Shown piece by piece: positions 1 to 64,000 of a stretch of DNA of 64,000 nucleotides (positions within the stretch are counted from its first letter, which is position 1; every line of letters starts with the position of its first letter). A model generated the notes under the pieces. The model saw only the letters and a list, made by a program, of their open reading frames with translations, ran no database searches and was not told where the DNA came from. The DNA lies in assembly GCA_029239875.1 (NCBI GenBank), contig JARBUD010000003.1:124001-188000 (forward strand), given 5' to 3'. The DNA comes from Xanthobacteraceae bacterium (GTDB taxonomy: Bacteria > Pseudomonadota > Alphaproteobacteria > Rhizobiales > Xanthobacteraceae). The position numbers and the translations under genes were made by a program.

Positions 1-293
1 GCGTTGGCCGGGTTGGTCGCGCCCATCACTTCGCGATACTTCGCGACAGCGTTCTCACCTTCGAGCACCTGCACCACGATCGGGCCGGAGATCATGAAGT
101 CGACGAGCTCGCCGAAGAACGGGCGCTCCTTGTGCACCGCGTAGAAGGTCTCGGCCTGGCCGCGGGTCAGCAGGATGCGCTTCTGCGCGACGATGCGCAG
201 GCCCGCCTTCTCGATATAGGCGTTGATGGCGCCCGTGAGATTGCGCTGGGTCGCGTCGGGCTTGAGGATCGAAAAGGTGCGCTCGAGCGCCAT
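1..293 (-). CDS. ndk: Nucleoside diphosphate kinase, C-terminal part missing at window edge
   Basis: Transfers the terminal phosphate from ATP to other nucleoside diphosphates through a phosphohistidine, balancing NTP pools in the cytoplasm. The first 97 residues are visible: the opening [14 protein letters not shown] with the conserved Lys of the ILKPD motif, then [12 protein letters not shown] and the [14 protein letters not shown] segment, all typical of Ndk. The family is about 140 residues long, so the catalytic-histidine loop lies beyond the left edge. It starts at the ATG at 293. Nothing suggests damage; the truncation is due to the window. Confidence 0.95.
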
Positions 294-520
294 GGTTCTT
301 TTCCTGAAAGCAGTAGGGAGCGTGGGTTCGCCCGGGCTTATAGCGGCGCCTCCCGATCCCGACAAGATGAGCATCGGCGCGGCGCTTTCCCATCCCTGCC
401 GATGCAGCCGATCACAACGCCGTGCGGGTAGGTAAGGACCTCCATTGCGGAGGAACCGCTTCGGGGCCATTTGCTTGTCGGACCAAATGGTCGGTCGGGT
501 CGCAGTAGCGGAAGGCAAAG

Positions 521-736
521 ATGAAGAAGGTCGTCATCGCCGTATTCGGCGTTGCAGCGGTTCTGGTCGGCTTTGCCGCCCTGCCGTTCCTCACCGTGGC
601 CGACGCGACCACCGGCACCCTTTACGGGCCGGCGCGTCCGCAAGGCTACCAGACCTGCTTCATGGAGCGCCGCGCGGTCTTCACCGACGGCGCCCCGCGC
701 ATGGTGCGCGAGCGCCGCTGCGTATTCGCCGAATAA
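521..736 (+). CDS. Small exported protein of unknown function, first of a related pair
   Basis: A 71-residue protein with a positively charged start (MKKVVIA) and a hydrophobic stretch to about residue 24, which reads as a signal peptide or single membrane anchor. The short mature part has two cysteines in the pattern C-F-M-E-R-R...P-R-M-V-R-E-R-R-C. The next gene (988-1206) has a related tail, C-V-M-Q-S-R...G-R-M-V-Q-V-E-R-A-V-C, so the two look like diverged tandem paralogues. I do not recognise a named family. The function is unknown; an envelope or periplasmic location is inferred from the leader. Confidence 0.6.
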
Positions 737-789
737 ACCTGATCACGACTTCATGAACGGGTCTTGGAACTTTACCGGCGATGCGCACG

Positions 790-805
790 TTAAGGACACG
801 TTAAC
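790..805 (+). promoter_or_regulatory. CtrA-type binding site (TTAA-N7-TTAAC)
   Basis: The sequence shows TTAA at 790-793, seven bases, then TTAAC at 801-805, an exact match to the full consensus of the alphaproteobacterial cell-cycle regulator CtrA. It can also be read as a direct repeat CACGTTAA at 786-793 and 797-804. It lies about 185 bp upstream of the small exported protein starting at 988 and just after the one ending at 736. Cell-cycle control of the downstream gene is inference. Confidence 0.5.
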
Positions 806-987
806 GGATCGGATTGAGGCAAACACGTATGAACGAACGCGTATTGTTTCGTTCCGCTGTGCAGGCCACGAATAGCGGCAGCACAGGCGAGCATGTGGCC
901 CCTGTGTCCCGTTCTGCAGTCGAGAGTGAATTGATGAAGGTTTAGAACGCCGGTGGCCCGTCCACCGGGTGGTGGGTGAGGTCGCGC

Positions 988-1206
988 ATGTTCAAGACCG
1001 TTGTCATCAGCGCAGTTGCTGCCGCCATGGGCTTTGCAGTCCTGTTCATGGGCGCGGCATCCGCCACGGGATATTTCAAGCGTCAGGCGCCGGTCGCCAC
1101 GGTCGAGATTCCGGCCGAGCCCGTTGCTGGTGACTGTGTAATGCAGAGCCGCTGGATGAGCGACGCGGGCCGGATGGTCCAGGTAGAGCGCGCGGTCTGC
1201 TACTGA
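988..1206 (+). CDS. Small exported protein of unknown function, second of a related pair
   Basis: A 72-residue protein starting at ATG 988, chosen because GGTGAGG at 975-981 is a well-spaced ribosome binding site; an in-frame GTG at 976 would add four residues. A signal-peptide-like hydrophobic segment (residues 4-24, ending near ASA) is followed by a short basic mature part with two cysteines. The tail matches the motif of the neighbour at 521-736 (C-x-M...RMV...R..C). A strong terminator follows at 1273-1309. No family is recognised and the function is unknown. Confidence 0.6.
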   Translation: MFKTVVISAVAAAMGFAVLFMGAASATGYFKRQAPVATVEIPAEPVAGDCVMQSRWMSDAGRMVQVERAVCY

Positions 1207-1272
1207 GTTTCAAGGTTTCACGGCTCGGCTCGCGGCATCCCCACTCCCCCAAGCCCCACGCGAGCCAATAAA

Positions 1273-1309
1273 GCCCCGGCTCCTCCCCCAGGGAGCCGGG
1301 GCACCTTTT
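1273..1309 (+). terminator. Rho-independent terminator after the small exported protein
   Basis: An 11-bp perfect GC-rich stem (1273-1283 with 1292-1302) is followed by ACCTTTTT. It is placed to end transcription of the gene that stops at 1206. Confidence 0.85.
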
Positions 1310-1441
1310 TGACCCCCTTCGCAGATGAACATCAGCCAACGGCGCGTTCAGCCGCCGTTGCGCCGGCGCGGGCATGATGGGCGCATCCGGCAACGGATGG
1401 CCGAGCGCCGGCCGTTCCCGCCGACCCGGACGGCACTCGAA

Positions 1442-1476
1442 AAACCCCGGCCCTGCTCCTCGCAGGACCGGGGTTT
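1442..1476 (-). terminator. Rho-independent terminator of aqpZ
   Basis: A stem of AAACCCCGG.CCTG (1442-1455) pairs with CAGG.CCGGGGTTT (1463-1476) with one mismatch and a 7-nt loop. On the minus strand it ends in a run of five T. It lies 29 bp after the aqpZ stop codon. Confidence 0.8.
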
Positions 1477-1504
1477 ATTGCGTCACGGTCGCCTTTTGCC
1501 GCCG

Positions 1505-2197
1505 TCAGTCCTCGAGCACCTTGGCCTTGAACAGGAGGCCGGCGATCAGCGCGCCGAGCGGCGGGATCACCACGAACAGCCAGAGCTGCTCCAGCGCCCG
1601 GCCGCCCACGAACAGGGCCGGACCGATGCTGCGCGCCGGATTGACCGACACGCCGGTCGCCGGGATGAACACGATATGGATCAGCACCAGCGTCAGGCCG
1701 ATGGCGAGGCCCGCCACCGGCGTGGTGCCGGCCTTGCTGGTCGCGCCGAGGATGACCACGAGGAACACGAAGGTGCCGACCAGCTCGGCGATGATCGCGG
1801 TGGAGAGGCCGAAATTGCGGCCGTAGCCCTCGCCCCAGCCATTCTGGCCAAGGCCGGCCGTCGCGATGTCGAAGCCCCCGATCTTGCCGGACATGATGAG
1901 GTAGAGCAGCGCCGCGCCGCCGATGCCGCCAAGCACCTGCGCCACGATGTAGCCGACGAGGTCGCCGACGGAGAGCCGGCCCGCGGCCCAAACGCCGACG
2001 CTCACCGCCGGATTGATGTGGCAACCGGAAATCGGCCCGATGCCATAGGCCATGGCCGTGACCGAAAGGCCGAAGGCGAAGGCAACCGCCAGGAACCAGA
2101 CCGGCGAAGCTTCGGCGAAGCCGGTCACCACGACCGATCCACACCCGAAAAGCACCAGCACAGCCGTGCCGATGAACTCAGCGACATATTTCTTCAT
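1505..2197 (-). CDS. aqpZ: Aquaporin Z, water channel
   Basis: Inner-membrane channel for osmotic water flow. Its 230 residues are close to the family's usual length and hold six transmembrane helices. The two pore half-helices carry the NPA motifs at residues 62-64 (SGCHINPAVS) and 186-188 (VSVNPARSIGP). His174 and Arg189 match the narrow selectivity filter of water-specific AqpZ rather than a glycerol facilitator. It is a single-gene unit with its own terminator. No sign of damage. Confidence 0.95.
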   Translation of the reverse strand: MKKYVAEFIGTAVLVLFGCGSVVVTGFAEASPVWFLAVAFAFGLSVTAMAYGIGPISGCHINPAVSVGVWAAGRLSVGDLVGYIVAQVLGGIGGAALLYLIMSGKIGGFDIATAGLGQNGWGEGYGRNFGLSTAIIAELVGTFVFLVVILGATSKAGTTPVAGLAIGLTLVLIHIVFIPATGVSVNPARSIGPALFVGGRALEQLWLFVVIPPLGALIAGLLFKAKVLED

Positions 2198-2423
2198 GTA
2201 CCCGTTCCTCGCTCAAGACGCCGAACCGAAGACCGGCGCTGCGGTACCCCCATAGCGAACAGATTCCCCGGAACGATTCGGGTCAAGACTTTGTGATCGG
2301 CGCTGCCGTCTCGAACGGAGCTGATGACGTCCGTCGCCAGGCGGAAGCGATAGGCGACGACGGCGGTGCAGGATGGTGCCGCTCCATGTCGGCGGCCCGA
2401 TGAAAGCGGCATGAGGCCGGCGC

Positions 2424-3257
2424 TCACACCAGCGCCAGCACCCGGCTCGGGCCGCCGCTGGCACCCTTGATCTTCGGCCCGCCGACCACCAGCGTCGCGC
2501 CTTTTGCCGGCAGTACGGAGAGATTGGCCGCCGCCTCGACGCCCCAGCGGCCGGAACCCAACCATTTGTAATGGAAGGAAAAATCCTTTGAGGCGCCGTA
2601 ATCGAGCGAGAGCGTGTCAACCACCACGCCGGCGACACCCTTACCTGCCAGCACCGGTGCGACGTCGACGTGGAAGCCGGGGAAATGCATGGTGCCGGAG
2701 GCGTCGGCATTGCGGAACTTGTCGGTGCCGAGATGAGCCTCCCAGCCGGAATTGAGCGCCACCGCCGCCCCAGGCGGCAGCGATCCGTTGGCCGCCTCCC
2801 AGGTCGCGATGTCGGCCGCCGTGATCCGGTAGTCCGGGTCGGCGGCAGCCTTCTCCCGTACGTAGATCACGGCCAGCGGCACCACCAGCGTCTCGATGGG
2901 CAGCGCATCGGCGCTCGGCCCGTCCTTGGAGAAGTGGAACGGCGTGTCGAGATGGGTGCCGGTGTGCTCGTTTACCACCCATTCGTTGAGATTGAAGCCG
3001 TCCTTGTCGAAGCTGAACAGTTGGCGGATCTCCAGCTGCGGCTTGCCGAAATAGGTCGGGAAGGACGGGTCGAGCACATGGGTGAGGTCGACCACCTTGG
3101 AGAAGCTCACCGGCGCGGCGAAGGCGCCGCCCGCAGGGAGAGCGGAGAAGCCGGCGAGCGACGCCACACCTGCCGCGCTCATGCCGGCCACGCCCCTGAA
3201 CAGGCCCCGGCGCGACAGCCGCCGCGCCACGACTTCCTGGCATCCGGGAACGCACAT
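2424..3257 (-). CDS. Tat-exported cyclase-family metal hydrolase (kynurenine formamidase-like)
   Basis: A 277-residue member of the cyclase/kynurenine formamidase superfamily. The metal-binding signature HTGTHLDTPFHF is at about residues 98-109. The ATG at 3257 is preferred because GGGAGGGGG precedes it; a start at 3305 would add 16 residues. The N-terminus has a twin-arginine pattern (SRRGLF, residues 15-20) and a hydrophobic region ending in an A-rich cleavage site, so it is probably folded and metal-loaded before export. Substrate unknown: relatives act on N-formylkynurenine, isatin or other amides and lactones, and no tryptophan-pathway genes are nearby. Divergent from the ABC-F gene. Confidence 0.8.
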   Translation of the reverse strand: MCVPGCQEVVARRLSRRGLFRGVAGMSAAGVASLAGFSALPAGGAFAAPVSFSKVVDLTHVLDPSFPTYFGKPQLEIRQLFSFDKDGFNLNEWVVNEHTGTHLDTPFHFSKDGPSADALPIETLVVPLAVIYVREKAAADPDYRITAADIATWEAANGSLPPGAAVALNSGWEAHLGTDKFRNADASGTMHFPGFHVDVAPVLAGKGVAGVVVDTLSLDYGASKDFSFHYKWLGSGRWGVEAAANLSVLPAKGATLVVGGPKIKGASGGPSRVLALV

Positions 3258-3376
3258 CGGTCGCCCCCTCCCTGATAAGCGGATTTCCGCTACGGCAGGC
3301 GGCAAGCATAGACCGTGCCTGCCGCGCTTGTCCGCAAGCCCTTGCGGGCCGCCCGGCCACGCGGCACAAGACGCCC

Positions 3377-5248
3377 ATGATCGTGTTCGAAGACATCTCG
3401 CTGCGCATCGCCGGGCGCCTTTTGATCGACCATGCCTCCGCTGCCCTGCCGGACGGCGCGCGCGTCGGCCTGGTCGGGCGCAACGGCACCGGCAAGACCA
3501 CGCTGTTCCGCGCCATCATCGGCGACATCGCGCTGGAGACCGGCGACATCCGCATTCCCGCCGGCGCGCGCATCGGCCAGGTGGCGCAGGAGGCGCCTGC
3601 CGGTCCCGAGCGGCTGATCGACGTGGTGCTCGCCGCCGACACCGAGCGCGCGCATCTGCTGAAGGAGCGCGAGGGAGCGACCGACCCGGCGCGCACCGCC
3701 GAGATCGAGCTTCGGCTCGTCGACATCGACGCCCACGCCGCACCCGCCCGCGCCGCGCGCATCCTCGCCGGCCTCGGCTTCGACGAGATGGCGCAGCAGC
3801 GGCCCTGCTCGGAATTCTCCGGCGGCTGGCGCATGCGCGTCGCGCTCGCCGCCGTGCTCTTCGCCGAGCCGGACCTGCTGCTGCTCGACGAACCGACCAA
3901 CTATCTCGACCTAGAGGGCACGCTGTGGCTGCAGGATTATCTCGTCCGCTATCCGCGCACCGTGCTGATCGTCAGCCATGACCGCGAGCTGCTGAACCAG
4001 TCCGTGCAGTTCATCCTGCATCTCGACCAGGGCAAGCTGACGCTCTGGCGCGGCGGCTATGATTCCTTCGAGCGCCAGCGAGCGGAGAAGCAGGCGCTCG
4101 ACCAGAAGGCGCGGGCGAAGCAGGACGCCCGGCGCAAGCATATGGAATCCTTCGTCGAACGCTTCCGCGCCAAGGCCTCGAAGGCCAAGCAAGCGCAGTC
4201 GCGGCTGAAGGCGCTGGCGCGGATGGCACCGATCGCCGAGGCGGTGGGCGAGCAGGCGGCCGCCATCTCGATCCGGCACCCCACCCGCATCCCCTCCCCG
4301 CCGATCCTTACCCTCGACGGCGCATCGGCGGGCTACGAGCCGGGCAAGCCGGTGCTGCGCGGCCTCACGCTGCGCATCGACCATGACGACCGCATCGCCC
4401 TGCTCGGCCCGAACGGCAACGGCAAGTCGACCTTCGCCAAGCTGATCGCCGGACGGCTGGCGCCCCTGGGCGGAAGCATGGTGCGGGCGGCCGGGCTGGA
4501 GATCGCCTATCTCGCCCAGCACCAGCTCGACGAACTCGTCGCCGCGGAGACGGTCTATGATCACGTCCGCCGGCTGATGCCGGACGCGCCTGAGGCGAAG
4601 GTAAGGTCCCGCGCGGCCGAGATGGGGTTTTCCGGAGCCGCGGCGAACACGACGATCGCGGCGCTGTCAGGCGGTGAGAAGGCGCGGCTGCTGCTCGGCC
4701 TCGCCGCCTTCCATGGTCCGCACCTGCTCATCCTCGATGAGCCGACCAACCATCTCGACATCGCCGCGCGCCAGGCGCTGATGGAGGCGATCAACGACTT
4801 CCCCGGCGCGGTGATCCTCATCAGCCATGACCGCACGCTGCTCGATGCCAGCGCCGAGCGTCTCTGGCTGGTGGCGGACGGCACGGTGCGTCCCTATGAA
4901 GGCGATCTCGACGAGTACCAGAAGCTGGTGGTCGGCCGCACCGCTTCGTCGCAGCGCAAGGAGGCGGGCGCATCGCGCGTCGACGAGCGCCGCCAGGCCG
5001 CCGACCGGCGGGCGGAGACTGCGCCACTGCGCAAGAAGATCAAGGAGGTCGAGGGCGCGATGGCGAAGCTGGAGCGCACGCTCGCTACGCTCGACGCCAG
5101 CCTCGCCGACGAGACGCTCTATGTGCGCAAGCCCGCCGAAGCACAGCGCCTCGCCCGCGAACGTGGGGAAGCCGCGGAGGCGCTGGCAAGGGCGGAGGAG
5201 CAATGGCTCGAGCACTCCGCCGCGCTCGACGAGGCGATGGCGCCCTAA
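3377..5248 (+). CDS. ABC-F family ATPase
   Basis: A 623-residue soluble protein with two ABC ATPase domains and no membrane domain. Walker A motifs are GRNGTGKTT (residues 34-42) and, in the second half, GPNGNGKST. Both halves have LLDEPTN Walker B motifs and the signatures FSGGW and LSGGE. A basic linker lies between the domains and a charged coiled-coil tail follows. ABC-F proteins bind the ribosomal E site and resolve stalled or non-productive translation complexes. The order and tail resemble YheS/Uup-type housekeeping members; which subtype it is, and whether it gives antibiotic protection, cannot be told here. Confidence 0.88.
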   Translation: MIVFEDISLRIAGRLLIDHASAALPDGARVGLVGRNGTGKTTLFRAIIGDIALETGDIRIPAGARIGQVAQEAPAGPERLIDVVLAADTERAHLLKEREGATDPARTAEIELRLVDIDAHAAPARAARILAGLGFDEMAQQRPCSEFSGGWRMRVALAAVLFAEPDLLLLDEPTNYLDLEGTLWLQDYLVRYPRTVLIVSHDRELLNQSVQFILHLDQGKLTLWRGGYDSFERQRAEKQALDQKARAKQDARRKHMESFVERFRAKASKAKQAQSRLKALARMAPIAEAVGEQAAAISIRHPTRIPSPPILTLDGASAGYEPGKPVLRGLTLRIDHDDRIALLGPNGNGKSTFAKLIAGRLAPLGGSMVRAAGLEIAYLAQHQLDELVAAETVYDHVRRLMPDAPEAKVRSRAAEMGFSGAAANTTIAALSGGEKARLLLGLAAFHGPHLLILDEPTNHLDIAARQALMEAINDFPGAVILISHDRTLLDASAERLWLVADGTVRPYEGDLDEYQKLVVGRTASSQRKEAGASRVDERRQAADRRAETAPLRKKIKEVEGAMAKLERTLATLDASLADETLYVRKPAEAQRLARERGEAAEALARAEEQWLEHSAALDEAMAP

Positions 5249-5504
5249 GACCTTCGCCGGCCGATGGCTCCATGACAGGCGGCGCCCGCCGCTCCCTGCC
5301 CACGTCCGACTTTACGGAAATCTCGAGAACCGACCGATGGCTCGTCGCGCAGCGCGCGGCGGGTCGACCACGCATGCGTCGTATCGAGCCGATCAATGGA
5401 GCCGGGGTATCGTCCGTGGCCCGCAAGCGCGGCGCCGCCTGAACTGGCGTCGCGTGGGATCCGGCTTACGCGGTCCGTAGAACGGTAAGAGTCCCAAAAA
5501 GCAA
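5249..5504. other. Gene-free spacer between the ABC-F gene and the porin
   Basis: Apart from the terminator starting at 5505, no gene is supported here. A 56-codon reading frame at 5272-5442 has no ribosome binding site or recognisable product. The two flanking genes converge on this spacer. Confidence 0.6.
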
Positions 5505-5531
5505 AAAGCCCCGGCACAAGGCCGGGGCTTT
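5505..5531. terminator. Bidirectional terminator between ABC-F gene and porin
   Basis: A perfect 11-bp stem AAAGCCCCGGC/GCCGGGGCTTT has a 5-nt loop (5516-5520) and A/T runs on both sides. It suits the converging genes ending at 5248 (+) and 5556 (-). Confidence 0.88.
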
Positions 5532-5555
5532 CCGTAGAACCGATCTCGGCTGAGA

Positions 5556-6848
5556 TCAGAAAGAACGACGAGCCGAGAAAGTGATGCGGTTCTGAGTGGT
5601 CTCTTCGCTGAAAGAGTCCGGCGGGAGGAAGAAGGTATCCGTACCCTTGTACTCAGCCGACAGGTAGTCGTACTGGAGGACGAGGGTCAGGCCCTTGACC
5701 GGGATCCAGCCGATGTTCGCGCCGACGTTGTAACCCTCGAACTTCGCCTTGGAGAAGGAGTCCAGGATCGAGAAGTCGTCGGTCTCGGTCCAGCTGCCGA
5801 CCACGCTGGTGAACACCGACGGGGTCCAGTAGTGCTGCAGCGCGCCACCGACGTACCAGCCGGAAACCGTGTTGCCCATGGCGTCGACGGTCGGGATGAA
5901 GCCCTTCAGGCCGAGGTAACCCGGAGCGCCGTCGGCGTAAGCGCCTTCGATGTACAGGGTGGTGGTCTCAGCGAAGTCGAAGCGCACGCCGGCCAGAGCC
6001 GCCCAGCCCGAGTCGTCCGAGTTGGAGATCGGAAGACCGGTGAAGAGCACGTCGCCGATGTCGTGGTAGGCGCCCGACACCTTGAAGGCGCCCCAGGTGC
6101 CTTCGTAAGCGATGTTGGCGACCACGTCCGGAACCTGCTGACCGTCAATCAGGTTGAAGTCGGGCAGGAAGTAGGAGCCACCGAAGTCACCGTCGCGGGC
6201 ATAGGCGTCTTCGAGGGCGATGGTCGCCGAGAAGCCGTTGCCGAAGTCGGCGGTGTACTGGATGACCTGAGTGGTCGTATCCGAGTAGAAGTTACCCGGA
6301 CGGATGCCGTACCAGAAGTCGCCGGCCCAGAAGTCGAAGGCCGAAGTGGCGCGACCGAAGGTGAAGCCGGCGAACTGGATGTAGCCGTACTTCAGGTAGG
6401 CATCGCTGCCGCCGACGTCGTCGAAGCCACCAGCGGTGCCGTCTTCGTTCTGGCCGAAGCCGAACGACTCACCGGCCTCGAAGCGGGCTTCGATGTACGA
6501 ACGCAGGGTGCCGTATTCGGTCTGCGTGCGGGCGTCGAGCTGGATCGCGGCGCGGGTGGTGAAGTCGAACTGACCTTCCGGATCGATACGGCCGCCGAAG
6601 ACCGGAGCGCCGTTGAAGCGATCCTTGACGTCCACGTCCGTCCAGTAGGTGTCAGCGGTAACGTAGCCGCCGACCTTGAGGCAGGTGTCGGTGCCCGGAA
6701 TGTAATAGAAGCCAGCGCCGTAGGTGGAGCAGATCTTCACATATTCCGCAGCCTTTGCCTTCACAGGCAGATCGGCCGCCGCAGCAGTCCCGACCATGGC
6801 AAGCCCGGCAACCGAGCCGAGCAGCACATTCTTAATGACCGTCTTCAC
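5556..6848 (-). CDS. Outer-membrane porin, alphaproteobacterial Porin_2 type
   Basis: A 430-residue outer-membrane beta-barrel for diffusion of small solutes. The leader VKTVIKNVLLGSVAGLAM...TAAA ends before ADLPVKAK, the hallmark mature start of Hyphomicrobiales porins. Next come the conserved CSTYGAGFYYIPGTDTCLKVGGYV segment and a series of amphipathic strands ending in ITFSARRSF with a C-terminal Phe. The GTG at 6848 is preferred because GGGGGAG lies just upstream; an ATG at 6863 would overlap that binding site. AT is higher and codon use more uniform than in neighbours, as expected for a very highly expressed gene. It has its own terminator. Confidence 0.93.
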   Translation of the reverse strand: MKTVIKNVLLGSVAGLAMVGTAAAADLPVKAKAAEYVKICSTYGAGFYYIPGTDTCLKVGGYVTADTYWTDVDVKDRFNGAPVFGGRIDPEGQFDFTTRAAIQLDARTQTEYGTLRSYIEARFEAGESFGFGQNEDGTAGGFDDVGGSDAYLKYGYIQFAGFTFGRATSAFDFWAGDFWYGIRPGNFYSDTTTQVIQYTADFGNGFSATIALEDAYARDGDFGGSYFLPDFNLIDGQQVPDVVANIAYEGTWGAFKVSGAYHDIGDVLFTGLPISNSDDSGWAALAGVRFDFAETTTLYIEGAYADGAPGYLGLKGFIPTVDAMGNTVSGWYVGGALQHYWTPSVFTSVVGSWTETDDFSILDSFSKAKFEGYNVGANIGWIPVKGLTLVLQYDYLSAEYKGTDTFFLPPDSFSEETTQNRITFSARRSF

Positions 6849-7155
6849 TTCATTCTCCCCCAAATTGGACCAATGTTGGGTTTTCGCTTGTCAGGACCCG
6901 CCGCAAAGCGCGGCATCCACGGTGATACTGTTCGAAACACCCTGGCGGTGCAAAGCGAAAGTGGCCGGAAAGTGCCCGCTTTGCCCATTCGGCAACGAAG
7001 TGTTGCCACTGAGACACAATTTTCACACCCCGGCCGGGCCGAACGCCCGCTCGACAGGAGCGTGGCGGAAAATCGTGGTGAATCAAGGCTTAACGCAAGG
7101 GCCCGTTTTCGGCCCATGGCAGATTGTGGCGGCGGCTGCCGCCATCCCGCCCGAT
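6849..7155. other. Porin upstream region
   Basis: About 307 bp separate the holC stop from the porin start on the same strand. The region must hold the porin promoter and leader. It has a few short inverted repeats, but I could not assign a -35/-10 pair with confidence. Confidence 0.4.
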
Positions 7156-7602
7156 TCAGCGCCGCTGCCAGCGCCCGTCCGGCCCCTGCTGCCAGTACGC
7201 CACCTCGTGGCCCGCGGCGCGTGCCTCCCGCCAGGCCGTCCGGGCATGTTCGAGCGCTTCGGAATCGTTGCCGTCGAACAAGTGAATCACGCGCGCGTAG
7301 GGAGACAGGTCCGGCGCCGAGGCGCTGTCGATGAAGAATCGCACCGTCGCCCCGTTCGGATTCGATTCGGAGGCGGTGAGCAGGATCGGCTGGCGCCCCG
7401 AGTCGGGCTGGCGGTCAGTGCCGTGCGGCAAGAACGACGCCTCGTCATAGGTCCACAGGAGCTGGTCGAGGGCCTCGATTCGCTCGGGCGACGTCGCCTG
7501 CACCGTGCAGCGCCAGCCGCGCTCGACGCACTTCTCCAGGAGTTGCGGCAGAGCCGCCTCCAGCGGCCGGCTCTGCAGGTGATAGAAGAACACCTCGGTC
7601 AT
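7156..7602 (-). CDS. holC: DNA polymerase III chi subunit
   Basis: Chi links the clamp-loader complex to single-stranded-DNA-binding protein at the replication fork. The 148-residue protein opens MTEVFFYHLQSRPLEAALPQLLEKC, the typical HolC start, and shows the later blocks LWTYDEASFLPHG, PILLT and ARVIHLFDGND. It lies 46 bp downstream of pepA on the same strand, the usual pepA-holC pairing in proteobacteria. Confidence 0.93.
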   Translation of the reverse strand: MTEVFFYHLQSRPLEAALPQLLEKCVERGWRCTVQATSPERIEALDQLLWTYDEASFLPHGTDRQPDSGRQPILLTASESNPNGATVRFFIDSASAPDLSPYARVIHLFDGNDSEALEHARTAWREARAAGHEVAYWQQGPDGRWQRR

Positions 7603-7648
7603 GGCGCCCCTTGGACACGTCCGGGCCGGCGTGCCGGCCCGGCGCGGG

Positions 7649-9157
7649 TCATGATTCGTAGTGCTTGGCCACGAGATGGTCGAGCAGGCGCACGCCCCAG
7701 CCCGAACCCCAGCTCTTGTTGATCTCGCTCGGCGGCGAGGACATGCCGGTGCCGGCGATGTCGAGATGCGCCCACGGCACGTCGCCGACGAAGCGCTGGA
7801 TGAACTGGGCCGCGGTGATCGAGCCGCCGAAGCGCCCGCCGGTGTTCTTCATGTCGGCGAACTTCGAATCGATCAGCTTGTCGTATTCCGGCGAGAGCGG
7901 CAGGCGCCACACCTTCTCGCCGGTCGCCAGCCCCGAATCGGCCAGCCGCTCGGCCAGCGTGTCGTTGTTGGAGAACAGGCCGGCATTCTCGGTGCCGAGC
8001 GCGACGATGATCGCGCCAGTGAGGGTGGCGAGGTCGACCATGAACTGCGGCTTGAAGCGCTCCTTGGCGTACCAGAGCACATCGCCGAGCACGAGCCGGC
8101 CTTCCGCGTCGGTGTTGATGATCTCGATCGTCTGCCCCGACATGGAGGTGACGATGTCGCCCGGGCGCTGCGCGTTGCCGTCCGGCATGTTCTCGACGAG
8201 GCCGATCAGACCGACAACGTTCACCTTGGCCTTGCGGCTGGCGAGCGCGTGCATCAGGCCGACGACGCAGGCCGCGCCCGCCATGTCGCCCTTCATGTCC
8301 TCCATGCCAGCGGCCTGCTTGATGGAGATGCCGCCGGTGTCGAACACCACGCCCTTGCCGACGAAGGCAACCGGCGCCTCGCCGGACTTGCCGCCGTTCC
8401 AGCGCATGACCACGACGCGGCTTTCCTGTTCCGAGCCCTGGCCGACGCCGAGCAGCGCGCCCATGCCGAGCTTCCGCAGGTCCTTCTCGCCGAGCACCTC
8501 GACGTCGACCCCGAGCTTGGAAAGGTCGCCCGCGCGCTTGGCGAACTCGCTGGGGGTGAGCACGTTGGCGGGCTCGTTGACGAGATCGCGGGCGATCACC
8601 ACGCCCTCGCCGATGCCCTCGCGCTTCTTGAAGGCACGCTTCGCCGCGGTGTCGCTCTCTATATAAAGAGTCACCTTCGGCTTCGGCGCCGCCTCCTCGG
8701 GCTTCTTCCGGGTCTTGTAGCGGTCGAAGGAATAGGCGCGCAGCCGAAGACCGAGCGCGAGCTCGGCTGCCGCCTCGGGCGGCACCTCGCCGCCGGGCAG
8801 CGCCAGCACGATGCCGACTTCCTTCACCGAGGCCGGCAGCCGGCCCATGATCGAACCGCCAAGCTTCAGCCAGTCGAACGGCTTCAGCTCCGCCGCCTTG
8901 CCCACGCCGACGACGAGGATCCGCGGCGCGGCGAGACCGGCCGGCGCGACGATGTCGAGCGCCTTGCCGGCCTTGCCGGTGAAGCGATCCGCCAGCGCGG
9001 CGCGCTGAACGAGATCGCCGGCCGGCGCCAGGAGCGCCTCGACGGCGGGCGCGAGCGCGGGTTCCTCGCCCTCGGCGGGCTCGGCCGCGAGCAGCACGAC
9101 GAGCCCGTCCAAGGCGCTCGGGAGCTTGGCGAAACTGATCTTCACGTGATCGGGCAT
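7649..9157 (-). CDS. pepA: Leucyl aminopeptidase (M17 family)
   Basis: A cytoplasmic two-metal aminopeptidase that removes N-terminal residues during peptide turnover. The 502-residue length fits the family. The catalytic domain carries [17 protein letters not shown] with metal-binding Lys/Asp, the block [10 protein letters not shown], and the family signature [14 protein letters not shown]. The N-terminal half is the usual less conserved hexamer domain. It is transcribed with holC and diverges from lptF across about 200 bp. Confidence 0.95.
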
Positions 9158-9357
9158 TAGCGCACCTTGCTTGGGGCTTCGCAGTCGTTCGCCCTTCTTT
9201 AGCCGAATGCAGGCCGGGCGACGAGACCGAAACCGGCGCGACGATAAAGCCGACCTGCCCGATTTGCGCCCGATCGCGCGGGCATTTATTCATCGGGGTG
9301 AGGACGGCCTCGCCAGGGCGGCGGACGTTTGGCAGAAGGATTGGGGAACGCCGCTCG

Positions 9358-10515
9358 ATGAATCGCCTGGACCGCTATGTGTTCCGTTCGGCCGCCTCGG
9401 CCTTCCTCGGAACGCTGCTCGTGCTCACCCTGATGATCTGGATCACGCAGGCGCTGCGTGAGCTCGACATCATGACCACGCAGGGCCAGACCATCCTCGC
9501 CTTCGTCTTCATCACCAGCCTCGCCCTTCCCGCGCTCATCCTCGGCCTGGCGCCGGCGGCGCTGTTCATGGCGGTCGCCTACACGCTCTTCCGCATGAAC
9601 AGCGATTCGGAGATCGTGGTGTCGAGCGCGGCCGGCATCTCGACCTGGCGGTTCCTGCGCCCGCTGGTGATCCTGGCGCTCATCGTGGCGGCGTGCTGCG
9701 CGGTGCTGTCGCTGGAGCTGGTGCCGGCGGCGATGCGGCAGTTCCGCTTCGAGATCTCGCGCGTGCGCGCCGACGTCGTGGCCTTCATAGCCCAGCCGGG
9801 ACGCTTCACCACGCTCGCCGACGGCATGGTGTTCCATGTGCGCGAGCGCAACGCCAACGGCGTGCTCGGCGGCATCTTCATCAACGATGCCCGCGACCCG
9901 AAGCAGACGAACACCTATCTCGCCGAGCGCGGCCAGGTGGTCGACAGCAAGGACGGCACCTTCCTCATCCTCGAGGAGGGCGCCATCCACCGGCGCACGC
10001 CGGGCAAGCCGGACAGCAACGTGGTCGAGTTCCAGCGCTACGCCTTCGACCTGTCGCCTTTCACCTCGAACGGCGAGACCACAGTCTACCGCGCGCCGGA
10101 GCGCTCTTTCCGCGAGCTTCTCAACCCGGATCCGAAGGATTACGTCTATATCCTTGAGTCCGGCCGCTTCACGGAGGAGCTGCACCGTCGGCTCTCGCTG
10201 CCGCTCTACGTGCTCGCCTTCTTCGGCATCGCCTGCGCCGCCCTCGCCGAGCCGCGCACGACCCGCGAAGGCCGCGGCCTCGCCTTGGCGGCGACCACAC
10301 CTTTTGTCATCGTGCTGCAGGTCACCAGCTTCGGCCTCATCAACCAGATTCGCGGCAACCCGGGCGTGATCCCCTTCGTCTACCTCGTGCCGGCGGTCTT
10401 CATCATCGGCTCCGCCCTGTCGCTGAGCGGCCGGTTCAAGCCGCGCATGCCCGAGGCGATGCGTCGCCAGATCGACCAGTTCGCGCAGCGTGTCGTGCGC
10501 GCAACGGTGAACTGA
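9358..10515 (+). CDS. lptF: LPS export ABC transporter permease LptF
   Basis: Inner-membrane half of the LptB2FG machine that extracts lipopolysaccharide from the inner membrane and feeds it to the periplasmic bridge. The 385-residue YjgP/YjgQ-family protein opens MNRLDRYVFRSAASAFLGTLL, has three N-terminal helices, a periplasmic beta-jellyroll domain and three C-terminal helices. The ATG at 9358 begins the conserved start; upstream codons do not look like family sequence. It is first in lptF-lptG-lptD-surA. Confidence 0.93.
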   Translation: MNRLDRYVFRSAASAFLGTLLVLTLMIWITQALRELDIMTTQGQTILAFVFITSLALPALILGLAPAALFMAVAYTLFRMNSDSEIVVSSAAGISTWRFLRPLVILALIVAACCAVLSLELVPAAMRQFRFEISRVRADVVAFIAQPGRFTTLADGMVFHVRERNANGVLGGIFINDARDPKQTNTYLAERGQVVDSKDGTFLILEEGAIHRRTPGKPDSNVVEFQRYAFDLSPFTSNGETTVYRAPERSFRELLNPDPKDYVYILESGRFTEELHRRLSLPLYVLAFFGIACAALAEPRTTREGRGLALAATTPFVIVLQVTSFGLINQIRGNPGVIPFVYLVPAVFIIGSALSLSGRFKPRMPEAMRRQIDQFAQRVVRATVN

Positions 10516-10567
10516 GCCATCCCATGCGTACGAGACAGCGACAACCGACAACCTGCGGAGCCCTGAA

Positions 10568-11653
10568 GTGATCGGGCGCACGCTCGGGGTCTATTTCGGC
10601 CGGCGCTTCCTTGGCGCCGTGCTCGGCATCTTCGTCGGGTGCGCCGGCCTCATCATGCTCATCGACCTGCTCGAATTGTCGCGGCGCGTCGGCGAGCGCG
10701 ACGTCGACATCGGCACGCTGATGCTGCTCGTCGTCTACCGCATGCCGTTCTTCACCGAGCAGCTCCTGCCCTTCGCGGTGCTGTTCGGTGCCATCGGCAC
10801 GTTCCTGACGCTGTCGCGGCGGCTGGAGCTGGTCGTCGCCCGCGCCTCCGGCATCTCGGCGTGGCAGTTCATCGCACCCGCATGCCTGCTCGCGCTGCTG
10901 CTCGGGGTATTCTCGACGACCGTCTACAATCCGGTCTCGGCCGACTTCAAGGACCGTGCCAGCCGGCTGGAGGCGGAGATCTTCAACCGCCAGACCGGCC
11001 TGTTCGCCATGACCACCGGCGGCTTCTGGATGCGTCAGCAAAGCGTGGACGGCCAAGCCATCATCCAGGCGGCGGCGACCAGCGACGGCGGGCGGCAGCT
11101 CACCGGCGTCAACGTCTTCCTGTTCGGCGAGGACGACAAGCTCACCGAGCGCATCGAGGCGGTGCGAGCCATCCTCGAATCCGGCGCATGGCGGCTCGAA
11201 CATGCGCGCGTCTTAACTCCTGGCATAGGGTTGCAGGAGTACGATAAGTACATGCTCGCGACCAACCTCACCCCGAATCAAGTCCAGGAAACGCTTCAGA
11301 GCGACACCGTGCCGTTCTGGCAGCTGCCGGCGGCGATCGATGCCGCGACCCGCGTGGGCTTCGGCGCGGAGCGCTACCGGCTGCAGTATCAGAGCCTGCT
11401 GGCGCGCCCCATGCTGCTGCTGGCGATGGTGCTGATCGCGGCCTCGGTGAGCCTGCGCGTGTTCCGCTTCGGCGGCATCGGGCAGACGATTCTCGGTGGC
11501 GTCGCCGCCGGCTTTCTGCTTTATGTGTCTACCAAGCTCGCCGAAGACCTCGGTGAGGCCGGGATTGTGCATCCCGTTATTGCAGCGTGGTTTCCAGCGG
11601 TCGTTGGGGCATTGATGGGCATTCTCATCCTGCTTCATCGGGAGGACGGATGA
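10568..11653 (+). CDS. lptG: LPS export ABC transporter permease LptG
   Basis: Partner of LptF in the LptB2FG exporter. A 361-residue YjgP/YjgQ-family protein with a GTG start (10568). MIGRTLGVYFGRRFLGAVLGIF leads into the first helix, followed by a periplasmic domain and three C-terminal helices. The stop overlaps the lptD start as ATGA, indicating coupled translation. Confidence 0.92.
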   Translation: MIGRTLGVYFGRRFLGAVLGIFVGCAGLIMLIDLLELSRRVGERDVDIGTLMLLVVYRMPFFTEQLLPFAVLFGAIGTFLTLSRRLELVVARASGISAWQFIAPACLLALLLGVFSTTVYNPVSADFKDRASRLEAEIFNRQTGLFAMTTGGFWMRQQSVDGQAIIQAAATSDGGRQLTGVNVFLFGEDDKLTERIEAVRAILESGAWRLEHARVLTPGIGLQEYDKYMLATNLTPNQVQETLQSDTVPFWQLPAAIDAATRVGFGAERYRLQYQSLLARPMLLLAMVLIAASVSLRVFRFGGIGQTILGGVAAGFLLYVSTKLAEDLGEAGIVHPVIAAWFPAVVGALMGILILLHREDG

Positions 11654-14130
11654 AGGTCGGCAACCTGTACGCCGGCCAGGCTGACATGGTGAGCAAGCGT
11701 CGTTCCCGCTGGCTCTCTGCGTCCGCTTGTTGGCTGTTCTTCGCGGTGAGTTCCTCTACGCTGGTTGCGTTCGCTCCGGCGCAGCCGGCGCATGCTCAGA
11801 ACGCCGGCGGCACGCCCGCCATGGCGAACGAGTTGCTGGGGAACCGCCAGACCGATCCCAATGCCAAGATGCTCGTGACCGCCGATGAGCTGGTCTACGA
11901 CAACACGCGCAACGAGGTGATCGCCGAGGGCAACGTCCAGATCTATTACGACGGTGCCGTGCTCGAGGCGCGCCGGGTCGTCTATGACCGGGCGAACAAT
12001 CGTCTGCGTGCCGAGGGCGGCGTCCGTCTCAAGGACAAGGACGGCACGGTCATCACGGCGGACAATCTCGACCTGACGCAGCAATTCACCGACGGCTTCG
12101 TCAATTCGCTGCGCATCGACACGCCCGACAACATGCATTTCGTCGCCGCGCGCGCCGACCGCTCCGGCGGCGACACCACGGTGCTGACCAGCGGCGCCTA
12201 CACGCCGTGCGAACCCTGTAAGGAGAACCCGCAGAAGCCGCCCCTGTGGCAGGTGCGGGCCGCTAAGATCATCCACAAAGAAAAAGAACAGATGATCTAC
12301 TTCCAGGACGCCCGGCTGGAGTTCCTGGGCGTGCCGATCGCCTGGACGCCCTATCTCGAGGCGCCCGACCCGACGGTGAAGCGCAAGTCCGGCTTCCTGA
12401 TCCCGCAGTTCATCAACAGCTCGGAGATCGGCTACGGGATGACCATCCCGTATTTCTGGAACATCGCGCCCAACATGGACGTGACGTTCTCGCCGCTCTT
12501 CGTCTCCAAGCAGGGCGTGATGCTCGACGCCGAGTTCCGCCACAGGCTGGAGACCGGCAGCTACAGCATCCGCGCCGCCGGCATCGAGCAGCAGGACAAG
12601 GACGAGTTTCTCGGCCAGCCCGGCTATCGCGACCAGCGCGGCATGGTCGAGACCCACGGCCGCTTCAACATCAACCAGAACTGGTACTGGGGCTGGGACG
12701 GCTGGCTGGTCTCGGACGAGACTTTCCTAGGGGACTACAACCTCATCAGCGAAAGCGTCCGCGAGGTGACCTCGCAGCTCTACCTCGTCGGCCAGGGCGA
12801 CCGCAGCTATTTCGACGCCCGGGCGATGTATTTCACCGGCCTGACCTCCTATGACGTTCAGGACCAGCAGCCGGTCGTCCATCCGGTCATCGACTACAGC
12901 AAGACGCTGGGCGAGTCGGTGTTCGGCGGCCAGTTTAGCTACGACTTCAACCTGACCAGCCTGAGCCGCCAGGAGATCGACCTGCGCGCCACCTCGGCGC
13001 TGTACGCCCCGCTCTTCCCGACGCTCTTCGACGGTCCCACCAACCAGTGCGACCTCGGCCGCATCCCGCCCGGCGTGAGCGTGCGCGAAGCCTGCCTGAT
13101 GCGCGGCATGGCCGGCAGCTACACCCGCGCCTCCGGCGTGGTCGACTGGCGCCGCACCTTCATCGACGCGGCGGGCCAGACCTGGACGCCGTTCTTCAAC
13201 ATGCAGCTCGACCTCGCCTCGGTGCAGACCGAGGCGGAGGACTATCCGTGGCTGCCCAGCGGTGACGACTCGCTCGTGCGCGCCATGCCGGCCGTCGGCC
13301 TGGAGTACCGCTACCCCTTCATCTCGACGCAGAGCTGGGGTACCCAGACCATCGAGCCGATCGCCCAGGTCATCATCCGTCCGGACGAGACCGACATCGG
13401 CCGGTTCCCGAACGAAGACGCGCAGAGCCTGATCTTCGACGACACCAACCTGTTCGAGATCAGCAAATATTCCGGCTATGACCGCGTCGAGGGCGGCGGG
13501 CGCGCCAATGTCGGCATTCAGTACACCGCCAACTTCAACAATGGCGGCCAGGTCAACGCCCTCTTCGGCCAGTCCTACCAGCTGTTCGGCCTGAACTCCT
13601 ATTCGGAGTTCGACATGGCCAACACCGGCGCGGAATCGGGCCTCGAGGACGACACCTCCGACTACGTCGCGCGCCTCTACTACCAGCCGACCAAGAACTT
13701 CTCGGTGATCAACCGCTTCCGTTTCGACCACGACGACTGGTCGGTGCAGCGCTACGAGGTCGAGGGCCGCGCGGTGATCGACAAGCTGTCGGTCTCGGCC
13801 CTGTACGGCCTCTACACGGCGCAGCCGCTGCTCGGCTATTACGAGGAGCGCGAAGGCATCCTCGGCACCGGCACGCTCAAGCTGAACGAGAACTGGAGCC
13901 TGCGGGCCGCCGCCCGCTACAACCTCAACCTCGACGAGATCGACTACACGCTGTTCGGCATCTCTTATGTCGACGAGTGCTTCGGCCTCGCGCTGAGTTA
14001 TCGCTCGGACTATACCGAGAGCGGCAACCGCGAGCGGGTCGACACGGTGCTGGTGACCATCACCCTGAAGACGCTCGGCGAAGCGGGCTTCTCCTCCGAC
14101 GTAGGCTCCGTCCTCGGTTCGGACAACTAG
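11650..14130 (+). CDS. lptD: LPS assembly protein LptD
   Basis: Outer-membrane beta-barrel that, with the LptE plug, inserts lipopolysaccharide into the outer leaflet. The 826-residue protein starts at the ATG overlapping the lptG stop, with GGGAGG just upstream. A signal peptide ends near AHA-Q50. The OstA/LptA-like N-terminal domain follows (repeat pattern ADELVYDNTRNEVIAEGNVQ), then the large LptD barrel. Cysteines at TPCEPC, in NQCDLG and REACLM, and near the end (DECFGLA) could form the inter-domain disulfides known for LptD. Downstream lies its probable chaperone gene. Confidence 0.95.
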   Translation: MKVGNLYAGQADMVSKRRSRWLSASACWLFFAVSSSTLVAFAPAQPAHAQNAGGTPAMANELLGNRQTDPNAKMLVTADELVYDNTRNEVIAEGNVQIYYDGAVLEARRVVYDRANNRLRAEGGVRLKDKDGTVITADNLDLTQQFTDGFVNSLRIDTPDNMHFVAARADRSGGDTTVLTSGAYTPCEPCKENPQKPPLWQVRAAKIIHKEKEQMIYFQDARLEFLGVPIAWTPYLEAPDPTVKRKSGFLIPQFINSSEIGYGMTIPYFWNIAPNMDVTFSPLFVSKQGVMLDAEFRHRLETGSYSIRAAGIEQQDKDEFLGQPGYRDQRGMVETHGRFNINQNWYWGWDGWLVSDETFLGDYNLISESVREVTSQLYLVGQGDRSYFDARAMYFTGLTSYDVQDQQPVVHPVIDYSKTLGESVFGGQFSYDFNLTSLSRQEIDLRATSALYAPLFPTLFDGPTNQCDLGRIPPGVSVREACLMRGMAGSYTRASGVVDWRRTFIDAAGQTWTPFFNMQLDLASVQTEAEDYPWLPSGDDSLVRAMPAVGLEYRYPFISTQSWGTQTIEPIAQVIIRPDETDIGRFPNEDAQSLIFDDTNLFEISKYSGYDRVEGGGRANVGIQYTANFNNGGQVNALFGQSYQLFGLNSYSEFDMANTGAESGLEDDTSDYVARLYYQPTKNFSVINRFRFDHDDWSVQRYEVEGRAVIDKLSVSALYGLYTAQPLLGYYEEREGILGTGTLKLNENWSLRAAARYNLNLDEIDYTLFGISYVDECFGLALSYRSDYTESGNRERVDTVLVTITLKTLGEAGFSSDVGSVLGSDN

Positions 14131-14234
14131 CCCCCGGCGTCGCATTGACGCCACATCCGCCGATCAGAAAGCGCCGATCGGCGGAACGCCAAGGATGCCG
14201 CCGCACGGCGGGAAGGAAGAACGGGACGCAAAAA

Positions 14235-15215
14235 ATGCTCGCAGGGGCCTGGATACGGGATGGTTGGCGTGCCGGCCGTCGTCTGATCGCCGAGCGGGCG
14301 GCCCGGACCCTGGTCGCCGGCATGGTCGCCGCTTGTGCCCTTATCGCCCTCCCCGGCGCCGCCAGTGCCCAGGGGATCCTCGTCATGGTGCAAGGTCAGC
14401 CGATCACCAGCTTCGACGTGGCGCAGCGCATCAAGCTCGCCCAGCTGACCGAACGCGTGTCGCTGAGCCAGAAGCAGGCGCTTGAGGACCTGATCGACGA
14501 GCGGCTCAAGATCATCACCGCCGAGCGCGGTGGGGTCACCGCCGACAAGGACGAGATCGAGAAGATGTTCGCGCGTATGGCGAACCGCTCCGGCCGCACG
14601 CCCGATCAGCTCACCCAGGCGCTCACCCAGTCCGGCCTCGACGCGCGCATGTTGAAGACCAAGATGCGCGCCGACTACGTCTGGAACAGCTATGTGCGCG
14701 GCCGCTACTCCTCGGCCGCCACGGTGCGCGATTCCGACGTGTTCGCCGCACTGCAGACCAAGGGCGAGGACCTCACCAAGGCCCAGCGCACCACCGAATA
14801 CACCATCCGCCAGATCGTTCTCGTCGTCGGCCGCACGGCCAACCCGGCGCAGCGCTCGCAGCGCATGGCCGAGGCCAACGGCCTGCGCAAGAGCTTCACC
14901 GACTGCGACGCCGGCGTCGCCACCGTCCGCGGCATGCGCGAGACCGTGGTGCGCGACCCGGTCATCCGCACTTCCGCCGACATGAGCGAAGGCGTGCGCA
15001 AGCTGATGAACGAAACGCCGATAGGCCAGCTGACGCCGCCCGAAGTCACCCGCGCCGGCATCGAGATGGTCGCCATCTGCGCGCGGCGCGAGGTCGTCGG
15101 CGAGAGCGCGCAGAAGCGCGAGGTCCGGGCCGAGCTCGAGAACAAGCAGTTCGAAACCGTCTCCAAGCGGCTTCTGGCGGAAGCCCGCAAGGGTGCCATG
15201 ATCCAGTATCGCTGA
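14235..15215 (+). CDS. SurA-like periplasmic chaperone / peptidyl-prolyl isomerase
   Basis: A 326-residue exported protein. Its signal peptide ends at ASA-Q46, then comes the SurA N-terminal helical domain (ILVMVQGQPITSFDVAQR), the family's best conserved segment. The following region resembles a single weakly conserved parvulin domain, less than the two in E. coli SurA. SurA-type chaperones deliver beta-barrel proteins to the BAM complex, so a position directly after lptD suggests LptD is a client. The ATG at 14235 follows a GGAAGGAAG region and opens a plausible leader. Confidence 0.85.
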   Translation: MLAGAWIRDGWRAGRRLIAERAARTLVAGMVAACALIALPGAASAQGILVMVQGQPITSFDVAQRIKLAQLTERVSLSQKQALEDLIDERLKIITAERGGVTADKDEIEKMFARMANRSGRTPDQLTQALTQSGLDARMLKTKMRADYVWNSYVRGRYSSAATVRDSDVFAALQTKGEDLTKAQRTTEYTIRQIVLVVGRTANPAQRSQRMAEANGLRKSFTDCDAGVATVRGMRETVVRDPVIRTSADMSEGVRKLMNETPIGQLTPPEVTRAGIEMVAICARREVVGESAQKREVRAELENKQFETVSKRLLAEARKGAMIQYR

Positions 15216-15222
15216 CACGACG

Positions 15223-16269
15223 ATGGCGCCCTCCCCGTCTCCCGTGCTGGCGCTGTCCTCGGGCGATCCCGCTGGCATCGGACCCGACATCGCGCTGGAA
15301 GCGTGGATGCTACGCGCCGAGCGCGGTCTGCCGCCCTTCCTCGTCACCGGCGACCCTGAACTTCTACGTGCACGCGCGGAGCTTCTCGGCCTCGCCGTGC
15401 CGGTGGAGGAGAGCACGCCGGAGGAAGCCTCCCGCCTGTTTCTCACCGCCCTGCCAGTCCTGCGGGCCGGGCCGCGCGTCACCGCCACTCCCGGACGGCC
15501 GGATGACAGCAGCGCGCCGTCCGCACGCGCCGCCATCGACGCGGCGGTCGCGCTGGTTCAGGCGGGCCGCGCCAGCGCCATCGTCACTAACCCGATCTCA
15601 AAGGCTGTGTTCTACGCCGCTGGCTTCACCTTCCCCGGCCACACCGAATATCTCGCCCACCTCGCCGGCAATCCGGCGCCGCGCGCGGTGATGATGATCT
15701 GGTCGACGGATCTCGCCGTCGTGCCGGCCACCATCCATGTGCCGATCGCCGAGGTGCCGCGCCTGTTCACGCAGGAGCTGCTGGTCGAGACCGGGCGCAT
15801 CGTCGCCCGCGACCTCATGCGCCGCTTCGGTATCGCGAGCCCGCGCCTCGTCTTCTGCGGCCTCAATCCGCATGCCAGTGAAGACGGCACGATCGGGCAG
15901 GAGGACGAGAAGGTCACCCGCCCCGCCGTCGAGGCGCTGCGCCACGAGGGTATCGACGCGCGCGGTCCGCTGCCGGCCGACACGCTGTTCTATCCCGCCG
16001 CGCGGCGGACCTACGACGTCGCCATCGGCGCCTATCACGACCAGGTGCTGGCGCCGGTGAAGACGCTCGCCTTCGACCGCGCGGTCAACGTCACGCTCGG
16101 GCTCCCCTTCGTGCGGACCTCGCCGGACCACGGCACCGCCTTCGACATCGCCGGCACTGGCCGCGCTGATCAGTCGAGCCTGATCGAGGCGCTCCGGCTC
16201 GCCCGCCGCCTCGCCGAGCGCGACCGCGCGGCGGCAAGCGCGCCCCCGGCTCTCGGCGCGCCAGCGTGA
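15223..16269 (+). CDS. pdxA: 4-hydroxythreonine-4-phosphate dehydrogenase
   Basis: Oxidises 4-phospho-hydroxy-L-threonine with NAD+ on the way to pyridoxal 5'-phosphate. The 348-residue length matches PdxA. It shows [18 protein letters not shown] at the start, [25 protein letters not shown] with a metal-ligand His, and [17 protein letters not shown] with a second metal His. It starts 7 bp after the surA-like stop and 7 bp before rsmA, an arrangement conserved in proteobacteria. Confidence 0.95.
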
Positions 16270-16276
16270 GCCCGAG

Positions 16277-17158
16277 ATGAGCGTCGACGATCTCCCGCCG
16301 CTGCGCGAGGTGATCCGCGAGCACGGCCTGTCGGCGCTGAAATCGCTGGGGCAGAACTTCCTGCTCGACCTCAACCTCACCGCCAAGATCGCCCGCACCG
16401 CCGGCCGGCTGGAGGGGCTGACCGTCATCGAGGTCGGCCCCGGTCCTGGCGGCCTCACCCGCGCGCTGCTGGCACTCGGTGCCGACAAGGTGATCGCCAT
16501 CGAGCGGGACCACCGCTGCATCGCCGCGCTCACCGAGGTCGCCGCGCATTATCCCGGACGGCTGGAGGTGGTGGAGGGCGACGCGCTCTCCGCCGACTAT
16601 GCGGCGCTGGTGCCGCCCGGCACCCGCGCGGCCATCGTCGCCAACCTGCCCTACAACATCGCGACGCCGCTACTGGTCGGCTGGCTGTCGAGCGATCCCT
16701 GGCCGCCCTGGTATGAGAGCCTGACGCTAATGTTCCAGCGCGAGGTGGCCGAGCGTATCGTCGCCGCGCCGGGCACCGATCACTACGGCCGGCTCGCCGT
16801 GCTCACCGGCTGGCGGGCTCAGGCCCGCATCGCCTTCGACGTGCCCGCCTCCGCCTTCGTACCGCCGCCGAAGGTCACCTCCTCCGTTGTTCACATCATT
16901 CCGCGTGAAAAACCCCTGCCCTGCGAATTGAAGGCTTTGGAGCGGGTGACGGAAGCCGCCTTCGGCCAGCGCCGCAAGATGCTGCGCCAGAGCCTGAAGA
17001 GCCTCGGCGTCGACACGGGGGAACTGCTGGCCGCCGCCGGCATCGAGCCGACCGAGCGCGCCGAGCGCATCCCGGTCGAGGGCTTCGTGGCGCTCGCCAA
17101 TGCGTGGATGGCGATGCGGGGGGCGGTTCCGACTTCTACCCATGCACCCTCATCCTGA
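16277..17158 (+). CDS. rsmA: 16S rRNA (A1518/A1519) dimethyltransferase RsmA; stop codon inside a palindromic repeat
   Basis: Adds two methyl groups to each of two adjacent adenines near the 3' end of 16S rRNA during small-subunit maturation. The 293-residue protein has the KsgA blocks LGQNFLLD (24-31), the SAM-binding [13 protein letters not shown] (from residue 52) and [15 protein letters not shown]. The last residues (about ten, from THAPSS back) and the stop codon are encoded by the palindromic repeat at 17148-17253. The C-terminus therefore looks as if it was rewritten by insertion of that element, probably without effect on activity. Confidence 0.93.
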
Positions 17159-17253
17159 GGTGCAAGCGCAGCGAGCCTCGAAGGATGGTCGCTTAGGCGC
17201 GCCGGGATAAGCATCCTTCGAGGCCCGGCTTAGCCGGGCACCTCAGGATGAGG
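17148..17253. repeat. 106-bp palindromic intergenic repeat, family A, between rsmA and gmk
   Basis: Outer arms of 16 bp are perfect inverted repeats (17148-17163 and 17238-17253, core CTCATCCTGAGGTGC). Inner arms CCTCGAAGGATG (17176-17187) and CATCCTTCGAGG (17212-17223) nest inside. Relatives occur near 38683-38790, 44197-44212 and 54550-54654. It lies between converging genes and may serve as their shared transcription end. It has no coding capacity of its own. Confidence 0.9.
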
Positions 17254-17288
17254 TTGTTCAGGACACGAGAGAACTGCGGGTCGGCCGT

Positions 17289-17951
17289 TCAGGGAGTCAG
17301 CGTCACCAGTTCCTGGTCCAGCCGCTCGATGATCGGCGCGAGGTCAAGTTGGCGCTGACGGCGCAGGCGCTCGGCGGCGAGGATGGCCTGCAGGTTGATG
17401 AAGGTCGTGTTCAGGTCCTCGTTGACCAGCACGTAGTCGTACTCCTCCCAGTGCGCGATCTCGGTGCGGGCGTTCTTCAGCCGCTTCTCGATCACGCCCG
17501 AGGCGTCCTCCGCCCGCCGCTCCAGCCGCGTCTTCAGCTCCGTGGCCGAGGGCGGCAGGATGAACACGCCGACGATATCGGCCCGCATCTTCTCGTAGAG
17601 CTGCAGCGTCCCCTGGTAGTCGATGTCGAACAGCACGTCCTTGCCGGCCGCTAGCGCCGTCTCCACCGGCTCGCGCGGCGTGCCGTAGAAATTGCCGTGC
17701 ACCTCGGCCGATTCCAGCAGGTCGCCGGTGTCGCGCAGCTTCTCGAAGCGCTCGCGCTTGATGAAGTGGTAGTGAATACCCTCGACCTCGCTCGGACGCC
17801 GGTCGCGCGTGGTGACGGACACTGAAAGACGCATCTCGGGATGCTCCTTCAGGAGCAGCTGGGCCAGCGTCGACTTGCCCGCGCCCGAAGGCGAGGACAG
17901 CACCAGCATCAGCCCGCGGCGCGCGACCGAAATGGCGGGTGGGTTGATCAT
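17289..17951 (-). CDS. gmk: Guanylate kinase
   Basis: Phosphorylates GMP to GDP with ATP. The 220-residue protein has the P-loop [13 protein letters not shown] (about residues 19-31), [22 protein letters not shown] for GMP binding, and [14 protein letters not shown]. Directly downstream of the yicC-type gene, an association seen across proteobacteria. Confidence 0.96.
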
Positions 17952-17961
17952 GCGCGTCGCC

Positions 17962-18849
17962 TCACTCGATGTTCTGGACCTGCTCGCGGAACTGCTCGAC
18001 GAGCCCCTTCAGCTCCAGCCCGATCGCTGTCAGCGACACGTCGTTGGCCTTGGAGCAGAGCGTGTTGGTCTCGCGGTTGAACTCCTGCGCCAGGAAGTCG
18101 AGACGGCGCCCGACCGCCCCGCCCTCGCCCAGCATGGCGCGCGCGGCGGCGACATGGGCGACCAGCCGGTCGAGCTCCTCGCGCACGTCGACCTTGGAGG
18201 CCATCAGCAGCGCCTCCTGATGCAACCGGTCCGGGTCGAAATTCGCACCCGAATCCATCAGCACGCGCAGCTGCTCGTTGAGCTTGGCGCGGATCGCCTC
18301 GGGCTGGCGAGCCGGATTGGCTTCGGCGGCGGCGGTGAACGCGGCGATGCCGTCGAGCCGCTCGCCCAGCACTATGCCGAGCGCGGCGCCTTCCTGCGCC
18401 CGCATGGCGGCGAGGTCGGCCAGCGCCTTCTCGAAGCCGGCGACCACCGCCGCCTCGGCGGCGCGGCGCTCCTGTTCGCTCTCCTCGGCCTCGCTGATCT
18501 CCATCACGCCCTTCAGGCCGAGCAGGCTCTCCAGCCGCACCGGCGGGGCGTCGAGTTCGGCGGCAACCTTGCGCACCGAACGGGCAACGGCGCGCAGCAC
18601 ATCCTCGTTGATGCGCACGCTGACCTCGGGGTCGGAGCGGGTCATGGAGAGGCTGGCGTTGACGTTGCCGCGGGCGAGCACGCGCGAGGCGATCTGCTTC
18701 AGCCCGGGCTCAAGCCCTTCCCAGCCGGCGGGCAGGCGCAGCCGGACGTCGAGGCCCTTGCCATTGACCGACTTCAGCTCCCAGGCCCATCCCCACGCGC
18801 CACTGGTGCCCTGCGTGCGTGCGAAGCCCGTCATGCTGGCAAGCGCCAT
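17962..18849 (-). CDS. YicC-family endoribonuclease
   Basis: A 295-residue YicC/YloC-family protein. E. coli YicC has been described as an RNase acting on the small RNA RyhB. It opens [14 protein letters not shown], the family's signature start, and ends with the conserved C-terminal block around [18 protein letters not shown] and the [14 protein letters not shown] tail. The ATG at 18849 is used because it begins the conserved MTGFAR region. It lies 10 bp before gmk. Confidence 0.9.
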
Positions 18850-18972
18850 TCTCTTACCCCTTGCCCGCCCCCGATCCACTGCGATCCCCGGCGGCGGGCG
18901 GAACATAACGGCGCCTGCCCCACGCCTCAAGCGAGGCGTGCGATATTGCCGTGGGCGGTGCGGGAGGTGGCG

Positions 18973-20112
18973 TCAGTCGACCTCGTGCGGCACACCGGTA
19001 TTGCCCGAGGTGCCAGCCGGAGTACCCGCCGCATTCTGGTCGCGCTCGATCTGCCGCCAGCGGGTGACGTTCTTGTTATGCTGGTCCAGCGTCTCGGCGA
19101 AGGCGTGCCCACCCGTGCCGTCGGCGACGAAATAGAGGTGCTTGGTCTTGGCGGGGTTGGCGGTCGCCTCCAGCGAGGCGCGACCGGGATTGCCGATCGG
19201 CCCCGGCGGCAGGCCGACGATGGCGTAGGTGTTGAAAGGCGTGGGGCTGGTGATGTCGGTGCGGGTGATCGGCCGGTCGAGCCGGCCCTTCCCGCGCACG
19301 AGGCCATAGATGATGGTCGGGTCCGACTGCAGCTTCATCTTCTTGTTGAGCCGGTTGACGAACACCGCCGCCACCATCGGGCGCTCCTCGGCGACGCCGG
19401 TCTCCTTCTCGACGATGGAGGCGAGGATGACGAGTTCCTCCGGCGACTTCAGCGGAATGGAAGGATCGCGCTTCTCCCAGATCTGCTTCAGCTCGGCGTC
19501 CTGCGTGCGCGCCATGCGGCGCAGCACGTCTTCGCGCGAGGTGCCGCGCGTGATCTTGTAGGTGTCCGGCATCAGACTGCCCTCGCGCGGCACCTGGCGG
19601 ATCGAACCGGAGAGCTCCGGCACCTCCATCAGCCGCTGCACGATCTGGTCGCTGGTCAGCCCCTCGGGGATGGTGACAGTGTATTCCAGCACCTTGCCCG
19701 ACACGATGGTGTCGAGCACCTGCGCGATCGAAGCGCCCTGCGGGAAAGCGTACTCGCCGGCCTTGAGCTTGCCGGAGGCACGCGTGCCGACCGCCGCGCC
19801 GACGAAGACCCATTTGTCGGCGATCACGCCCTGCTTCACCAGGAGATCGGCGATGTCCATCACGCCGTACTCATTCGGCACGATCACCGCCTTGTCCTGG
19901 GCGAGCGGACCGGGCGCGCGGTAGCGGGCATCGCCGATCCACAGCGCGCCGCCGCCGAGCACGATGACGGCCAGGAGCAGGGTGAAGATGGCGCTGCCGG
20001 CGGCGATCACCGGGTGGTGCGCGCGGCGCGACGCCCGGTAACGGTCAGGCGTCTGCCCCGGAGGGGCGGAAGCGGGAGCGCCGGTCGGCGTCGGAGAAAT
20101 CTCGTCGGTCAT
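18973..20112 (-). CDS. mltG: Endolytic peptidoglycan transglycosylase MltG
   Basis: Cuts nascent glycan strands at the inner membrane and so sets peptidoglycan chain length. The 379-residue YceG-family protein has a cytoplasmic proline-rich N-terminus, one transmembrane helix at about 36-59, a LysM-like domain and the catalytic domain. ASIVEKETG at 231-239 includes the probable catalytic Glu235, and LQSDPTIIYG follows. The C-terminal block NPGRASLEATANPAKT is also conserved. It follows fabF as in many proteobacteria. Confidence 0.94.
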   Translation of the reverse strand: MTDEISPTPTGAPASAPPGQTPDRYRASRRAHHPVIAAGSAIFTLLLAVIVLGGGALWIGDARYRAPGPLAQDKAVIVPNEYGVMDIADLLVKQGVIADKWVFVGAAVGTRASGKLKAGEYAFPQGASIAQVLDTIVSGKVLEYTVTIPEGLTSDQIVQRLMEVPELSGSIRQVPREGSLMPDTYKITRGTSREDVLRRMARTQDAELKQIWEKRDPSIPLKSPEELVILASIVEKETGVAEERPMVAAVFVNRLNKKMKLQSDPTIIYGLVRGKGRLDRPITRTDITSPTPFNTYAIVGLPPGPIGNPGRASLEATANPAKTKHLYFVADGTGGHAFAETLDQHNKNVTRWRQIERDQNAAGTPAGTSGNTGVPHEVD

Positions 20113-20350
20113 CGGGGCCTCGCCGAACGTTCACGGGCGCACAACGCCGAGGCATGTCCGGCGGAAGCTGAACGGCTTCCGCGATGAGAACGTGCCCTGG
20201 CTCGTTGAACCTGGAGCCGTTTCCCGCCGCCCGGATGATTCCACCCGAGCCGGGGAGACTCCCCGGCAGACTACCCGAAAAAATGGCGAAAGCGGGAAGC
20301 CCGCCGGCCGGGAAAAGCGCGCTTTCCCCGGCAAGTGACGCGGGGTCGCG
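20113..20350. other. fabF-mltG spacer with two hairpins
   Basis: A short perfect hairpin GCCGGGGA/TCCCCGGC lies at 20249-20267. A longer near-perfect one spans about 20310-20335 (core CCGGGAAAAGC/GCTTTCCCCGG). Neither has a clean T-run, so whether they terminate fabF transcription or only stabilise its 3' end is unclear. Confidence 0.45.
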
Positions 20351-21613
20351 TCAGTTGGCGTGGCGCTTGAAGACCAGCGAGGCGTTAGTGCCGCCGAAGC
20401 CGAAGGAGTTCGACAGCGCGTAATCCACCTTGCGCTCGCGCGCCCTGTGCGGAACGAGGTCGAGCGGTGTCTCGACGGAGGGATTGTCGAGATTGATCGT
20501 CGGCGGCGCGATCTGATCGCGAATCGCCAGCAGCGAGAAGATCGCCTCCACCGCGCCGGCAGCACCGAGCAGGTGGCCGATGGCCGACTTGGTAGAGGAC
20601 ATCGAGGCCGTCGCCGTCGCGTTGCCGAGCAGGCGCGTCACCGCGCCAAGCTCGATCTCGTCGGCCATGGTCGAGGTGCCGTGGGCGTTGATGTAGTCGA
20701 TTTCGGAAGGCGAGATGCCCGCCCGCTTCAGCGCCGCCTGCATGCTGCGAAAGGCGCCGTCACCGTCCTCGGACGGGGCGGTGATGTGGAAGGCGTCGCC
20801 CGACATGCCGTAGCCGACAATCTCGCCATAGATCTTGGCGCCGCGCGCCAGCGCGTGGTCGAGCGCCTCGACCACGACGACGCCGGCGCCCTCGCCCATG
20901 ACGAAGCCGTCGCGGTCCTTGTCATAGGGGCGCGAGGCCTTCTCTGGCGTGTCGTTGAAGCTGGTCGACAGCGCGCGGCAGGCGGCGAAGCCCGCCATGC
21001 CGATGCGGCTGATCGACGATTCGGTGCCGCCGGCCACCATGACGTCGGCATCGCCCAGCATCACGAGCCGGGCAGCGTCGCCGATGGCGTGGGCGCCCGT
21101 CGAGCAGGCGGTGACGACGGCATGATTCGGACCCTTGAGCCCGTGCTCGATCGACACATAGCCGCCGGCGAGATTGATCAGGCGGCCGGGGATGAAGAAG
21201 GGCGAGACGCGGCGCGGCCCGCGCTCCTTGAGCAGCAGGCTGGTCTCGGCAATGCCGTTAAGGCCGCCGATGCCGGAGCCGATCAGCACGCCGGTCGAGA
21301 TCTGCTCTTCATAGGTCGAAGGATGCCAGCCAGCATCGTTCAGCGCCTGGGTCGCCGCCGACATCGCATAGATGATGAAGTCGTCGACCTTGCGCTGCTC
21401 CTTCGGCTCCATCCACTCGTCGGCATTGAAGGTGCCGTCCGAGCCGTCGCCGCGCGGAACCTGGCAGGCGATCTTGGCGGGCAGGTCCTCGACCTCGAAG
21501 TTCTCGATGCGGCGTGCGCCGCTCTTGCCTTCGAGAATGCGGCTCCAGCTGGTGTCGACGCCGCAACCGAGCGGCGTCACCATGCCGAGGCCGGTAACGA
21601 CGACGCGCCTCAT
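20351..21613 (-). CDS. fabF: 3-oxoacyl-ACP synthase II
   Basis: Condenses malonyl-ACP with acyl-ACP in fatty-acid elongation. The 420-residue thiolase-fold protein has the nucleophile Cys170 in VTACSTGAHAIG and the two histidines of the catalytic triad in NAHGTST and KSAIGHLLGAAG. The GFGGTNASLVF C-terminal loop is also present. It lies 73 bp downstream of acpP, its acyl-carrier substrate. Confidence 0.97.
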   Translation of the reverse strand: MRRVVVTGLGMVTPLGCGVDTSWSRILEGKSGARRIENFEVEDLPAKIACQVPRGDGSDGTFNADEWMEPKEQRKVDDFIIYAMSAATQALNDAGWHPSTYEEQISTGVLIGSGIGGLNGIAETSLLLKERGPRRVSPFFIPGRLINLAGGYVSIEHGLKGPNHAVVTACSTGAHAIGDAARLVMLGDADVMVAGGTESSISRIGMAGFAACRALSTSFNDTPEKASRPYDKDRDGFVMGEGAGVVVVEALDHALARGAKIYGEIVGYGMSGDAFHITAPSEDGDGAFRSMQAALKRAGISPSEIDYINAHGTSTMADEIELGAVTRLLGNATATASMSSTKSAIGHLLGAAGAVEAIFSLLAIRDQIAPPTINLDNPSVETPLDLVPHRARERKVDYALSNSFGFGGTNASLVFKRHAN

Positions 21614-21686
21614 CCGATGTCTCCGGAGAACTTCATGCTGCCGTGTGGCGCCGCGGCGGGGAACCGCCGCAGCGCGCGAGGGGCCG

Positions 21687-21923
21687 TCAGGCCGCGTTCT
21701 TTTCCAGGAACTTGATGGCGTCGCCGACCGTCAGGATGGTTTCGGCGGCGTCGTCCGGGATCTCGCAGTTGAACGCTTCTTCAAAAGCCATGACCAGCTC
21801 GACCGTGTCGAGGCTGTCAGCGCCGAGGTCGTCGATGAAGCTGGCATTCTCGGTAACCTTCTCGGGCTCGACGCCCAGATGCTCGGCTACAATCTTCTTC
21901 ACGCGCTCGGCAATATCGCTCAT
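21687..21923 (-). CDS. acpP: Acyl carrier protein
   Basis: Carries growing acyl chains on a phosphopantetheine arm. The 78-residue acidic protein starts [17 protein letters not shown] and has the attachment serine Ser37 in the [16 protein letters not shown] helix. The ATG at 21923 is preceded by GAGGGTGA. It lies between fabG and fabF in a compact fatty-acid operon. Confidence 0.97.
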
Positions 21924-22151
21924 CGGTTCACCCTCGTCCGTATCCGGAGGTTTGCTACGTTGTTCCATCTGGCCCCCGCGCGAACGCGGTGTAGGCGGCC
22001 TGTTTTCTGCCCCGATTACAGGAGGTGCCCGGACATTTCCGCGTCTCTTACGCGGCGTCCGCCCCTGTGAGCCGTGGCGGTCGTTAGCACACTTCAACCG
22101 GCAAAACCAGCGCCCTAAGGCAAGGTCCCATGCGGCTTTGGTGGCCTTAAA

Positions 22152-22889
22152 TCAGATCATGGCCATCCCGCCATTCACGTGCAGCGTCTGGCCCGTGACA
22201 TAGGCGGCCTCGTTGGAGGCGAGGTAGACGGCGGCGGTGGCGATATCCTCCGGCGTACCCAGCTTGTTGGCCGGCACGGCGGCGAGGATCGCCTGCTTCT
22301 GCTTGTCGTTCAGCACGTCGGTCATCGGCGTGGCGATGAAGCCCGGCGCGATGCAATTGACCGTCACGCCGCGGGCGGCGACTTCCTTGGCCAGCGCCTT
22401 GGACATGCCGATCATGCCGGCCTTGGCGGCGGCATAGTTGCCCTGCCCGGCATTGCCGGTGACGCCCACCACCGAGGTGATGCCGATGATGCGGCCGGTG
22501 CGCCGGCGCATCATGGAGCGGGCGGCGGCGCGGGTCAGGCGGAAGCCGGCGGTGAGGTTTACCGCGATCACCTGGTCCCACATCTCGTCGGTCAGGCGGA
22601 CGAACAGGCCGTCACGGGTGATGCCAGCATTGTTGACGAGGATGTCGAGCTCGCCCAGCGTCTCCTCGGCCTGCGGCACCAGCGCCTCGACCTGCTCCAT
22701 GTTGGACAAGTCGCAGGGCAGCACATGGACGCGCTCGCCGAGTTCGCCCGCCAGCGTTTCCAACACTTCGCGGCGGGTGCCGGAGATGGCGACCGTCGCA
22801 CCCTGGGCATGCAGCGCCTTGGCGATCGCGCCGCCGATGCCGCCGGTGGCGCCGGTGACGAGGGCGGTCTTGCCAGTCAGATCGAACAC
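22152..22889 (-). CDS. fabG: 3-oxoacyl-ACP reductase
   Basis: NADPH-dependent reduction of 3-oxoacyl-ACP. A 245-residue short-chain dehydrogenase with the Rossmann motif TGATGGIGG (12-20), NNAG (87-90) and the catalytic set Ser139, Tyr152 and Lys156 in NYAAAKAG. The GTG at 22889 is preferred over upstream ATGs because AGGAGATTCCC sits directly before it and the protein then begins FDLTGKTALVTG as other FabGs do. Confidence 0.96.
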   Translation of the reverse strand: MFDLTGKTALVTGATGGIGGAIAKALHAQGATVAISGTRREVLETLAGELGERVHVLPCDLSNMEQVEALVPQAEETLGELDILVNNAGITRDGLFVRLTDEMWDQVIAVNLTAGFRLTRAAARSMMRRRTGRIIGITSVVGVTGNAGQGNYAAAKAGMIGMSKALAKEVAARGVTVNCIAPGFIATPMTDVLNDKQKQAILAAVPANKLGTPEDIATAAVYLASNEAAYVTGQTLHVNGGMAMI

Positions 22890-22920
22890 GGGAATCTCCT
22901 GAAATCTTTCGCCCGAATCC

Positions 22921-23871
22921 TCACGCGTCCGCAGGGGCGGCGGCGAAGGCGGCGACATCCTCGGGCGTGCCGACATTCGCGACGGCGATTTGGCGGGCGA
23001 TACGCTTGGTGAGGCCGGACAGCACCTTGCCAGTGCCGACCTCGACGAGGCGGGTCACACCCTGCTCGGCCATGAAGGCGACGGATTCGCGCCAGCGCAC
23101 GGTGCTGGTCACCTGCTTCACCAGCAGCGCGCGAATCTCCGCCGGGTCGGTGACCGCCGCGGCGGTGACGTTGGCGACGAGCGGCACCTTCGGCGCGCGC
23201 ACCTCGACGCCCGCCAAGGCCTCGCGCATGGCATCCGCAGCGGAGGCGATCAGGCTGCAATGGAACGGCGCGGACACGGTGAGCGGGATAGCACGCATGG
23301 CGCCCTCGCGCTTGGCGATCTCGCAGGCCCGCTCGACGGCGGCGGCGTTGCCGGAGACGACGACCTGGCCGGGCGCATTGTCGTTGGCGATGTCGCAAAC
23401 CTCGCCCTGAGCGGCTTCGGCGGCGACGGCGGCGACCTGGTCGAAGTCGAGGCCGAGGATCGCCGCCATGGCACCGGTGCCGACCGGGGTCGCCGCCTGC
23501 ATGGCGGTGCCGCGCAGGCGCAGCAGCCGAGCGGTGTCGGCGATGGAGATGGAGCCGGCGGCGGCCAGCGCCGAATATTCGCCCAGCGAATGGCCGGCGA
23601 CGAAGGCGGCGTCGCGCTTCAGGTCGAGCCCGGCCTCGGCCTCCAGCACGCGCAGCGCCGCGAGCGAGGCGGCCATGAGCGCCGGCTGGGTGTTGGCGGT
23701 GAGCGTCAGCGTCTCGATCGGCCCGTCCCACATGACGGCCGACAGCTTCTCGCCCAGCGCCTCGTCGACTTCCTCGAACACGGCGCGGGCGACGGCGAAC
23801 TCATCGGCGAGGGCCTTGCCCATGCCGACCGCCTGGCTGCCCTGCCCGGGAAACACGAAGGCGCTACTCAT
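22921..23871 (-). CDS. fabD: Malonyl-CoA:ACP transacylase
   Basis: Loads malonyl groups onto ACP to supply elongation. The 316-residue protein starts MSSAFVFPGQGSQAVGMGK and has the nucleophile Ser95 in GHSLGEYSALAAAG, with the oxyanion FPGQGSQ at the N-terminus. First gene of the reverse-strand block fabD-fabG-acpP-fabF. Confidence 0.97.
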   Translation of the reverse strand: MSSAFVFPGQGSQAVGMGKALADEFAVARAVFEEVDEALGEKLSAVMWDGPIETLTLTANTQPALMAASLAALRVLEAEAGLDLKRDAAFVAGHSLGEYSALAAAGSISIADTARLLRLRGTAMQAATPVGTGAMAAILGLDFDQVAAVAAEAAQGEVCDIANDNAPGQVVVSGNAAAVERACEIAKREGAMRAIPLTVSAPFHCSLIASAADAMREALAGVEVRAPKVPLVANVTAAAVTDPAEIRALLVKQVTSTVRWRESVAFMAEQGVTRLVEVGTGKVLSGLTKRIARQIAVANVGTPEDVAAFAAAPADA

Positions 23872-24050
23872 GACGTGACGAAACCTGCCTGTTAAGAATT
23901 AGCGGCGGCAGGAACACTGCCGAGCGCCTCCTGTCAAGTTGCGGGACGGGGACGCGGCGGCGGCGGCAGGCTTCTCAACGCCTTTATATTATTGGGCCGC
24001 ACGCGCGAGCATCGGGAACTGCGCTGCTGGCGCCGCCCGGCCGCCGCGGC

Positions 24051-24078
24051 TTGATTTCCGGACATTTTCGCGTATAAG
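24051..24078 (+). promoter_or_regulatory. Predicted housekeeping promoter of rpsF-rpsR
   Basis: TTGATT (24051-24056) and TATAAG (24073-24078) are separated by 16 bp, a good match to the vegetative sigma-factor consensus. Transcription from here would give a leader of nearly 200 nt before the rpsF start. Confidence 0.5.
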
Positions 24079-24182
24079 CGCGCGCACTGTCGGTCCCGGC
24101 CGGGGGCTGAACGGACGGCTGTGCTTTGGCTTTTGCCTCGCGCGGCAGCGGACCCGAGGGTCTGCGTCGTCCCGTGTCCCCG

Positions 24183-24219
24183 CCTTCGAGATTGTTCGAG
24201 CCTTTCCGGGGCTCGAAGG
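24183..24219 (+). promoter_or_regulatory. Hairpin in the rpsF leader, possible S6:S18 autoregulatory site
   Basis: TTCGAGCC (24195-24202) pairs with GGCTCGAA (24210-24217) around a 7-nt loop that contains CCG. An alternative pairing CCTTCGAG (24183-24190) with CTCGAAGG (24212-24219) competes with it. Leaders of rpsF-rpsR operons in other bacteria carry a CCG-containing structure bound by the S6:S18 complex. The match here is by inspection only. Confidence 0.35.
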
Positions 24220-24278
24220 GCTCGGCGCCGGGACGATGGCCCGCAATCGTGCGGGAATCAAAAGGAAAGGCACGAGAC

Positions 24279-24773
24279 ATGGCTCTCTACGAGCACGTGT
24301 TCCTCGCGCGCCAGGATGTGACGGCGCAGCAGGTCGAGGAACTCACCGCCCGCTTCAAGGGCATCATCGAGGCGAATGGCGGCTCGGTCACCAAGGCCGA
24401 GTACTGGGGCGTGAAGACGCTCACCTACCGCATCCGCAAGAACCGCAAGGCCCACTTCTCCCTGCTCAACGTCGACGCCCCGGCGGCGGCGATCGCTGAG
24501 CTGGAGCGTCAGCAGCGCATCGACGAGGACGTCCTGCGCTTCCTGACCATCCGCGTCGAGGAGCTCGAGGAAGGCCAGTCGGTCATGCTGCAGAAGCGCG
24601 ACCGTGACGACCGCGGCGAGCGCGGCTTCGGCGACCGTGGCTTCGGCGGTGACCGCGGCTTCGGCGGCGGGCGCAGCTTCGGCGGCGGCGATCGCGGCTT
24701 CGGCGGCGACCGTGGTGATCGCGGCCCGCGCCGTGATCGTGATGAGGCTCCGGCCAGCGTGGAGACTGAGTGA
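24279..24773 (+). CDS. rpsF: 30S ribosomal protein S6 with a Gly/Arg/Phe-rich C-terminal extension
   Basis: Binds the central domain of 16S rRNA together with S18. The first ~100 residues are a normal S6 fold ([22 protein letters not shown], then the [11 protein letters not shown]-like block and a hydrophobic core). After about residue 105 comes a low-complexity tail built of repeated DRGFGG/GFGGDRG units, ending in an acidic SVETE. Total 164 residues against about 131 in E. coli. The ATG at 24279 follows AAAGGAAAGG. The stop overlaps the rpsR start as TGATG. Confidence 0.96.
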
Positions 24774-25039
24774 TGGCTTTCGGTGGCACCGGCGGTCCTT
24801 CCGCCAACACGGGCGCCCGTCGCCCCTTCTTCCGTCGTCGCAAGACCTGCCCGTTCTCCGGCGCCAACGCCCCGAAGATCGACTACAAGGACGTGCGGCT
24901 GCTGCAGCGCTACATCTCCGAGCGCGGCAAGATCGTCCCCTCGCGCATCACGGCGGTCTCCGCCAAGAAGCAGCGCGAGCTCGCCCAGGCGATCAAGCGC
25001 GCCCGCTTCCTGGGCCTGCTGCCCTTCGTCATCCGCTGA
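24773..25039 (+). CDS. rpsR: 30S ribosomal protein S18
   Basis: Pairs with S6 on the small-subunit platform. An 88-residue basic protein with the S18 core RRKTCPFSG...[49 protein letters not shown]. The ATG at 24773 shares bases with the rpsF stop; an in-frame GTG three bases earlier is possible but less likely. Confidence 0.97.
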
Positions 25040-25054
25040 TCGCGTGACGTTTTC

Positions 25055-25076
25055 GTCCCCGGCTTCGGCCGGGGAC
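25055..25076. repeat. GTCCCCGGC hairpin with TTCG tetraloop
   Basis: A perfect 9-bp stem GTCCCCGGC/GCCGGGGAC closes on TTCG, 15 bp after the rpsR stop. There is no T-run. A sequence-related palindrome follows the cupredoxin-like gene at 60714-60737, so this is probably a dispersed short palindrome used as a transcript end. Confidence 0.6.
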
Positions 25077-25182
25077 ACCGACTTTCAGATTTTGCGACAG
25101 GCCCGCGGGATGGTCCCGGCGGTCCTTCAGCTGGGGCGGACATGGATCCGCCTCTAACCGCTCGGAGCGGGACAGCTCGTCG

Positions 25183-26139
25183 ATGGTTCAGAACTGGCTC
25201 ATAGCCTTCGGCGCCGGCGCGGCGTCCGCCCTCCTGGTCGCCACCGTCGCGACCGGCAGCGCCTTGGCTTTGCCGCTGTTCTACCTCGCCCCCCTCCCCG
25301 TCCTCATCGTCGGCCTCGGCTGGTCGCATCTCTCGGCGCTGGTCGCCGCCTCGACCGCCGCGGTCGGGATCGGCGTCTTCTTCGGCCTCGATCTGCTGAC
25401 CGCCTACGTCGCCGGCGTCGGCCTGCCGGCCTATGCACTCGCCTATCTCGCGCTGATGGCCCGCCAGGAGAGGCCGGACGGCCCGTTCGAATGGTTCCCC
25501 GTCGGCCGCGTCGTGCTGGCCGCCGCCATCCTCGGCTGCCTTGCCGTCGCCGCGCTGATCCCGCTGGTGGCCGGCAACGTCCAGGGCTACCAGGCGGCGC
25601 TACGCGAGATGTTCCAGGCGATGTTCGAGGAGCGCCCAGGGATTCCCGGCGCCGACACCAGCCGGCTGGTCGACCTTCTGGTCATCGTGATGCCGCCGGC
25701 CGCCGCCGTCGTCACCATGGTGACCCAGCTCGCCAATCTCTGGCTCGCCGCCCATGCCGCGCGCCTTTCCGGCCGGCTGATGCGGCCCTGGCCAGACCTC
25801 GCCGCCATCTCGGTCCCGCGCACGAGCGTCGCGCTGCTGATCGGCGCGCTCATCGCCACCAGCCTCGACGACGGCTTCATCGGCCTGCTGGCGGAACTGC
25901 TCGGCGCCACGCTGGTCATGGCCTTCGCCTTCATCGGCCTGGCGACCATCCACTGGATCACCCGCGGCGCGGCGGGGCGCACGCTGGTCATCGCCACGGT
26001 GTGGATCGCGGCGCTGGCGCTGGGCTGGCCCTTCGCCGCCCTCGCCTTGCTCGGCATCGCCGAGACCCTCTTCGGCCTTCGCGGCCGCTTCAAGCGCGGG
26101 GGGCCAGCCAAGGGGCCGCCCGCGGCCAATGACGGCTGA
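25183..26139 (+). CDS. DUF2232 family membrane protein
   Basis: A 318-residue very hydrophobic protein with roughly eight transmembrane segments, matching the DUF2232/YybS-like family found between rpsR and rplI in alphaproteobacteria. A conserved charged stretch near the middle (PGADTSRLVDLLV) separates two membrane bundles. Function unknown. The fixed position between ribosomal-protein genes and dnaB suggests a housekeeping membrane role, but nothing in the sequence tells which. Confidence 0.8.
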   Translation: MVQNWLIAFGAGAASALLVATVATGSALALPLFYLAPLPVLIVGLGWSHLSALVAASTAAVGIGVFFGLDLLTAYVAGVGLPAYALAYLALMARQERPDGPFEWFPVGRVVLAAAILGCLAVAALIPLVAGNVQGYQAALREMFQAMFEERPGIPGADTSRLVDLLVIVMPPAAAVVTMVTQLANLWLAAHAARLSGRLMRPWPDLAAISVPRTSVALLIGALIATSLDDGFIGLLAELLGATLVMAFAFIGLATIHWITRGAAGRTLVIATVWIAALALGWPFAALALLGIAETLFGLRGRFKRGGPAKGPPAANDG

Positions 26140-26181
26140 TGCCGAATCCCAAGAAACCGACGAATCGAATGGAGAACTGAA

Positions 26182-26757
26182 ATGGAAGTCATTCTGCTGG
26201 AACGCGTGGCCAAGCTCGGCCAGATGGGTGAGGTCGTCCGCGTCAAGGACGGTTTCGCCCGCAACTTCCTCCTGCCCTCGGGCAAGGCGCTGCGCGCCAC
26301 CAAGGAGAACAAGACCCGCTTCGAGACGATGAAGGCACAGCTCGAGACCCGCAACCTCGAGCTCAAGACCGAGGCGGCCAAGGTCGGCGAGAAGCTCAAC
26401 GGCACCGAAGTGGTGCTGGTGCGCCAGGCCGGCGAGACCGGCCAGCTCTACGGCTCGGTGTCGACCCGCGACATCGCCGAGGCGCTGACCGCCGCCGGCT
26501 TCTCCGTCGCCCGCCACCAGATCGTGCTCAACCACCCGATCAAGACCATCGGCCTGCACGACGTGCCGGTGACGCTGCACCCGGAGGTCGAGGTGACCGT
26601 CCGCGCCAACGTCGCCCGCAGCCCCGAAGAAGCGGCGCGCCAGTCGCGCGGTGAAGACCTCACCGTCGTGCGCGACGACGAGGACGAGGACGAGGCCGAA
26701 TACTTGGAAGAGGCCCCCGCCGAGGCCGGCGACGAGGCTGAAGCCGAGCAGGCCTGA
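26182..26757 (+). CDS. rplI: 50S ribosomal protein L9 with an acidic tail
   Basis: Binds 23S rRNA domain V and extends from the subunit surface. The N-terminal domain [36 protein letters not shown] is diagnostic, followed by the long helix and C-terminal domain. It has 191 residues against 149 in E. coli; the extra ~40 form an acidic tail rich in Asp, Glu and Ala from about residue 155. A strong terminator follows. Confidence 0.97.
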
Positions 26758-26790
26758 AGCATTTACCCAGCGTAATACGTCGAATTGCGT

Positions 26791-26820
26791 AGCCCGGCCG
26801 TTCGCGGCCGGGCTTTTTTG
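26791..26820 (+). terminator. Rho-independent terminator of the rpsF-rplI operon
   Basis: A perfect 10-bp stem AGCCCGGCCG/CGGCCGGGCT with a TTCG loop is followed by TTTTTT, 33 bp after the rplI stop. Confidence 0.93.
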
Positions 26821-26998
26821 CATGCTTTTGCAATACGGGGAATGTTGCGACGCGATAGATGTTGTGATGCAATGATATGCAGCATCAAAGACATGCCCAG
26901 GGGCTGGGCAGGCGGTCCAAGCGCATGAAAGAGCCTTGGCGGCTTTCCGAGCCGCCGGTGCCGGCGCAGGGGGTCGCTCGTACCGTTGGAGTTGGCCG

Positions 26999-28261
26999 AT
27001 GGAACGGTTGCTCTCGCAGGTCCTCGGGCGCCTCGTGCGCCGCGGTTCCCTCACTGTCCTCTTCGCTTCGGGCGCGCAGTCCGTCTATGGCGACGGCACG
27101 GGCGATCCGCTCAGCGTGCGCTTCACCTCGGAAGCTTGGCAACGCCAGATCGTCCTCGATCCTGAGCTGAAGTTCGGCGAGGCCTATATGGAAGGCGGCC
27201 TCGTCATCGAGGAAGGCGACATGGCCGGGCTGCTCGCCCTGCTGATGGCCCATGTGGGGCTCGGCACCGTCCCGAGCGCCAGCGCCAAGCTCTTGATGAA
27301 GCTGCGCTTCGCCTTCCGTCGCATCGCGCAGTTCAATCACCGCGAGCGCTCGCAGAAGAACGTCGCCCACCATTACGATCTCGACGGGCGGCTCTACTCG
27401 CTGTTCCTCGATGCCGACCGGCAATATTCCTGCGCCTATTTCGAGCATCCCGGCCAGTCGCTGGACGACGCCCAGCTCGCCAAGAAGCGCCACATCGCCG
27501 CCAAGCTGAAGTTCGACAAGCCGGATCTCACCGCGCTCGACATCGGCTGCGGCTGGGGCGGCATGGGGCTCTACCTCGCCGGCAATGCCGGGGCGAAGGT
27601 GACGGGCGTCACCCTCTCGCAGGAGCAGCTCGGCGTCGCCAAGTGCCGCGCCGAGGAACGCGGCCTCTCCGACCGTGCCGACTTCCGCCTGCAGGACTAT
27701 CGCGACGTGCCCGGGCCGTTCGACCGCATCGTCTCGGTCGGCATGTTCGAGCATGTCGGCGTCGGCCATTACGACGAGTATTTCGGCAAGGTGGCGCAGC
27801 TCATGAAGGACGACGGCGTGGCGGTGATCCACTCCATCGGCCGCTCGGAAGGCCCCGGCATCACCAATCCCTGGATCGCCAAGTACATCTTCCCCGGTGG
27901 CTACATCCCGGCCTTGTCGGAGGTGCTCCCCGCGATCGAGCGCGCCGGGCTGCTGGTCACCGACATCGAGATCCTGCGCCTGCACTATGCCGAGACGCTG
28001 AAGGCGTGGCGCGAGCGCTTCCTCGCCCATCGCGAGGAGGTCGAGCGGCTCTATGATTCGCGCTTCGTGCGGATGTTCGAGTTTTACCTCGCCTCCTCCG
28101 AGATGGCCTTCCGCCATCAGGGGATGATGATCTTCCAGGTACAGCTGGCCAAGCGCGAGGGCGTGGTTCCGCTTACCCGCAACTACATCGCCGAGGGCGA
28201 GGCGGCGCTGAAGCGGATGGAGAAGGAGAGCCGACCGGGCCTGAGACTCGCCGGAGAGTAG
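26999..28261 (+). CDS. Cyclopropane-fatty-acyl-phospholipid synthase family methyltransferase
   Basis: Adds a methylene from SAM across the double bond of unsaturated phospholipid acyl chains. The 420-residue length fits Cfa. The SAM site is DIGCGWGGMGLYLA with GVTLSQEQL after it; the N-terminal domain has LKFGEAYMEGG and the central SQKNVAHHYDLDGRLYSLFLD and YSCAYF blocks typical of the family. The ATG at 26999 follows a GGAG. An AT-rich upstream region (26821-26890) probably carries the promoter. Other activities of this fold cannot be fully excluded. Confidence 0.88.
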   Translation: MERLLSQVLGRLVRRGSLTVLFASGAQSVYGDGTGDPLSVRFTSEAWQRQIVLDPELKFGEAYMEGGLVIEEGDMAGLLALLMAHVGLGTVPSASAKLLMKLRFAFRRIAQFNHRERSQKNVAHHYDLDGRLYSLFLDADRQYSCAYFEHPGQSLDDAQLAKKRHIAAKLKFDKPDLTALDIGCGWGGMGLYLAGNAGAKVTGVTLSQEQLGVAKCRAEERGLSDRADFRLQDYRDVPGPFDRIVSVGMFEHVGVGHYDEYFGKVAQLMKDDGVAVIHSIGRSEGPGITNPWIAKYIFPGGYIPALSEVLPAIERAGLLVTDIEILRLHYAETLKAWRERFLAHREEVERLYDSRFVRMFEFYLASSEMAFRHQGMMIFQVQLAKREGVVPLTRNYIAEGEAALKRMEKESRPGLRLAGE

Positions 28262-28416
28262 CTAAATACCGGCGGCCGGTAGCGCGGTCCCGTCAAGGGA
28301 GAAACGGCTTTCCACAGGCCCTCCACAGGACAAAATGGGCCGTGCGCGACTCACCCCGGACTCGGCGTCGGGGTGGGGGTAGCTGTTGAGGCAACCGATC
28401 CGCAGCCGGAACCGAA

Positions 28417-29901
28417 ATGCTCGATTCTCCCGCCCGCCCGCAGGCGGCGTCCGACGCCAGCTACCGTACCGCCCCGCACAACGTCGAGGCGGAGCAGGCG
28501 CTGTTGGGCGCCATCCTCGTCAATAACGAGGCGTTCTACCGGGTGTCGGACTTCCTGGAGCCGCGGCATTTCTTCGAGCCGATCCACGTCGCCATCTACG
28601 AGACCACCGCAGCGCTGATCCGCGCCGGCAAGGTGGCAACTCCGGTGACGCTGAAGACCTTCCTGCCCGCCGATTTCGATGTCGCCGGCCTGACCGCGCC
28701 ACAATACCTCGCGCGCCTCGCCGCCGAGGCGACTACCATCATCAACGCCGAGGACTACGGTCGCACCATCTACGACCTGTCGGTGCGCCGCGACCTGATC
28801 GCCATCGGCGAGGAGATCGTCAACGAGGCCTATGAGGCCGCGATCGACGCCACCCCGCAGGACCAGATCGAGGATGCGGAGAAGCGGCTCTACGAGCTCG
28901 CCGAGACCGGCCGCTACGATGGCGGCTTCCTGAAATTCAACGACGCGCTCAAGGAAGCGGTCGACATGGCGAGCCGCGCCTTCCAGCGCGACGGGCACCT
29001 GTCCGGCACCGCCTCGGGGCTCGACGACCTCGACCACATGATGGGCGGCCTGCAACCCTCCGACCTGATCATCCTCGCCGGCCGCCCCGCCATGGGCAAG
29101 ACGTCGCTCGCCACCAACATCGCCTTCAACGTGGCCGCGGCCTACCAATCGGAGACGCTGCCGGACGGCTCGATCCGGCCACTCAACGGCGGCGTGGTCG
29201 GCTTCTTCTCGCTGGAAATGTCGGCCGAGCAGCTCGCCACCCGTATCCTCGCCGAGCAAGCCGAGATCGCCTCCTACAAGATCCGCCGCGGCGATATCTC
29301 CGAGCACGAATTCGACAAGCTCGCCAGCTGCGCCCAGATGATGCAGACGATCCCGCTCTACATCGACGACACCGGCGGCATCTCCATCGCCCAGTTGCGC
29401 GCCCGCGCGCGGCGTCTCAAGCGCCAGCGCGGCCTCGATTTCATGGTGGTAGATTATCTCCAGCTGCTCACCGGCTCCTCCAAGAGCTCCTCGCAGGGCC
29501 GCGTGCAGGAAATCACCGAGATCACCACCGGCCTGAAGGCGCTGGCCAAGGAGCTCGGCGTGCCGATCATGGCGCTGTCCCAGCTCTCGCGTCAGGTGGA
29601 AAGCCGCGACGACAAGCGTCCGCAATTGTCCGACCTTCGCGAATCCGGCTCGATCGAGCAGGATGCCGACGTGGTGATGTTCGTGTTCCGCGAGGAATAT
29701 TACCTCAAGAGCCGCGAGCCGAAGGAAGGCACGGAGGAATGGTTCAAGTGGGACCAGGACATGAAGGCGGCGCAGGGCATCGCCGAGATCATCATCGGCA
29801 AGCAGCGCCACGGCCCCACCGGCACGGTGAAGGTCGCCTTCGAGGCTCAGTACACCCGCTTCACCACGCTGGCCCAGAACGACCGGCTGCCCGAGCATTG
29901 A
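28417..29901 (+). CDS. dnaB: Replicative DNA helicase
   Basis: Hexameric helicase that unwinds DNA at the replication fork and recruits primase. The N-terminal domain starts PHNVEAEQALLGAILVNNEAFYRV. The RecA-like domain has the Walker A AGRPAMGKTSLATNIA (about 221-236), VVGFFSLEMSAEQLATR, and the Walker B DFMVVDYLQLL. Its 494 residues show no intein. It lies 155 bp after cfa and 10 bp before alr. Confidence 0.96.
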   Translation: MLDSPARPQAASDASYRTAPHNVEAEQALLGAILVNNEAFYRVSDFLEPRHFFEPIHVAIYETTAALIRAGKVATPVTLKTFLPADFDVAGLTAPQYLARLAAEATTIINAEDYGRTIYDLSVRRDLIAIGEEIVNEAYEAAIDATPQDQIEDAEKRLYELAETGRYDGGFLKFNDALKEAVDMASRAFQRDGHLSGTASGLDDLDHMMGGLQPSDLIILAGRPAMGKTSLATNIAFNVAAAYQSETLPDGSIRPLNGGVVGFFSLEMSAEQLATRILAEQAEIASYKIRRGDISEHEFDKLASCAQMMQTIPLYIDDTGGISIAQLRARARRLKRQRGLDFMVVDYLQLLTGSSKSSSQGRVQEITEITTGLKALAKELGVPIMALSQLSRQVESRDDKRPQLSDLRESGSIEQDADVVMFVFREEYYLKSREPKEGTEEWFKWDQDMKAAQGIAEIIIGKQRHGPTGTVKVAFEAQYTRFTTLAQNDRLPEH

Positions 29902-29911
29902 GTTCGCCATC

Positions 29912-31036
29912 GTGACCGACCACGACATCCCGCTGAACGAGGCCGGCGGCGTCCTCACCATCGACCTCTCCGCCCTCGCCGCGAATTTCCGCGAGCTCGC
30001 CGCCCGCATCGCCCCGGCCAAATGCGCCGCGGTGGTGAAGGGCGACGCCTATGGCATAGGCCTCGTCCCTGCCGCTTCCACGCTGTGGCAGGCGGGCGCG
30101 CGCGCCTTCTTCGTCGCCCTGCTGAGCGAGGCGCGCAAGCTGCGCGAGCTGCTGCCCGACGCGGAGATCTTCGTGCTCAACGGCCTGTTCCCCGGCACCG
30201 AGGCGGCTTATCAGGAACACGCTTTGCTCCCGGTCCTCGGCAGCGTGCCGGAGATCGAGCGCTGGCAGCAGTTCTGCGAGCGTACCGGCGAGGCGCTGCC
30301 CGCCGCGCTGCATGTCGACACCGGAATGAACCGGCTGGGCCTGACCGCGGCCGAGGCGGTGAACGTCGCCGAGGGTCGCGATGAGCTCGGCTTCCCGCTC
30401 GCGCTCTTGATGAGCCATCTCGCCTGCGCCGACGAGCCGGATCATCCGCTCACCGCGCGGCAGCTGGAGGATTTCCAGGCCATCGCCGCACTATTCCCGG
30501 ATGTGCGCGCCTCGCTCGCCAATTCCGCCGGCGTGCTCGGCGATCCCTCGCTTTATTTCGACCTCGTGCGTCCTGGCATCGCAGTCTATGGCGGGCGCCC
30601 GCGCGCCGACGTCGCCCCGCTCCGGCCGGTGGTGCGGCTCGATTTGCGCATCGTGCAGATTCGCCACGTGCATGAGGGCGAGACCGTCGGCTATGGCGCT
30701 GCGCACACGGCAAGGCGCGAATCCCGCGTCGCCATCCTCTCGGCCGGCTATGCCGACGGCATTCCCCGCCTCGCCAGCGCCTCGGACCTGCGTCCCGGAG
30801 CGGAGGCGGTGGTGGCCGGCCACCGCTGCCCGCTGATCGGGCGCATCTCGATGGACCTGCTGGCGGTGGACGTCACCGACATCGACGAGGACGCGGTGGC
30901 GCCGGGCGACGTCGCCACCCTGCTCGGCGACGGGCTGGGCCTAGAAGACCTCGCGCGCCATTCCGCGACCATCGACTACGAGATCCTGACCAGCCTCGGC
31001 CGGCGCTATCATCGCCGCTGGGTGCAGGGCGCTTGA
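29912..31036 (+). CDS. alr: Alanine racemase
   Basis: PLP enzyme making D-alanine for peptidoglycan. The 374-residue protein has the cofactor lysine Lys43 in AAVVKGDAYGIG, the conserved HVDTGMNRLG, and the catalytic Tyr at about 261 in VGYGAAHTARR. The GTG at 29912 sits 10 bp after the dnaB stop; the dnaB-alr order is common. Confidence 0.94.
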   Translation: MTDHDIPLNEAGGVLTIDLSALAANFRELAARIAPAKCAAVVKGDAYGIGLVPAASTLWQAGARAFFVALLSEARKLRELLPDAEIFVLNGLFPGTEAAYQEHALLPVLGSVPEIERWQQFCERTGEALPAALHVDTGMNRLGLTAAEAVNVAEGRDELGFPLALLMSHLACADEPDHPLTARQLEDFQAIAALFPDVRASLANSAGVLGDPSLYFDLVRPGIAVYGGRPRADVAPLRPVVRLDLRIVQIRHVHEGETVGYGAAHTARRESRVAILSAGYADGIPRLASASDLRPGAEAVVAGHRCPLIGRISMDLLAVDVTDIDEDAVAPGDVATLLGDGLGLEDLARHSATIDYEILTSLGRRYHRRWVQGA

Positions 31037-31108
31037 TCCCTGTTTGTTCTCGCGCAGAATGGCGCTAGAACGTCGCTGGTCGATTCACGTTCGGGCTGCT
31101 GATCCACC

Positions 31109-32539
31109 ATGGCCAAGCGCGCCGCCTCCTTCATCTGCCAGGTCTGCGGCGCCGCGCACACGCGCTGGCAGGGCAAGTGCGACGCCTGCGGCGCCTGGAA
31201 CTCCATCGCCGAGGAAGCGGCGCCCGGCGACACCTTGCCGGCGACGCTGCGCGGCGGGCGCAAGGGCCGGCTGATCGCGCTGGAAAGCCTGTCCGGCACC
31301 TCCGAGGACGCGCCCCGCATCCGCGTCGGCATCTCCGAGCTCGATCGGGTCGCCGGCGGCGGCCTGGTGCCGGGCTCGGTGCTGCTGATCGGCGGCGATC
31401 CCGGCATCGGCAAGTCGACCCTGCTGATTCAGGCCTCGGCGGCGCTGGCGACCGCCGGACACCGCATCATCTATGTCTCGGGCGAAGAGGCGGTGGCGCA
31501 GGTGCGCCTGCGGGCCGAACGGCTCGGCCTTGCCGGCGCGGCGGTCGAGCTCGCCGCCGAGACCAATGTCGAGGACATCGTCGCCACCCTGGCCGAGGGC
31601 AGGCGCCCCGCTTTGGTCGTGATCGATTCGATCCAGACCATGTGGACCGATACGGTGGAATCCGCCCCCGGCACGGTGACGCAGGTACGTTCCTCGGCGC
31701 AGATCCTCATCCGCTATGCGAAGCGCGCGGGAGCGGCCGTCATCCTCGTCGGCCACGTCACCAAGGACGGCCAGATCGCCGGCCCCCGAGTGGTCGAGCA
31801 CATGGTCGACGCCGTGCTCTCCTTCGAGGGAGACGGTGCACATCATTTCCGCATCCTGCGGGCGCAGAAGAACCGCTTCGGGCCGACCGACGAGATCGGC
31901 GTGTTCGAGATGACCGGTCTCGGCCTCGCCGAGGTGGCGAACCCGTCCGAGCTGTTCCTCTCCAACCGCGACCGCGGCGCACCCGGCACCGCCGTCTATG
32001 CCGGTATGGAAGGCACGCGCCCGGTGCTAGTGGAGATCCAGGCGCTCGTCGTGCCCACCAGCCTCGGCACGCCGCGCCGTGCCGTGGTCGGCTGGGACCC
32101 GAGCCGGCTCTCCATGGTGCTGGCGGTGCTGGAGGCGCGCTGCGGCGTGAAGCTTGGCGCGCATGACGTGCACCTCAACGTCGCCGGCGGCTTCCGCATC
32201 ACCGAGCCGGCCGCCGACCTCGCGGTCGCGGCGGCGCTGGTCTCCTCGCTCTCGGGCGCGGTACTGCCGCCCGACGGGGTCTATTTCGGCGAGGTCAGCC
32301 TCACCGGCGCGGTGCGCGCCGTGCCGCACGCCATGGCCAGGCTGAAGGAAGCGGCCAAGCTCGGCTTCACCCGCGCCGTGGCGCCGGAAGCCAAAGGCTC
32401 GGCCAAGGGGAACGGGAACGGCGGCGCCAAGGAGGAGCCTCCGCTTGCCATCGAGACCGTCTCGTCCCTCGGCGACATCGTCGCCGGCATCGCCGCACGA
32501 GGCGGGCGCCGGCCCCCGCGCGAACGCCAGGAGGGATAA
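31109..32539 (+). CDS. radA: DNA repair protein RadA
   Basis: Promotes branch migration of recombination intermediates. The 476-residue protein begins with a C4 zinc finger (Cys10, 13, 24, 27 in CQVCG...CDACG), then Walker A GGDPGIGKSTLL, the RadA-specific KNRFG motif in QKNRFGPTDE, and a C-terminal Lon-like domain. A glycine/lysine-rich insert occurs near residue 430. Alr-radA-cvpA-purF is a typical alphaproteobacterial run. Confidence 0.96.
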   Translation: MAKRAASFICQVCGAAHTRWQGKCDACGAWNSIAEEAAPGDTLPATLRGGRKGRLIALESLSGTSEDAPRIRVGISELDRVAGGGLVPGSVLLIGGDPGIGKSTLLIQASAALATAGHRIIYVSGEEAVAQVRLRAERLGLAGAAVELAAETNVEDIVATLAEGRRPALVVIDSIQTMWTDTVESAPGTVTQVRSSAQILIRYAKRAGAAVILVGHVTKDGQIAGPRVVEHMVDAVLSFEGDGAHHFRILRAQKNRFGPTDEIGVFEMTGLGLAEVANPSELFLSNRDRGAPGTAVYAGMEGTRPVLVEIQALVVPTSLGTPRRAVVGWDPSRLSMVLAVLEARCGVKLGAHDVHLNVAGGFRITEPAADLAVAAALVSSLSGAVLPPDGVYFGEVSLTGAVRAVPHAMARLKEAAKLGFTRAVAPEAKGSAKGNGNGGAKEEPPLAIETVSSLGDIVAGIAARGGRRPPRERQEG

Positions 32540-32664
32540 CCGGCGCGAAAGGGATGACGGAAGCGGCCGGCCGCGCTATAGCTCGCGCAGCCCTCTCCTG
32601 GGCTCGAATCGTGCAGATTCGCTCAGCCTTCGCCACAAGCTGCCACAGTCACGGTGCGATAGTC

Positions 32665-33261
32665 TTGACGCTGCTCGACATCATCCTCATCGCCGTGATG
32701 GTGATCTCCGGCCTTCTGGCCATGGTCCGCGGCTTCGTCCGCGAGGTCTTCGCCATCGCCTCTTGGGTGATCGCGGCGGTCGTCACGCTCTACGCCTATC
32801 CGCACGTCCTGCCGCTCGCCAAGCAGTACATCGCCAACGACACCTTCGCGATGGCGGCGAGCGTGGGCGGCGTCTTCCTCGTCACGCTGCTGATCGTCTC
32901 GATCATCACCGTGCGCATCTCCGATCTCGTGCTCGACAGCCGCATCGGCGCGCTCGACCGCACGCTCGGCTTCCTGTTCGGCCTGGCGCGCGGCTTCCTG
33001 ATCATGGTTGTGGCCTTCCTGTTCTTCAACTGGCTGGTCCAGAACGAGCAGGGCCAGCCCGACTGGATTCGCGACGCGCGGTCCAAGGTGGTCTTGCAAA
33101 GTGCGGGTGACTGGCTCATCTCCGTATTGCCGGAAGACCCCGAGACGCTGATACGCGACATCCGCAACTCGCGGGAGGCCGAGCCGACGGAGCCGCCGCC
33201 CGAGCCGTTCAATCCGGGACCGGCGCCGGCTGCTCCCGGGCCGGCGAAGCCGGCGCCATAA
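32665..33261 (+). CDS. CvpA family membrane protein
   Basis: A CvpA-family protein, named for colicin V production and often linked with purF. Four transmembrane helices begin with TLLDIILIAVMVISGLLAMVRGFVREV, the family start. The C-terminus is a proline-rich cytoplasmic or periplasmic tail. The start is uncertain: the TTG at 32665 gives the usual family N-terminus (198 residues) but has only a weak binding site, whereas an ATG at 32554 would add 37 unlike residues. Its precise role is not established. Confidence 0.78.
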   Translation: MTLLDIILIAVMVISGLLAMVRGFVREVFAIASWVIAAVVTLYAYPHVLPLAKQYIANDTFAMAASVGGVFLVTLLIVSIITVRISDLVLDSRIGALDRTLGFLFGLARGFLIMVVAFLFFNWLVQNEQGQPDWIRDARSKVVLQSAGDWLISVLPEDPETLIRDIRNSREAEPTEPPPEPFNPGPAPAAPGPAKPAP

Positions 33262-33360
33262 TTCGACCGCGCCCATGGGACAAAGGCATCCCGGGGCGCA
33301 GTTGCATTTCAGCATGAGAGCGGGCGCAGCCTCGACTGCGCGGAGCGGAGCGAAGAGTCC

Positions 33361-34860
33361 ATGGCCGACATAGCCGTTGACGAGGTGGTGCCCAAATCGG
33401 CTGTAGCCGACGATTTCTACGATGATTACGGCGACACGCTGCGCGAGGAATGCGGCGTGTTCGGCATCTTCGGGCACCCCGACGCCGCCGCCATCACCGC
33501 CCTCGGCCTGCATGCCCTGCAGCACCGCGGACAGGAAGCCGCCGGCATAACCACTTATGACGGCAATCGTTTTCACTCCGAGCGCCGCCTCGGCCTGGTC
33601 GGCGACGCCTTCTCCGACGGCGAGGCGATCAAGCGCCTGCCCGGCCATATCGCGGTCGGCCACGTCCGCTATTCGACGACCGGCGAGACCATCCTTCGCA
33701 ACGTGCAGCCGCTCTTCGCCGAGCTCGACGGCGGTGGCTTCGCCATCGCCCATAACGGCAACCTGACCAACGGTCTGACGCTGCGCCGCCAGCTCATCCG
33801 CGACGGCGCCATCTGCCAGTCGACCTCCGACACCGAGGTGATGCTGCACCTCGTCGCCCGCTCGAACCGCGCCCGCTTCACCGAGCGCTTCGTCGAGGCG
33901 CTGCGCGCCATCGAGGGTGCCTACGCCTTCGTCGGCCTCACCAACAAGAAGCTGGTCGGCGCGCGCGACCCGCTCGGCATCCGCCCGCTGGTGCTCGGCG
34001 AGCTCGACGGCCACCCAATCCTGACATCCGAGACCTGCGCTCTCGACATAATTGGTGCGCGCCACGTGCGTGACATCGAGCCCGGCGAGGTCATCGTCTT
34101 CTCCTCCGACAAGGTGGAGACGCTGCGTCCCTTCGGCATGGTGCCGCCCCGCCCCTGCATCTTCGAGTACATCTATTTCGCCCGGCCGGATTCCATCGTC
34201 GGCGGCCGCCCGGTCTACCAGGTGCGCAAGACCATGGGCATGCAGCTGGCCGCCGAGGCGCCGGCCGATGCCGACGTCGTGGTGCCGGTGCCGGATTCCG
34301 GCGTGCCGGCGGCCATCGGCTATGCGCAGGCGTCGGGCATCCCCTACGAGCTCGGCATCATCCGCAACCACTATGTCGGCCGCACCTTCATCCAGCCGAC
34401 GCAGTCCATCCGCGACCAGGGCGTGCGCATGAAGCACTCGGCCAACCGCTCCGTGGTCGAAGGGAAGCGCATCGTGCTGATCGACGACAGCCTGGTGCGC
34501 GGCACGACCTCGGTCAAAATCGTCCGCATGATGCGCGAAGCCGGCGCGCGCGAGGTGCATTTCCGCATCTCCTCGCCGCCGATCACCCACCCGGACTATT
34601 ACGGCATCGACACGCCGGATCGCGACAAGCTGCTCGCCGCCACGCACGACCTCGAAGGCATGCGCCGCTACATCGGCGCCGACAGCCTCGCCTTCCTTTC
34701 CATCGACGGCATTTACCGGTCGATGGGCTTTGAGGGTCGCGACCCGATGCGCCCGCAGTTCACCGACCACTGCTTCACCGGCGAGTACCCGACCCCGCTG
34801 ACCGACCGCGTCGGCGAGGTGGCCCCCCGCCAGCTCTCGCTGCTGGCCGAAGCGAGCTGA
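33361..34860 (+). CDS. purF: Amidophosphoribosyltransferase
   Basis: First committed step of purine synthesis: transfers ammonia from glutamine to PRPP. A 30-residue propeptide precedes the nucleophile Cys31 in EECGVFGIFGHPDA, as in processed PurFs. The glutaminase domain has ALQHRGQEAAGI and the PRPP site reads RIVLIDDSLVRGTTS. Length 499. GGAGCGAAG precedes the ATG. It stands 99 bp after cvpA. Confidence 0.96.
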   Translation: MADIAVDEVVPKSAVADDFYDDYGDTLREECGVFGIFGHPDAAAITALGLHALQHRGQEAAGITTYDGNRFHSERRLGLVGDAFSDGEAIKRLPGHIAVGHVRYSTTGETILRNVQPLFAELDGGGFAIAHNGNLTNGLTLRRQLIRDGAICQSTSDTEVMLHLVARSNRARFTERFVEALRAIEGAYAFVGLTNKKLVGARDPLGIRPLVLGELDGHPILTSETCALDIIGARHVRDIEPGEVIVFSSDKVETLRPFGMVPPRPCIFEYIYFARPDSIVGGRPVYQVRKTMGMQLAAEAPADADVVVPVPDSGVPAAIGYAQASGIPYELGIIRNHYVGRTFIQPTQSIRDQGVRMKHSANRSVVEGKRIVLIDDSLVRGTTSVKIVRMMREAGAREVHFRISSPPITHPDYYGIDTPDRDKLLAATHDLEGMRRYIGADSLAFLSIDGIYRSMGFEGRDPMRPQFTDHCFTGEYPTPLTDRVGEVAPRQLSLLAEAS

Positions 34861-34866
34861 CGCGTC

Positions 34867-35283
34867 ATGGTCGAGCTCCACGAATGGCATCGCGGGCGCC
34901 TCATCGACCATATCCAGCTCGTGGTGAGCGACCTCGATGCCTGTCGGCGCTTCTACCGCGCCGTGCTCGAGGTGCTCGGCGTGCCATTCGTCGACGGTGA
35001 GGGTCATTTCTACGCCGACGAGCTGTTCGTCTCCCCCGGCGAGCCGACCACGGGCCGCGCGCACATCGCCTTCCAGGCGCCGGACGAGGAGACGGTGCAG
35101 CGCTTCTACGCCGCCGCCCTGCGCGCGGGTGGGCGCGACAATGGCGCGCCGGGCCTGCGCGACTACCATCCCGGCTACTACGCCGCCTTCGTGCTCGATC
35201 CCGAGGGCAACAATATCGAGGCGGTGTTCCATGGGCCGGCCAAACGCTCCGCGCCGTCGGTGGTGCTGACCGACGCGTCGTAA
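34867..35283 (+). CDS. VOC family (glyoxalase/bleomycin-resistance fold) protein
   Basis: A 138-residue single-domain VOC protein. The N-terminal block IDHIQLVVSDLDACRRFYRAVLEVLGV and the C-terminal DPEGNNIEAVFHGP are the two paired beta-alpha-beta-beta-beta modules, with His and Glu at positions that usually bind the metal. The substrate cannot be inferred. It sits between purF and an SDR gene with tight spacing, so it probably shares their transcript. Confidence 0.82.
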   Translation: MVELHEWHRGRLIDHIQLVVSDLDACRRFYRAVLEVLGVPFVDGEGHFYADELFVSPGEPTTGRAHIAFQAPDEETVQRFYAAALRAGGRDNGAPGLRDYHPGYYAAFVLDPEGNNIEAVFHGPAKRSAPSVVLTDAS

Positions 35284-35302
35284 GAAACTTCGAGGAAATC
35301 CC

Positions 35303-36067
35303 ATGTCGGACATCTCCGCGGCGGAGACCCGCCCGCTCGCCGGGCGCTACGCCCTCGTCACCGGTGCCACCCGTGGCATCGGCCGCGCCACCGCCCTCGC
35401 GCTTGCCGCGGCCGGCGCGCATGTGGTCGCCGTCGGCCGCACCGCCGGCGCGCTGGAGGAACTCGACGACGCGATCGTAAAGGCCGGCTCCACCGCCACG
35501 CTGGTGCCGCTCGACATGAAGGACGGCGCCGGCATCGACCGGCTCGGCGGCGCACTGTTCGAGCGCTTCGGCAAGCTCGACGTCTTCGTCGGCAATGCCG
35601 GCGTGCTCGGGCCGATCACTCCCCTCGCCCAGGTCGAGCCGAACGAATGGGACGATGCCATCGCGGTGAACCTCACCGCCAACTGGCGGCTCATCCGCTC
35701 GCTCGACCCGCTGCTGCGGCTTTCCACCGCCGGCCGCGCGGTGCTGGTCTCCTCCGGCGCGGCGCACAAGGCGCGGGCCTTCTGGGGTCCCTATTCCGTC
35801 AGCAAGGCGGCGGTGGAAGTGCTCGCCCGCACCTGGGCCACCGAGGTGATGAACATCTCCAGCCTCAAGGTCAACCTGATCAATCCGGGCCCGATCCGCA
35901 CCCGCATGCGCGCCAAGGCGTTCCCGAGCGAGGATCCGGAGACGCTGCCCGCCCCTGAGGAGGTCGCGGCGGCGATCCTGTCTCTCTGCCTGCCGAGCTT
36001 CGAGGAGACCGGCAAGCTCTACGACTTCCCCAGCCACCGGCTGAAGGAATTCCCCTTTCCGGCCTGA
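35303..36067 (+). CDS. Short-chain dehydrogenase/reductase
   Basis: A 254-residue SDR with the cofactor motif VTGATRGIGRATA, NAGVLG, catalytic Ser in VLVSSGAAHK and Tyr-x3-Lys in GPYSVSKAAV. The C-terminal end (LPSFEETGKLYDFPS) is typical of a subgroup present beside purF in Hyphomicrobiales. NAD(P)-dependent oxidoreduction is well supported; the substrate is unknown. Confidence 0.85.
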   Translation: MSDISAAETRPLAGRYALVTGATRGIGRATALALAAAGAHVVAVGRTAGALEELDDAIVKAGSTATLVPLDMKDGAGIDRLGGALFERFGKLDVFVGNAGVLGPITPLAQVEPNEWDDAIAVNLTANWRLIRSLDPLLRLSTAGRAVLVSSGAAHKARAFWGPYSVSKAAVEVLARTWATEVMNISSLKVNLINPGPIRTRMRAKAFPSEDPETLPAPEEVAAAILSLCLPSFEETGKLYDFPSHRLKEFPFPA

Positions 36068-36099
36068 CGGCTCCACGCTCGCAGTCCAGCGCATGAAAA

Positions 36100-36124
36100 A
36101 GGGGACGGCCCGCGCCGTCCCCTT
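36100..36124. terminator. Bidirectional terminator between SDR gene and der
   Basis: A perfect 10-bp stem AGGGGACGGC/GCCGTCCCCT has a 4-nt loop, preceded by AAAAA. It stands between two converging genes, 33 bp after the SDR stop and 30 bp from the der stop. Confidence 0.82.
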
Positions 36125-36153
36125 CTGATTCCGCGCATCCGATCCGGACGCCC

Positions 36154-37500
36154 CTAGTCCTTCTCGGCGTAGGGATTGTCCTTCTCGCGCAAAGTGAGCC
36201 GTATCGGCACGCCCGGCAGGTCGAAGCTGGCGCGCAGGTTGTTCACCAGATAGCGGACATAGCTCTCCGGCAGCGCGTCGGCGCGCGAGCAGAACAGCAC
36301 GAAGCTCGGCGGGCGCGCCTTGGGCTGGGTGATGTAGCGCAGCTTGATGCGCCGGCCGGACACCGCCGGCGGCGGGTGGTCGCTCGTCGTGTCGTTGAGC
36401 CAGCGGTTCAGCGGGTTGGTGGCGACGCGGCGGTTCCACACCTGGTGTGCCTCGCTGACCGCCCGCACGAGACGGTCGAGCCCCTCCCCGGTCAGGCCGG
36501 AGACCAGCACGACGGGCGCGCCCTTGATCTGCGGCAGCCAGTGGTCGGCCTCCTCGCGCATGCGCTTGACGACGCCGGGCTGGTCCTTGACGAGGTCGGC
36601 CTTGGAGAGCGCCAGCACCACCGCCCTGCCCTCGCGCTCGGCGAGGTCGGCGATGCGCAGATCCTGCTCCTCGAAGGGATGGGTCGCGTCCATCAGCACC
36701 ACCACCACCTCGGCGAAGCGGGCGGCGCGCAGGCCGTCGGCGACAGAGAGCTTCTCCAGCTTGTCGTCGATGCGGGCACGCTTCCTCATGCCGGCGGTGT
36801 CGAACACCCGCAGCCCCACCCCGTGCCGCTCCACATCGACCGCGATGGAATCGCGGGTGATGCCGGCCTCCGGTCCGGTCAGGAGCCGGTCCTCTCCAAG
36901 CAAGGCGTTGATGAGCGTGGACTTGCCGGCATTGGGACGGCCGAGCACGGCGACGCGGATGCGGCGGCCGCCCTCGGTCGCCTCCTCCTCGTCCTCCTCG
37001 GCATCGTCCGGCAGGCATTCGGCCAGCGAACGCATGAGGTCGCCCATGCCGTCGCCGTGCTCGGCGGAAAGTTCCACCGGATCGCCGAGGCCGAGCGCAT
37101 AGGCGTCGAGCGTGCCGCCCTCCGATCCCCGCGCCTCAGCCTTGTTGGCGACGAGGATGGTGTGCTTGCCGGAGCGGCGGGCAAGATCGGCGAAGGCCCG
37201 ATCGGAAGGCGTGACGCCGGCCTTGGCATCGATCAGGAACAGCAGCACGTCGGCGTCGTCGATCGCCGCCTCGGTCTGCGCCCGCATGCGCCCTTCGAGC
37301 GACTCAGCCTTGGCCTCCTCCAGCCCCGCCGTGTCGATGACGCGGAAGGAGAGATGGCCGAGCCGGCCGTCGCCCTCGCGGCGGTCGCGCGTGACGCCCG
37401 GCCGGTCGTCGACTAGCGCGAGGCGCTTGCCGACGAGGCGGTTGAACAGCGTCGACTTGCCGACATTGGGCCGGCCGACGATTGCGATGGTCATGGTCAT
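36154..37500 (-). CDS. der: Ribosome assembly GTPase Der (EngA)
   Basis: A double GTPase for late 50S subunit assembly. P-loops GRPNVGKST (9-17) and GRPNAGKST each have their DTAGL/DTAGM switch II and NKxD-type (NKAEA, SKADL) specificity loops; a KH-like domain follows. Its 448 residues match the family. The ATG at 37500 fits a GGAGG site best; an ATG two codons later is an alternative. An acidic run [12 protein letters not shown] lies between the G domains. Confidence 0.95.
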
Positions 37501-37543
37501 CGGGCGTGGCGCCTCCAATTCGGGCGCATCCTGGCCGCTCGCG

Positions 37544-37831
37544 CTACTGGGCCGGGGCGGCGGTCGCGCCCGCGGGGGCGGGGTTGGACGGCGTCGGCTC
37601 GGCCGACGGCATGCCGTAGGTCGAATTGGCCGGTTGCGGCGGCGCCTGGTTGTAGTCGACGCCCGGTACGCCCTCGGGGAACACCGGCGCGCGCGCGCCC
37701 GGCAGCGGCTTCTCGCGCTCGGCGAACGGGTTCAGCGACTCGAGCGTCTCGCAGCCGGCGGCAGCGAGAGCCAGCCCGAGCACGGGAACGAGAAGCAGCG
37801 TGCGGCGCAGCCGCGATTTGGCAGGACGCAT
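37544..37831 (-). CDS. Small proline-rich lipoprotein upstream of der
   Basis: A 95-residue protein with a lipoprotein signal peptide and lipobox LAAAGC (Cys27). The mature part is short, with the pattern [22 protein letters not shown] and then a Pro/Ala-rich tail. The ATG at 37831 follows GAGGTGA. In many alphaproteobacteria a BamB-type propeller occupies this slot between the TPR membrane protein and der; here only this short lipoprotein is present. Function unknown; outer-membrane lipidation is predicted. Confidence 0.75.
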
Positions 37832-37841
37832 CGGGCTCACC

Positions 37842-38549
37842 TCACTGCACGGCGGGCGCCGCGGCCGCCGGCGGCGTCGCGGGAGCGGCTGGAGCGGGGA
37901 CGGGGATGGAAGCGGCAGCGAGCGTGCGCATCAGCTCGGCGCGCCGGCGCAGGCCCGGCGGTGTCTGGCCGTCGTTGAGAATGCCGCTGAAGGTGTCGGT
38001 CGCCGCCTTGAAGTCGCCGGCCTTGTACTGGGCGAGGCCGAGGATCTCGCGCGCGGAGTGGCGGAACGCCCCTTCCGGCGTGTCGAGCGGCTTCATGCGG
38101 CCCTCGATATCGGCGAGCGGGGCGGTGTCCACCAGCAGCAGCGCGGCGCGCACCTGCGCGACGTTCTGCATCAGCGGGGCGATCGAGGGATCCTTGCCCA
38201 GCGAATCGTATTCGGCGACCGCCTTGGCGGCGTCGGTCTTGGCAAGCTCGGTGGCGGCACGGAAGCGCGCCAGCGCGCGGTAGCCGCTCGTGCCATCCTT
38301 CTCCAGCGCCTGGAACGCGGCTTCCGCCTCGGCGGTCTTGCCGTCGGCGGCGAGCTGCAGCGCCGCCTCGAACTGCGCGCCGGCCGCCTGGTCGCGCTGG
38401 AGCTTCCACCACTCGTAGCCGCGCCAGCCGGCGACGGCGAGGACGATCAGCACGGCAAGGCCGATCACATAGGCACCGTAGCGGGTCCAAAGGCGATTGA
38501 ACCGTTCGCGACGCAGGTCCTCGTCGATCTCGTGGAAGATGTCAGCCAT
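37842..38549 (-). CDS. Membrane-anchored tetratricopeptide-type protein (YfgM-like)
   Basis: A 235-residue protein opening MADIFHEIDEDLRRERF, with one transmembrane helix at about 25-43 and a periplasmic helical repeat region, matching the YfgM/TPR_21-like family. E. coli YfgM is a SecYEG-associated periplasmic chaperone partner. A Pro/Ala-rich tail ends it. The gene lies 10 bp upstream of the lipoprotein gene and with der forms a three-gene unit. Confidence 0.82.
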   Translation of the reverse strand: MADIFHEIDEDLRRERFNRLWTRYGAYVIGLAVLIVLAVAGWRGYEWWKLQRDQAAGAQFEAALQLAADGKTAEAEAAFQALEKDGTSGYRALARFRAATELAKTDAAKAVAEYDSLGKDPSIAPLMQNVAQVRAALLLVDTAPLADIEGRMKPLDTPEGAFRHSAREILGLAQYKAGDFKAATDTFSGILNDGQTPPGLRRRAELMRTLAAASIPVPAPAAPATPPAAAAPAVQ

Positions 38550-38682
38550 GTCGGTCCGTGGAACTCGTCGCAAGGCGCCGGCACACAGGCGCCGGGCGGT
38601 ATCTGAAAGGCCGGGTAAACTAGCGATGCGGCTTGAACAAGGCAAATCGCGCGGGACGCTCTCCAACGCCCCCGCCAAGCAA

Positions 38683-38790
38683 GCATCCTTCGAGGCTCGC
38701 CTATAGCTCGCACCTCAGCATGAGGTCGCTTGATGTGGAACAACCGACCTCATGCTGAGATGCTCGGGCAAGGCCCGAGCCTCGAAGCAC
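38683..38790. repeat. Palindromic intergenic repeat, family A variant
   Basis: Perfect 15-bp arms CTCAGCATGAGGTCG (38714-38728) and its complement (38745-38759) are flanked by CATCCTTCGAGGCTCG and CGAGCCTCGAAG, the family A inner sequence in reversed order. It lies between panB and the TPR gene on the same strand, so it would sit in their shared transcript unless it terminates panB. Confidence 0.85.
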
Positions 38791-38819
38791 GCAGGTGGCG
38801 GCGGACGCTGCCCGCGCCC

Positions 38820-39641
38820 TCACCCCTTCTTCGGCGCGTAGACGTGCTCCGGGCCGGGGAAGGAACGCGCGCGCACCTCGGAGGCGTAGGCCTCCACCGC
38901 CGCGCCGATGGACGGGCCGATGTCGGCGAACTTCTTGACGAAGCGCGGCACGCGGTCGGACAGGCCGAGCATGTCCTCCAGCACCAGGATCTGCCCGTCG
39001 CAGGCGGACGAGCCGCCGATGCCGATGGTCGGCGGCGCCACCTCGGCGGTGATCTGCCGGGCCAGCGGCTCGGCCACCGCCTCGATCACGATGGAGAAGG
39101 CGCCGGCATCGGCGATGGAGCGGGCGTCGTCGCGGATGAGCTCGGCGCTCGCCTCGTCTCGGCCGAGCGCGCGGAAGGAGCCGAGCGTGTTGATCGCCTG
39201 CGGCGTCAGCCCGACATGGCCCATCACCGGCACGCCACGGTCGGCGAGGAAGCGCACCGTCTCGGCCATGCGACGCCCGCCTTCCAGCTTGACGGCGCCG
39301 GCGCCGGTCTCCTTCAGCACCTTCGAGGCGGTGGCGAAAGCCTGCTGCGGTGAGCCCTCGTAGGAGCCGAAGGGCAGGTCCACCACCACCAGCGCATGCG
39401 CGGAGCCGCGCATCACCGCCTGCCCCTGCAGGATCATCATCTCCACCGTCACCGGCACGGTGGTTTCCATGCCGTGCATCACCATGCCCAGCGAATCGCC
39501 CACCAGCATGAAGTCGACATGCGGGTCGATGAGGCGGGCCGTGTGGGCATGGTAGGAGGTCAGCGAGACGATCGGCTCGCCACCCTTCTTCGCGCGGATA
39601 TCCGGAGCGGTGAGGCGGCGGACGACGGACTGGACGGACAT
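38820..39641 (-). CDS. panB: 3-methyl-2-oxobutanoate hydroxymethyltransferase
   Basis: Adds a hydroxymethyl group from methylene-tetrahydrofolate to 2-oxoisovalerate, giving ketopantoate for CoA. The 273-residue protein has [27 protein letters not shown] with a metal-ligand Asp, [17 protein letters not shown] and the closing [19 protein letters not shown]. No panC lies next to it. Confidence 0.96.
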
Positions 39642-39676
39642 GTCGGGCGGTTTCCTCGTGTTCTTCTAGGGGCTTG

Positions 39677-40246
39677 TCAGCCCATCACCGGCACCCCGAC
39701 GACATAGGGGTGGAACCAGAAAGCGAGGACGGCATAAAGCACGAGCCCGGCGACGACCGCAACGACGTCGCCGCTCCAGCCGGCAGGCGCCACGGGCAGC
39801 GGCGTGCCGCGCCGCTTCACCGCGATGCGGTCATAGACTGCCCAGGCGAGGATGGCGGCGGCGAGCGTCATGGTGGCCGCATCGCCATTGGCGAGGAGAT
39901 GCGCCAGCGCCCAGAGCTTCACCGCCACCAGCATGGGATGCTTGAGCCAGGCGCGGATATGGCTCGGCACCAGATAGCCGCCCAGCGCGATGGTAGAGAG
40001 CAGCATCAGCGTCGCCGCGATGTGGCGCATCGCGAGCGGCGGCTCCCAGAGCTGGGCCGGGCCGGCGGCGCGCCAGTCGGCATAGCCATAGGCGATCATC
40101 AGTACGCCAGCGATCGATACGATGGAGTAGATCGCGCGGTAGGGCAGCAGGCCGAGCTGACCGACGGCGGCGGCGCGCGCGCCGCGCAGGGTCGTGAACA
40201 CATGCACGGCGATGAACAGCACGAGGCCTGCCAGCATCAGGATCAT
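39677..40246 (-). CDS. NnrU family membrane protein
   Basis: A 189-residue protein with about five transmembrane helices and the NnrU-family core (RAIYSIVSIAGVLMIAYGYADWR; HIRAWLKHPMLVAVKLWALAHLLANGD). NnrU was first met beside nitric-oxide reductase genes, but the family is broad and no denitrification genes occur here, so the role is open. It lies 35 bp upstream of panB on the same strand. Confidence 0.85.
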   Translation of the reverse strand: MILMLAGLVLFIAVHVFTTLRGARAAAVGQLGLLPYRAIYSIVSIAGVLMIAYGYADWRAAGPAQLWEPPLAMRHIAATLMLLSTIALGGYLVPSHIRAWLKHPMLVAVKLWALAHLLANGDAATMTLAAAILAWAVYDRIAVKRRGTPLPVAPAGWSGDVVAVVAGLVLYAVLAFWFHPYVVGVPVMG

Positions 40247-40468
40247 GGAATGCGCTCCCGGTGGAATCCGGCGCGACGCTAGAGCGTTTCCAGCCTGCGC
40301 GCCATCCGTCTCGCGCTCCCCTGCGGCGATCCGCCGAGGCGCGCCGGCGGCAATAAGCGAGGCCGATCATACGGATGTGTAAACCATAGGACGCATCGGC
40401 GCTCCCGCACGCACGCAGAGCGTGCCAGAATATCGCCACAATGGGGGATGGGTTGGGGGAGAGCCCGG

Positions 40469-41164
40469 ATGAGGCAGGCCCTTCTTGCGCTCGCGGTTGC
40501 AGTGTCGCTCGGCCTTGCGGCGCCGGCCCGAGCGGAAACCGTCGTCGCGACCGGGGCTGGCGCGCCGACGGCCACGCCGCAGAACCTGGTCGCGCCGGGC
40601 GTCGCGACCCCGGCAGCGGCGATGCCGCCCGCCTCGCAGGGAACCTCCGCCGGCCTCACGATGCCGGATGCCAAGGCACCCGACACCAAAGCACCGGATG
40701 CCAAACCGCAGGATGCCAAACCGCAGGACCCGGCCACGCAGAGCGCGCCGCCGGCTGCCGCCGCCCCCGTCGCCGCGCTGACACCCGCGCCGGTGGTGAT
40801 CCCGCGCAGCATCGTGGCGCAGATCAACCTGTCGAGGCAGCGCATGGAGGTCACGGTCGACGGCGTGCCGCGCTATAGCTGGCCGATCTCGACCGCCCGC
40901 CGCGGCTACCGCACGCCGGTCGGCAGCTACCGGCCGCAGCGCATGTACAGGCGCTATTTCTCGCGCAAATACGACAACGCGCCAATGCCTTACTCGATCT
41001 TCTTCAACGGCGGCTATGCCATCCACGGCACCACCGACCTGAAGCGCCTCGGCCGCCCGGCCTCGCATGGCTGCGTGCGCCTGCACCCGAGCAACGCCGC
41101 CACGCTGTTCGCGCTGGTAAGGGACTATGGTCCGGGAAATACGCGGATCATTGTCACCCGCTAG
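40469..41164 (+). CDS. L,D-transpeptidase (YkuD domain), exported
   Basis: Forms 3-3 crosslinks in peptidoglycan or attaches proteins to it. A 231-residue protein with a signal peptide ending ARA-E23, then a low-complexity linker of repeated KAPDAK/KPQDAK units (about 60-95) and the YkuD catalytic domain. The signature IHGTTDLKRLGRPASHGCVRL ends in the catalytic Cys202. The ATG at 40469 follows GGGGGAGAG. It diverges from the nnrU-like gene. Confidence 0.9.
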   Translation: MRQALLALAVAVSLGLAAPARAETVVATGAGAPTATPQNLVAPGVATPAAAMPPASQGTSAGLTMPDAKAPDTKAPDAKPQDAKPQDPATQSAPPAAAAPVAALTPAPVVIPRSIVAQINLSRQRMEVTVDGVPRYSWPISTARRGYRTPVGSYRPQRMYRRYFSRKYDNAPMPYSIFFNGGYAIHGTTDLKRLGRPASHGCVRLHPSNAATLFALVRDYGPGNTRIIVTR

Positions 41165-41255
41165 CCGCAACCGGTACAAATAATCGCAACCTTCGGCTGC
41201 AATCGGTTTGCGAATCCGCGCGCTGGTTGGCAACATGGGGCGGGGAGAACGCTTC

Positions 41256-42428
41256 ATGCTGCTTGATTACGTCACGCTTCTGACGGCCGTCGGCATATCG
41301 GCAGCCTGCCTGTCCATCATGATCTTCATGGGCTGGCTGATGGCGCCGAAGGACAGCTATCTCCTCACCTGCTCGCTCGGCGGCGGGCTCGCCGGCATCG
41401 GCCTGCTCGTCTACGGCTTCTACGTCGTCAATCCCATCCCCATCATCGGCGTCTCCGCCTTCGCCGTCGTGCTGTGGGGACTGTCGATGCTGGTCGGCGC
41501 CGGCTATCGCTTCCGCACCGACCGTTCGCCGCGCAACCTCATCATCGCGCTCGGCGCGGGCAGCTGCGCCGTCGCGCTACCGGCCCTCGCGCTCGGCTAC
41601 ACCGGGCTCGGCTTCGTGCCGATCAACCTCGCCATGGCCGCGCTGATGCTCGCCACCGCCGCCCAGTACTGGGGTACACGGCGGCACGCGCCGTTCGCCA
41701 TCGCCGGCTTGTGCGGGCTCTACACGGCGATCGCCGCCAGCTTTGTGCTGTGTGCCTTCATGCTGCTGCGGGATGGCAGCCCGGTAATCGAAACGGCGCC
41801 GCGTGGCTGGGCGGAGGATCTGTCGCTGCTCGTCATGATCGCCTGCGTGCCCGGCATCGGCGCGGTGACGCTGGCACTGAACCAGGCGCGCATCGCCAGC
41901 AAGCACCGGCTCGACGCCATGACCGACCCGCTCACCGGCCTGCTTAACCGGCGCGCCTTGTTCGACGCGGTCGGCGAGCGCCCCATCGCCGAGCGCACGG
42001 CGGTGCTGGTGTTCGACATCGACCACTTCAAGAGCATCAACGACCGGCACGGCCATGCGGTGGGCGACCGGGTGATCGCGGTGTTCGCCCGCGCGCTGGA
42101 GGAGCAGCGCCCCGCCGCCGCCCATGCCGCCCGGCTCGGCGGCGAGGAATTCGCGCTGGTGCTGCCGGCGGCGACGGCGGAAGGCTCGCTGCGCATCGCC
42201 GAGCAGGTACGGCGCAGCTTCTGCACCCTCACCGCCGAGCTCGACATTGCCGGCCTCGCCTGCTCGGCGAGCGCCGGCATCGCCTTTGGCGTTACCCATG
42301 GCCGCACCTTCGAGCAGGTGCTGAACGAAGCCGACGCGGCGCTCTACGCCGCCAAGAATGCCGGCCGCAACCGCGTCTTCACCGCCGAGCCGCGCATCGC
42401 CACCACCGCCCGCCTGCTGTCGCTGTAA
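41256..42428 (+). CDS. Membrane-bound diguanylate cyclase
   Basis: Makes cyclic di-GMP. A 390-residue protein with about six N-terminal transmembrane helices forming a sensor of unrecognised type and a C-terminal GGDEF domain. The domain opens DPLTGLLNRRALFDAV, and its active-site motif is GGEEF at about 296-300, a functional variant. There is no EAL domain. The ATG at 41256 follows GGGGAGAA; a TTG at 41208 would extend it by 16 residues. The signal sensed is unknown. Confidence 0.9.
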   Translation: MLLDYVTLLTAVGISAACLSIMIFMGWLMAPKDSYLLTCSLGGGLAGIGLLVYGFYVVNPIPIIGVSAFAVVLWGLSMLVGAGYRFRTDRSPRNLIIALGAGSCAVALPALALGYTGLGFVPINLAMAALMLATAAQYWGTRRHAPFAIAGLCGLYTAIAASFVLCAFMLLRDGSPVIETAPRGWAEDLSLLVMIACVPGIGAVTLALNQARIASKHRLDAMTDPLTGLLNRRALFDAVGERPIAERTAVLVFDIDHFKSINDRHGHAVGDRVIAVFARALEEQRPAAAHAARLGGEEFALVLPAATAEGSLRIAEQVRRSFCTLTAELDIAGLACSASAGIAFGVTHGRTFEQVLNEADAALYAAKNAGRNRVFTAEPRIATTARLLSL

Positions 42429-42436
42429 GGCGAGCG

Positions 42437-44056
42437 TCAGGCGGCCTTCTTCACGTCCTTCACGTCGGTGAAGACGATGCCGGGCCAGCGGTCGCCCGTG
42501 TAGCCGATCATAAAGGCCGAGGGGCTGAGGAACACGAGATCGCCGTCGAGGTCCTCTGCGGTGGAGAGCCGGTTGCCGGCGGCAAACTCGTCGACCCGCT
42601 TCGGGTCCTCCGCGGACACCCAGCGGGCGAGCTGGAACTCCGACATGTCGAAGCCGACCTCGAGGCCGTATTCCGCCTCCAGCCGGTTCTTCAGCACGTC
42701 GAGCTGCAGCGGGCCGACTACGCCGACCAGCGCCGGCGAGCCGTCGGTCGGGCGGAACACCTGCACCACGCCTTCTTCCGCCATCTCCTGTAGCGCCTGC
42801 TTTAGCTTCTTCGCCTTCATCGCGTCGGGCAGTTTTACCCGGCGCAGGATTTCCGGCGCGAAGCTCGGCACGCCGACGAAGTTGATCTCCTCGCCCTCGG
42901 TCAGCGTGTCGCCAATGCGCAGATTGCCGTGGTTGGGGATGCCCACCACGTCGCCGGCATAGGCTTCCTCGGCGAGTTGGCGGTTCTGCGCGAAGAAGAA
43001 TTGCGGCGTCGCAAGGCTCATCGGCTTGCCGGTGCGCACGAGCTTGGCCTTCATGCCGCGCTGGAGCTTGCCCGAGCACAGTCGCGCAAAGGCGATGCGG
43101 TCGCGGTGGTTCGGGTCCATGTTCGCCTGGATCTTGAAGACGAAGGCCGTCATGCGCGGCTCCTCGGCCTCGACCCTGCGGGCGTCCGCCTGCTGGGCGC
43201 GCGGCGGCGGGGCGTAGCGGCCGAGGCCTTCGAGCAGGTCGCCTACGCCGAAATTGCGCAGCGCCGAGCCGAAGAACACCGGCGTCAGATGCCCTTCGAG
43301 GAAGGCGCTGAGCTCGAACGGGTTGCAAACCTCGCGCACGAGGGTCAGCTCCTCGTCCAGCGCGGTCTCCTCGAGCGTGACGTTGAGCGCGGCGACCTCC
43401 GCCATGCTCATCTGCCGCAGCGGTCCGGTCTTGCCCTCGTCGCCATCGAGCAGGCGCATGCCGCCGGTGGCGATGTCCATCGTGCCGACGAAGTCGCGCC
43501 CGCGCCCGACCGGCCAGGTCATCGGCGTGGTGTCGAGCGCCAGCGTCTTCTCGATCTCGTCCAGCAGTTCGAACGGATCGCGGCTCTCGCGGTCCATCTT
43601 GTTGATGAAGGTGATGATCGGGATGTCGCGCAGGCGGCAGACTTCCAGCAGCTTGCGGGTGCGCGCCTCGATGCCCTTGGCCGCGTCGATCACCATCACC
43701 GCGGCATCGACCGCGGTCAGCGTGCGGTAGGTGTCCTCCGAGAAGTCCTCATGGCCCGGCGTGTCGAGCAGGTTGAAGACGTGGCCGCCGAACTCGAAGG
43801 TCATCACCGAGGTGGCGACCGAAATGCCGCGCTCGCGCTCGATCGCCATCCAGTCCGAGCGGGTCGAGCGGCGGTCCTTCTTGGCGCGCACCTGGCCGGC
43901 GAGCTGGATCGCGCCGCCGAACAGCAGCAGCTTCTCGGTCAGCGTGGTCTTGCCCGCGTCGGGGTGCGAGATGATCGCGAAGGTGCGCCGGCGGGCGACC
44001 TCGAGCGCGATGGGAGACGCCGCCGAATTGGAGGCGGGCTTGCTGATCTGGTCCAT
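42437..44056 (-). CDS. prfC: Peptide chain release factor 3
   Basis: A GTPase that removes RF1/RF2 from the ribosome after termination. The 539-residue protein starts MDQISKPASN and has the P-loop ISHPDAGKTTLTEK (about 29-42), DRRSTRSDWMAIERERGISV for switch I, LLDTPGHEDFSEDT and INKMDRE. It converges with the diguanylate cyclase, leaving 8 bp between stops. Confidence 0.95.
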   Translation of the reverse strand: MDQISKPASNSAASPIALEVARRRTFAIISHPDAGKTTLTEKLLLFGGAIQLAGQVRAKKDRRSTRSDWMAIERERGISVATSVMTFEFGGHVFNLLDTPGHEDFSEDTYRTLTAVDAAVMVIDAAKGIEARTRKLLEVCRLRDIPIITFINKMDRESRDPFELLDEIEKTLALDTTPMTWPVGRGRDFVGTMDIATGGMRLLDGDEGKTGPLRQMSMAEVAALNVTLEETALDEELTLVREVCNPFELSAFLEGHLTPVFFGSALRNFGVGDLLEGLGRYAPPPRAQQADARRVEAEEPRMTAFVFKIQANMDPNHRDRIAFARLCSGKLQRGMKAKLVRTGKPMSLATPQFFFAQNRQLAEEAYAGDVVGIPNHGNLRIGDTLTEGEEINFVGVPSFAPEILRRVKLPDAMKAKKLKQALQEMAEEGVVQVFRPTDGSPALVGVVGPLQLDVLKNRLEAEYGLEVGFDMSEFQLARWVSAEDPKRVDEFAAGNRLSTAEDLDGDLVFLSPSAFMIGYTGDRWPGIVFTDVKDVKKAA

Positions 44057-44123
44057 GCGGGCGGATGTGGCAGGGAAGGCGCCGCGGATCAAGGGGCGGC
44101 AGGCTTTCCCGCGCACCCAATGT

Positions 44124-44239
44124 CGTCATCCCGGCTGGAGGCGAAGTCGGAGAGCCGGGATCGCGTGCCGCCTCAAAGCCCACACGCACAATGCAACCTC
44201 ATCCTGAGGTGTGCTTAGAAAAAGATGCGCGGGATGACG
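44124..44239. repeat. Composite palindromic element with a family A fragment inside
   Basis: Outer arms CGTCATCCCG (44124-44133) and CGGGATGACG (44230-44239) enclose a second inverted repeat, ATCCCGGCT (44128-44136) with AGCCGGGAT (44153-44161). Within the interior lies CCTCATCCTGAGGTG (from about 44198), the hallmark of the repeat at 17148. One palindrome family thus appears to be nested in another. It lies between the prfC start and the ArsC-like gene. Confidence 0.75.
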
Positions 44240-44258
44240 GAGCTAGCGGCTGCCGGCC

Positions 44259-44606
44259 TCAGCCGAACTGCTTCGCGTAGATTTCCGGCTTGAAGCCGAC
44301 CAGCAGCGTGCCGTCGACGTCGAGCACCGGCCGCTTGATGACGGAAGTGTTGGCCTGCATGAGCTTCAGGGCCTTCACCTCGTCGATGTTCGCCTTGTCG
44401 TCGTCGGGCAGGCCGCGGAAGGTGGTCCCAGTTCGGTTGAGCAGCACTTCCCAGCCGACCTTGCCGGCCCATTCCTTCAGATGCGCCGCGTCGATGCCGG
44501 AGGCCTTGTAGTCGTGGAATTCATAAGCGACGCCGTGCGCGTCCAGCCAGGCGCGCGCCTTCTTCATCGTGTCGCAATTCTTGATGCCGTAGATGGTGAC
44601 GCTCAC
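44259..44606 (-). CDS. ArsC/Spx-family thioredoxin-fold protein
   Basis: A 115-residue thioredoxin-fold protein of the ArsC/YffB group. It opens VTIYGIKNCDTMKKARAWLDAHGV with a single active-site Cys11 and has the cis-proline region KRPVLDVDG. YffB-type members probably reduce glutathione-linked substrates; arsenate reduction is not supported because the Cys lacks an ArsC-type arginine triad that I can verify and no ars genes are nearby. The GTG at 44606 follows GGAGGATT. Confidence 0.85.
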   Translation of the reverse strand: MSVTIYGIKNCDTMKKARAWLDAHGVAYEFHDYKASGIDAAHLKEWAGKVGWEVLLNRTGTTFRGLPDDDKANIDEVKALKLMQANTSVIKRPVLDVDGTLLVGFKPEIYAKQFG

Positions 44607-44692
44607 GCCAATCCTCCGTCCGCAACGCAAGTCGCGCCGGTCATAGCGCCGGCGCGACTGTCGCGATAGTTCGGCCGTCGAACGTCGGAGGG

Positions 44693-44914
44693 TCAGTTGG
44701 CGACGGCGGCGCCGATCGCACCGCCGGCGACCGCACCGATGCCCGCGCCCCAGGCGGCGCCGGTGCCGCCGCTGGCAATGCCGCCGATCACTGCGCCCGT
44801 GCCCGCGCCGATCAGCGCGCCGGTGCCGGCGCTGCGCTGAGTGGTGGTGCAGCCGGCCGCGGCCAGAGCAATGATGGCGACGGCGGCGACCTTGACGGCG
44901 ACGGACTTGGACAT
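44693..44914 (-). CDS. Glycine-zipper lipoprotein
   Basis: A 73-residue protein with a lipobox (ALAAAGC, Cys22) and a mature part made almost entirely of glycine-zipper repeats (GTGALIGAGTGAVIGG...GAGIGAVAGGAIG). Such small lipoproteins, often called YMGG or OmpA-like glycine-zipper proteins, insert in the outer membrane, and several are envelope-stress induced. The ATG at 44914 follows GGGGGAG. It diverges from the SoxYZ-like gene across 177 bp. Confidence 0.82.
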   Translation of the reverse strand: MSKSVAVKVAAVAIIALAAAGCTTTQRSAGTGALIGAGTGAVIGGIASGGTGAAWGAGIGAVAGGAIGAAVAN

Positions 44915-45091
44915 CGGGTACTCCCCCAGTTGAATCGCCGGCAGGATATCGCCCGATACCGCCGCGTACAATCGCACCGCCATGCGACTCCACGGCTCGC
45001 ATGATCGTGCCTGCAATTCACGCAGGAAAAGCGTATGATGGGAGCAACCGCAGGACGCAGAACGATCCGGCGGGCTGCCCGGGAGGCTCCC

Positions 45092-45946
45092 ATGCATCGT
45101 GCCATCCATCGTCGCATCCGCCTGATCTTCGCCGTCGCCGTCTTCTCGGCCCTCGCCATTTCGGCCGCCGCCGAAGTGCAGGCGCAGGAGGCGAACACCG
45201 ACGCCACCTGGCAGTCGCTGAAGCCCGACGTGTTCGGCGAGCGGCGCATCGACGAGAAGAGCCCGCTGGTGCGGCTCACCGCGCCGGTCCGCGCCGAGGA
45301 CGCCGCCATGGTGCCGATCGAGGTCGAGGTGATACTGCCCGCCGGCGATCCGCGCACGGTGAAGAAGCTCACCCTCATCGTCGACGAGAACCCGGCGCCG
45401 GTCGCCGCCACCTTCAGCTTCGGCGGCGAGCGGCGCGACCTGACGCTGGGCACCCGGCTGCGAGTGAATTCCTACTCCTTCATCCGCGCCGTCGCCGAGA
45501 CCAGCGACGGCGAGCTGCACATGGCGGCACGCTATGTGAAGGCCTCGGGCGGCTGCTCGGCGCCGGCGCTGAAGGATGAGGAGACCGCGCTGAAGAACAT
45601 CGGCCAGATGAAGTTGCGCGTGGTCGACGCCGCCAAGGCGGGTGAGAAGATCGGCGACGCCACCAAGGCGAACCGCGTCTCGCAATTGCAGCTGATGATC
45701 CGGCACCCGAACTATTCCGGGCTGCAGATGGACCAGGTCACCCGGCTCTACATCCCGGCGAAATTCGTCGACGCCATCGACGTGAAGCAGGGTGACGAGC
45801 TGGTGTTCTCCATGGTGGGCGGCATCTCGCTGAGCGAGGACCCGGCGATCCAGTTCTCCTACGAGCCGACCGGCAAGGCGATCCATGTCGACGCCGCCGA
45901 CACCGACGGGCGCAAGTTCGAGGGCGGCCTCAAGCCGGCGGGGTGA
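45092..45946 (+). CDS. Quinoprotein dehydrogenase-associated SoxYZ-like carrier
   Basis: A 284-residue exported protein that fuses a SoxY-like domain (about 45-160) to a SoxZ-like domain (about 180-265). The SoxY carrier cysteine is represented by Cys155 in KASGGCSAPALKD, at the domain junction rather than at the C-terminus. In Sox sulfur oxidation this cysteine carries the substrate; in the PQQ-linked family the cargo is unknown. A signal peptide ends near residue 31 (VQA-Q). GGGAGG precedes the ATG. It converges on the pqq operon. Confidence 0.87.
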   Translation: MHRAIHRRIRLIFAVAVFSALAISAAAEVQAQEANTDATWQSLKPDVFGERRIDEKSPLVRLTAPVRAEDAAMVPIEVEVILPAGDPRTVKKLTLIVDENPAPVAATFSFGGERRDLTLGTRLRVNSYSFIRAVAETSDGELHMAARYVKASGGCSAPALKDEETALKNIGQMKLRVVDAAKAGEKIGDATKANRVSQLQLMIRHPNYSGLQMDQVTRLYIPAKFVDAIDVKQGDELVFSMVGGISLSEDPAIQFSYEPTGKAIHVDAADTDGRKFEGGLKPAG

Positions 45947-45966
45947 GCGCACCCCGCAGGAGCAGT

Positions 45967-46047
45967 GTCATGGCCGGCCTTGGGCCGGCCATCCACGACT
46001 TTCCCAGTCCCTAAAACGTGGATGCCCGGGCCAAGCCCGGGCATGAC
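45967..46047. repeat. Double-hairpin palindromic repeat, family B
   Basis: Outer arms GTCATG (45967-45972) and CATGAC (46042-46047) enclose two internal hairpins, ATGGCCGGCC.../GGCCGGCCAT and ATGCCCGGGCC/AAGCCCGGGCAT, with ATCCACG (45991-45997) and CGTGGAT facing each other. It lies between the converging SoxYZ-like gene and the pqq operon end. Confidence 0.85.
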
Positions 46048-46101
46048 GATGTTCGTGTGGCGATGTTCATGTGACCATGGCGCCGCGCCAGCGCTGGCGC
46101 C

Positions 46102-46554
46102 TCAATAGAAGCAGGTCACCTCGGCTTCCGCCTGGGCGCGGCGCATCTCGGCGACGATGTCGCGGAACATGCCGGTGGAACGGAACACTTCCGACGCCTG
46201 CCCCGGCACCTGCACCATGCGCAGGATGGTCTCGGCCTCCTGGTACTTCTCATAGGGCAGGATGGTGGCGATGGTGTCGATGGAGCAGGAGCACTTCTCC
46301 AGCGCCGGCCGGCTCTGGCCGTTCGCCGCCATGCAGCCGAAGATGTAGTCGGCGCGGGCGACGGTGGGATAGTCGTTGATCAGCCCGGCCGTAGGCGCCT
46401 GCGGCGCCGCCTTGGTGACGCCGGGGGTCACGCCCGGCGCGATGCCGAGCCCCGGCGTCTGGCCGCCGTCCTGCGCGAGAGCAGCGCCGGCCAACGCCAG
46501 TGTCATCAGGCCCACGACCAGGGTGCGCGCGGCGTTGCGCGTGGCTTTGCTCAT
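46102..46554 (-). CDS. Secreted four-cysteine protein at the end of the pqq operon, unknown function
   Basis: A 150-residue protein with a signal peptide ending ALA-Q28. The mature part holds four cysteines: Cys74 in YIFGCMAANG, Cys88 and Cys90 in EKCSCSID, and Cys148 in the closing TCFY. This suggests two disulfides or a small metal site. I know no named family. It starts 22 bp after the 222-residue gene and is the last gene of the pqq run. A periplasmic role in quinoprotein function is inferred from position. Confidence 0.7.
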   Translation of the reverse strand: MSKATRNAARTLVVGLMTLALAGAALAQDGGQTPGLGIAPGVTPGVTKAAPQAPTAGLINDYPTVARADYIFGCMAANGQSRPALEKCSCSIDTIATILPYEKYQEAETILRMVQVPGQASEVFRSTGMFRDIVAEMRRAQAEAEVTCFY

Positions 46555-46576
46555 TGGCGATCCTCCGTGCGGCCGC

Positions 46577-47245
46577 CTATTTCGCCGCCGGCGCGGCGGC
46601 GCCGGTCAGCGTCAGGCTGGTCTCGATGATGTTCGACGTGCCGTCCTTGGCCGGCGTCACCACGCGGATGGCGTAGATCCCGCCCGGCACCTGGTCGGAG
46701 AACAGGAACTCGTAGTGCCGGCCGGCCAGCTCCTGCAGCTTGTCCTTGTTCGGGTCGCCGGCGAAGGGCTGCATGCTGAGCTTCCAACCCTCGATCTCGC
46801 GCCCGTCATAGGTGAAGCGCGCCGGCTCCACCGTGCCGTCGGCGAGATGATCGCGCACGCGGTTGCGGATGTAGAACGGGCTGCCCTTGCTGAGCTGCGC
46901 CATCTCCTTGACGTCGCGCTCCAGCAGCACCAGGGCGATCGGGTTGCCGTTCATGGTCGGGAACGGGCCGGCCTCGCCTTCCTTGTCGCCGCGGCGGATG
47001 ACGACGTCGGCGACGCGCTTGGAGGTGTCCTCCGGCGGCGCGGTGACCTGCATCGCCATGGTCTCGTCGAAGCCCTCGCCGAGATCCGCCTTGCTGGTCG
47101 CGTGCCTGTAGGCGTAGTTCAGCGTCGTTCCCGGCGCGACCCGCATCAGATAGGGCGTGTCGAAGAACAGTTCGGTCGCCGTCGGCGCGGCGAAGGCCGC
47201 GGTGGTGAAGAATAAGGCCGCGAGCGCGCCCGCAATACGCAACAT
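46577..47245 (-). CDS. Secreted protein of unknown function downstream of pqqE
   Basis: A 222-residue exported protein with a signal peptide ending near AFA-A20. The mature part appears mostly beta, with conserved-looking patches (TPYLMRVAPGTTLNYAYRH; SPFYIRNRVRDHLADG; GGIYAIRVVTPAKDGT). There are no cysteines and no obvious catalytic motif. It begins 14 bp after the pqqE stop and so should be co-transcribed. I do not recognise a named family. Function unknown; a periplasmic accessory role for PQQ enzymes is inferred. Confidence 0.7.
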   Translation of the reverse strand: MLRIAGALAALFFTTAAFAAPTATELFFDTPYLMRVAPGTTLNYAYRHATSKADLGEGFDETMAMQVTAPPEDTSKRVADVVIRRGDKEGEAGPFPTMNGNPIALVLLERDVKEMAQLSKGSPFYIRNRVRDHLADGTVEPARFTYDGREIEGWKLSMQPFAGDPNKDKLQELAGRHYEFLFSDQVPGGIYAIRVVTPAKDGTSNIIETSLTLTGAAAPAAK

Positions 47246-47259
47246 GAGCCGTGCTCCCG

Positions 47260-48402
47260 TCAGTTGTTCCGGTCCGGCGTCATATAGCGCCGGTAATCAT
47301 ATTCCGCCTCGCCGGTCGCCGCGTCCGCCTCGGCCAGCGCCAGCATGTGGGCGTGCAGCGGCGACTTGTGGCAGGCCGGATCGGTGGCTGCGGCATCGCC
47401 GGCGATCGCCATCGCCTGGCAGCGGCAGCCGCCCCAGTCGAGCTCCTTGCGCTCGCAGCTCTTGCAAAGGTCAGGCATCCAGTCGGTGCCGCGGAAGGCG
47501 TTGAAGGCGGGCGAATTCAGCCAGACATCGCTCAGCGAATGCTCGCGCACGTTCCAGAAGTCGAGGTTCGGGATGGTCTCGGCCGCGTGGCAGGGCAGCA
47601 CCTTGCCCGAAGGCGTCACGTTGAGCGACTGCCGGCCCCAGCCATTCATGCAGGGCTTGGGGTACTTGGCGTAATAATCCGGCACCACCGCGTCGATGGT
47701 CAGCTTGCCCTTGAGACGCGCGCGGGCCTCCTCCACCACGTCGAGCGCCCAGAACACCTGCTCGCGGGTCGGCATCAGCGCGCCGCGGTTGCGAAGCGCC
47801 CAACCATAATATTGCGAATGGGCGATCTCGATGCGCTTGGCGTCGAGCTCCAGCGCCAGCTCGATGAAGGCCGGGATCTGGTGGATGTTCGCCCGGTGCA
47901 CCACCGAATTGATGGTCAGCGGCAGGCCGAGCCGGCGCACCTCGCGCGCCACCGCCAGCTTCCTCTCATGCGCGCCGCGGAAGTTCGAGACCTTGTCGGT
48001 GATCTCCGCCGTCGCGCCCTGGAAGGAGAGCTGCACATGGTCGATGCCGGCATCGGAGATCGACTGTAGCCGCTCCGGCGTCACGCCGACGCCGGCGGTG
48101 ATGAGGTTGGTGTAGATGCCGACCTCGACGCAGTGGCGGATCATGTCCTCCAGATCGCGGCGGGCCGTGGGCTCGCCGCCGGACAGGTGCACCTGCAGCA
48201 CGCCAAGCTTGGCGGCCTCGGAGAACACGCGCTTCCAGGTGTCGAGGTCGAGCTCGACATTGCGCCGGTCGAGCTCGACCGGATTCGAGCAATAGGGGCA
48301 TTGCAGCGGGCAGCGATGCGTCAGCTCCGCCAGCATGCCGTAAGGCGCGGGCGGTGCGGGGCGTGCCAGCGGGGTGGTCAGCGGCTGGGCGACGATATTC
48401 AT
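47260..48402 (-). CDS. pqqE: PQQ biosynthesis radical SAM enzyme PqqE
   Basis: Forms the Glu-Tyr carbon-carbon crosslink in PqqA, the first step of PQQ synthesis. The 380-residue protein has the radical-SAM cluster motif CPLQCPYC (Cys31, 35, 38), [13 protein letters not shown], and a C-terminal SPASM domain with the cysteine run [17 protein letters not shown]. The ATG overlaps the pqqD stop. PqqD presents PqqA to this enzyme. Confidence 0.97.
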
Positions 48403-48710
48403 GACGCCGCATCCCCTATTACCGGGTTCGTCACCTCGATCATGCCCTTCTCCACCAGCCCGGCGAGGAAGGCGTCGACGTCGGTGGCGACGCGCGCGCG
48501 ATCGACGGTGAAGGCGCTCGCCAGTTCGTCGACGATGGTGTCGATGGAGCGGACTCCATCGACCTTCTTGAGGATCTCCACCGCGACCGGATCCGGGTTG
48601 AGCACGCGCTCGGGCGCGAGCAGCACCCACTGCCCGCGCGCCTCGTCATTGCGCAGCCGCACGCCGCGCGCGAGCCTCGGAATTCCGGTCGTGGCGAGGG
48701 TCTCGGTCAT
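48399..48710 (-). CDS. pqqD: PqqA chaperone PqqD
   Basis: Binds the PqqA peptide and hands it to PqqE. A 103-residue RRE-type protein: the core is [48 protein letters not shown], with a winged-helix pattern. Its ATG overlaps the pqqC stop and its stop overlaps pqqE, both as ATGA. Confidence 0.95.
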
Positions 48711-49444
48711 CGCGTCTCCTTCGGCACGAAGGCGCCGGGATAAGCCAGTTTCGGCTCGACATAGGCGAAATAGAGCGCGTCGAGCTGCACCCAGAGCACG
48801 TTACACTTGAACTCCAGCGCGCGGATGGCCGCTTCCTGCTGCTCCGGCGTGCGGGCGTGCCGCTTGACGTAGTCGAGCGCGAAGTCCGCATCGCGCGGCG
48901 CCTGCGTCAGGCGCTTGTCGAAATAGGCGAGCGTCTCCTTCGAGACGAAATCATAGTTCTTCAGCATGCCGGCCACACGCTCGCCGATGATGCCGGGCGA
49001 GAACATCTCCGTGAGCGAGGAGGCGATGGCCTCCAGCAGGCTCTTCTCGCGCACGAAATGCACATAGGCATCTACCGCGAAGCGGGTGGCGGGCAGCAGG
49101 CCGCGCAGCGAGGTGACGTAGTCCTGGTCCAGGCCCAGCCCGTCGGTGAGCTTCAGCCAGCGGGCGATGCCGCCCTCCCCCTCATGGTCGCCGTCATGGT
49201 CGATGATGCGCTGGCGCCAGACGCGGCGCAGGTCCGCGTCCTCCATGCGGGCGAGGATGGAGGAATCCTTCACCGGGATCATCGCCTGGTAGTAGTAGCG
49301 GTTCAGCGCCCAGGCCTGCACCTGGCCGAAATCCAGTTCGCCGCCATGCAGCAGCTTATGGAAGGGGTGCAAATTGTGGTAGCGGCGCTTGCCGACATCG
49401 CGCAGGCGCTCTTCAAGTTCATTCGGCGAAAGAAGCGTAGTCAT
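48707..49444 (-). CDS. pqqC: Pyrroloquinoline-quinone synthase PqqC
   Basis: Catalyses the last ring closure and eight-electron oxidation to PQQ without a cofactor. The 245-residue all-helical protein has RYHNLHPFHKLLHGGELDFGQVQAWALNRYYYQ, IIDHDGDHEGEGGIARWL and the conserved SSLTEMFSPGIIGERV. The ATG at 49444 overlaps the pqqB stop; a longer start upstream is not needed. Confidence 0.97.
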   Translation of the reverse strand: MTTLLSPNELEERLRDVGKRRYHNLHPFHKLLHGGELDFGQVQAWALNRYYYQAMIPVKDSSILARMEDADLRRVWRQRIIDHDGDHEGEGGIARWLKLTDGLGLDQDYVTSLRGLLPATRFAVDAYVHFVREKSLLEAIASSLTEMFSPGIIGERVAGMLKNYDFVSKETLAYFDKRLTQAPRDADFALDYVKRHARTPEQQEAAIRALEFKCNVLWVQLDALYFAYVEPKLAYPGAFVPKETR

Positions 49445-50379
49445 AGGGCGATCTCCATCCCATCTTGAGCGATCTCCCATCCGGCTTTATTTGCCGTGAT
49501 CCGCTCTTTCGAGCCATCAACAAGCACCGGATTGGTGTTGTTGATGTGAACATAGATTTTACGCCCCACATTGACTTGGCGCAAAGCTTCGATCGAACCA
49601 TTTTCGCCCGACATCGACATGTGTCCCATGCGCGTGCCGGTCTTGGTGCCGACGCCGGAGACGATCATCTCGTCGTCCTGCCACAGCGTGCCGTCGAACA
49701 GCACGACGTCGGCGCCCTCGAGGCGGGTGCGCAGCGCGTCGGTCATCGTCGCGCAGCCGGGAATGTAGAGGACGCGGACATCGCCGGCGCGCAATTCGAC
49801 GCCGATGGTCTGCTCGCCTTCGATGTCCGTGGCGAGCGCGCCCTTTTCCGCCTCCTCGCGCGCCTCGAGATAGAGCGCGATCTTGCCGGGAACCGGGAAG
49901 ATCGTCGCGGTGACGCCCTCCACCAGCCCGAAGCTCTCGCCGAGCTCAACCGGACGGCGCGTCACCACGCCTTCCGCCAGCACGTCGAAGGCGCTGCTCG
50001 AACGCAGCACCTGGTGGACGGCGGGCGTCGCCAGCAGCGTGAAAGGCTGCGCCTCGCGCAGGCTCAGCAGCCCGGCGACGTGGTCGATATCGGCATTGGT
50101 GAGCAGCACGGCGTTGACCGGCGAGTGCCGGCTTCCTTCGCGCGGATGCAGGGCCGGCACGGCCTGTATCTGCGACAGGATTTCTGGGGCGCAGTTCACC
50201 AGCGCCCAGTTCAGCCCGTCGGCGCTGACGGCGATCGACGCCTGCGTGCGACGGCGTACGCGCTCATCGCCGGCCCAGGCGAGCGAGCAGACGGGGCACC
50301 GGCAGTTCCACTGCGGGAATCCGCCGCCCGCCGCCGAGCCGAGGACGACGAGCCTGAAGCGGGACGGGGACGTGAGCAC
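49441..50379 (-). CDS. pqqB: PQQ biosynthesis protein PqqB
   Basis: A metallo-beta-lactamase-fold enzyme reported to hydroxylate the tyrosine of the crosslinked Glu-Tyr intermediate. The 312-residue protein opens RLVVLGSAAGGGFPQWNCRCPVCSLAW, with the family's N-terminal cysteines, and has NADIDHVAGLLSLR in place of the usual HxHxDH motif, as PqqBs do. It follows pqqA by 38 bp. Confidence 0.96.
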   Translation of the reverse strand: MLTSPSRFRLVVLGSAAGGGFPQWNCRCPVCSLAWAGDERVRRRTQASIAVSADGLNWALVNCAPEILSQIQAVPALHPREGSRHSPVNAVLLTNADIDHVAGLLSLREAQPFTLLATPAVHQVLRSSSAFDVLAEGVVTRRPVELGESFGLVEGVTATIFPVPGKIALYLEAREEAEKGALATDIEGEQTIGVELRAGDVRVLYIPGCATMTDALRTRLEGADVVLFDGTLWQDDEMIVSGVGTKTGTRMGHMSMSGENGSIEALRQVNVGRKIYVHINNTNPVLVDGSKERITANKAGWEIAQDGMEIAL

Positions 50380-50417
50380 CGGCTACCCGATTATCGCGCC
50401 AACCCGCCCCTTTAGGC

Positions 50418-50495
50418 TCAGAAGTCAGCCGGATAGTAGGCGTTGACTTCCATGCCGACGCAGACTTCGACAATGCGCGGAGTGGTCCAGGCCAT
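50418..50495 (-). CDS. pqqA: PQQ precursor peptide PqqA
   Basis: A 25-residue ribosomal precursor whose Glu and Tyr become the PQQ skeleton. The peptide runs MAWTTPRIVEV-CVGMEVNAYYPADF, with Glu16 and Tyr20 in the required E-x3-Y spacing (EVNAY). A very strong ribosome binding site, GAGGAGGAAG, precedes the ATG at 50495. It lies directly before pqqB; being far more abundant than PqqB-E is usual for PqqA. Confidence 0.96.
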   Translation of the reverse strand: MAWTTPRIVEVCVGMEVNAYYPADF

Positions 50496-50529
50496 ATCTT
50501 CCTCCTCGATCTTCGGCTTCCTTTTACTT

Positions 50530-50549
50530 CATAAGAAGATCATAAGAAG
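50530..50549 (-). promoter_or_regulatory. Direct repeat upstream of pqqA, possible OmpR-family binding site
   Basis: CATAAGAAG occurs at 50530-50538 and 50541-50549, an 11-bp period. On the pqqA strand this is CTTCTTATG twice, 35 to 55 bp before the pqqA start. OmpR/PhoB-type regulators bind such one-turn direct repeats, and an OmpR-type regulator gene lies just upstream at 50679. The link is inference. Confidence 0.4.
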
Positions 50550-50678
50550 CCAAGTTGATTTGCGGTTATTACACCGCTTTAGTAGTGTGGTGATGATTTT
50601 CGACTTCGTCAAGAAAGACAACGTCGATAAATCTCCAGGCGCACATTATACCAGAACCTCTGGGGCAACGCCGGTATA

Positions 50679-51368
50679 TCAGCCCGGTTCCGGGTCGAAC
50701 ATAAAACCGCGCCCGCGCACGGTCACGATCATGTGCCCGCCGTCCGGCAGCGCTTCCGCCAGCTTGTGGCGGAGATAGCCGACATAGACGTCGACCACGT
50801 TGAGCGAGGCGCCGCCATGGCCGGCCCACAGCGCGGCGAAGATGTCGGCGCGCGCCAGCGGCTCGCCGGGATGGCGCATCAGCAGCGCCAGCAGCTCCAC
50901 CTCGCGCTCGGTAAGGCGCACGCGGGTGCCGGCGAGCTGCGCCTGGCGCGTGTCGAGGTCCAGGCTGAGAGGGCCGGCGGTGAGCACGCGCGGCTCGCTG
51001 TCGGCATTGGAGCGGCGCAGCGCCTGCACCTTCAGCCGCGCCAGCAGTTCCTCGAAGGCGAAGGGCTTGATGATATAGTCGTCCGCCCCCGCCATCAGCC
51101 CCTCGGTGCGCTCGTTCACGCTGGAGCGGGCAGAGAGCATGATGATCGGCGCGGTCTGGCCGCCGGCGCGCAGAGCCTTGCACACCTCGATGCCGGAGCG
51201 TCCGGGCAGCATGACGTCGAGGATGATCGCTTCCCACGCCTTGCCGTTGGCCGCGCGTAGTGCCTCCTCGCCGTCGCCGACGAGCTCGACCTGATAGCTT
51301 TCCGAGGAGAAGCCGCGCCGCAGCAGGGAACCGATGTCGGGGTCGTCCTCGACGATGAGAATGGTCAT
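50679..51368 (-). CDS. OmpR-family response regulator
   Basis: A 229-residue two-domain regulator. The receiver has the acidic pair in MTILIVEDDPDIG, the phosphorylation site Asp51 in ILDVMLPG and the Lys in DYIIKPFAF. The output is an OmpR/PhoB winged helix ending RGRGFMFDPEPG. The start overlaps the stop of its sensor kinase as ATGA. Closeness to pqqA (183 bp) suggests it may control the pqq operon; analogous TCSs regulate methanol oxidation in methylotrophs, but orthology is not shown. Confidence 0.9.
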   Translation of the reverse strand: MTILIVEDDPDIGSLLRRGFSSESYQVELVGDGEEALRAANGKAWEAIILDVMLPGRSGIEVCKALRAGGQTAPIIMLSARSSVNERTEGLMAGADDYIIKPFAFEELLARLKVQALRRSNADSEPRVLTAGPLSLDLDTRQAQLAGTRVRLTEREVELLALLMRHPGEPLARADIFAALWAGHGGASLNVVDVYVGYLRHKLAEALPDGGHMIVTVRGRGFMFDPEPG

Positions 51369-52993
51369 TGGGCGGCCTCCAATGTGATGTCGGGCACGGG
51401 CACGGGCAGGCGGACGGTAACGCAGGTGCCGCCGCGCCGTCCCTCCCCGCCGCTGACGCGGCTGTCGATCTCGATGCGCCCGCCATGGCGGTCGACGATC
51501 CACTTCGCCAAGGCGAGGCCGATGCCGAAGCCGGTGCCCTCGCGGGCGGCGCCGCGCCAGAAGCGCTCGAAGACGTGCGGCAGGTCGTCCGGCGGGATGC
51601 CGGTGCCGTGGTCGCTCACTCTTATCACCACATCGTTAGCCTCGCGTGCGGCCTCGACGCGCACCGTCTCTCCGGGCGGCGAGTGCCGCACCGCATTGGC
51701 GATCAGCCCGTCGAAGGTCTGGCGCAGCCAGTCGCGGTCGGCATCGATGGCGAGGTCGTCCGGCGAGCACGCGGTCTCCAGCGTCAGCCCGGCAGCGCGC
51801 GCGACCGGCTGCATGCTCTCGCGCAGATCGGCGACGAGGTCGCAGACGGGAAACAGCGAGCGGTCGAGCTCGATCTGTCCGCTCTCGGAGCGGGCGATGC
51901 GAAGCAAGTCCTCGACGCGCCGGTGCAGCCGGCGGGCGCGCGACTGGATGGTCAGCAGCGCCGCGCGCAGATCCTCCTCGCGCGGCTGTGCCGGGCGCAG
52001 GGTGATCTCCGCCTCGCCGAGGATCACGGTGAGCGGGGTGCGCAATTCGTGGCTTACATCGGTGAAGAAGCGCCGGCGGGCGAGGTCTACATTCTCCAGC
52101 CGGGTATTGGCGGCGCGCAGCTCGGCCGTGCGCGCGTCGACCGTCGCCTGCAACTGCTTCTGCGCCGCCACGAGCCGCGTCTCGCGGCGGGCAAGATGGG
52201 CCGCCATGCGGTTGAAGCGGGCCATGGCGAGGCTCAGTTCATCATGGCCGGTGACGGCGATGCGTGTGTCCGAGCGCCCGCGGGCGATGGCCGCCGCTGC
52301 CGCCGCGACATCGGCGACGCGGTTGACCAGCGAGCGCCCGAGCCGGTGATACAGCACGACCGAGATCAGGCAGGCGAGCGCGACGCCGAGCAGCCCCCAG
52401 CGAATGGTGCGCTGCCGCAAATCGCGCACCGCCGCCTGCGCGTCATGGGCGGCGATGCGCTCCTCCTCCATAGCCTGGCCCAGCGGCCCGCTGAAGCCGG
52501 CGGCGAAGACGTCGAGAGCCACCCGCACCGCCGTCGCCGGCTCCTCGGCGGCGAGCGCGACGTCGATCTGGCGATCGAGCACGTCGAACTGCGCCCGCAT
52601 CCGCGCGAGGGTACGGCTGCGTGCCGCCATCAGCGTGCGCTGCTCCTCGCCGGACAGCCGCCCGACATCGGTGGCGAGAGCGTCCTCCAGCCGCGTGAAG
52701 GCGGCACGGGCGCGGTCGGCGGCGGCGAAGCGCCCGTCATGCATCGGCGCCTGCCCGGCGGAGGGGTCCTCGTGCCCGGCCTGCAGCGCCACCAGCGCGT
52801 AGTCGCCGATGCGGCCGGAAACGGCCGAGAGCAGCTCCAGCCGATTCTGCGCCGACACCAGCCGGTCGAGCTGGGCATTGGCCGCCCCGAGGCCGAAGAT
52901 GAGCGCGAGCGTCGACGCGACCGTCACCAGAACGGCGACGGCGAGCAGCAGCGCCATGCGCGCCCTGAGCGACGAAAACAAGCCACGCCTCAT
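51365..52993 (-). CDS. Membrane sensor histidine kinase
   Basis: Partner of the downstream OmpR-type regulator. The 542-residue protein has an N-terminal helix (about 13-34), a helical periplasmic sensor of about 160 residues with no recognised ligand domain, a second helix (about 199-217), HAMP, the dimerisation helix with His315 in FFTDVSHELRTPLTVILGE, and an HATPase domain with DHGTGIPPDDLPHVFERFWR and GFGIGLALAKWIV. The signal is unknown; location suggests alcohol, PQQ or metal status. Confidence 0.9.
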   Translation of the reverse strand: MRRGLFSSLRARMALLLAVAVLVTVASTLALIFGLGAANAQLDRLVSAQNRLELLSAVSGRIGDYALVALQAGHEDPSAGQAPMHDGRFAAADRARAAFTRLEDALATDVGRLSGEEQRTLMAARSRTLARMRAQFDVLDRQIDVALAAEEPATAVRVALDVFAAGFSGPLGQAMEEERIAAHDAQAAVRDLRQRTIRWGLLGVALACLISVVLYHRLGRSLVNRVADVAAAAAAIARGRSDTRIAVTGHDELSLAMARFNRMAAHLARRETRLVAAQKQLQATVDARTAELRAANTRLENVDLARRRFFTDVSHELRTPLTVILGEAEITLRPAQPREEDLRAALLTIQSRARRLHRRVEDLLRIARSESGQIELDRSLFPVCDLVADLRESMQPVARAAGLTLETACSPDDLAIDADRDWLRQTFDGLIANAVRHSPPGETVRVEAAREANDVVIRVSDHGTGIPPDDLPHVFERFWRGAAREGTGFGIGLALAKWIVDRHGGRIEIDSRVSGGEGRRGGTCVTVRLPVPVPDITLEAAQ

Positions 52994-53107
52994 GCATCCG
53001 ACCGGGATTGCGCCATCTCAGATCGATGGCAACGCGATGATTCCACGGACGGCGCACAGGCGCACGCTGCGGCGCAGCAGGATTTCCGACTTAAGGTGAA
53101 GGAACGC

Positions 53108-53317
53108 TCAGATGTCGCGGCCGGCCGATCCCGCCCGCCCGCAGCGCCACTTGGTCACTTTCCACTTGGGATGGGTCTCGCTCCACTCGGCGATGACCGG
53201 CGGCGCGCCGATCAGGCACTGCACCGGCGCCGGGGTCTGCTCCATCCCGACCGAGACCGCTTCCTCGCGGCAGGTGCCGGGGCTGGCAATAAGGCAGATC
53301 GACAGAATGAGCTCCAT
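53108..53317 (-). CDS. Small cysteine-containing exported protein, unknown function
   Basis: A 69-residue protein starting at ATG 53317 after GAGGAATATTC. A short hydrophobic start (MELILSICLIA) resembles a weak leader. Three later cysteines (TCREEA; VQCLIGAPPVIAEW; KWRCGR) and the pattern HPKWKVTKWRC look conserved. No named family. The function is unknown. It lies alone between the sensor kinase and fae. Confidence 0.6.
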   Translation of the reverse strand: MELILSICLIASPGTCREEAVSVGMEQTPAPVQCLIGAPPVIAEWSETHPKWKVTKWRCGRAGSAGRDI

Positions 53318-53806
53318 GAATATTCCTCGAGGCGTGGACCCAAGCCCCTTCGAACGTCCTCCGATCCCTCGGGCCTGATCTCGCCGCACACGGCGGCCGG
53401 ATTCGCCTCAAGCTTGCGACATGCCGGAGCAAGAAGCGGGCCAGCGGGCTCGCGAGAGGCTCCGGAAGGTCGGCACCGATGCCGTTCCAGCCCGGCCCGG
53501 CGCCTGCCCGGTCAAAGGGCAGAGCCGTCTGCCGCAGTTTTGACCATGCCGCCTTAATCCGCAATAGGGACCACCGGTTCCCTTGCCCTTAGACAAAGGT
53601 CGAGTCAACCCCGTGCCCGAGCGTCACACGGGAGAAGAATCCCTTGCGGATAAAGGCGAAGCGGGCCTAGTCTCTCGCTCGTTACGTGTCTGGTCGCGCT
53701 ATCGGGCCAACCGGTTTGGTTCCCAAACGCTGCAACAAAGATAGCCGGGACATCGAGAGGGGCAATTCCCGTCCCTTATCATGCAACCCCGTTCTGGGAG
53801 GATTAG
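53318..53806. other. fae upstream region
   Basis: About 489 bp with no gene. The upstream part of the small 53108 gene and the fae promoter must lie here. A perfect inverted repeat GTTTGG-TTC-CCAAAC is at 53714-53728, listed separately. I could not assign a promoter with confidence. Confidence 0.5.
53714..53728 (+). promoter_or_regulatory. Inverted repeat upstream of fae
   Basis: GTTTGG (53714-53719) and CCAAAC (53723-53728) flank TTC, with CCAACC just before. It is 80 bp from the fae start. It could be an operator for a regulator of formaldehyde handling; no partner is identified. Confidence 0.35.
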
Positions 53807-54313
53807 ATGGCCAAGATCAACAAGGTGCTCATTGGCGAATCGCTGGTGGGCGACGGCAACGAGGTCGCTCATATCGACCTCATCATCGGCCCGCGCGGCA
53901 GCGCGGCGGAAAGCGCCTTCGTCAATGCGCTGACCAACAACAAGGACGGTTTCACCTCGCTGCTCGCCGTCGTGACCCCGAACCTGCTCGCCAAGCCGAA
54001 CACCATCCTGTTCAACAAGGTGACGATCAAGGACGCCCGCCAGGCCGTCCAGATGTTCGGCCCGGCGCAGTACGCGGTCGCGAAGGCTGTCGTCGACAGC
54101 GTCGCCGAAGGCGTTATCCCGGAAGAAGAAGCCGACGACCTGTTCATCTCGGTCGGCGTGTTCATCCACTGGGAAGCGGCGGATGACGCCAAGATCCAGC
54201 AGTTCAACTACCAGGCCACCAAGGAAGCCCTGAAGCGCGCCGTCGACGGCGAGCCGAAGGTACGCGACGTGCTCTCGCAGGCCGCTTCGGCCAAGCACCC
54301 CTTCGCCGCTTAG
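53807..54313 (+). CDS. fae: Formaldehyde-activating enzyme
   Basis: Condenses formaldehyde with tetrahydromethanopterin, the entry to the H4MPT oxidation pathway in methylotrophs. The 168-residue protein has [32 protein letters not shown] with probable catalytic His22, and the conserved [41 protein letters not shown] precedes the ATG. It stands alone here, without other H4MPT genes. Confidence 0.96.
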
Positions 54314-54485
54314 ATCGGAAGCAACCCTGGGCAGACAACACCACCGCCCGCGGCCCAGTATCCGAAGGGCCTGCTCCAGCGGTTGGCGGCGATCTTTCTG
54401 AACAAGTGACGGCGGTTCGCCGGCGTCGCTTGCGCCACGGAGACGGCGGGTGAGCCGCCCTCTCAATGCCCATTAGACTTCTTCG

Positions 54486-54515
54486 AGGCCCGGGGTTCGC
54501 CCCGGGCCTTTTTCT
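54486..54515 (+). terminator. Rho-independent terminator after fae
   Basis: A perfect 10-bp stem AGGCCCGGGG/CCCCGGGCCT with a 4-nt loop is followed by TTTTTCTTT. It lies 170 bp downstream of the fae stop, so the transcript has a long 3' end. Confidence 0.88.
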
Positions 54516-54549
54516 TTACCGACGCGATCGCGGAATTCTCGTGGATAGA

Positions 54550-54654
54550 CTCATCCTGAGGCGCCCGGCGTCAGCCGGGCCTCGAAGGACGCTCGTGCGG
54601 ATGCGCTCAAGCGGGCATCCTTCGAAGCTCGCTCCGCTCGCAGCTCGGGATGAG
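54550..54654. repeat. Palindromic intergenic repeat, family A, degenerate copy
   Basis: Outer CTCATCC (54550-54556) and GGATGAG (54648-54654), and inner CCTCGAAGGA with CATCCTTCGAAG, repeat the plan of the element at 17148. The interior has diverged. It lies between converging fae and the importer ATPase gene. Confidence 0.8.
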
Positions 54655-54696
54655 GGTGCACTGTAGGGCAGCAGATCCGGGGACGAGGTTCGCCCC

Positions 54697-55413
54697 TCAA
54701 CCGCCGATCCCGAGCGCGAGGCGCAGCGCGTCGACGCGCAGCGGCTCGCCACGCTCCTCGCGCGACAGGCCAACCGGCGCATCGCGGGCGATTCGGGCCG
54801 GCTCGCCCTCCAGCACGACGATCCGGCTCGCCAGCTCCACTGCCTCGCGGCTGTCATGGGTGACGAACAGCACCGTCGCCGGCCGCGTCGCCAGCAGGCG
54901 GCGCAGCAGGTCGCGCAGGCGCGCGGCGCCGGCCTCGTCGAGCGAGACGAAGGGCTCGTCCATCAAAAGCACATCCGGCTCGATGACGAAGGCGCGGGCC
55001 AGCGCGACCCGGCGCTGCTGGCCGAGCGAGAGGCGCTCGGGATAGGCACTGGCGAGATCGGCGAGACCGACCTCCGCCAGCATCGCCATGGCGCGGGCGC
55101 TTGCCTCCGCGCCGGAAGGTAGCGGCAGGGCGACGTTCTCCAGCACGGTTCGCCACGGCAGCAGCCGCGGGCTCTGGAAGGCATAGGCGATGCGGGGGGC
55201 CTGCGCACCGAAGCTGACCGAGCCGGAATAGGCGGTGTCGAGCCCGGCGACGATGTTGAGCAGCGTCGTCTTGCCCAGCCCCGAGGCCCCGAGCAGCACG
55301 AGGAACTCGTTCGCCGCCACCTCCAGCCGGAAGTCTTGGAAGACCTCGCGCGCGGGGGTGCCGGCCACGGCCGGGTAGCGTTTCTCGGCGATATCGATGT
55401 GGATCGCGCTCAT
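54697..55413 (-). CDS. ABC importer ATPase (nitrate/sulfonate/taurine type)
   Basis: ATPase of the importer whose permease and binding protein lie upstream. 238 residues: Walker A GASGLGKTTLLN, Q-loop FQSPRLLPWRTVLENV, Walker B VLLMDEPFVSLD and H-loop LFVTHDSREAVELA. The signature reads LSLGQQRRVALARAF, with Leu replacing the second position glycine of LSGGQ. It starts inside the permease stop (ATGA). Substrate unknown. Confidence 0.88.
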   Translation of the reverse strand: MSAIHIDIAEKRYPAVAGTPAREVFQDFRLEVAANEFLVLLGASGLGKTTLLNIVAGLDTAYSGSVSFGAQAPRIAYAFQSPRLLPWRTVLENVALPLPSGAEASARAMAMLAEVGLADLASAYPERLSLGQQRRVALARAFVIEPDVLLMDEPFVSLDEAGAARLRDLLRRLLATRPATVLFVTHDSREAVELASRIVVLEGEPARIARDAPVGLSREERGEPLRVDALRLALGIGG

Positions 55414-56159
55414 CGCCGCCACCGGTTGGCCCGCCGCTCCCAGGGCTGCAACAGGCCGAGCTCGATGACCTGCACCACCGCGGTGAAGGCGAGCGCATAG
55501 GCGAGGATGGTGGCCACGTCGAAAAGCTGAAACGCGGTCTGCAATTCGAAGCCGACGCCGTTGGAGCGGCCGAGCAGCTCCACCACCAGCACGATCTTCC
55601 AGGTGAGCGCGAGACCCGAGCGGGCGCTGGCGGCGAAGAAGGGCACCAGCTGCGGCAGGGTGACCTCGCGCAGCGCCTTGAGCCGCGGCAGGCGGTAGAC
55701 GCGCGCCATCTCGTCGAGATCGCGCGACAGCGCCGCCGCGCCCTCGCGCATGGTGACGGCGACATTGGGGATCTTGTTGATGGCGACAGCGGTGATGGCG
55801 GCTGCCTCGGTCAGCCCGAACCAGACATAGCAGAGGATGATCACCACCAGCGCCGGCAGGTTGAGCAGCACCACCACCCACGGCCCGAACAGCTCGTTGA
55901 GCTGGACGGAGCGCCCGAGCGCGATGCCGACGGCGGAGCCAATCGCCATGGCGATGAGGAAGCTCGCGGCGACGCGGGCAAGCGTGATGGCGATATTAGT
56001 CTGCAGCGCGCCGCTCTCCGCCGCGCGCGCCATCGCCGCGACGACGGCGGCCGGACCGGGCAGCAGCGGCGAGGCGATGAGGAGCGCGGCCAACTGCCAC
56101 AGGAGTACCAGCCCCGCCAGTGAGGCCGCGGTCAGCAGCAGGCGTGCGGCAGTCGACAC
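55410..56159 (-). CDS. ABC importer permease (nitrate/sulfonate/taurine type)
   Basis: A 249-residue inner-membrane protein with about six helices and the importer EAA-loop region EGAAALSRDLDEMARVYRLPRLKALREVTLPQLVPFF. The GTG at 56159 is preferred: it sits 7 bp after the binding-protein stop with GAGTGAGG upstream; upstream in-frame codons read as non-native sequence. Part of a four-gene unit with overlapping ends. Confidence 0.85.
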   Translation of the reverse strand: MSTAARLLLTAASLAGLVLLWQLAALLIASPLLPGPAAVVAAMARAAESGALQTNIAITLARVAASFLIAMAIGSAVGIALGRSVQLNELFGPWVVVLLNLPALVVIILCYVWFGLTEAAAITAVAINKIPNVAVTMREGAAALSRDLDEMARVYRLPRLKALREVTLPQLVPFFAASARSGLALTWKIVLVVELLGRSNGVGFELQTAFQLFDVATILAYALAFTAVVQVIELGLLQPWERRANRWRR

Positions 56160-56166
56160 GTGTGCC

Positions 56167-57159
56167 TCACTCGCCCACCGGCCCGAACAATCCGCGGTCA
56201 AAGCCCGGATTCGGCCCGACCAGCTCCGGCCCGCCGGTCTCGGCCAGCACCTGGTAGAGCTTGGCGCAGGACTGGCGCTCGGCCTCGCCGAAGCTGCCGG
56301 GGATGCCGGCGCGGTAATAATCGCGCAGCCGGGCGAACTCGGCATCATCAGTCGCCTGCATCAGTGGGCGGATGCGCTCCCAGGCGGCATTGTCGGTCGC
56401 TAGCACGCGATTGGCCGAGGCGGCCGCGCGCAGAAAGGCGGAGATCGCCGCGCCGCGCTCGGTCATGATGGCGTTGCGCCAGACGAAGCCGACCAGCGGC
56501 GGGGCGGGATCGATGCCGATGCCCTTGATGACGTCCTTCATGTCGAGGAAGCGTCGGAACCCCTTGGCGTCGAGCCGGGCGGCATAGGGCCAGAAGGTCA
56601 ACACCGCGTCGACGCGGCCGAGCACCAGCTGCTCGCTCACCAGCGGCGCGGCGCCAAACACCGGCTCGGCAGCTTGGGCGAGGTCGACGCCGAGCTGCGC
56701 CTTGCCATAGGCGCGCAGCAGCAGCCAGCTCTTGTCCAGCGCGCCGCCGGCGACGCCGATCTTCTTTCCCTTGAGGTCGGCGAGGCTCTTCACCGGTCCG
56801 TCCGCCGCCACCATCAGCGCGCCGAGCGTGGTGGAGAAGGGGGCGAAGCGCATGCGCTCGCCGTCCTGCGTCCGGCGCAGCGCCCACAGCCAGTCGCTGA
56901 CGATGAGGTCGATGTCGCCGGCCTGGAGCGCCACGGTCGTCGCTTGCCCGCTGGCGAAGTCGACGGCGTCGAGGGTGAGCCCCTCGGCCTTGTCGAAGCC
57001 CTCGGTGCGGATGGTCTCGACCAGCCAGTTCAGCGTGCCGAATTTCAGCGAGCCGATCCGCAGCTTCAGCTCCGACTGCTGCGCACGTGCCGGCAGTGGC
57101 AGCAGCGGAATCAGCGTGATGGCAGCCGATGCCAGAAGGCTGCGGCGGGTGACGTTCAT
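56167..57159 (-). CDS. ABC importer substrate-binding protein, NMT1-like
   Basis: A 330-residue periplasmic binding protein with a twin-arginine-like leader (TRRSLLASAA) ending ARA-Q27. The mature part is the NMT1/SsuA-like fold: LKFGTLNWLVETIRTEGFDKAEGL, LQAGDIDLIVSDW, SLADLKGKKIGVAGG. Relatives bind sulfonates, nitrate, taurine or pyrimidines; association with PQQ genes hints at a methylotrophy-linked ligand. The start overlaps the stop of the DUF3280-like gene. Confidence 0.85.
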   Translation of the reverse strand: MNVTRRSLLASAAITLIPLLPLPARAQQSELKLRIGSLKFGTLNWLVETIRTEGFDKAEGLTLDAVDFASGQATTVALQAGDIDLIVSDWLWALRRTQDGERMRFAPFSTTLGALMVAADGPVKSLADLKGKKIGVAGGALDKSWLLLRAYGKAQLGVDLAQAAEPVFGAAPLVSEQLVLGRVDAVLTFWPYAARLDAKGFRRFLDMKDVIKGIGIDPAPPLVGFVWRNAIMTERGAAISAFLRAAASANRVLATDNAAWERIRPLMQATDDAEFARLRDYYRAGIPGSFGEAERQSCAKLYQVLAETGGPELVGPNPGFDRGLFGPVGE

Positions 57160-57689
57160 GGCGCGGCCTTCCCGGTAAGCGGGGGATCCAGCAGGCGGTT
57201 GCGGATCAGATAGGAGACGCCGCGCAGCCAGGATTCGTCCGTGTTGTTGCGGATGTCGGCGCTGCCCGCCCGCAGCACCTCCCCGGTAGCAACGTCACGA
57301 AGCTGGAAATTGATGTTGAGAATCAGGTTCGAGACCTTTTGCACCAGCCCGATCACCTCGATCTGCGCACCGAGGGAGCGAGCGATCTCGAGCTCGCAGC
57401 TGTTGCAGTTGCGGAACGGCGAAGCCTCTGTGATCTCCGCGTTTTTCGGCGACAAGTCGACTACTTCATAGCCGGCTTTCTTCAACCGCTCGCGCACGTC
57501 GTCGGTGATGAGAGCGAGGCGTTTCAGTTCCTCCGGCTTCGGCCCGCCAGGACCCGCCTCGCCGCTGGTATCGAACAGCTCGAAGTCGAAGACGGCGACG
57601 CGTGTCGCCGCGCGGGCGTCGGCGGCGAAAGCGAGGGCCCATGCGAGAACGAGGATTGCCGTTCCGCCGATGCGACTGAAAGCACTCAT
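57156..57689 (-). CDS. Exported DUF3280/DUF2380-like protein
   Basis: A 177-residue exported protein with a signal peptide ending ARA-A28. Blocks VAVFDFELFDTS, LITDDVRERLKKAGYEVVDL, NCNSCELEIARSLGAQ with a CxxC (Cys95, Cys98), QKVSNLILNINFQLRDVATGEVLR and NTDESWLRG match a family of unknown function often found beside PQQ-enzyme genes in methylotrophs. It leads the importer operon with a 4-bp overlap. The CxxC could bind metal or be redox active. Confidence 0.8.
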   Translation of the reverse strand: MSAFSRIGGTAILVLAWALAFAADARAATRVAVFDFELFDTSGEAGPGGPKPEELKRLALITDDVRERLKKAGYEVVDLSPKNAEITEASPFRNCNSCELEIARSLGAQIEVIGLVQKVSNLILNINFQLRDVATGEVLRAGSADIRNNTDESWLRGVSYLIRNRLLDPPLTGKAAP

Positions 57690-57767
57690 CCAGTTCTGCC
57701 TCTTTGGGGCAGGCTTTGTTCCCGCCTTCTGGCAATCATAGCGCCGAGATATGCTCCCGCAAGAGAC

Positions 57768-57783
57768 CGGGAAAAAGTTCCCG
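57768..57783. promoter_or_regulatory. Inverted repeat in the divergent promoter region
   Basis: CGGGAA (57768-57773) and TTCCCG (57778-57783) flank AAAG in an unusually AT-rich spacer between two divergent operons. It is a candidate operator. Confidence 0.4.
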
Positions 57784-57810
57784 ATTTTAATATTTGTGAT
57801 ATGATTTGGA

Positions 57811-57824
57811 TAACGGCAGCGTTA
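57811..57824. promoter_or_regulatory. Second inverted repeat in the divergent promoter region
   Basis: TAACG (57811-57815) and CGTTA (57820-57824) flank GCAG, 28 bp from the previous repeat. Arms are short; both repeats could be recognised by one regulator of the two operons. Confidence 0.35.
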
Positions 57825-57960
57825 CATTTTCTTATTAGTTTCTTATGCACGCTATTTTATTGAATGCTTGAGTTCAATTGCGTAGAGTTTTGCCACGGCG
57901 ACCGAGAAAAGTTCCGAAGAGACTTGTCGACGACCAACATTGCCGTGGGATGAAATGCCG

Positions 57961-59202
57961 ATGAAAAGGATGGCGAGCGTCACTGGCGCGGCGCTTATTG
58001 CAACTGTGTGCGCGATGACCGTGGCGAGCGCGCAGGAGGCCACCTCCCCTGCGCCTTCCTCGCCGCCGCTCGTGGCGAAGCCCGCGGCGGCCATACCGCC
58101 CGAGCAGACCTTTCGGATCGGCCTGGTGCGGCAGATTCCCGAGCCGCCGCCATGGATCGCACCGCTGCAGATGCCACCCGACGACCTCGGTGTTGCCGGG
58201 GCCGAGCTCGGCATTCGCGACAACCTCACCAGCGGCCGCTTCCTCAAGCTCGACTACAAGCTCCAGACCGAGATCGTGCCGACGGGCGGCGATCCGTTGC
58301 CGGCGGCCCAGAAGCTGGTCGAGGCCGGCAACAGCTTCATCCTGCTCGACGTGCCGGCCGACCAACTGCTGCGCATCGCCGACGCGCTGAAAGACAAGAA
58401 CGTCCTCATCATCAATGTCGGCGCCACCGACGACCGGCTGCGCCAGCAGGACTGTCGCGCCAACGTGTTCCACATCGCTCCGAACCGGGCGATGCTGACC
58501 GACGCTCTGGCGCAGTTCCTCGTCACCAAGCGCTGGCGCAACTGGTTCCTCATGGTCGGACGCACCGACGCCGACAAGCTTTATGCCGAGGCAGTGCGTC
58601 GCTCGGCCAAGAAGTTCGGCGCCAAGATCGTCGCTGAGAAAACCTGGGACTACGGTCCGGACGCGCGCGCCACCGCGCAGTCCGAAGTGCCGCGCGGCAC
58701 GCAGGTCGGCGAATACGACATCCTCGTCGTCGCCGACGAGCTGGGCGAGTTCGGCGACATCCTGCCCTACAACACCTGGCTCGCCCGCCCCACCGCCGGC
58801 ACGCAGGGGCTGATGCCGCTCTCCTGGCACCCGACCATGGAGAACTGGGGCGCCTCGCAGCTGCAGAGCCGCTTCTTCAAGCAGTCCAAGCGGATGATGC
58901 TGCCGCTCGACTTCCAGATGTGGGAAGGCGTCTTCTCCATCGGCTCCGCCAGCCTGAAGACCCGCAACAGCGATCCCGCCAAGGTGAAGGCGCAAATGCT
59001 CACGCCGGATTACGACCTGCCGGTGTTCAAGGGCGTCGCGGCCAGTTTCCGCGACTGGGACCACCAACTGCGCCAGCCGATCCTGCTCACCCACGCCACC
59101 AACACGGTGACGCTGTCGCCGCAGTCCGGCTTCCTGCACCAGGTCACGCCGCTCGACACGCTCGGCTTCGACCGGCCCGAGACAGCCTGCAAGTTCCAAT
59201 AA
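57961..59202 (+). CDS. PQQ-system ABC transporter substrate-binding protein (PedA1/LutA-like)
   Basis: A 413-residue exported binding protein of the branched-chain-amino-acid type, family PQQ_ABC_bind. The leader ends ASA-Q25. The mature part shows RIGLVRQIPEPPPWIAPLQMPPDDLGVAGAELG, LIINVGATDDRLRQQDCRANVFHIAPNRAM and the C-terminal SGFLHQVTPLDTLGFDRPE. Homologues in Pseudomonas (PedA1) and Methylorubrum (LutA) are tied to lanthanide uptake. The ATG at 57961 is chosen among several; upstream ATGs are 57940 and 57955. Confidence 0.87.
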   Translation: MKRMASVTGAALIATVCAMTVASAQEATSPAPSSPPLVAKPAAAIPPEQTFRIGLVRQIPEPPPWIAPLQMPPDDLGVAGAELGIRDNLTSGRFLKLDYKLQTEIVPTGGDPLPAAQKLVEAGNSFILLDVPADQLLRIADALKDKNVLIINVGATDDRLRQQDCRANVFHIAPNRAMLTDALAQFLVTKRWRNWFLMVGRTDADKLYAEAVRRSAKKFGAKIVAEKTWDYGPDARATAQSEVPRGTQVGEYDILVVADELGEFGDILPYNTWLARPTAGTQGLMPLSWHPTMENWGASQLQSRFFKQSKRMMLPLDFQMWEGVFSIGSASLKTRNSDPAKVKAQMLTPDYDLPVFKGVAASFRDWDHQLRQPILLTHATNTVTLSPQSGFLHQVTPLDTLGFDRPETACKFQ

Positions 59203-59229
59203 GATCAAGCCATTGCCAGGAGGAAACGA

Positions 59230-60216
59230 ATGAGACGCCAGATCTTGCTGTCCACCACGGCGGCCGCCATCGCCGGGCTCATGCTGGCCGATGCACTGCC
59301 GGCGCAGGCGGGCCCCCGCGCCTTCGTCTCCAATGAGCGCGACCACACGATGAGCGTGGTCGACATGGATACGCTCAAGGTCATCGAGACCATCAAGACC
59401 GGCCGGCGCCCACGCGGCATCATCGCCAGCCCGGACGGCAAGCTGATCTATCTGTGCGCCTCGGACGACAACCGCGTCGAGGTCTACGACGCGGCGACGC
59501 TGAAGCTGGTGAAGACGCTGCGCTCCGGTCCCGACCCGGAGCTGTTCGTGCTGCACCCCTCGGGCAACCCGCTCTACATCGCCAACGAAGACGACAACAT
59601 GGTCACGGTGGTGAATGTCGACAACAACGAGCTGGTGGTCGAAATCCCCGTCGGCGTCGAGCCGGAGGGCATGGGCATCAGCCCCGACGGCAAGTACATG
59701 GTCAACACCTCCGAGACCACCAACATGGCCCATGTTGTGGACACGGCGACCAACGAGATCATCGAGAACATCCTCGTCGATTCCCGTCCGCGCATCGCCG
59801 AATTCTCCAAGGACGGCAAGCAGCTCTGGATCTCGGCCGAGGTCGGCGGCACGGTGGCGGTGGTCGACCCGGCCACCTGGAAGATCATCAAGAAGATCTC
59901 GTTCAAGATCCCCGGAGTGACCGACGACGCCATCCAGCCGGTCGGTGTACGCGTCACCAAGGACGGCTCCAAGGCCTTCGTCGCCCTCGGTCCGGCGAAC
60001 CGCGTGGCGGTGATCGACGCCAAGACGCTGGAAGTGGAGAAGTATCTGCTGGTCGGCCAACGCGTCTGGCAGCTCGGCTTCACGCCGGACGAGAAGTTCC
60101 TCGTCACCACCAACGGCAACTCGAACGACGTCTCGATCATCGACGTCGCGAGCGAGAAGGTCACCAAGTCCGTCACCGTCGGCCGCTCGCCCTGGGGCGT
60201 GGTGGTGGTGCCGTAA
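59230..60216 (+). CDS. PQQ-dependent-catabolism-associated YVTN beta-propeller
   Basis: A 328-residue exported propeller with a leader ending AQA-G28 and about seven YVTN-type repeats (AFVSNERDHTMSVVDMDTLKVIETIKTGRRPRG; LYIANEDDNMVTVVNVDN; and so on). It belongs to the PQQ_ABC_repeats family, a homologue of PedA2/LutD-type proteins. GCCAGGAGG precedes the ATG, 27 bp after the binding protein. Probably binds or passes the transported ligand in the periplasm; that is inference. Confidence 0.88.
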   Translation: MRRQILLSTTAAAIAGLMLADALPAQAGPRAFVSNERDHTMSVVDMDTLKVIETIKTGRRPRGIIASPDGKLIYLCASDDNRVEVYDAATLKLVKTLRSGPDPELFVLHPSGNPLYIANEDDNMVTVVNVDNNELVVEIPVGVEPEGMGISPDGKYMVNTSETTNMAHVVDTATNEIIENILVDSRPRIAEFSKDGKQLWISAEVGGTVAVVDPATWKIIKKISFKIPGVTDDAIQPVGVRVTKDGSKAFVALGPANRVAVIDAKTLEVEKYLLVGQRVWQLGFTPDEKFLVTTNGNSNDVSIIDVASEKVTKSVTVGRSPWGVVVVP

Positions 60217-60259
60217 GCCCTTGACGATCAACCAAGAACATCATTCGGAGGATTTTGCC

Positions 60260-60685
60260 ATGAAGACGCATATTGCCGCCGCGCTCGCCGCCACCCTTGC
60301 CCTGTCGGGCCTCGCCTATGCCAAGGGCGACCTCACGCTGAAGCCGGTCGAGCTCGAGGAGCTCACCGTCGGGCTCGGGGATTCCGGTTTCGGAGTCTCC
60401 CAGCAAAAATATGAGCTGGAGACCGGCAAGGCCTATTCGCTGACCATCAAGTCGACCGGCAAGAAGGAGTGCGCTTGGCAGGCGCCGGGGCTGTTCCAGA
60501 ACATCTTCCTGCGCAAGGTCGAGGCCGGCGGCATGGAGATCAAGGCCATCCATCTCACCGAGCTGGAGTTCGAGGAGGATGGAGAGGCCGAGATGTTCTT
60601 TGTGCCGATCAAGCCCGGCAACTACGCCTGGTACTGCAAGGGCATGGAAGAGCGCGGCATGAAGGGCGAATTCATCGTTAAGTGA
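60260..60685 (+). CDS. Cupredoxin-like exported protein without the usual copper-ligand set
   Basis: A 141-residue exported protein with a leader ending near YAK22. The beta-rich mature part ends in the cupredoxin-like closing strand YAWYCKGMEERGMKGEFIV, with Cys126, Met129 and Met134. The histidine normally between the Cys and Met ligands is absent, and I see no N-terminal His ligand beyond His98. Cys71 could pair with Cys126. GGAGG precedes the ATG. It sits inside the transporter cluster, so it may bind a metal other than copper, or be structural. Confidence 0.72.
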   Translation: MKTHIAAALAATLALSGLAYAKGDLTLKPVELEELTVGLGDSGFGVSQQKYELETGKAYSLTIKSTGKKECAWQAPGLFQNIFLRKVEAGGMEIKAIHLTELEFEEDGEAEMFFVPIKPGNYAWYCKGMEERGMKGEFIVK

Positions 60686-60713
60686 CGACGCGGACCTTGT
60701 TCTCCTCGTAGAC

Positions 60714-60745
60714 TGTCCCCGGCCATGGCCGGGGACATTTTCTTC
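60714..60745 (+). terminator. 24-bp perfect palindrome followed by a T-rich run
   Basis: TGTCCCCGGCCA and its complement form a perfect 24-bp palindrome (60714-60737), followed by TTTTCTTCT. It may partly terminate after the cupredoxin-like gene and so lower expression of the downstream ATPase and permease. It is sequence-related to the hairpin at 25055. Confidence 0.65.
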
Positions 60746-60774
60746 TCTGGGTTCGCCTGCTTCCGGGAGATGCC

Positions 60775-61560
60775 ATGACGGTTCCGCTGCACGACACGGC
60801 GCCTTCGCCTTCCGATCCCTCCGTGCCGGCGCTCGCGGTGCACGGCGTCACCCACGCCTTCGGCGCCCGCAAGGCTCTGGACGATGTCAGCCTCGACGTG
60901 CCGACGGGCAGCTTCACCGCCCTGCTCGGCCCCAATGGCGCCGGCAAGACCACCCTGTTCTCGCTGATCACCCGGCTCTACGACAACCGCAGCGGCGCCA
61001 TCCATGTGCTCGGCTACGACGTGCGCCGCCAGCCGGCCGCCGCGCTGAGCCGGCTCGGCGTCGTGTTCCAGGCCCGCACCCTCGACCTCGAGCTCACCGT
61101 GCTGGAGAACCTCGTCTATCACGCTACGCTGCACGGCATGGGCTTCGGCGCCGGGCGGCGGCGGGCGCTGGAACTCCTCGAAGGCGTCGGACTGGCGGAC
61201 CGGGCGAAGGACAAGGTGCGCAATCTTTCCGGCGGGCAGATGCGCCGTGTGGAGATCGTCCGCGCGCTGATGCACCGCCCGCGCCTGCTGCTGCTCGACG
61301 AGCCGACCGTCGGCCTCGACATCGCCTCGCGCGCGGCGCTGGTGGCGCAGGTGCGCGAGCTGGTGGCGAGCGCCGACATCGGCGTGCTGTGGGCGACCCA
61401 CATCATCGAGGAGATCGGCCCCGGCGACCGCATCGTCGTGCTGCATCGCGGGCGGGTACGTGCGCGCGGCAGCTATGAGGACATTCTGGCCGAGGCCGGC
61501 ACGGACGAGCTCGGCGCCGCCTTCCTCAGGCTGGTCGGCGAGGAGACCGAGGCGGCATGA
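60775..61560 (+). CDS. PQQ-system ABC transporter ATPase (PedB/LutE-like)
   Basis: A 261-residue ATPase of family PQQ_ABC_ATP. Walker A GPNGAGKTTLFSLI, signature NLSGGQMRRVEI, Walker B LLLLDEPTVGLDIA, H-loop WATHIIEE. It pairs with the ABC-2 permease whose start overlaps its stop as ATGA. In Pseudomonas and Methylorubrum the equivalent transporter is needed for growth on lanthanides. Direction of transport is not proven from the sequence. Confidence 0.9.
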   Translation: MTVPLHDTAPSPSDPSVPALAVHGVTHAFGARKALDDVSLDVPTGSFTALLGPNGAGKTTLFSLITRLYDNRSGAIHVLGYDVRRQPAAALSRLGVVFQARTLDLELTVLENLVYHATLHGMGFGAGRRRALELLEGVGLADRAKDKVRNLSGGQMRRVEIVRALMHRPRLLLLDEPTVGLDIASRAALVAQVRELVASADIGVLWATHIIEEIGPGDRIVVLHRGRVRARGSYEDILAEAGTDELGAAFLRLVGEETEAA

Positions 61561-62399
61561 GCTCCCCCTCCCCACGCTTCCACCTGCCGCTCGGCGGCTA
61601 TCTCGTCGTCCTCGCCGGCATATGCTGGCGCGAGGCGTTGCGCTTCCTCAACCAGCGTGGCCGGTTCCTGTCCGCGCTCGTGCGCCCGCTGGTGTGGCTG
61701 TTCATCTTCGCCGCCGGCTTCCGCTCGGTGCTCGGCGTCTCGATCATCCCGCCCTATGAGACCTATGTGCTGTACGAGGTCTATGTGACGCCCGGGCTGG
61801 TGGCGATGATCCAGTTGTTCAACGGGCTGCAATCCTCGCTCTCCATGGTCTATGACCGCGAAGTCGGGGCGATGCGCATATTGCTGGTCAGCCCCTATCC
61901 GCGCTGGTTCCTGCTGGTCTCCAAGCTTCTCGCCGGCATCTGCGTCTCGCTGCTGCAGGTCTATGCGTTCCTGGCCGTCGCCTGGTTCTGGGAGGTCGAG
62001 CTGCCGCCCATCGGCTACATCGCCGTGCTGCCGGCGCTGCTGCTCACCGGGCTCATGCTGGGCGCCATGGGGCTGCTGATGTCCTCCGTCTTCCGCCAGA
62101 TGGAGAATTTCGCCAGCGTGATGAACTTCGTCATCTTCCCGATGTTCTTCGCCTCTTCCGCGCTCTACCCGCTCTGGCGGGTGCAGGAGAGCAGCCTCGT
62201 CCTCTGGTGGATCTGTACGCTGAACCCCTTCACCTATGCGGTGGAGCTGATCCGCTTCGCCCTCTACGGCCAGTTCGAGCCGCTCTCCGCCCTCGTCGTC
62301 GCCGGTTGCGCCGTTGTGTTCCTTGGCGCCTCGATACTGGCGTATGATCCTTCCGCCGGCGTCATGGCCCGCCGCGGCGGGCCGGAGAATGCCCGATGA
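61557..62399 (+). CDS. PQQ-system ABC-2 type permease (PedC/LutF-like)
   Basis: A 280-residue inner-membrane protein with six helices. It shows the ABC-2 layout, with GYLVVLAGICWREALRFLNQRGRF before the first helix, a conserved EVGAMRILLVSPYPRWFLLVSKLL segment, and NPFTYAVELIRFALYGQF near the end. Family PQQ alcohol-ABC permease. It overlaps the ATPase gene by four bases, and the following gene starts 53 bp later. Confidence 0.9.
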   Translation: MSSPSPRFHLPLGGYLVVLAGICWREALRFLNQRGRFLSALVRPLVWLFIFAAGFRSVLGVSIIPPYETYVLYEVYVTPGLVAMIQLFNGLQSSLSMVYDREVGAMRILLVSPYPRWFLLVSKLLAGICVSLLQVYAFLAVAWFWEVELPPIGYIAVLPALLLTGLMLGAMGLLMSSVFRQMENFASVMNFVIFPMFFASSALYPLWRVQESSLVLWWICTLNPFTYAVELIRFALYGQFEPLSALVVAGCAVVFLGASILAYDPSAGVMARRGGPENAR

Positions 62400-62452
62400 G
62401 CCGGCCATACACACAGGGTCCGCAGAGGCCCGATACCCTCGAGGAAACGCCT

Positions 62453-63073
62453 ATGCCGTCACGCCGCCTCCTCCGCCTCGCCCTATCGCTTGCGCTGCTG
62501 GCGGGCACGACGCCCGCTTTCGCGGCCGCCCCCGCCGGCACGTTGTGGCCCTGCATCCAGCGCAAGGTGCCGACGCTCGCCTATGGCCAGATGTGGTCCG
62601 GCCCTGCGCTCGACAATCTCAACTGGCAGGCTGACGAGGGCGTGGCCGCGCTCGTGCCCGTGCTGGTGGCGCAGCGCACCCCCATCGACGACGCGACCAA
62701 GCAGGTCGAGGAATTCGCCGGCAAGGCCGGCCCGGACAAGAAGCAGCGCCTGACCCTGCTCTTCGCCGGCGTGTTCGACCAGATCAACACCCGCCGCAGC
62801 CACATCATCAACGGCATCGAGCGCTACTCGCAGCACCAGATCGAATTGTCCAAGCGCATCAAGGACGAGAGCCTGGCGCTCGCCAAGGCGAAGAAGGCGG
62901 CGCAGACCGACGAGGAGAAGGCCAAGGCCGCCGAGCTCGAGGAGCACCTGCTCTGGGACACCCGCATCTACGACGCGCGCACCCAGGCGGTGACGGCCGT
63001 GTGCGAGAGCCCGGTGTTGCTGGAGCAGCGCGCCTTCTCCATCGCCCGCGCCATCCAGAACGTGATGGAGTGA
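62453..63073 (+). CDS. Exported helical protein of the PQQ transporter cluster, unknown function
   Basis: A 206-residue exported protein with a leader ending AFA-A25. The mature part is mainly helical: a first cysteine in LWPCIQRKVP, a coiled-coil-like charged helix at about 125-165 and a final cysteine in AVCESPVLLEQRAF. The ATG at 62453 has GAGGAAAC upstream; an in-frame ATG at 62396 overlapping the permease stop would add 19 residues. A LutG-like position in the cluster, but no function is known. It converges with the HXXEE gene with 2 bp between stops. Confidence 0.72.
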   Translation: MPSRRLLRLALSLALLAGTTPAFAAAPAGTLWPCIQRKVPTLAYGQMWSGPALDNLNWQADEGVAALVPVLVAQRTPIDDATKQVEEFAGKAGPDKKQRLTLLFAGVFDQINTRRSHIINGIERYSQHQIELSKRIKDESLALAKAKKAAQTDEEKAKAAELEEHLLWDTRIYDARTQAVTAVCESPVLLEQRAFSIARAIQNVME

Positions 63074-63075
63074 GC

Positions 63076-63666
63076 TCAGGCGCGCAGCCGTCTCAGCCGC
63101 AGCGCGACATAGGCGACGATGGCGAGGTGCAGCAGGACCGCACCCGCCAGCCCCGCGGCATGGAAGCGCCAGCCGACCTCCGGCTCGACGCCGATCGCGC
63201 CGATGGTGATGAGGCTGAGCGGCAGGAACAGCGCCACGGACGTCACCAGCCCGGGATTGTAGACGCCGAGCCGGACGCGCGCGCCGATATGGGTGATGCC
63301 GTTCACCAGCATGGCGTAGGGAGCGACGAGCCCGTAGCCCGGCCCCCACAGCAGCACGGCATAGAGGGCGCCGAGGTTCAACGCCCACACCGCGCCGACA
63401 TTGATGACCAGCACCGCCGGCGTGGTCAGCGCCTCGCGCCCGCCGAACACCACATGGTTGGCGAACAGGCGGAAGCGGTCGCCGGTGTGCTCCTCCACCT
63501 GGTGGATCATGTAGCCGGGGCTGTGCAGGAAGATAAGCAGCAGCGCCAGCGACGCCTCGGCTCCCAGCAGCGGGGCCGTCGCCAGCAGCGCCGCCGCCAT
63601 GAAGCCGGCGCCAGCCACCCAGTGGTCGGCGAGCCAGTCCCTGAGCCATTCCAAGCGTTCGCGCAT
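63076..63666 (-). CDS. HXXEE-domain membrane protein
   Basis: A 196-residue protein with about six transmembrane helices and the namesake motif His55-Gln-Val-Glu-Glu59 in GYMIHQVEEHTGDRFRLF, plus a second conserved His in NGITHIGARV. HXXEE proteins are of unknown function; the His and Glu in membrane could bind a metal. Its link to this island is by location only. Confidence 0.8.
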   Translation of the reverse strand: MRERLEWLRDWLADHWVAGAGFMAAALLATAPLLGAEASLALLLIFLHSPGYMIHQVEEHTGDRFRLFANHVVFGGREALTTPAVLVINVGAVWALNLGALYAVLLWGPGYGLVAPYAMLVNGITHIGARVRLGVYNPGLVTSVALFLPLSLITIGAIGVEPEVGWRFHAAGLAGAVLLHLAIVAYVALRLRRLRA

Positions 63667-63689
63667 GAGGCGAGTATAGGCGATTCGCG

Positions 63690-64000
63690 TCAGTCCAGCG
63701 GTGTCGCCGCCTCCAGCGGCAGGCCCGCCTTGGCCCAGCCATCGCTGCCGCCGGGATACCAGAGGATGTTGGTATAGCCGTACTCCAGCGCGCGCTTGGC
63801 GGCATTCCAGCTCATCCAGCAGTCGGTCTGGCAGTAGAAGGCCAGCGCGGCATCGTGGCGGCCTTCGGTCAGCGTGCCGAGCCCCCGACGGAAATAGGCG
63901 TCCATGCCGGCGCTGAGCGCGCCGTAGCCGACATTGGGCAGCCAGACGCTGCCCGGCAGATGATCGCGCTTCTTGTCGCGCCAGATCGTGCCGGCCGGAA
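63690..64000 (-). CDS. PQQ-dependent-catabolism-associated CXXCW-family rhodanese-like protein, N-terminus beyond window
   Basis: The visible 103 C-terminal residues show a rhodanese-like fold, with HLPGSVWLPNVGYGALS (the loop before the active site) and FYCQTDCWMSWNAAKRALEYGYTNILWYPGGSDGW. The cysteine pair here reads C-x3-C-W. The family occurs with PQQ alcohol dehydrogenases; a periplasmic redox or sulfur-handling role is possible. The reading frame stays open to the window edge, so an internal Met near 63905 is not the start. Probably the operon continues outside with a quinoprotein dehydrogenase. Confidence 0.82.
   Translation of the reverse strand, partial: PAGTIWRDKKRDHLPGSVWLPNVGYGALSAGMDAYFRRGLGTLTEGRHDAALAFYCQTDCWMSWNAAKRALEYGYTNILWYPGGSDGWAKAGLPLEAATPLD

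Follow-up and report, generated by a model that had tools for sequence, protein, structure and literature searches.

A Lut/PedA1A2BC-type transporter cluster without LutH beside XoxF-type methanol dehydrogenase genes in a Xanthobacteraceae bacterium

The closest described systems are PedA1A2BC of Pseudomonas putida KT2440 and the lut cluster of Methylorubrum extorquens AM1. In the results reported for P. putida, pedA1A2BC is required at low La (PMC6839425). For AM1, the mutant descriptions state that strains lacking lutE or lutF fail to grow on methanol supplied with La and that suppressors arise, while loss of lutA strongly slows growth without stopping it; lutA, lutE, and lutF mutants carry La deposits in the periplasm, and the ABC-transporter mutants still remove La from the medium and retain it in the periplasm (PMC7391723). 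The absence of LutH is already published, in the accounts of P. putida, as lack of a close homologue (PMC6839425), and of Sinorhizobium meliloti 2011, as no obvious LutH by BLAST (PMC12628762).

The window, here the whole 64,000-nucleotide stretch analysed from a Xanthobacteraceae bacterium, codes at 57940-63073 for all four PedA1A2BC/Lut lanthanide ABC proteins, each above its curated NCBIfam cut-off, together with cupredoxin-like and LutG-like proteins. The features of the island are:

pqqB 49441-50379, pqqD 48399-48710, and pqqE about 47260-48420, adjoining pqqC, named by eye
48707..49480, minus strand, PqqC (TIGR02111, 398.6 bits; cut-off 240)
50679..51368, minus strand, OmpR-type response regulator (95 generic matches; none over cut-off among the best 25 of 95)
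51365..52993, minus strand, sensor histidine kinase (80 generic matches; none over cut-off among the best 25 of 80)
53807..54313, plus strand, formaldehyde-activating enzyme Fae (TIGR03126, 250.3 bits; cut-off 118.05)
54697..55450, minus strand, SsuB-like ATPase, start approximate (ABC ATPase sequence by eye in ORF 54697-55881)
55410..56348, minus strand, SsuC-like permease, start uncertain (homologue in 75 of 151 distinct lut loci)
56167..57159, minus strand, SsuA/NMT1-like periplasmic binding protein (TIGR01728, 61.7 bits, below the cut-off of 163.5)
57156..57689, minus strand, DUF3280/DUF2380 protein, probably secreted (PF11684, 176 bits)
57940..59202, plus strand, LutA/PedA1-type periplasmic binding protein (TIGR03863, 455.7 bits; cut-off 413.6; Peripla_BP_6, 67.4 bits)
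59230..60216, plus strand, YVTN beta-propeller of PedA2 type, LutB by position (TIGR03866, 500 bits; cut-off 287.3)
60257..60685, plus strand, secreted cupredoxin-like protein, LutC by position (fold of model and conserved acidic positions)
60775..61560, plus strand, ABC ATPase LutE/PedB (TIGR03864, 332.4 bits; cut-off 302.25)
61557..62399, plus strand, ABC-2 type permease LutF/PedC (TIGR03861, 379.9 bits; cut-off 241.35; PF01061, 101.3 bits)
62396..63073, plus strand, secreted helical protein, LutG by position (alignment and model)
63076..63666, minus strand, HXXEE membrane protein (PF13787, 52.4 bits)
63690..64000, minus strand, 3' part of a CXXCW protein (TIGR03865, 226.1 bits; cut-off 128.05)

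All six lut open reading frames are intact, and the genes for the PedB-type ATPase and the PedC-type permease are adjacent. The preliminary description had given these six proteins in this order, with HXXEE and CXXCW proteins facing the other way, and had assigned the cluster to the PedABC/lut type. Gene order, strands, and assignment all stand: four of the six exceed curated cut-offs, and the family search, run as a refutation test, placed the binding protein within TIGR03863 and the propeller within TIGR03866. As judged from its sequences, the cluster is an ordinary member of the known inner-membrane lanthanide transporter family. The listed start codon of LutA is TTG, and an ATG a few codons downstream is likelier. 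Weaker matches of the permease are to DrrB, NodJ, and KpsM, and a sequence search at E <= 0.01 gave no solved relative of it. The NCBIfam names of the permease and cluster families refer to alcohol systems ("alcohol ABC transporter") rather than to lanthanides.

Across the window end, on the strand opposite to lut, lie CXXCW, XoxJ-, XoxG-, and XoxF-type genes, as read in L005, a 19.5 kb stretch that overlaps and follows the window; the CXXCW gene, which runs beyond the window end, is complete at L005:1191-1775. The XoxF-type gene (L005:3445-5250) encodes a protein scoring 1169.8 bits against 6oc5, a named lanthanide-dependent XoxF. It has DYD where 6oc5 has DFD, keeping the second aspartate of lanthanide enzymes, which we take to be the mark of a lanthanide-type PQQ dehydrogenase. 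The genome also seems to encode the calcium enzyme MxaF, and in the MxaF-like enzyme on contig C49 this motif reads DYA. The HXXEE protein, with a homologue in only 2 of 151 distinct lut loci, is a lineage-specific neighbour.

The earlier observations that a TonB receptor is lacking and that no lanmodulin is visible both hold, the former well beyond the DNA then in view. A search for TonB plugs found none in either the window or L005, and a 17-row LutH profile found only background in the genome (best 22.3 bits, all 8 candidates scored), as it did in each of the 30 searched genomes of the genus; in 31 of the 199 genomes sampled from the order, the same profile scored true LutH at 790 bits or higher. 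A LutH hidden elsewhere in the genome was rejected, as neither this profile nor a single Methylobacterium LutH query, weak alone, gave anything above background. The genome has 10 TonB plug matches elsewhere, none of them LutH-like, and the sole match on this contig lies ~150 kb from the cluster. These receptors were rejected as disguised LutH, their best NCBIfam models being FhuA-, ferrioxamine-, Fiu-, heme-, and general siderophore-receptor models; 8 of the 10 exceed the TIGR01783 siderophore-receptor cut-off. A plug profile built from the plugs of this genome's 10 receptors and of 17 LutH proteins, which a very different plug could escape, picked up a receptor at 45 of the 156 lut loci, of which 151 are distinct and five are the same places twice. 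Of the 45 loci, 44 have a LutH match, and the hit at the remaining one, L152, is weak (1.7e-9); accordingly, the idea that a different kind of TonB receptor accompanies LutH-less clusters was rejected. Lanmodulin gave no match at E <= 0.001 in the genome among the 20 of 44 first-look candidates scored. A LutD-like small protein, named by position only and present in Methylobacterium loci, was not detected by tblastn in the window or L005.

The layout of the cluster is common to its nearest named relatives, mostly Ancylobacter, which were taken as the best 80 of 586 and thus lean to near kin. Synteny, which the preliminary description had proposed to check, is retained in the five closest named loci. 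Five of the six lut proteins are at least 80% identical to those of A. radicis (L123), and LutG is 69% identical. Throughout the genus (30 of 30 genomes, this one among them), the permease exceeds its cut-off. Wider distribution was assessed in 199 genomes drawn evenly from the order, 76 with the permease and 123 without. Because these genomes are related, Fisher tests of co-occurrence overstate independence, and because only part of the first-look candidates was scored per genome (5 for LutH, 20 for lanmodulin and the cupredoxin-like protein, 11 for SsuA), absence in any single genome is uncertain. Strong matches were split from background by eye at a gap in bit scores: 792 vs. 67 for LutH (not counting a 91-bit piece that belongs to the same G069 gene), 179.8 vs. 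52 for SsuA (not counting a 98-bit second piece of the G192 gene), and 812 vs. 656 for XoxF; lanmodulin scores fell off gradually (80, 72 for a second copy in G009, and 64), and lanmodulin reached 80 bits or more in 21 of 199 genomes. For the co-occurrence counts, lists were hand-copied into scripts.

LutA passes its cut-off in 72 of the 76 genomes with the permease vs. 1 of 123 others, which fits a transporter working with its binding protein; in G033 and G112, both among the 76, the permease occurs but nothing matches LutA. XoxF above 800 bits occurs in 58 genomes, and the lut permease is present in all 58. LutH is absent from 45 of the 76 permease-bearing genomes so that, together with the published cases, a missing LutH is common rather than unusual.

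The cluster is, in our assessment, quite probably a LutH-less member of the Lut/PedA1A2BC family that serves the adjoining XoxF-type methanol dehydrogenase, and its proposed role in lanthanide uptake is deduced from homology to the published mutants. Counting against this reading are the export role of better known ABC-2 members, the failure to find a solved permease relative by sequence, the residual growth of AM1 lutA mutants and the suppressors of lutE and lutF loss, the two permease genomes that gave no LutA match, and the alcohol-system names in NCBIfam. Lanthanide ions or chelates would enter the periplasm by a route encoded elsewhere, probably siderophore-type TonB receptors or porins. 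There, the propeller and the carboxylate-bearing cupredoxin may hold the metal and pass it on, as their conservation suggests: in 122 to 126 of the 128 distinct propeller sequences, an acidic residue occupies positions 102, 104, 120, 122, 144, 146, and 162. By homology to the AM1 and KT2440 mutants, LutA would hand the metal to the LutE/LutF ABC complex for ATP-consuming transport into the cytoplasm, and the metal would then let XoxF replace MxaF. The LutG-like protein has no Pfam or NCBIfam family match. Its alignment of 117 rows (112 distinct) has W51, P52, C53, W67, R134, Q148, R190, C203, and P206 at 100% as rounded, and its model consists of long helices (mean pLDDT 88.0) with no fold match at E <= 0.001.

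The cupredoxin-like and SsuABC-like neighbours may also belong to the lanthanide system. No Pfam family matches the cupredoxin-like protein, and the plastocyanin NCBIfam model does so only weakly (21.3 bits; cut-off 87.85). Its AlphaFold model (mean pLDDT 89.6) matched 509 PDB entries at E <= 0.001, with multicopper oxidases, copper nitrite reductases, and cupredoxins among the best 50 of 509; by sequence, the family profile matched solved structures only weakly, with filamin as the best hit at E 0.018, followed by copper nitrite reductase. Positions 71, 94, 104, and 106 are acidic in 60, 60, 62, and 61 of 62 distinct sequences. Blue-copper proteins bind copper through His-Cys-His-Met; the Cys-His-Met portion, sought as C-x(2-5)-H-x(2-7)-M towards the C-terminus, occurs in 1 of 62, and Cys127 alone is retained in 10 of 62, including the protein in the window. 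At the level of the alignment, the family has lost the copper motif and retained four carboxylates. It tracks the lut permease (53 of 76 permease genomes vs. 1 of 123 others), as does the SsuABC-like importer, searched for by its SsuA-like protein (65 of 76 vs. 6 of 123). A genus-level co-occurrence count, tallied by hand, gave 31/38 vs. 3/57, the 57 genera being the remainder of 95, with 19 match-less genomes unlisted. A DUF3280 homologue is found in 74 of 151 distinct lut loci. As to an identity as the aliphatic sulfonate SsuA, the protein falls short of the curated cut-off. For strain RH AL1, Ln-responsive ssuABCD genes in an operon with ssuD are reported (PMC10848612), a possible counterpart of the SsuABC-like importer. 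A narrow literature search found no prior account of the cupredoxin family's loss of the copper motif and co-occurrence with the permease, or of the SsuABC-like importer as a lut partner. Tentatively, these could be two unrecognised lanthanide parts in the order: a periplasmic cupredoxin fold whose copper site has given way to a lanthanide site of four carboxylates, and a second, SsuABC-like ABC importer (often with the DUF3280 protein) for chelated metal or chelator recycling. Both would replace part of the outer-membrane/lanmodulin route in LutH-less genomes, and the ABC-2 complex might be just one of several importers, or not the actual importer. We give this extended proposal a minor chance of being correct.

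It is unlikely that the ABC-2 transporter instead exports a lanthanide chelator or another XoxF factor, with LutA and the propeller outside the transport cycle. The better known members of the ABC-2 family (DrrB, NodJ, and KpsM) export, and the nearest other named matches of the permease here are exporters of this family. Export would also fit the co-occurrence of a separate importer-type system (SsuABC-like) with the permease, and the slow growth of AM1 lutA mutants where lutE/lutF mutants show none until suppressors arise (PMC7391723). The tracking of the permease by LutA speaks against it, however, as do the reported AM1 ABC mutants, which take La from the medium yet keep it periplasmic (PMC7391723). 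Still less probable is a substrate such as an alcohol, an aldehyde, or PQQ, with the XoxF co-localisation reflecting general alcohol oxidation. The NCBIfam name of the permease and the 18 of 76 permease genomes without XoxF above 800 bits (XoxF being the sole PQQ dehydrogenase classified) are consistent with this reading, but the phenotypes described for pedA1A2BC and lut mutants are La-specific (PMC6839425, PMC7391723), and, for PQQ export, MxaF would presumably need an exporter too. A silent or decayed lut remnant, as which the lack of LutH and lanmodulin matches in the genome and of a LutD-like hit in the window or L005 might be read, is scarcely credible given six intact reading frames, their identity to the A. 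radicis proteins, and a permease conserved throughout the genus.

Under the preferred reading, of a LutH-less family member serving XoxF, an inner-membrane transporter accompanies close XoxF wherever the latter was found in this sample of one order, and LutH is absent from most carriers; thus, the outer-membrane step in most such bacteria becomes a testable question. The two conserved candidate partner families, cupredoxin-like and SsuABC-like, are amenable to metal-binding and gene-removal tests.

Like PedA1A2BC of P. putida KT2440 as described, the cluster comprises a binding protein, YVTN propeller, ATPase, and permease, lacks a close LutH homologue, and would serve a lanthanide-dependent PQQ dehydrogenase (PMC6839425, PMC12997753). 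Unlike in KT2440, the partner is XoxF with XoxG/J-type genes, and cupredoxin-like, LutG-like, pqq, Fae, and SsuABC-like genes share one island. The order LutA, propeller, cupredoxin, ATPase, permease, LutG is that reported for lut of AM1 (PMC7391723), and the lut proteins are 38 to 71% identical to those of Methylobacterium hispanicum (L133), a stand-in for AM1. In contrast to AM1-type lut, neither LutH nor lanmodulin was found in the genome, and, unlike in Methylobacterium-type lut, no LutD-like gene separates cupredoxin and ATPase. As described for S. meliloti 2011 and Bradyrhizobium, lut ABC genes occur with XoxF (PMC12628762), although in those other genera the arrangement differs from that seen here; LutH is present at several Bradyrhizobium loci and lanmodulin at some.

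That the lut cluster is an ordinary member of the known lanthanide transport system is well supported. The genome (5.07 Mb in 71 contigs; the window is G000:C62:124001-188000) encodes six consecutive plus-strand ORFs at 57940-63073, separated by at most 90 bases, in the order given in the preliminary description, from a PQQ-family binding protein to a secreted helical protein. Four reach curated cut-offs, namely the binding protein (TIGR03863), propeller (TIGR03866), ATPase (TIGR03864), and permease (TIGR03861); the names of these models point to PQQ-dependent alcohol oxidation, and the permease model is PedC. The third protein is cupredoxin-like, and like the helical sixth protein it was judged by eye to be secreted from a signal-like N-terminus; no Pfam or NCBIfam family matched the sixth. 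This LutG-type protein (62396-63073, plus strand) has long helices, a WPC motif close to the start of the mature protein, and one further conserved Cys; its predicted structure returned no fold match.

Upstream of the lut core are a DUF3280 protein, an SsuABC-like transporter, Fae, a two-component pair, and pqq genes; downstream, the HXXEE and CXXCW proteins previously placed on the opposite strand are both present. The features discussed here include the following, some in L005 (19.5 kb overlapping and following the window end):

54697-57159, minus strand: SsuABC-like ABC importer, next to the lut cluster
63076-63666, minus strand: HXXEE protein
L005, downstream of the lut core, opposite strand: CXXCW protein (TIGR03865)
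L005, opposite strand: XoxJ-like binding protein (TIGR03871, 292 bits; cut-off 212.15)
L005, opposite strand: XoxG-like cytochrome (TIGR03874, 234.7; cut-off 161.75)
L005, opposite strand: PQQ methanol/ethanol dehydrogenase (TIGR03075, 781.8; cut-off 480.05)
L005, opposite strand: "quinoprotein relay"-type metallohydrolase (TIGR04559, 399.7; cut-off 280)
L005, downstream of the lut core, opposite strand: cytochrome c

The HXXEE protein, which has homologues in only two (L123 and L126) of the 151 distinct lut loci, is a locally added gene and not a component of the system. Synteny is kept in the five closest named loci (L123-L127; L125 from a Xanthobacteraceae MAG, the others from Ancylobacter): the same layout starts at Fae, spans the lut cluster, and runs on to XoxF, the metallohydrolase, and the cytochrome. 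Ancylobacter radicis is the closest (92%) among the best 80 of 586 relatives kept from a named-genome scan with the permease alignment, and the permease exceeds its cut-off in 30/30 genus genomes searched, our own included.

The L005 dehydrogenase scores 1169.8 bits against 6oc5, named as a lanthanide-dependent XoxF, and keeps its second aspartate (HDEWDYDG vs. HDEWDFDG). An MxaF-like dehydrogenase on contig C49 (L006:9370-11367, minus strand) reads HDEWDYAG and has, by eye, MxaJ- and MxaG-like neighbours. Alanine vs. aspartate at that position marks calcium vs. lanthanide enzymes; with both a DYD and a DYA enzyme, the genome seems to encode both types, like organisms with a rare-earth switch.

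An OmpR-type two-component pair (50679-52993, minus strand) between the pqq genes and Fae is a candidate regulator of this switch; kinase matches also occur upstream of Fae in L123-L127. Of the 151 distinct lut loci, 74 encode a homologue of the DUF3280 protein (57156-57689, minus strand). DUF3280 is among the top 20 Pfams tied to Calvin cycle gain, for which that source gives no explanation (PMC7895386); autotrophic methylotrophy via XoxF could provide a link.

Among 199 genomes of the order (a single draw), the permease exceeded its cut-off in 76, LutA in 73 (72 of them permease carriers), and XoxF exceeded 800 bits in 58, all permease carriers. A 17-row LutH profile split the genomes cleanly: 31 scored at least 790 bits, all within the 76 carriers, vs. 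0 of the 123 genomes lacking the permease, and therefore 45/76 transporter carriers in this sample are without LutH. Near the lut cluster, LutH matched in 44 of 151 distinct loci, with a weak TonB plug match in 1 more. Lanmodulin (at least 80 bits) was found in 21/199 genomes, all permease carriers. The preliminary description saw neither a TonB receptor nor lanmodulin in the window; for LutH, this extends genome-wide (best 22.3 bits, which is background; 28.5 bits across 30 genus genomes), and a lanmodulin search of the genome gave no match at E <= 0.001 among the 20 of 44 candidates scored.

The lut ABC system probably imports, because mutants in lutA, lutE, and lutF are reported to keep La in the periplasm (PMC7391723) and because permease and binding protein co-occur tightly; some caution is due, as the permease is of the ABC-2 type and the lutA phenotype is leaky. 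Since 8 of the 10 TonB receptors in the genome pass the TIGR01783 siderophore-receptor cut-off, and work on P. putida names iron chelator systems as one possible route (PMC6839425), the outer-membrane step may be shared with iron.

Propeller positions 102, 104, 120, 122, 144, 146, and 162, which fall in neighbouring blades by the ~42-residue repeat, are acidic in 122-126 of 128 distinct sequences and may form a metal site; among solved structures, a surface-layer propeller (1l0q) and hydrazine synthase beta are nearest to it. The predicted structure of the cupredoxin-like protein, confident from residue 31 onward, resembles multicopper oxidases, copper nitrite reductases, and cupredoxins. A Cys-His-Met copper motif occurs in 1 of 62 distinct homologues, and acidic residues occupy positions 71, 94, 104, and 106 in 60, 60, 62, and 61 of them, respectively. 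Cys127, present in 10/62 including the window protein, and methionines nearby in the latter count against a clean loss of copper. The family profile is strong (at least 120 bits) in 54/199 genomes, 53 of them permease carriers.

The Methylobacterium order is LutA, propeller, cupredoxin, small protein, ATPase, permease, LutG, and LutH; by position only, the window cupredoxin corresponds to LutC of AM1, and the small protein would be LutD. Loss of lutC in AM1 reportedly causes a small defect with La, and LutD is reported as a lanthanide binder (PMC7391723). No LutD-like match was found in the window. The cupredoxin gene of L125-L127 is more divergent and is found ~5 kb from the lut cluster, not within it. 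Outside the lut core, the cupredoxin gene of Ancylobacter relatives and of Hansschlegelia has a small LutD-like protein as its partner:

L125:434-610, minus strand: LutD-like small protein
L126:350-526, minus strand: LutD-like small protein
L127:567-743, minus strand: LutD-like small protein
L129:1648-1830, minus strand: LutD-like small protein

The SsuA-like binding protein falls far below the sulfonate family cut-off and by that measure is not a sulfonate SsuA. Its orthologues, cleanly split from paralogues, occur in 71/199 genomes: 65/76 permease carriers vs. 6/123 others, or 31/38 vs. 3/57 genera (hand tally). In 48/71 genomes, the gene is no more than 10 kb from the lut permease or XoxF; in 21/71, neither is within 50 kb on the same contig. 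In six loci (L050-L053, L115, and L122), its neighbours are the ATPase and permease, and LutA is not nearby but encoded elsewhere in these genomes. Candidate cargoes are a chelated lanthanide, a chelator, or a product of alcohol oxidation; the importer may also merely accompany PQQ alcohol oxidation. A narrow literature search found no description of its link to lut; Ln-responsive ssuABCD genes are reported for RH AL1 (PMC10848612), which could be the same system or another one.

Two matters keep their interest: that carriers commonly lack the outer-membrane receptor, and that two conserved partner families are worth testing. LutH-like receptors are reported as widespread over lineages of methane oxidisers (PMC12482762), so the share of carriers without LutH is specific to this sample. 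LutH is also reported missing in P. putida KT2440 (PMC6839425, PMC12997753) and S. meliloti 2011 (PMC12628762), and the LutH-less carriers found here extend these published cases.
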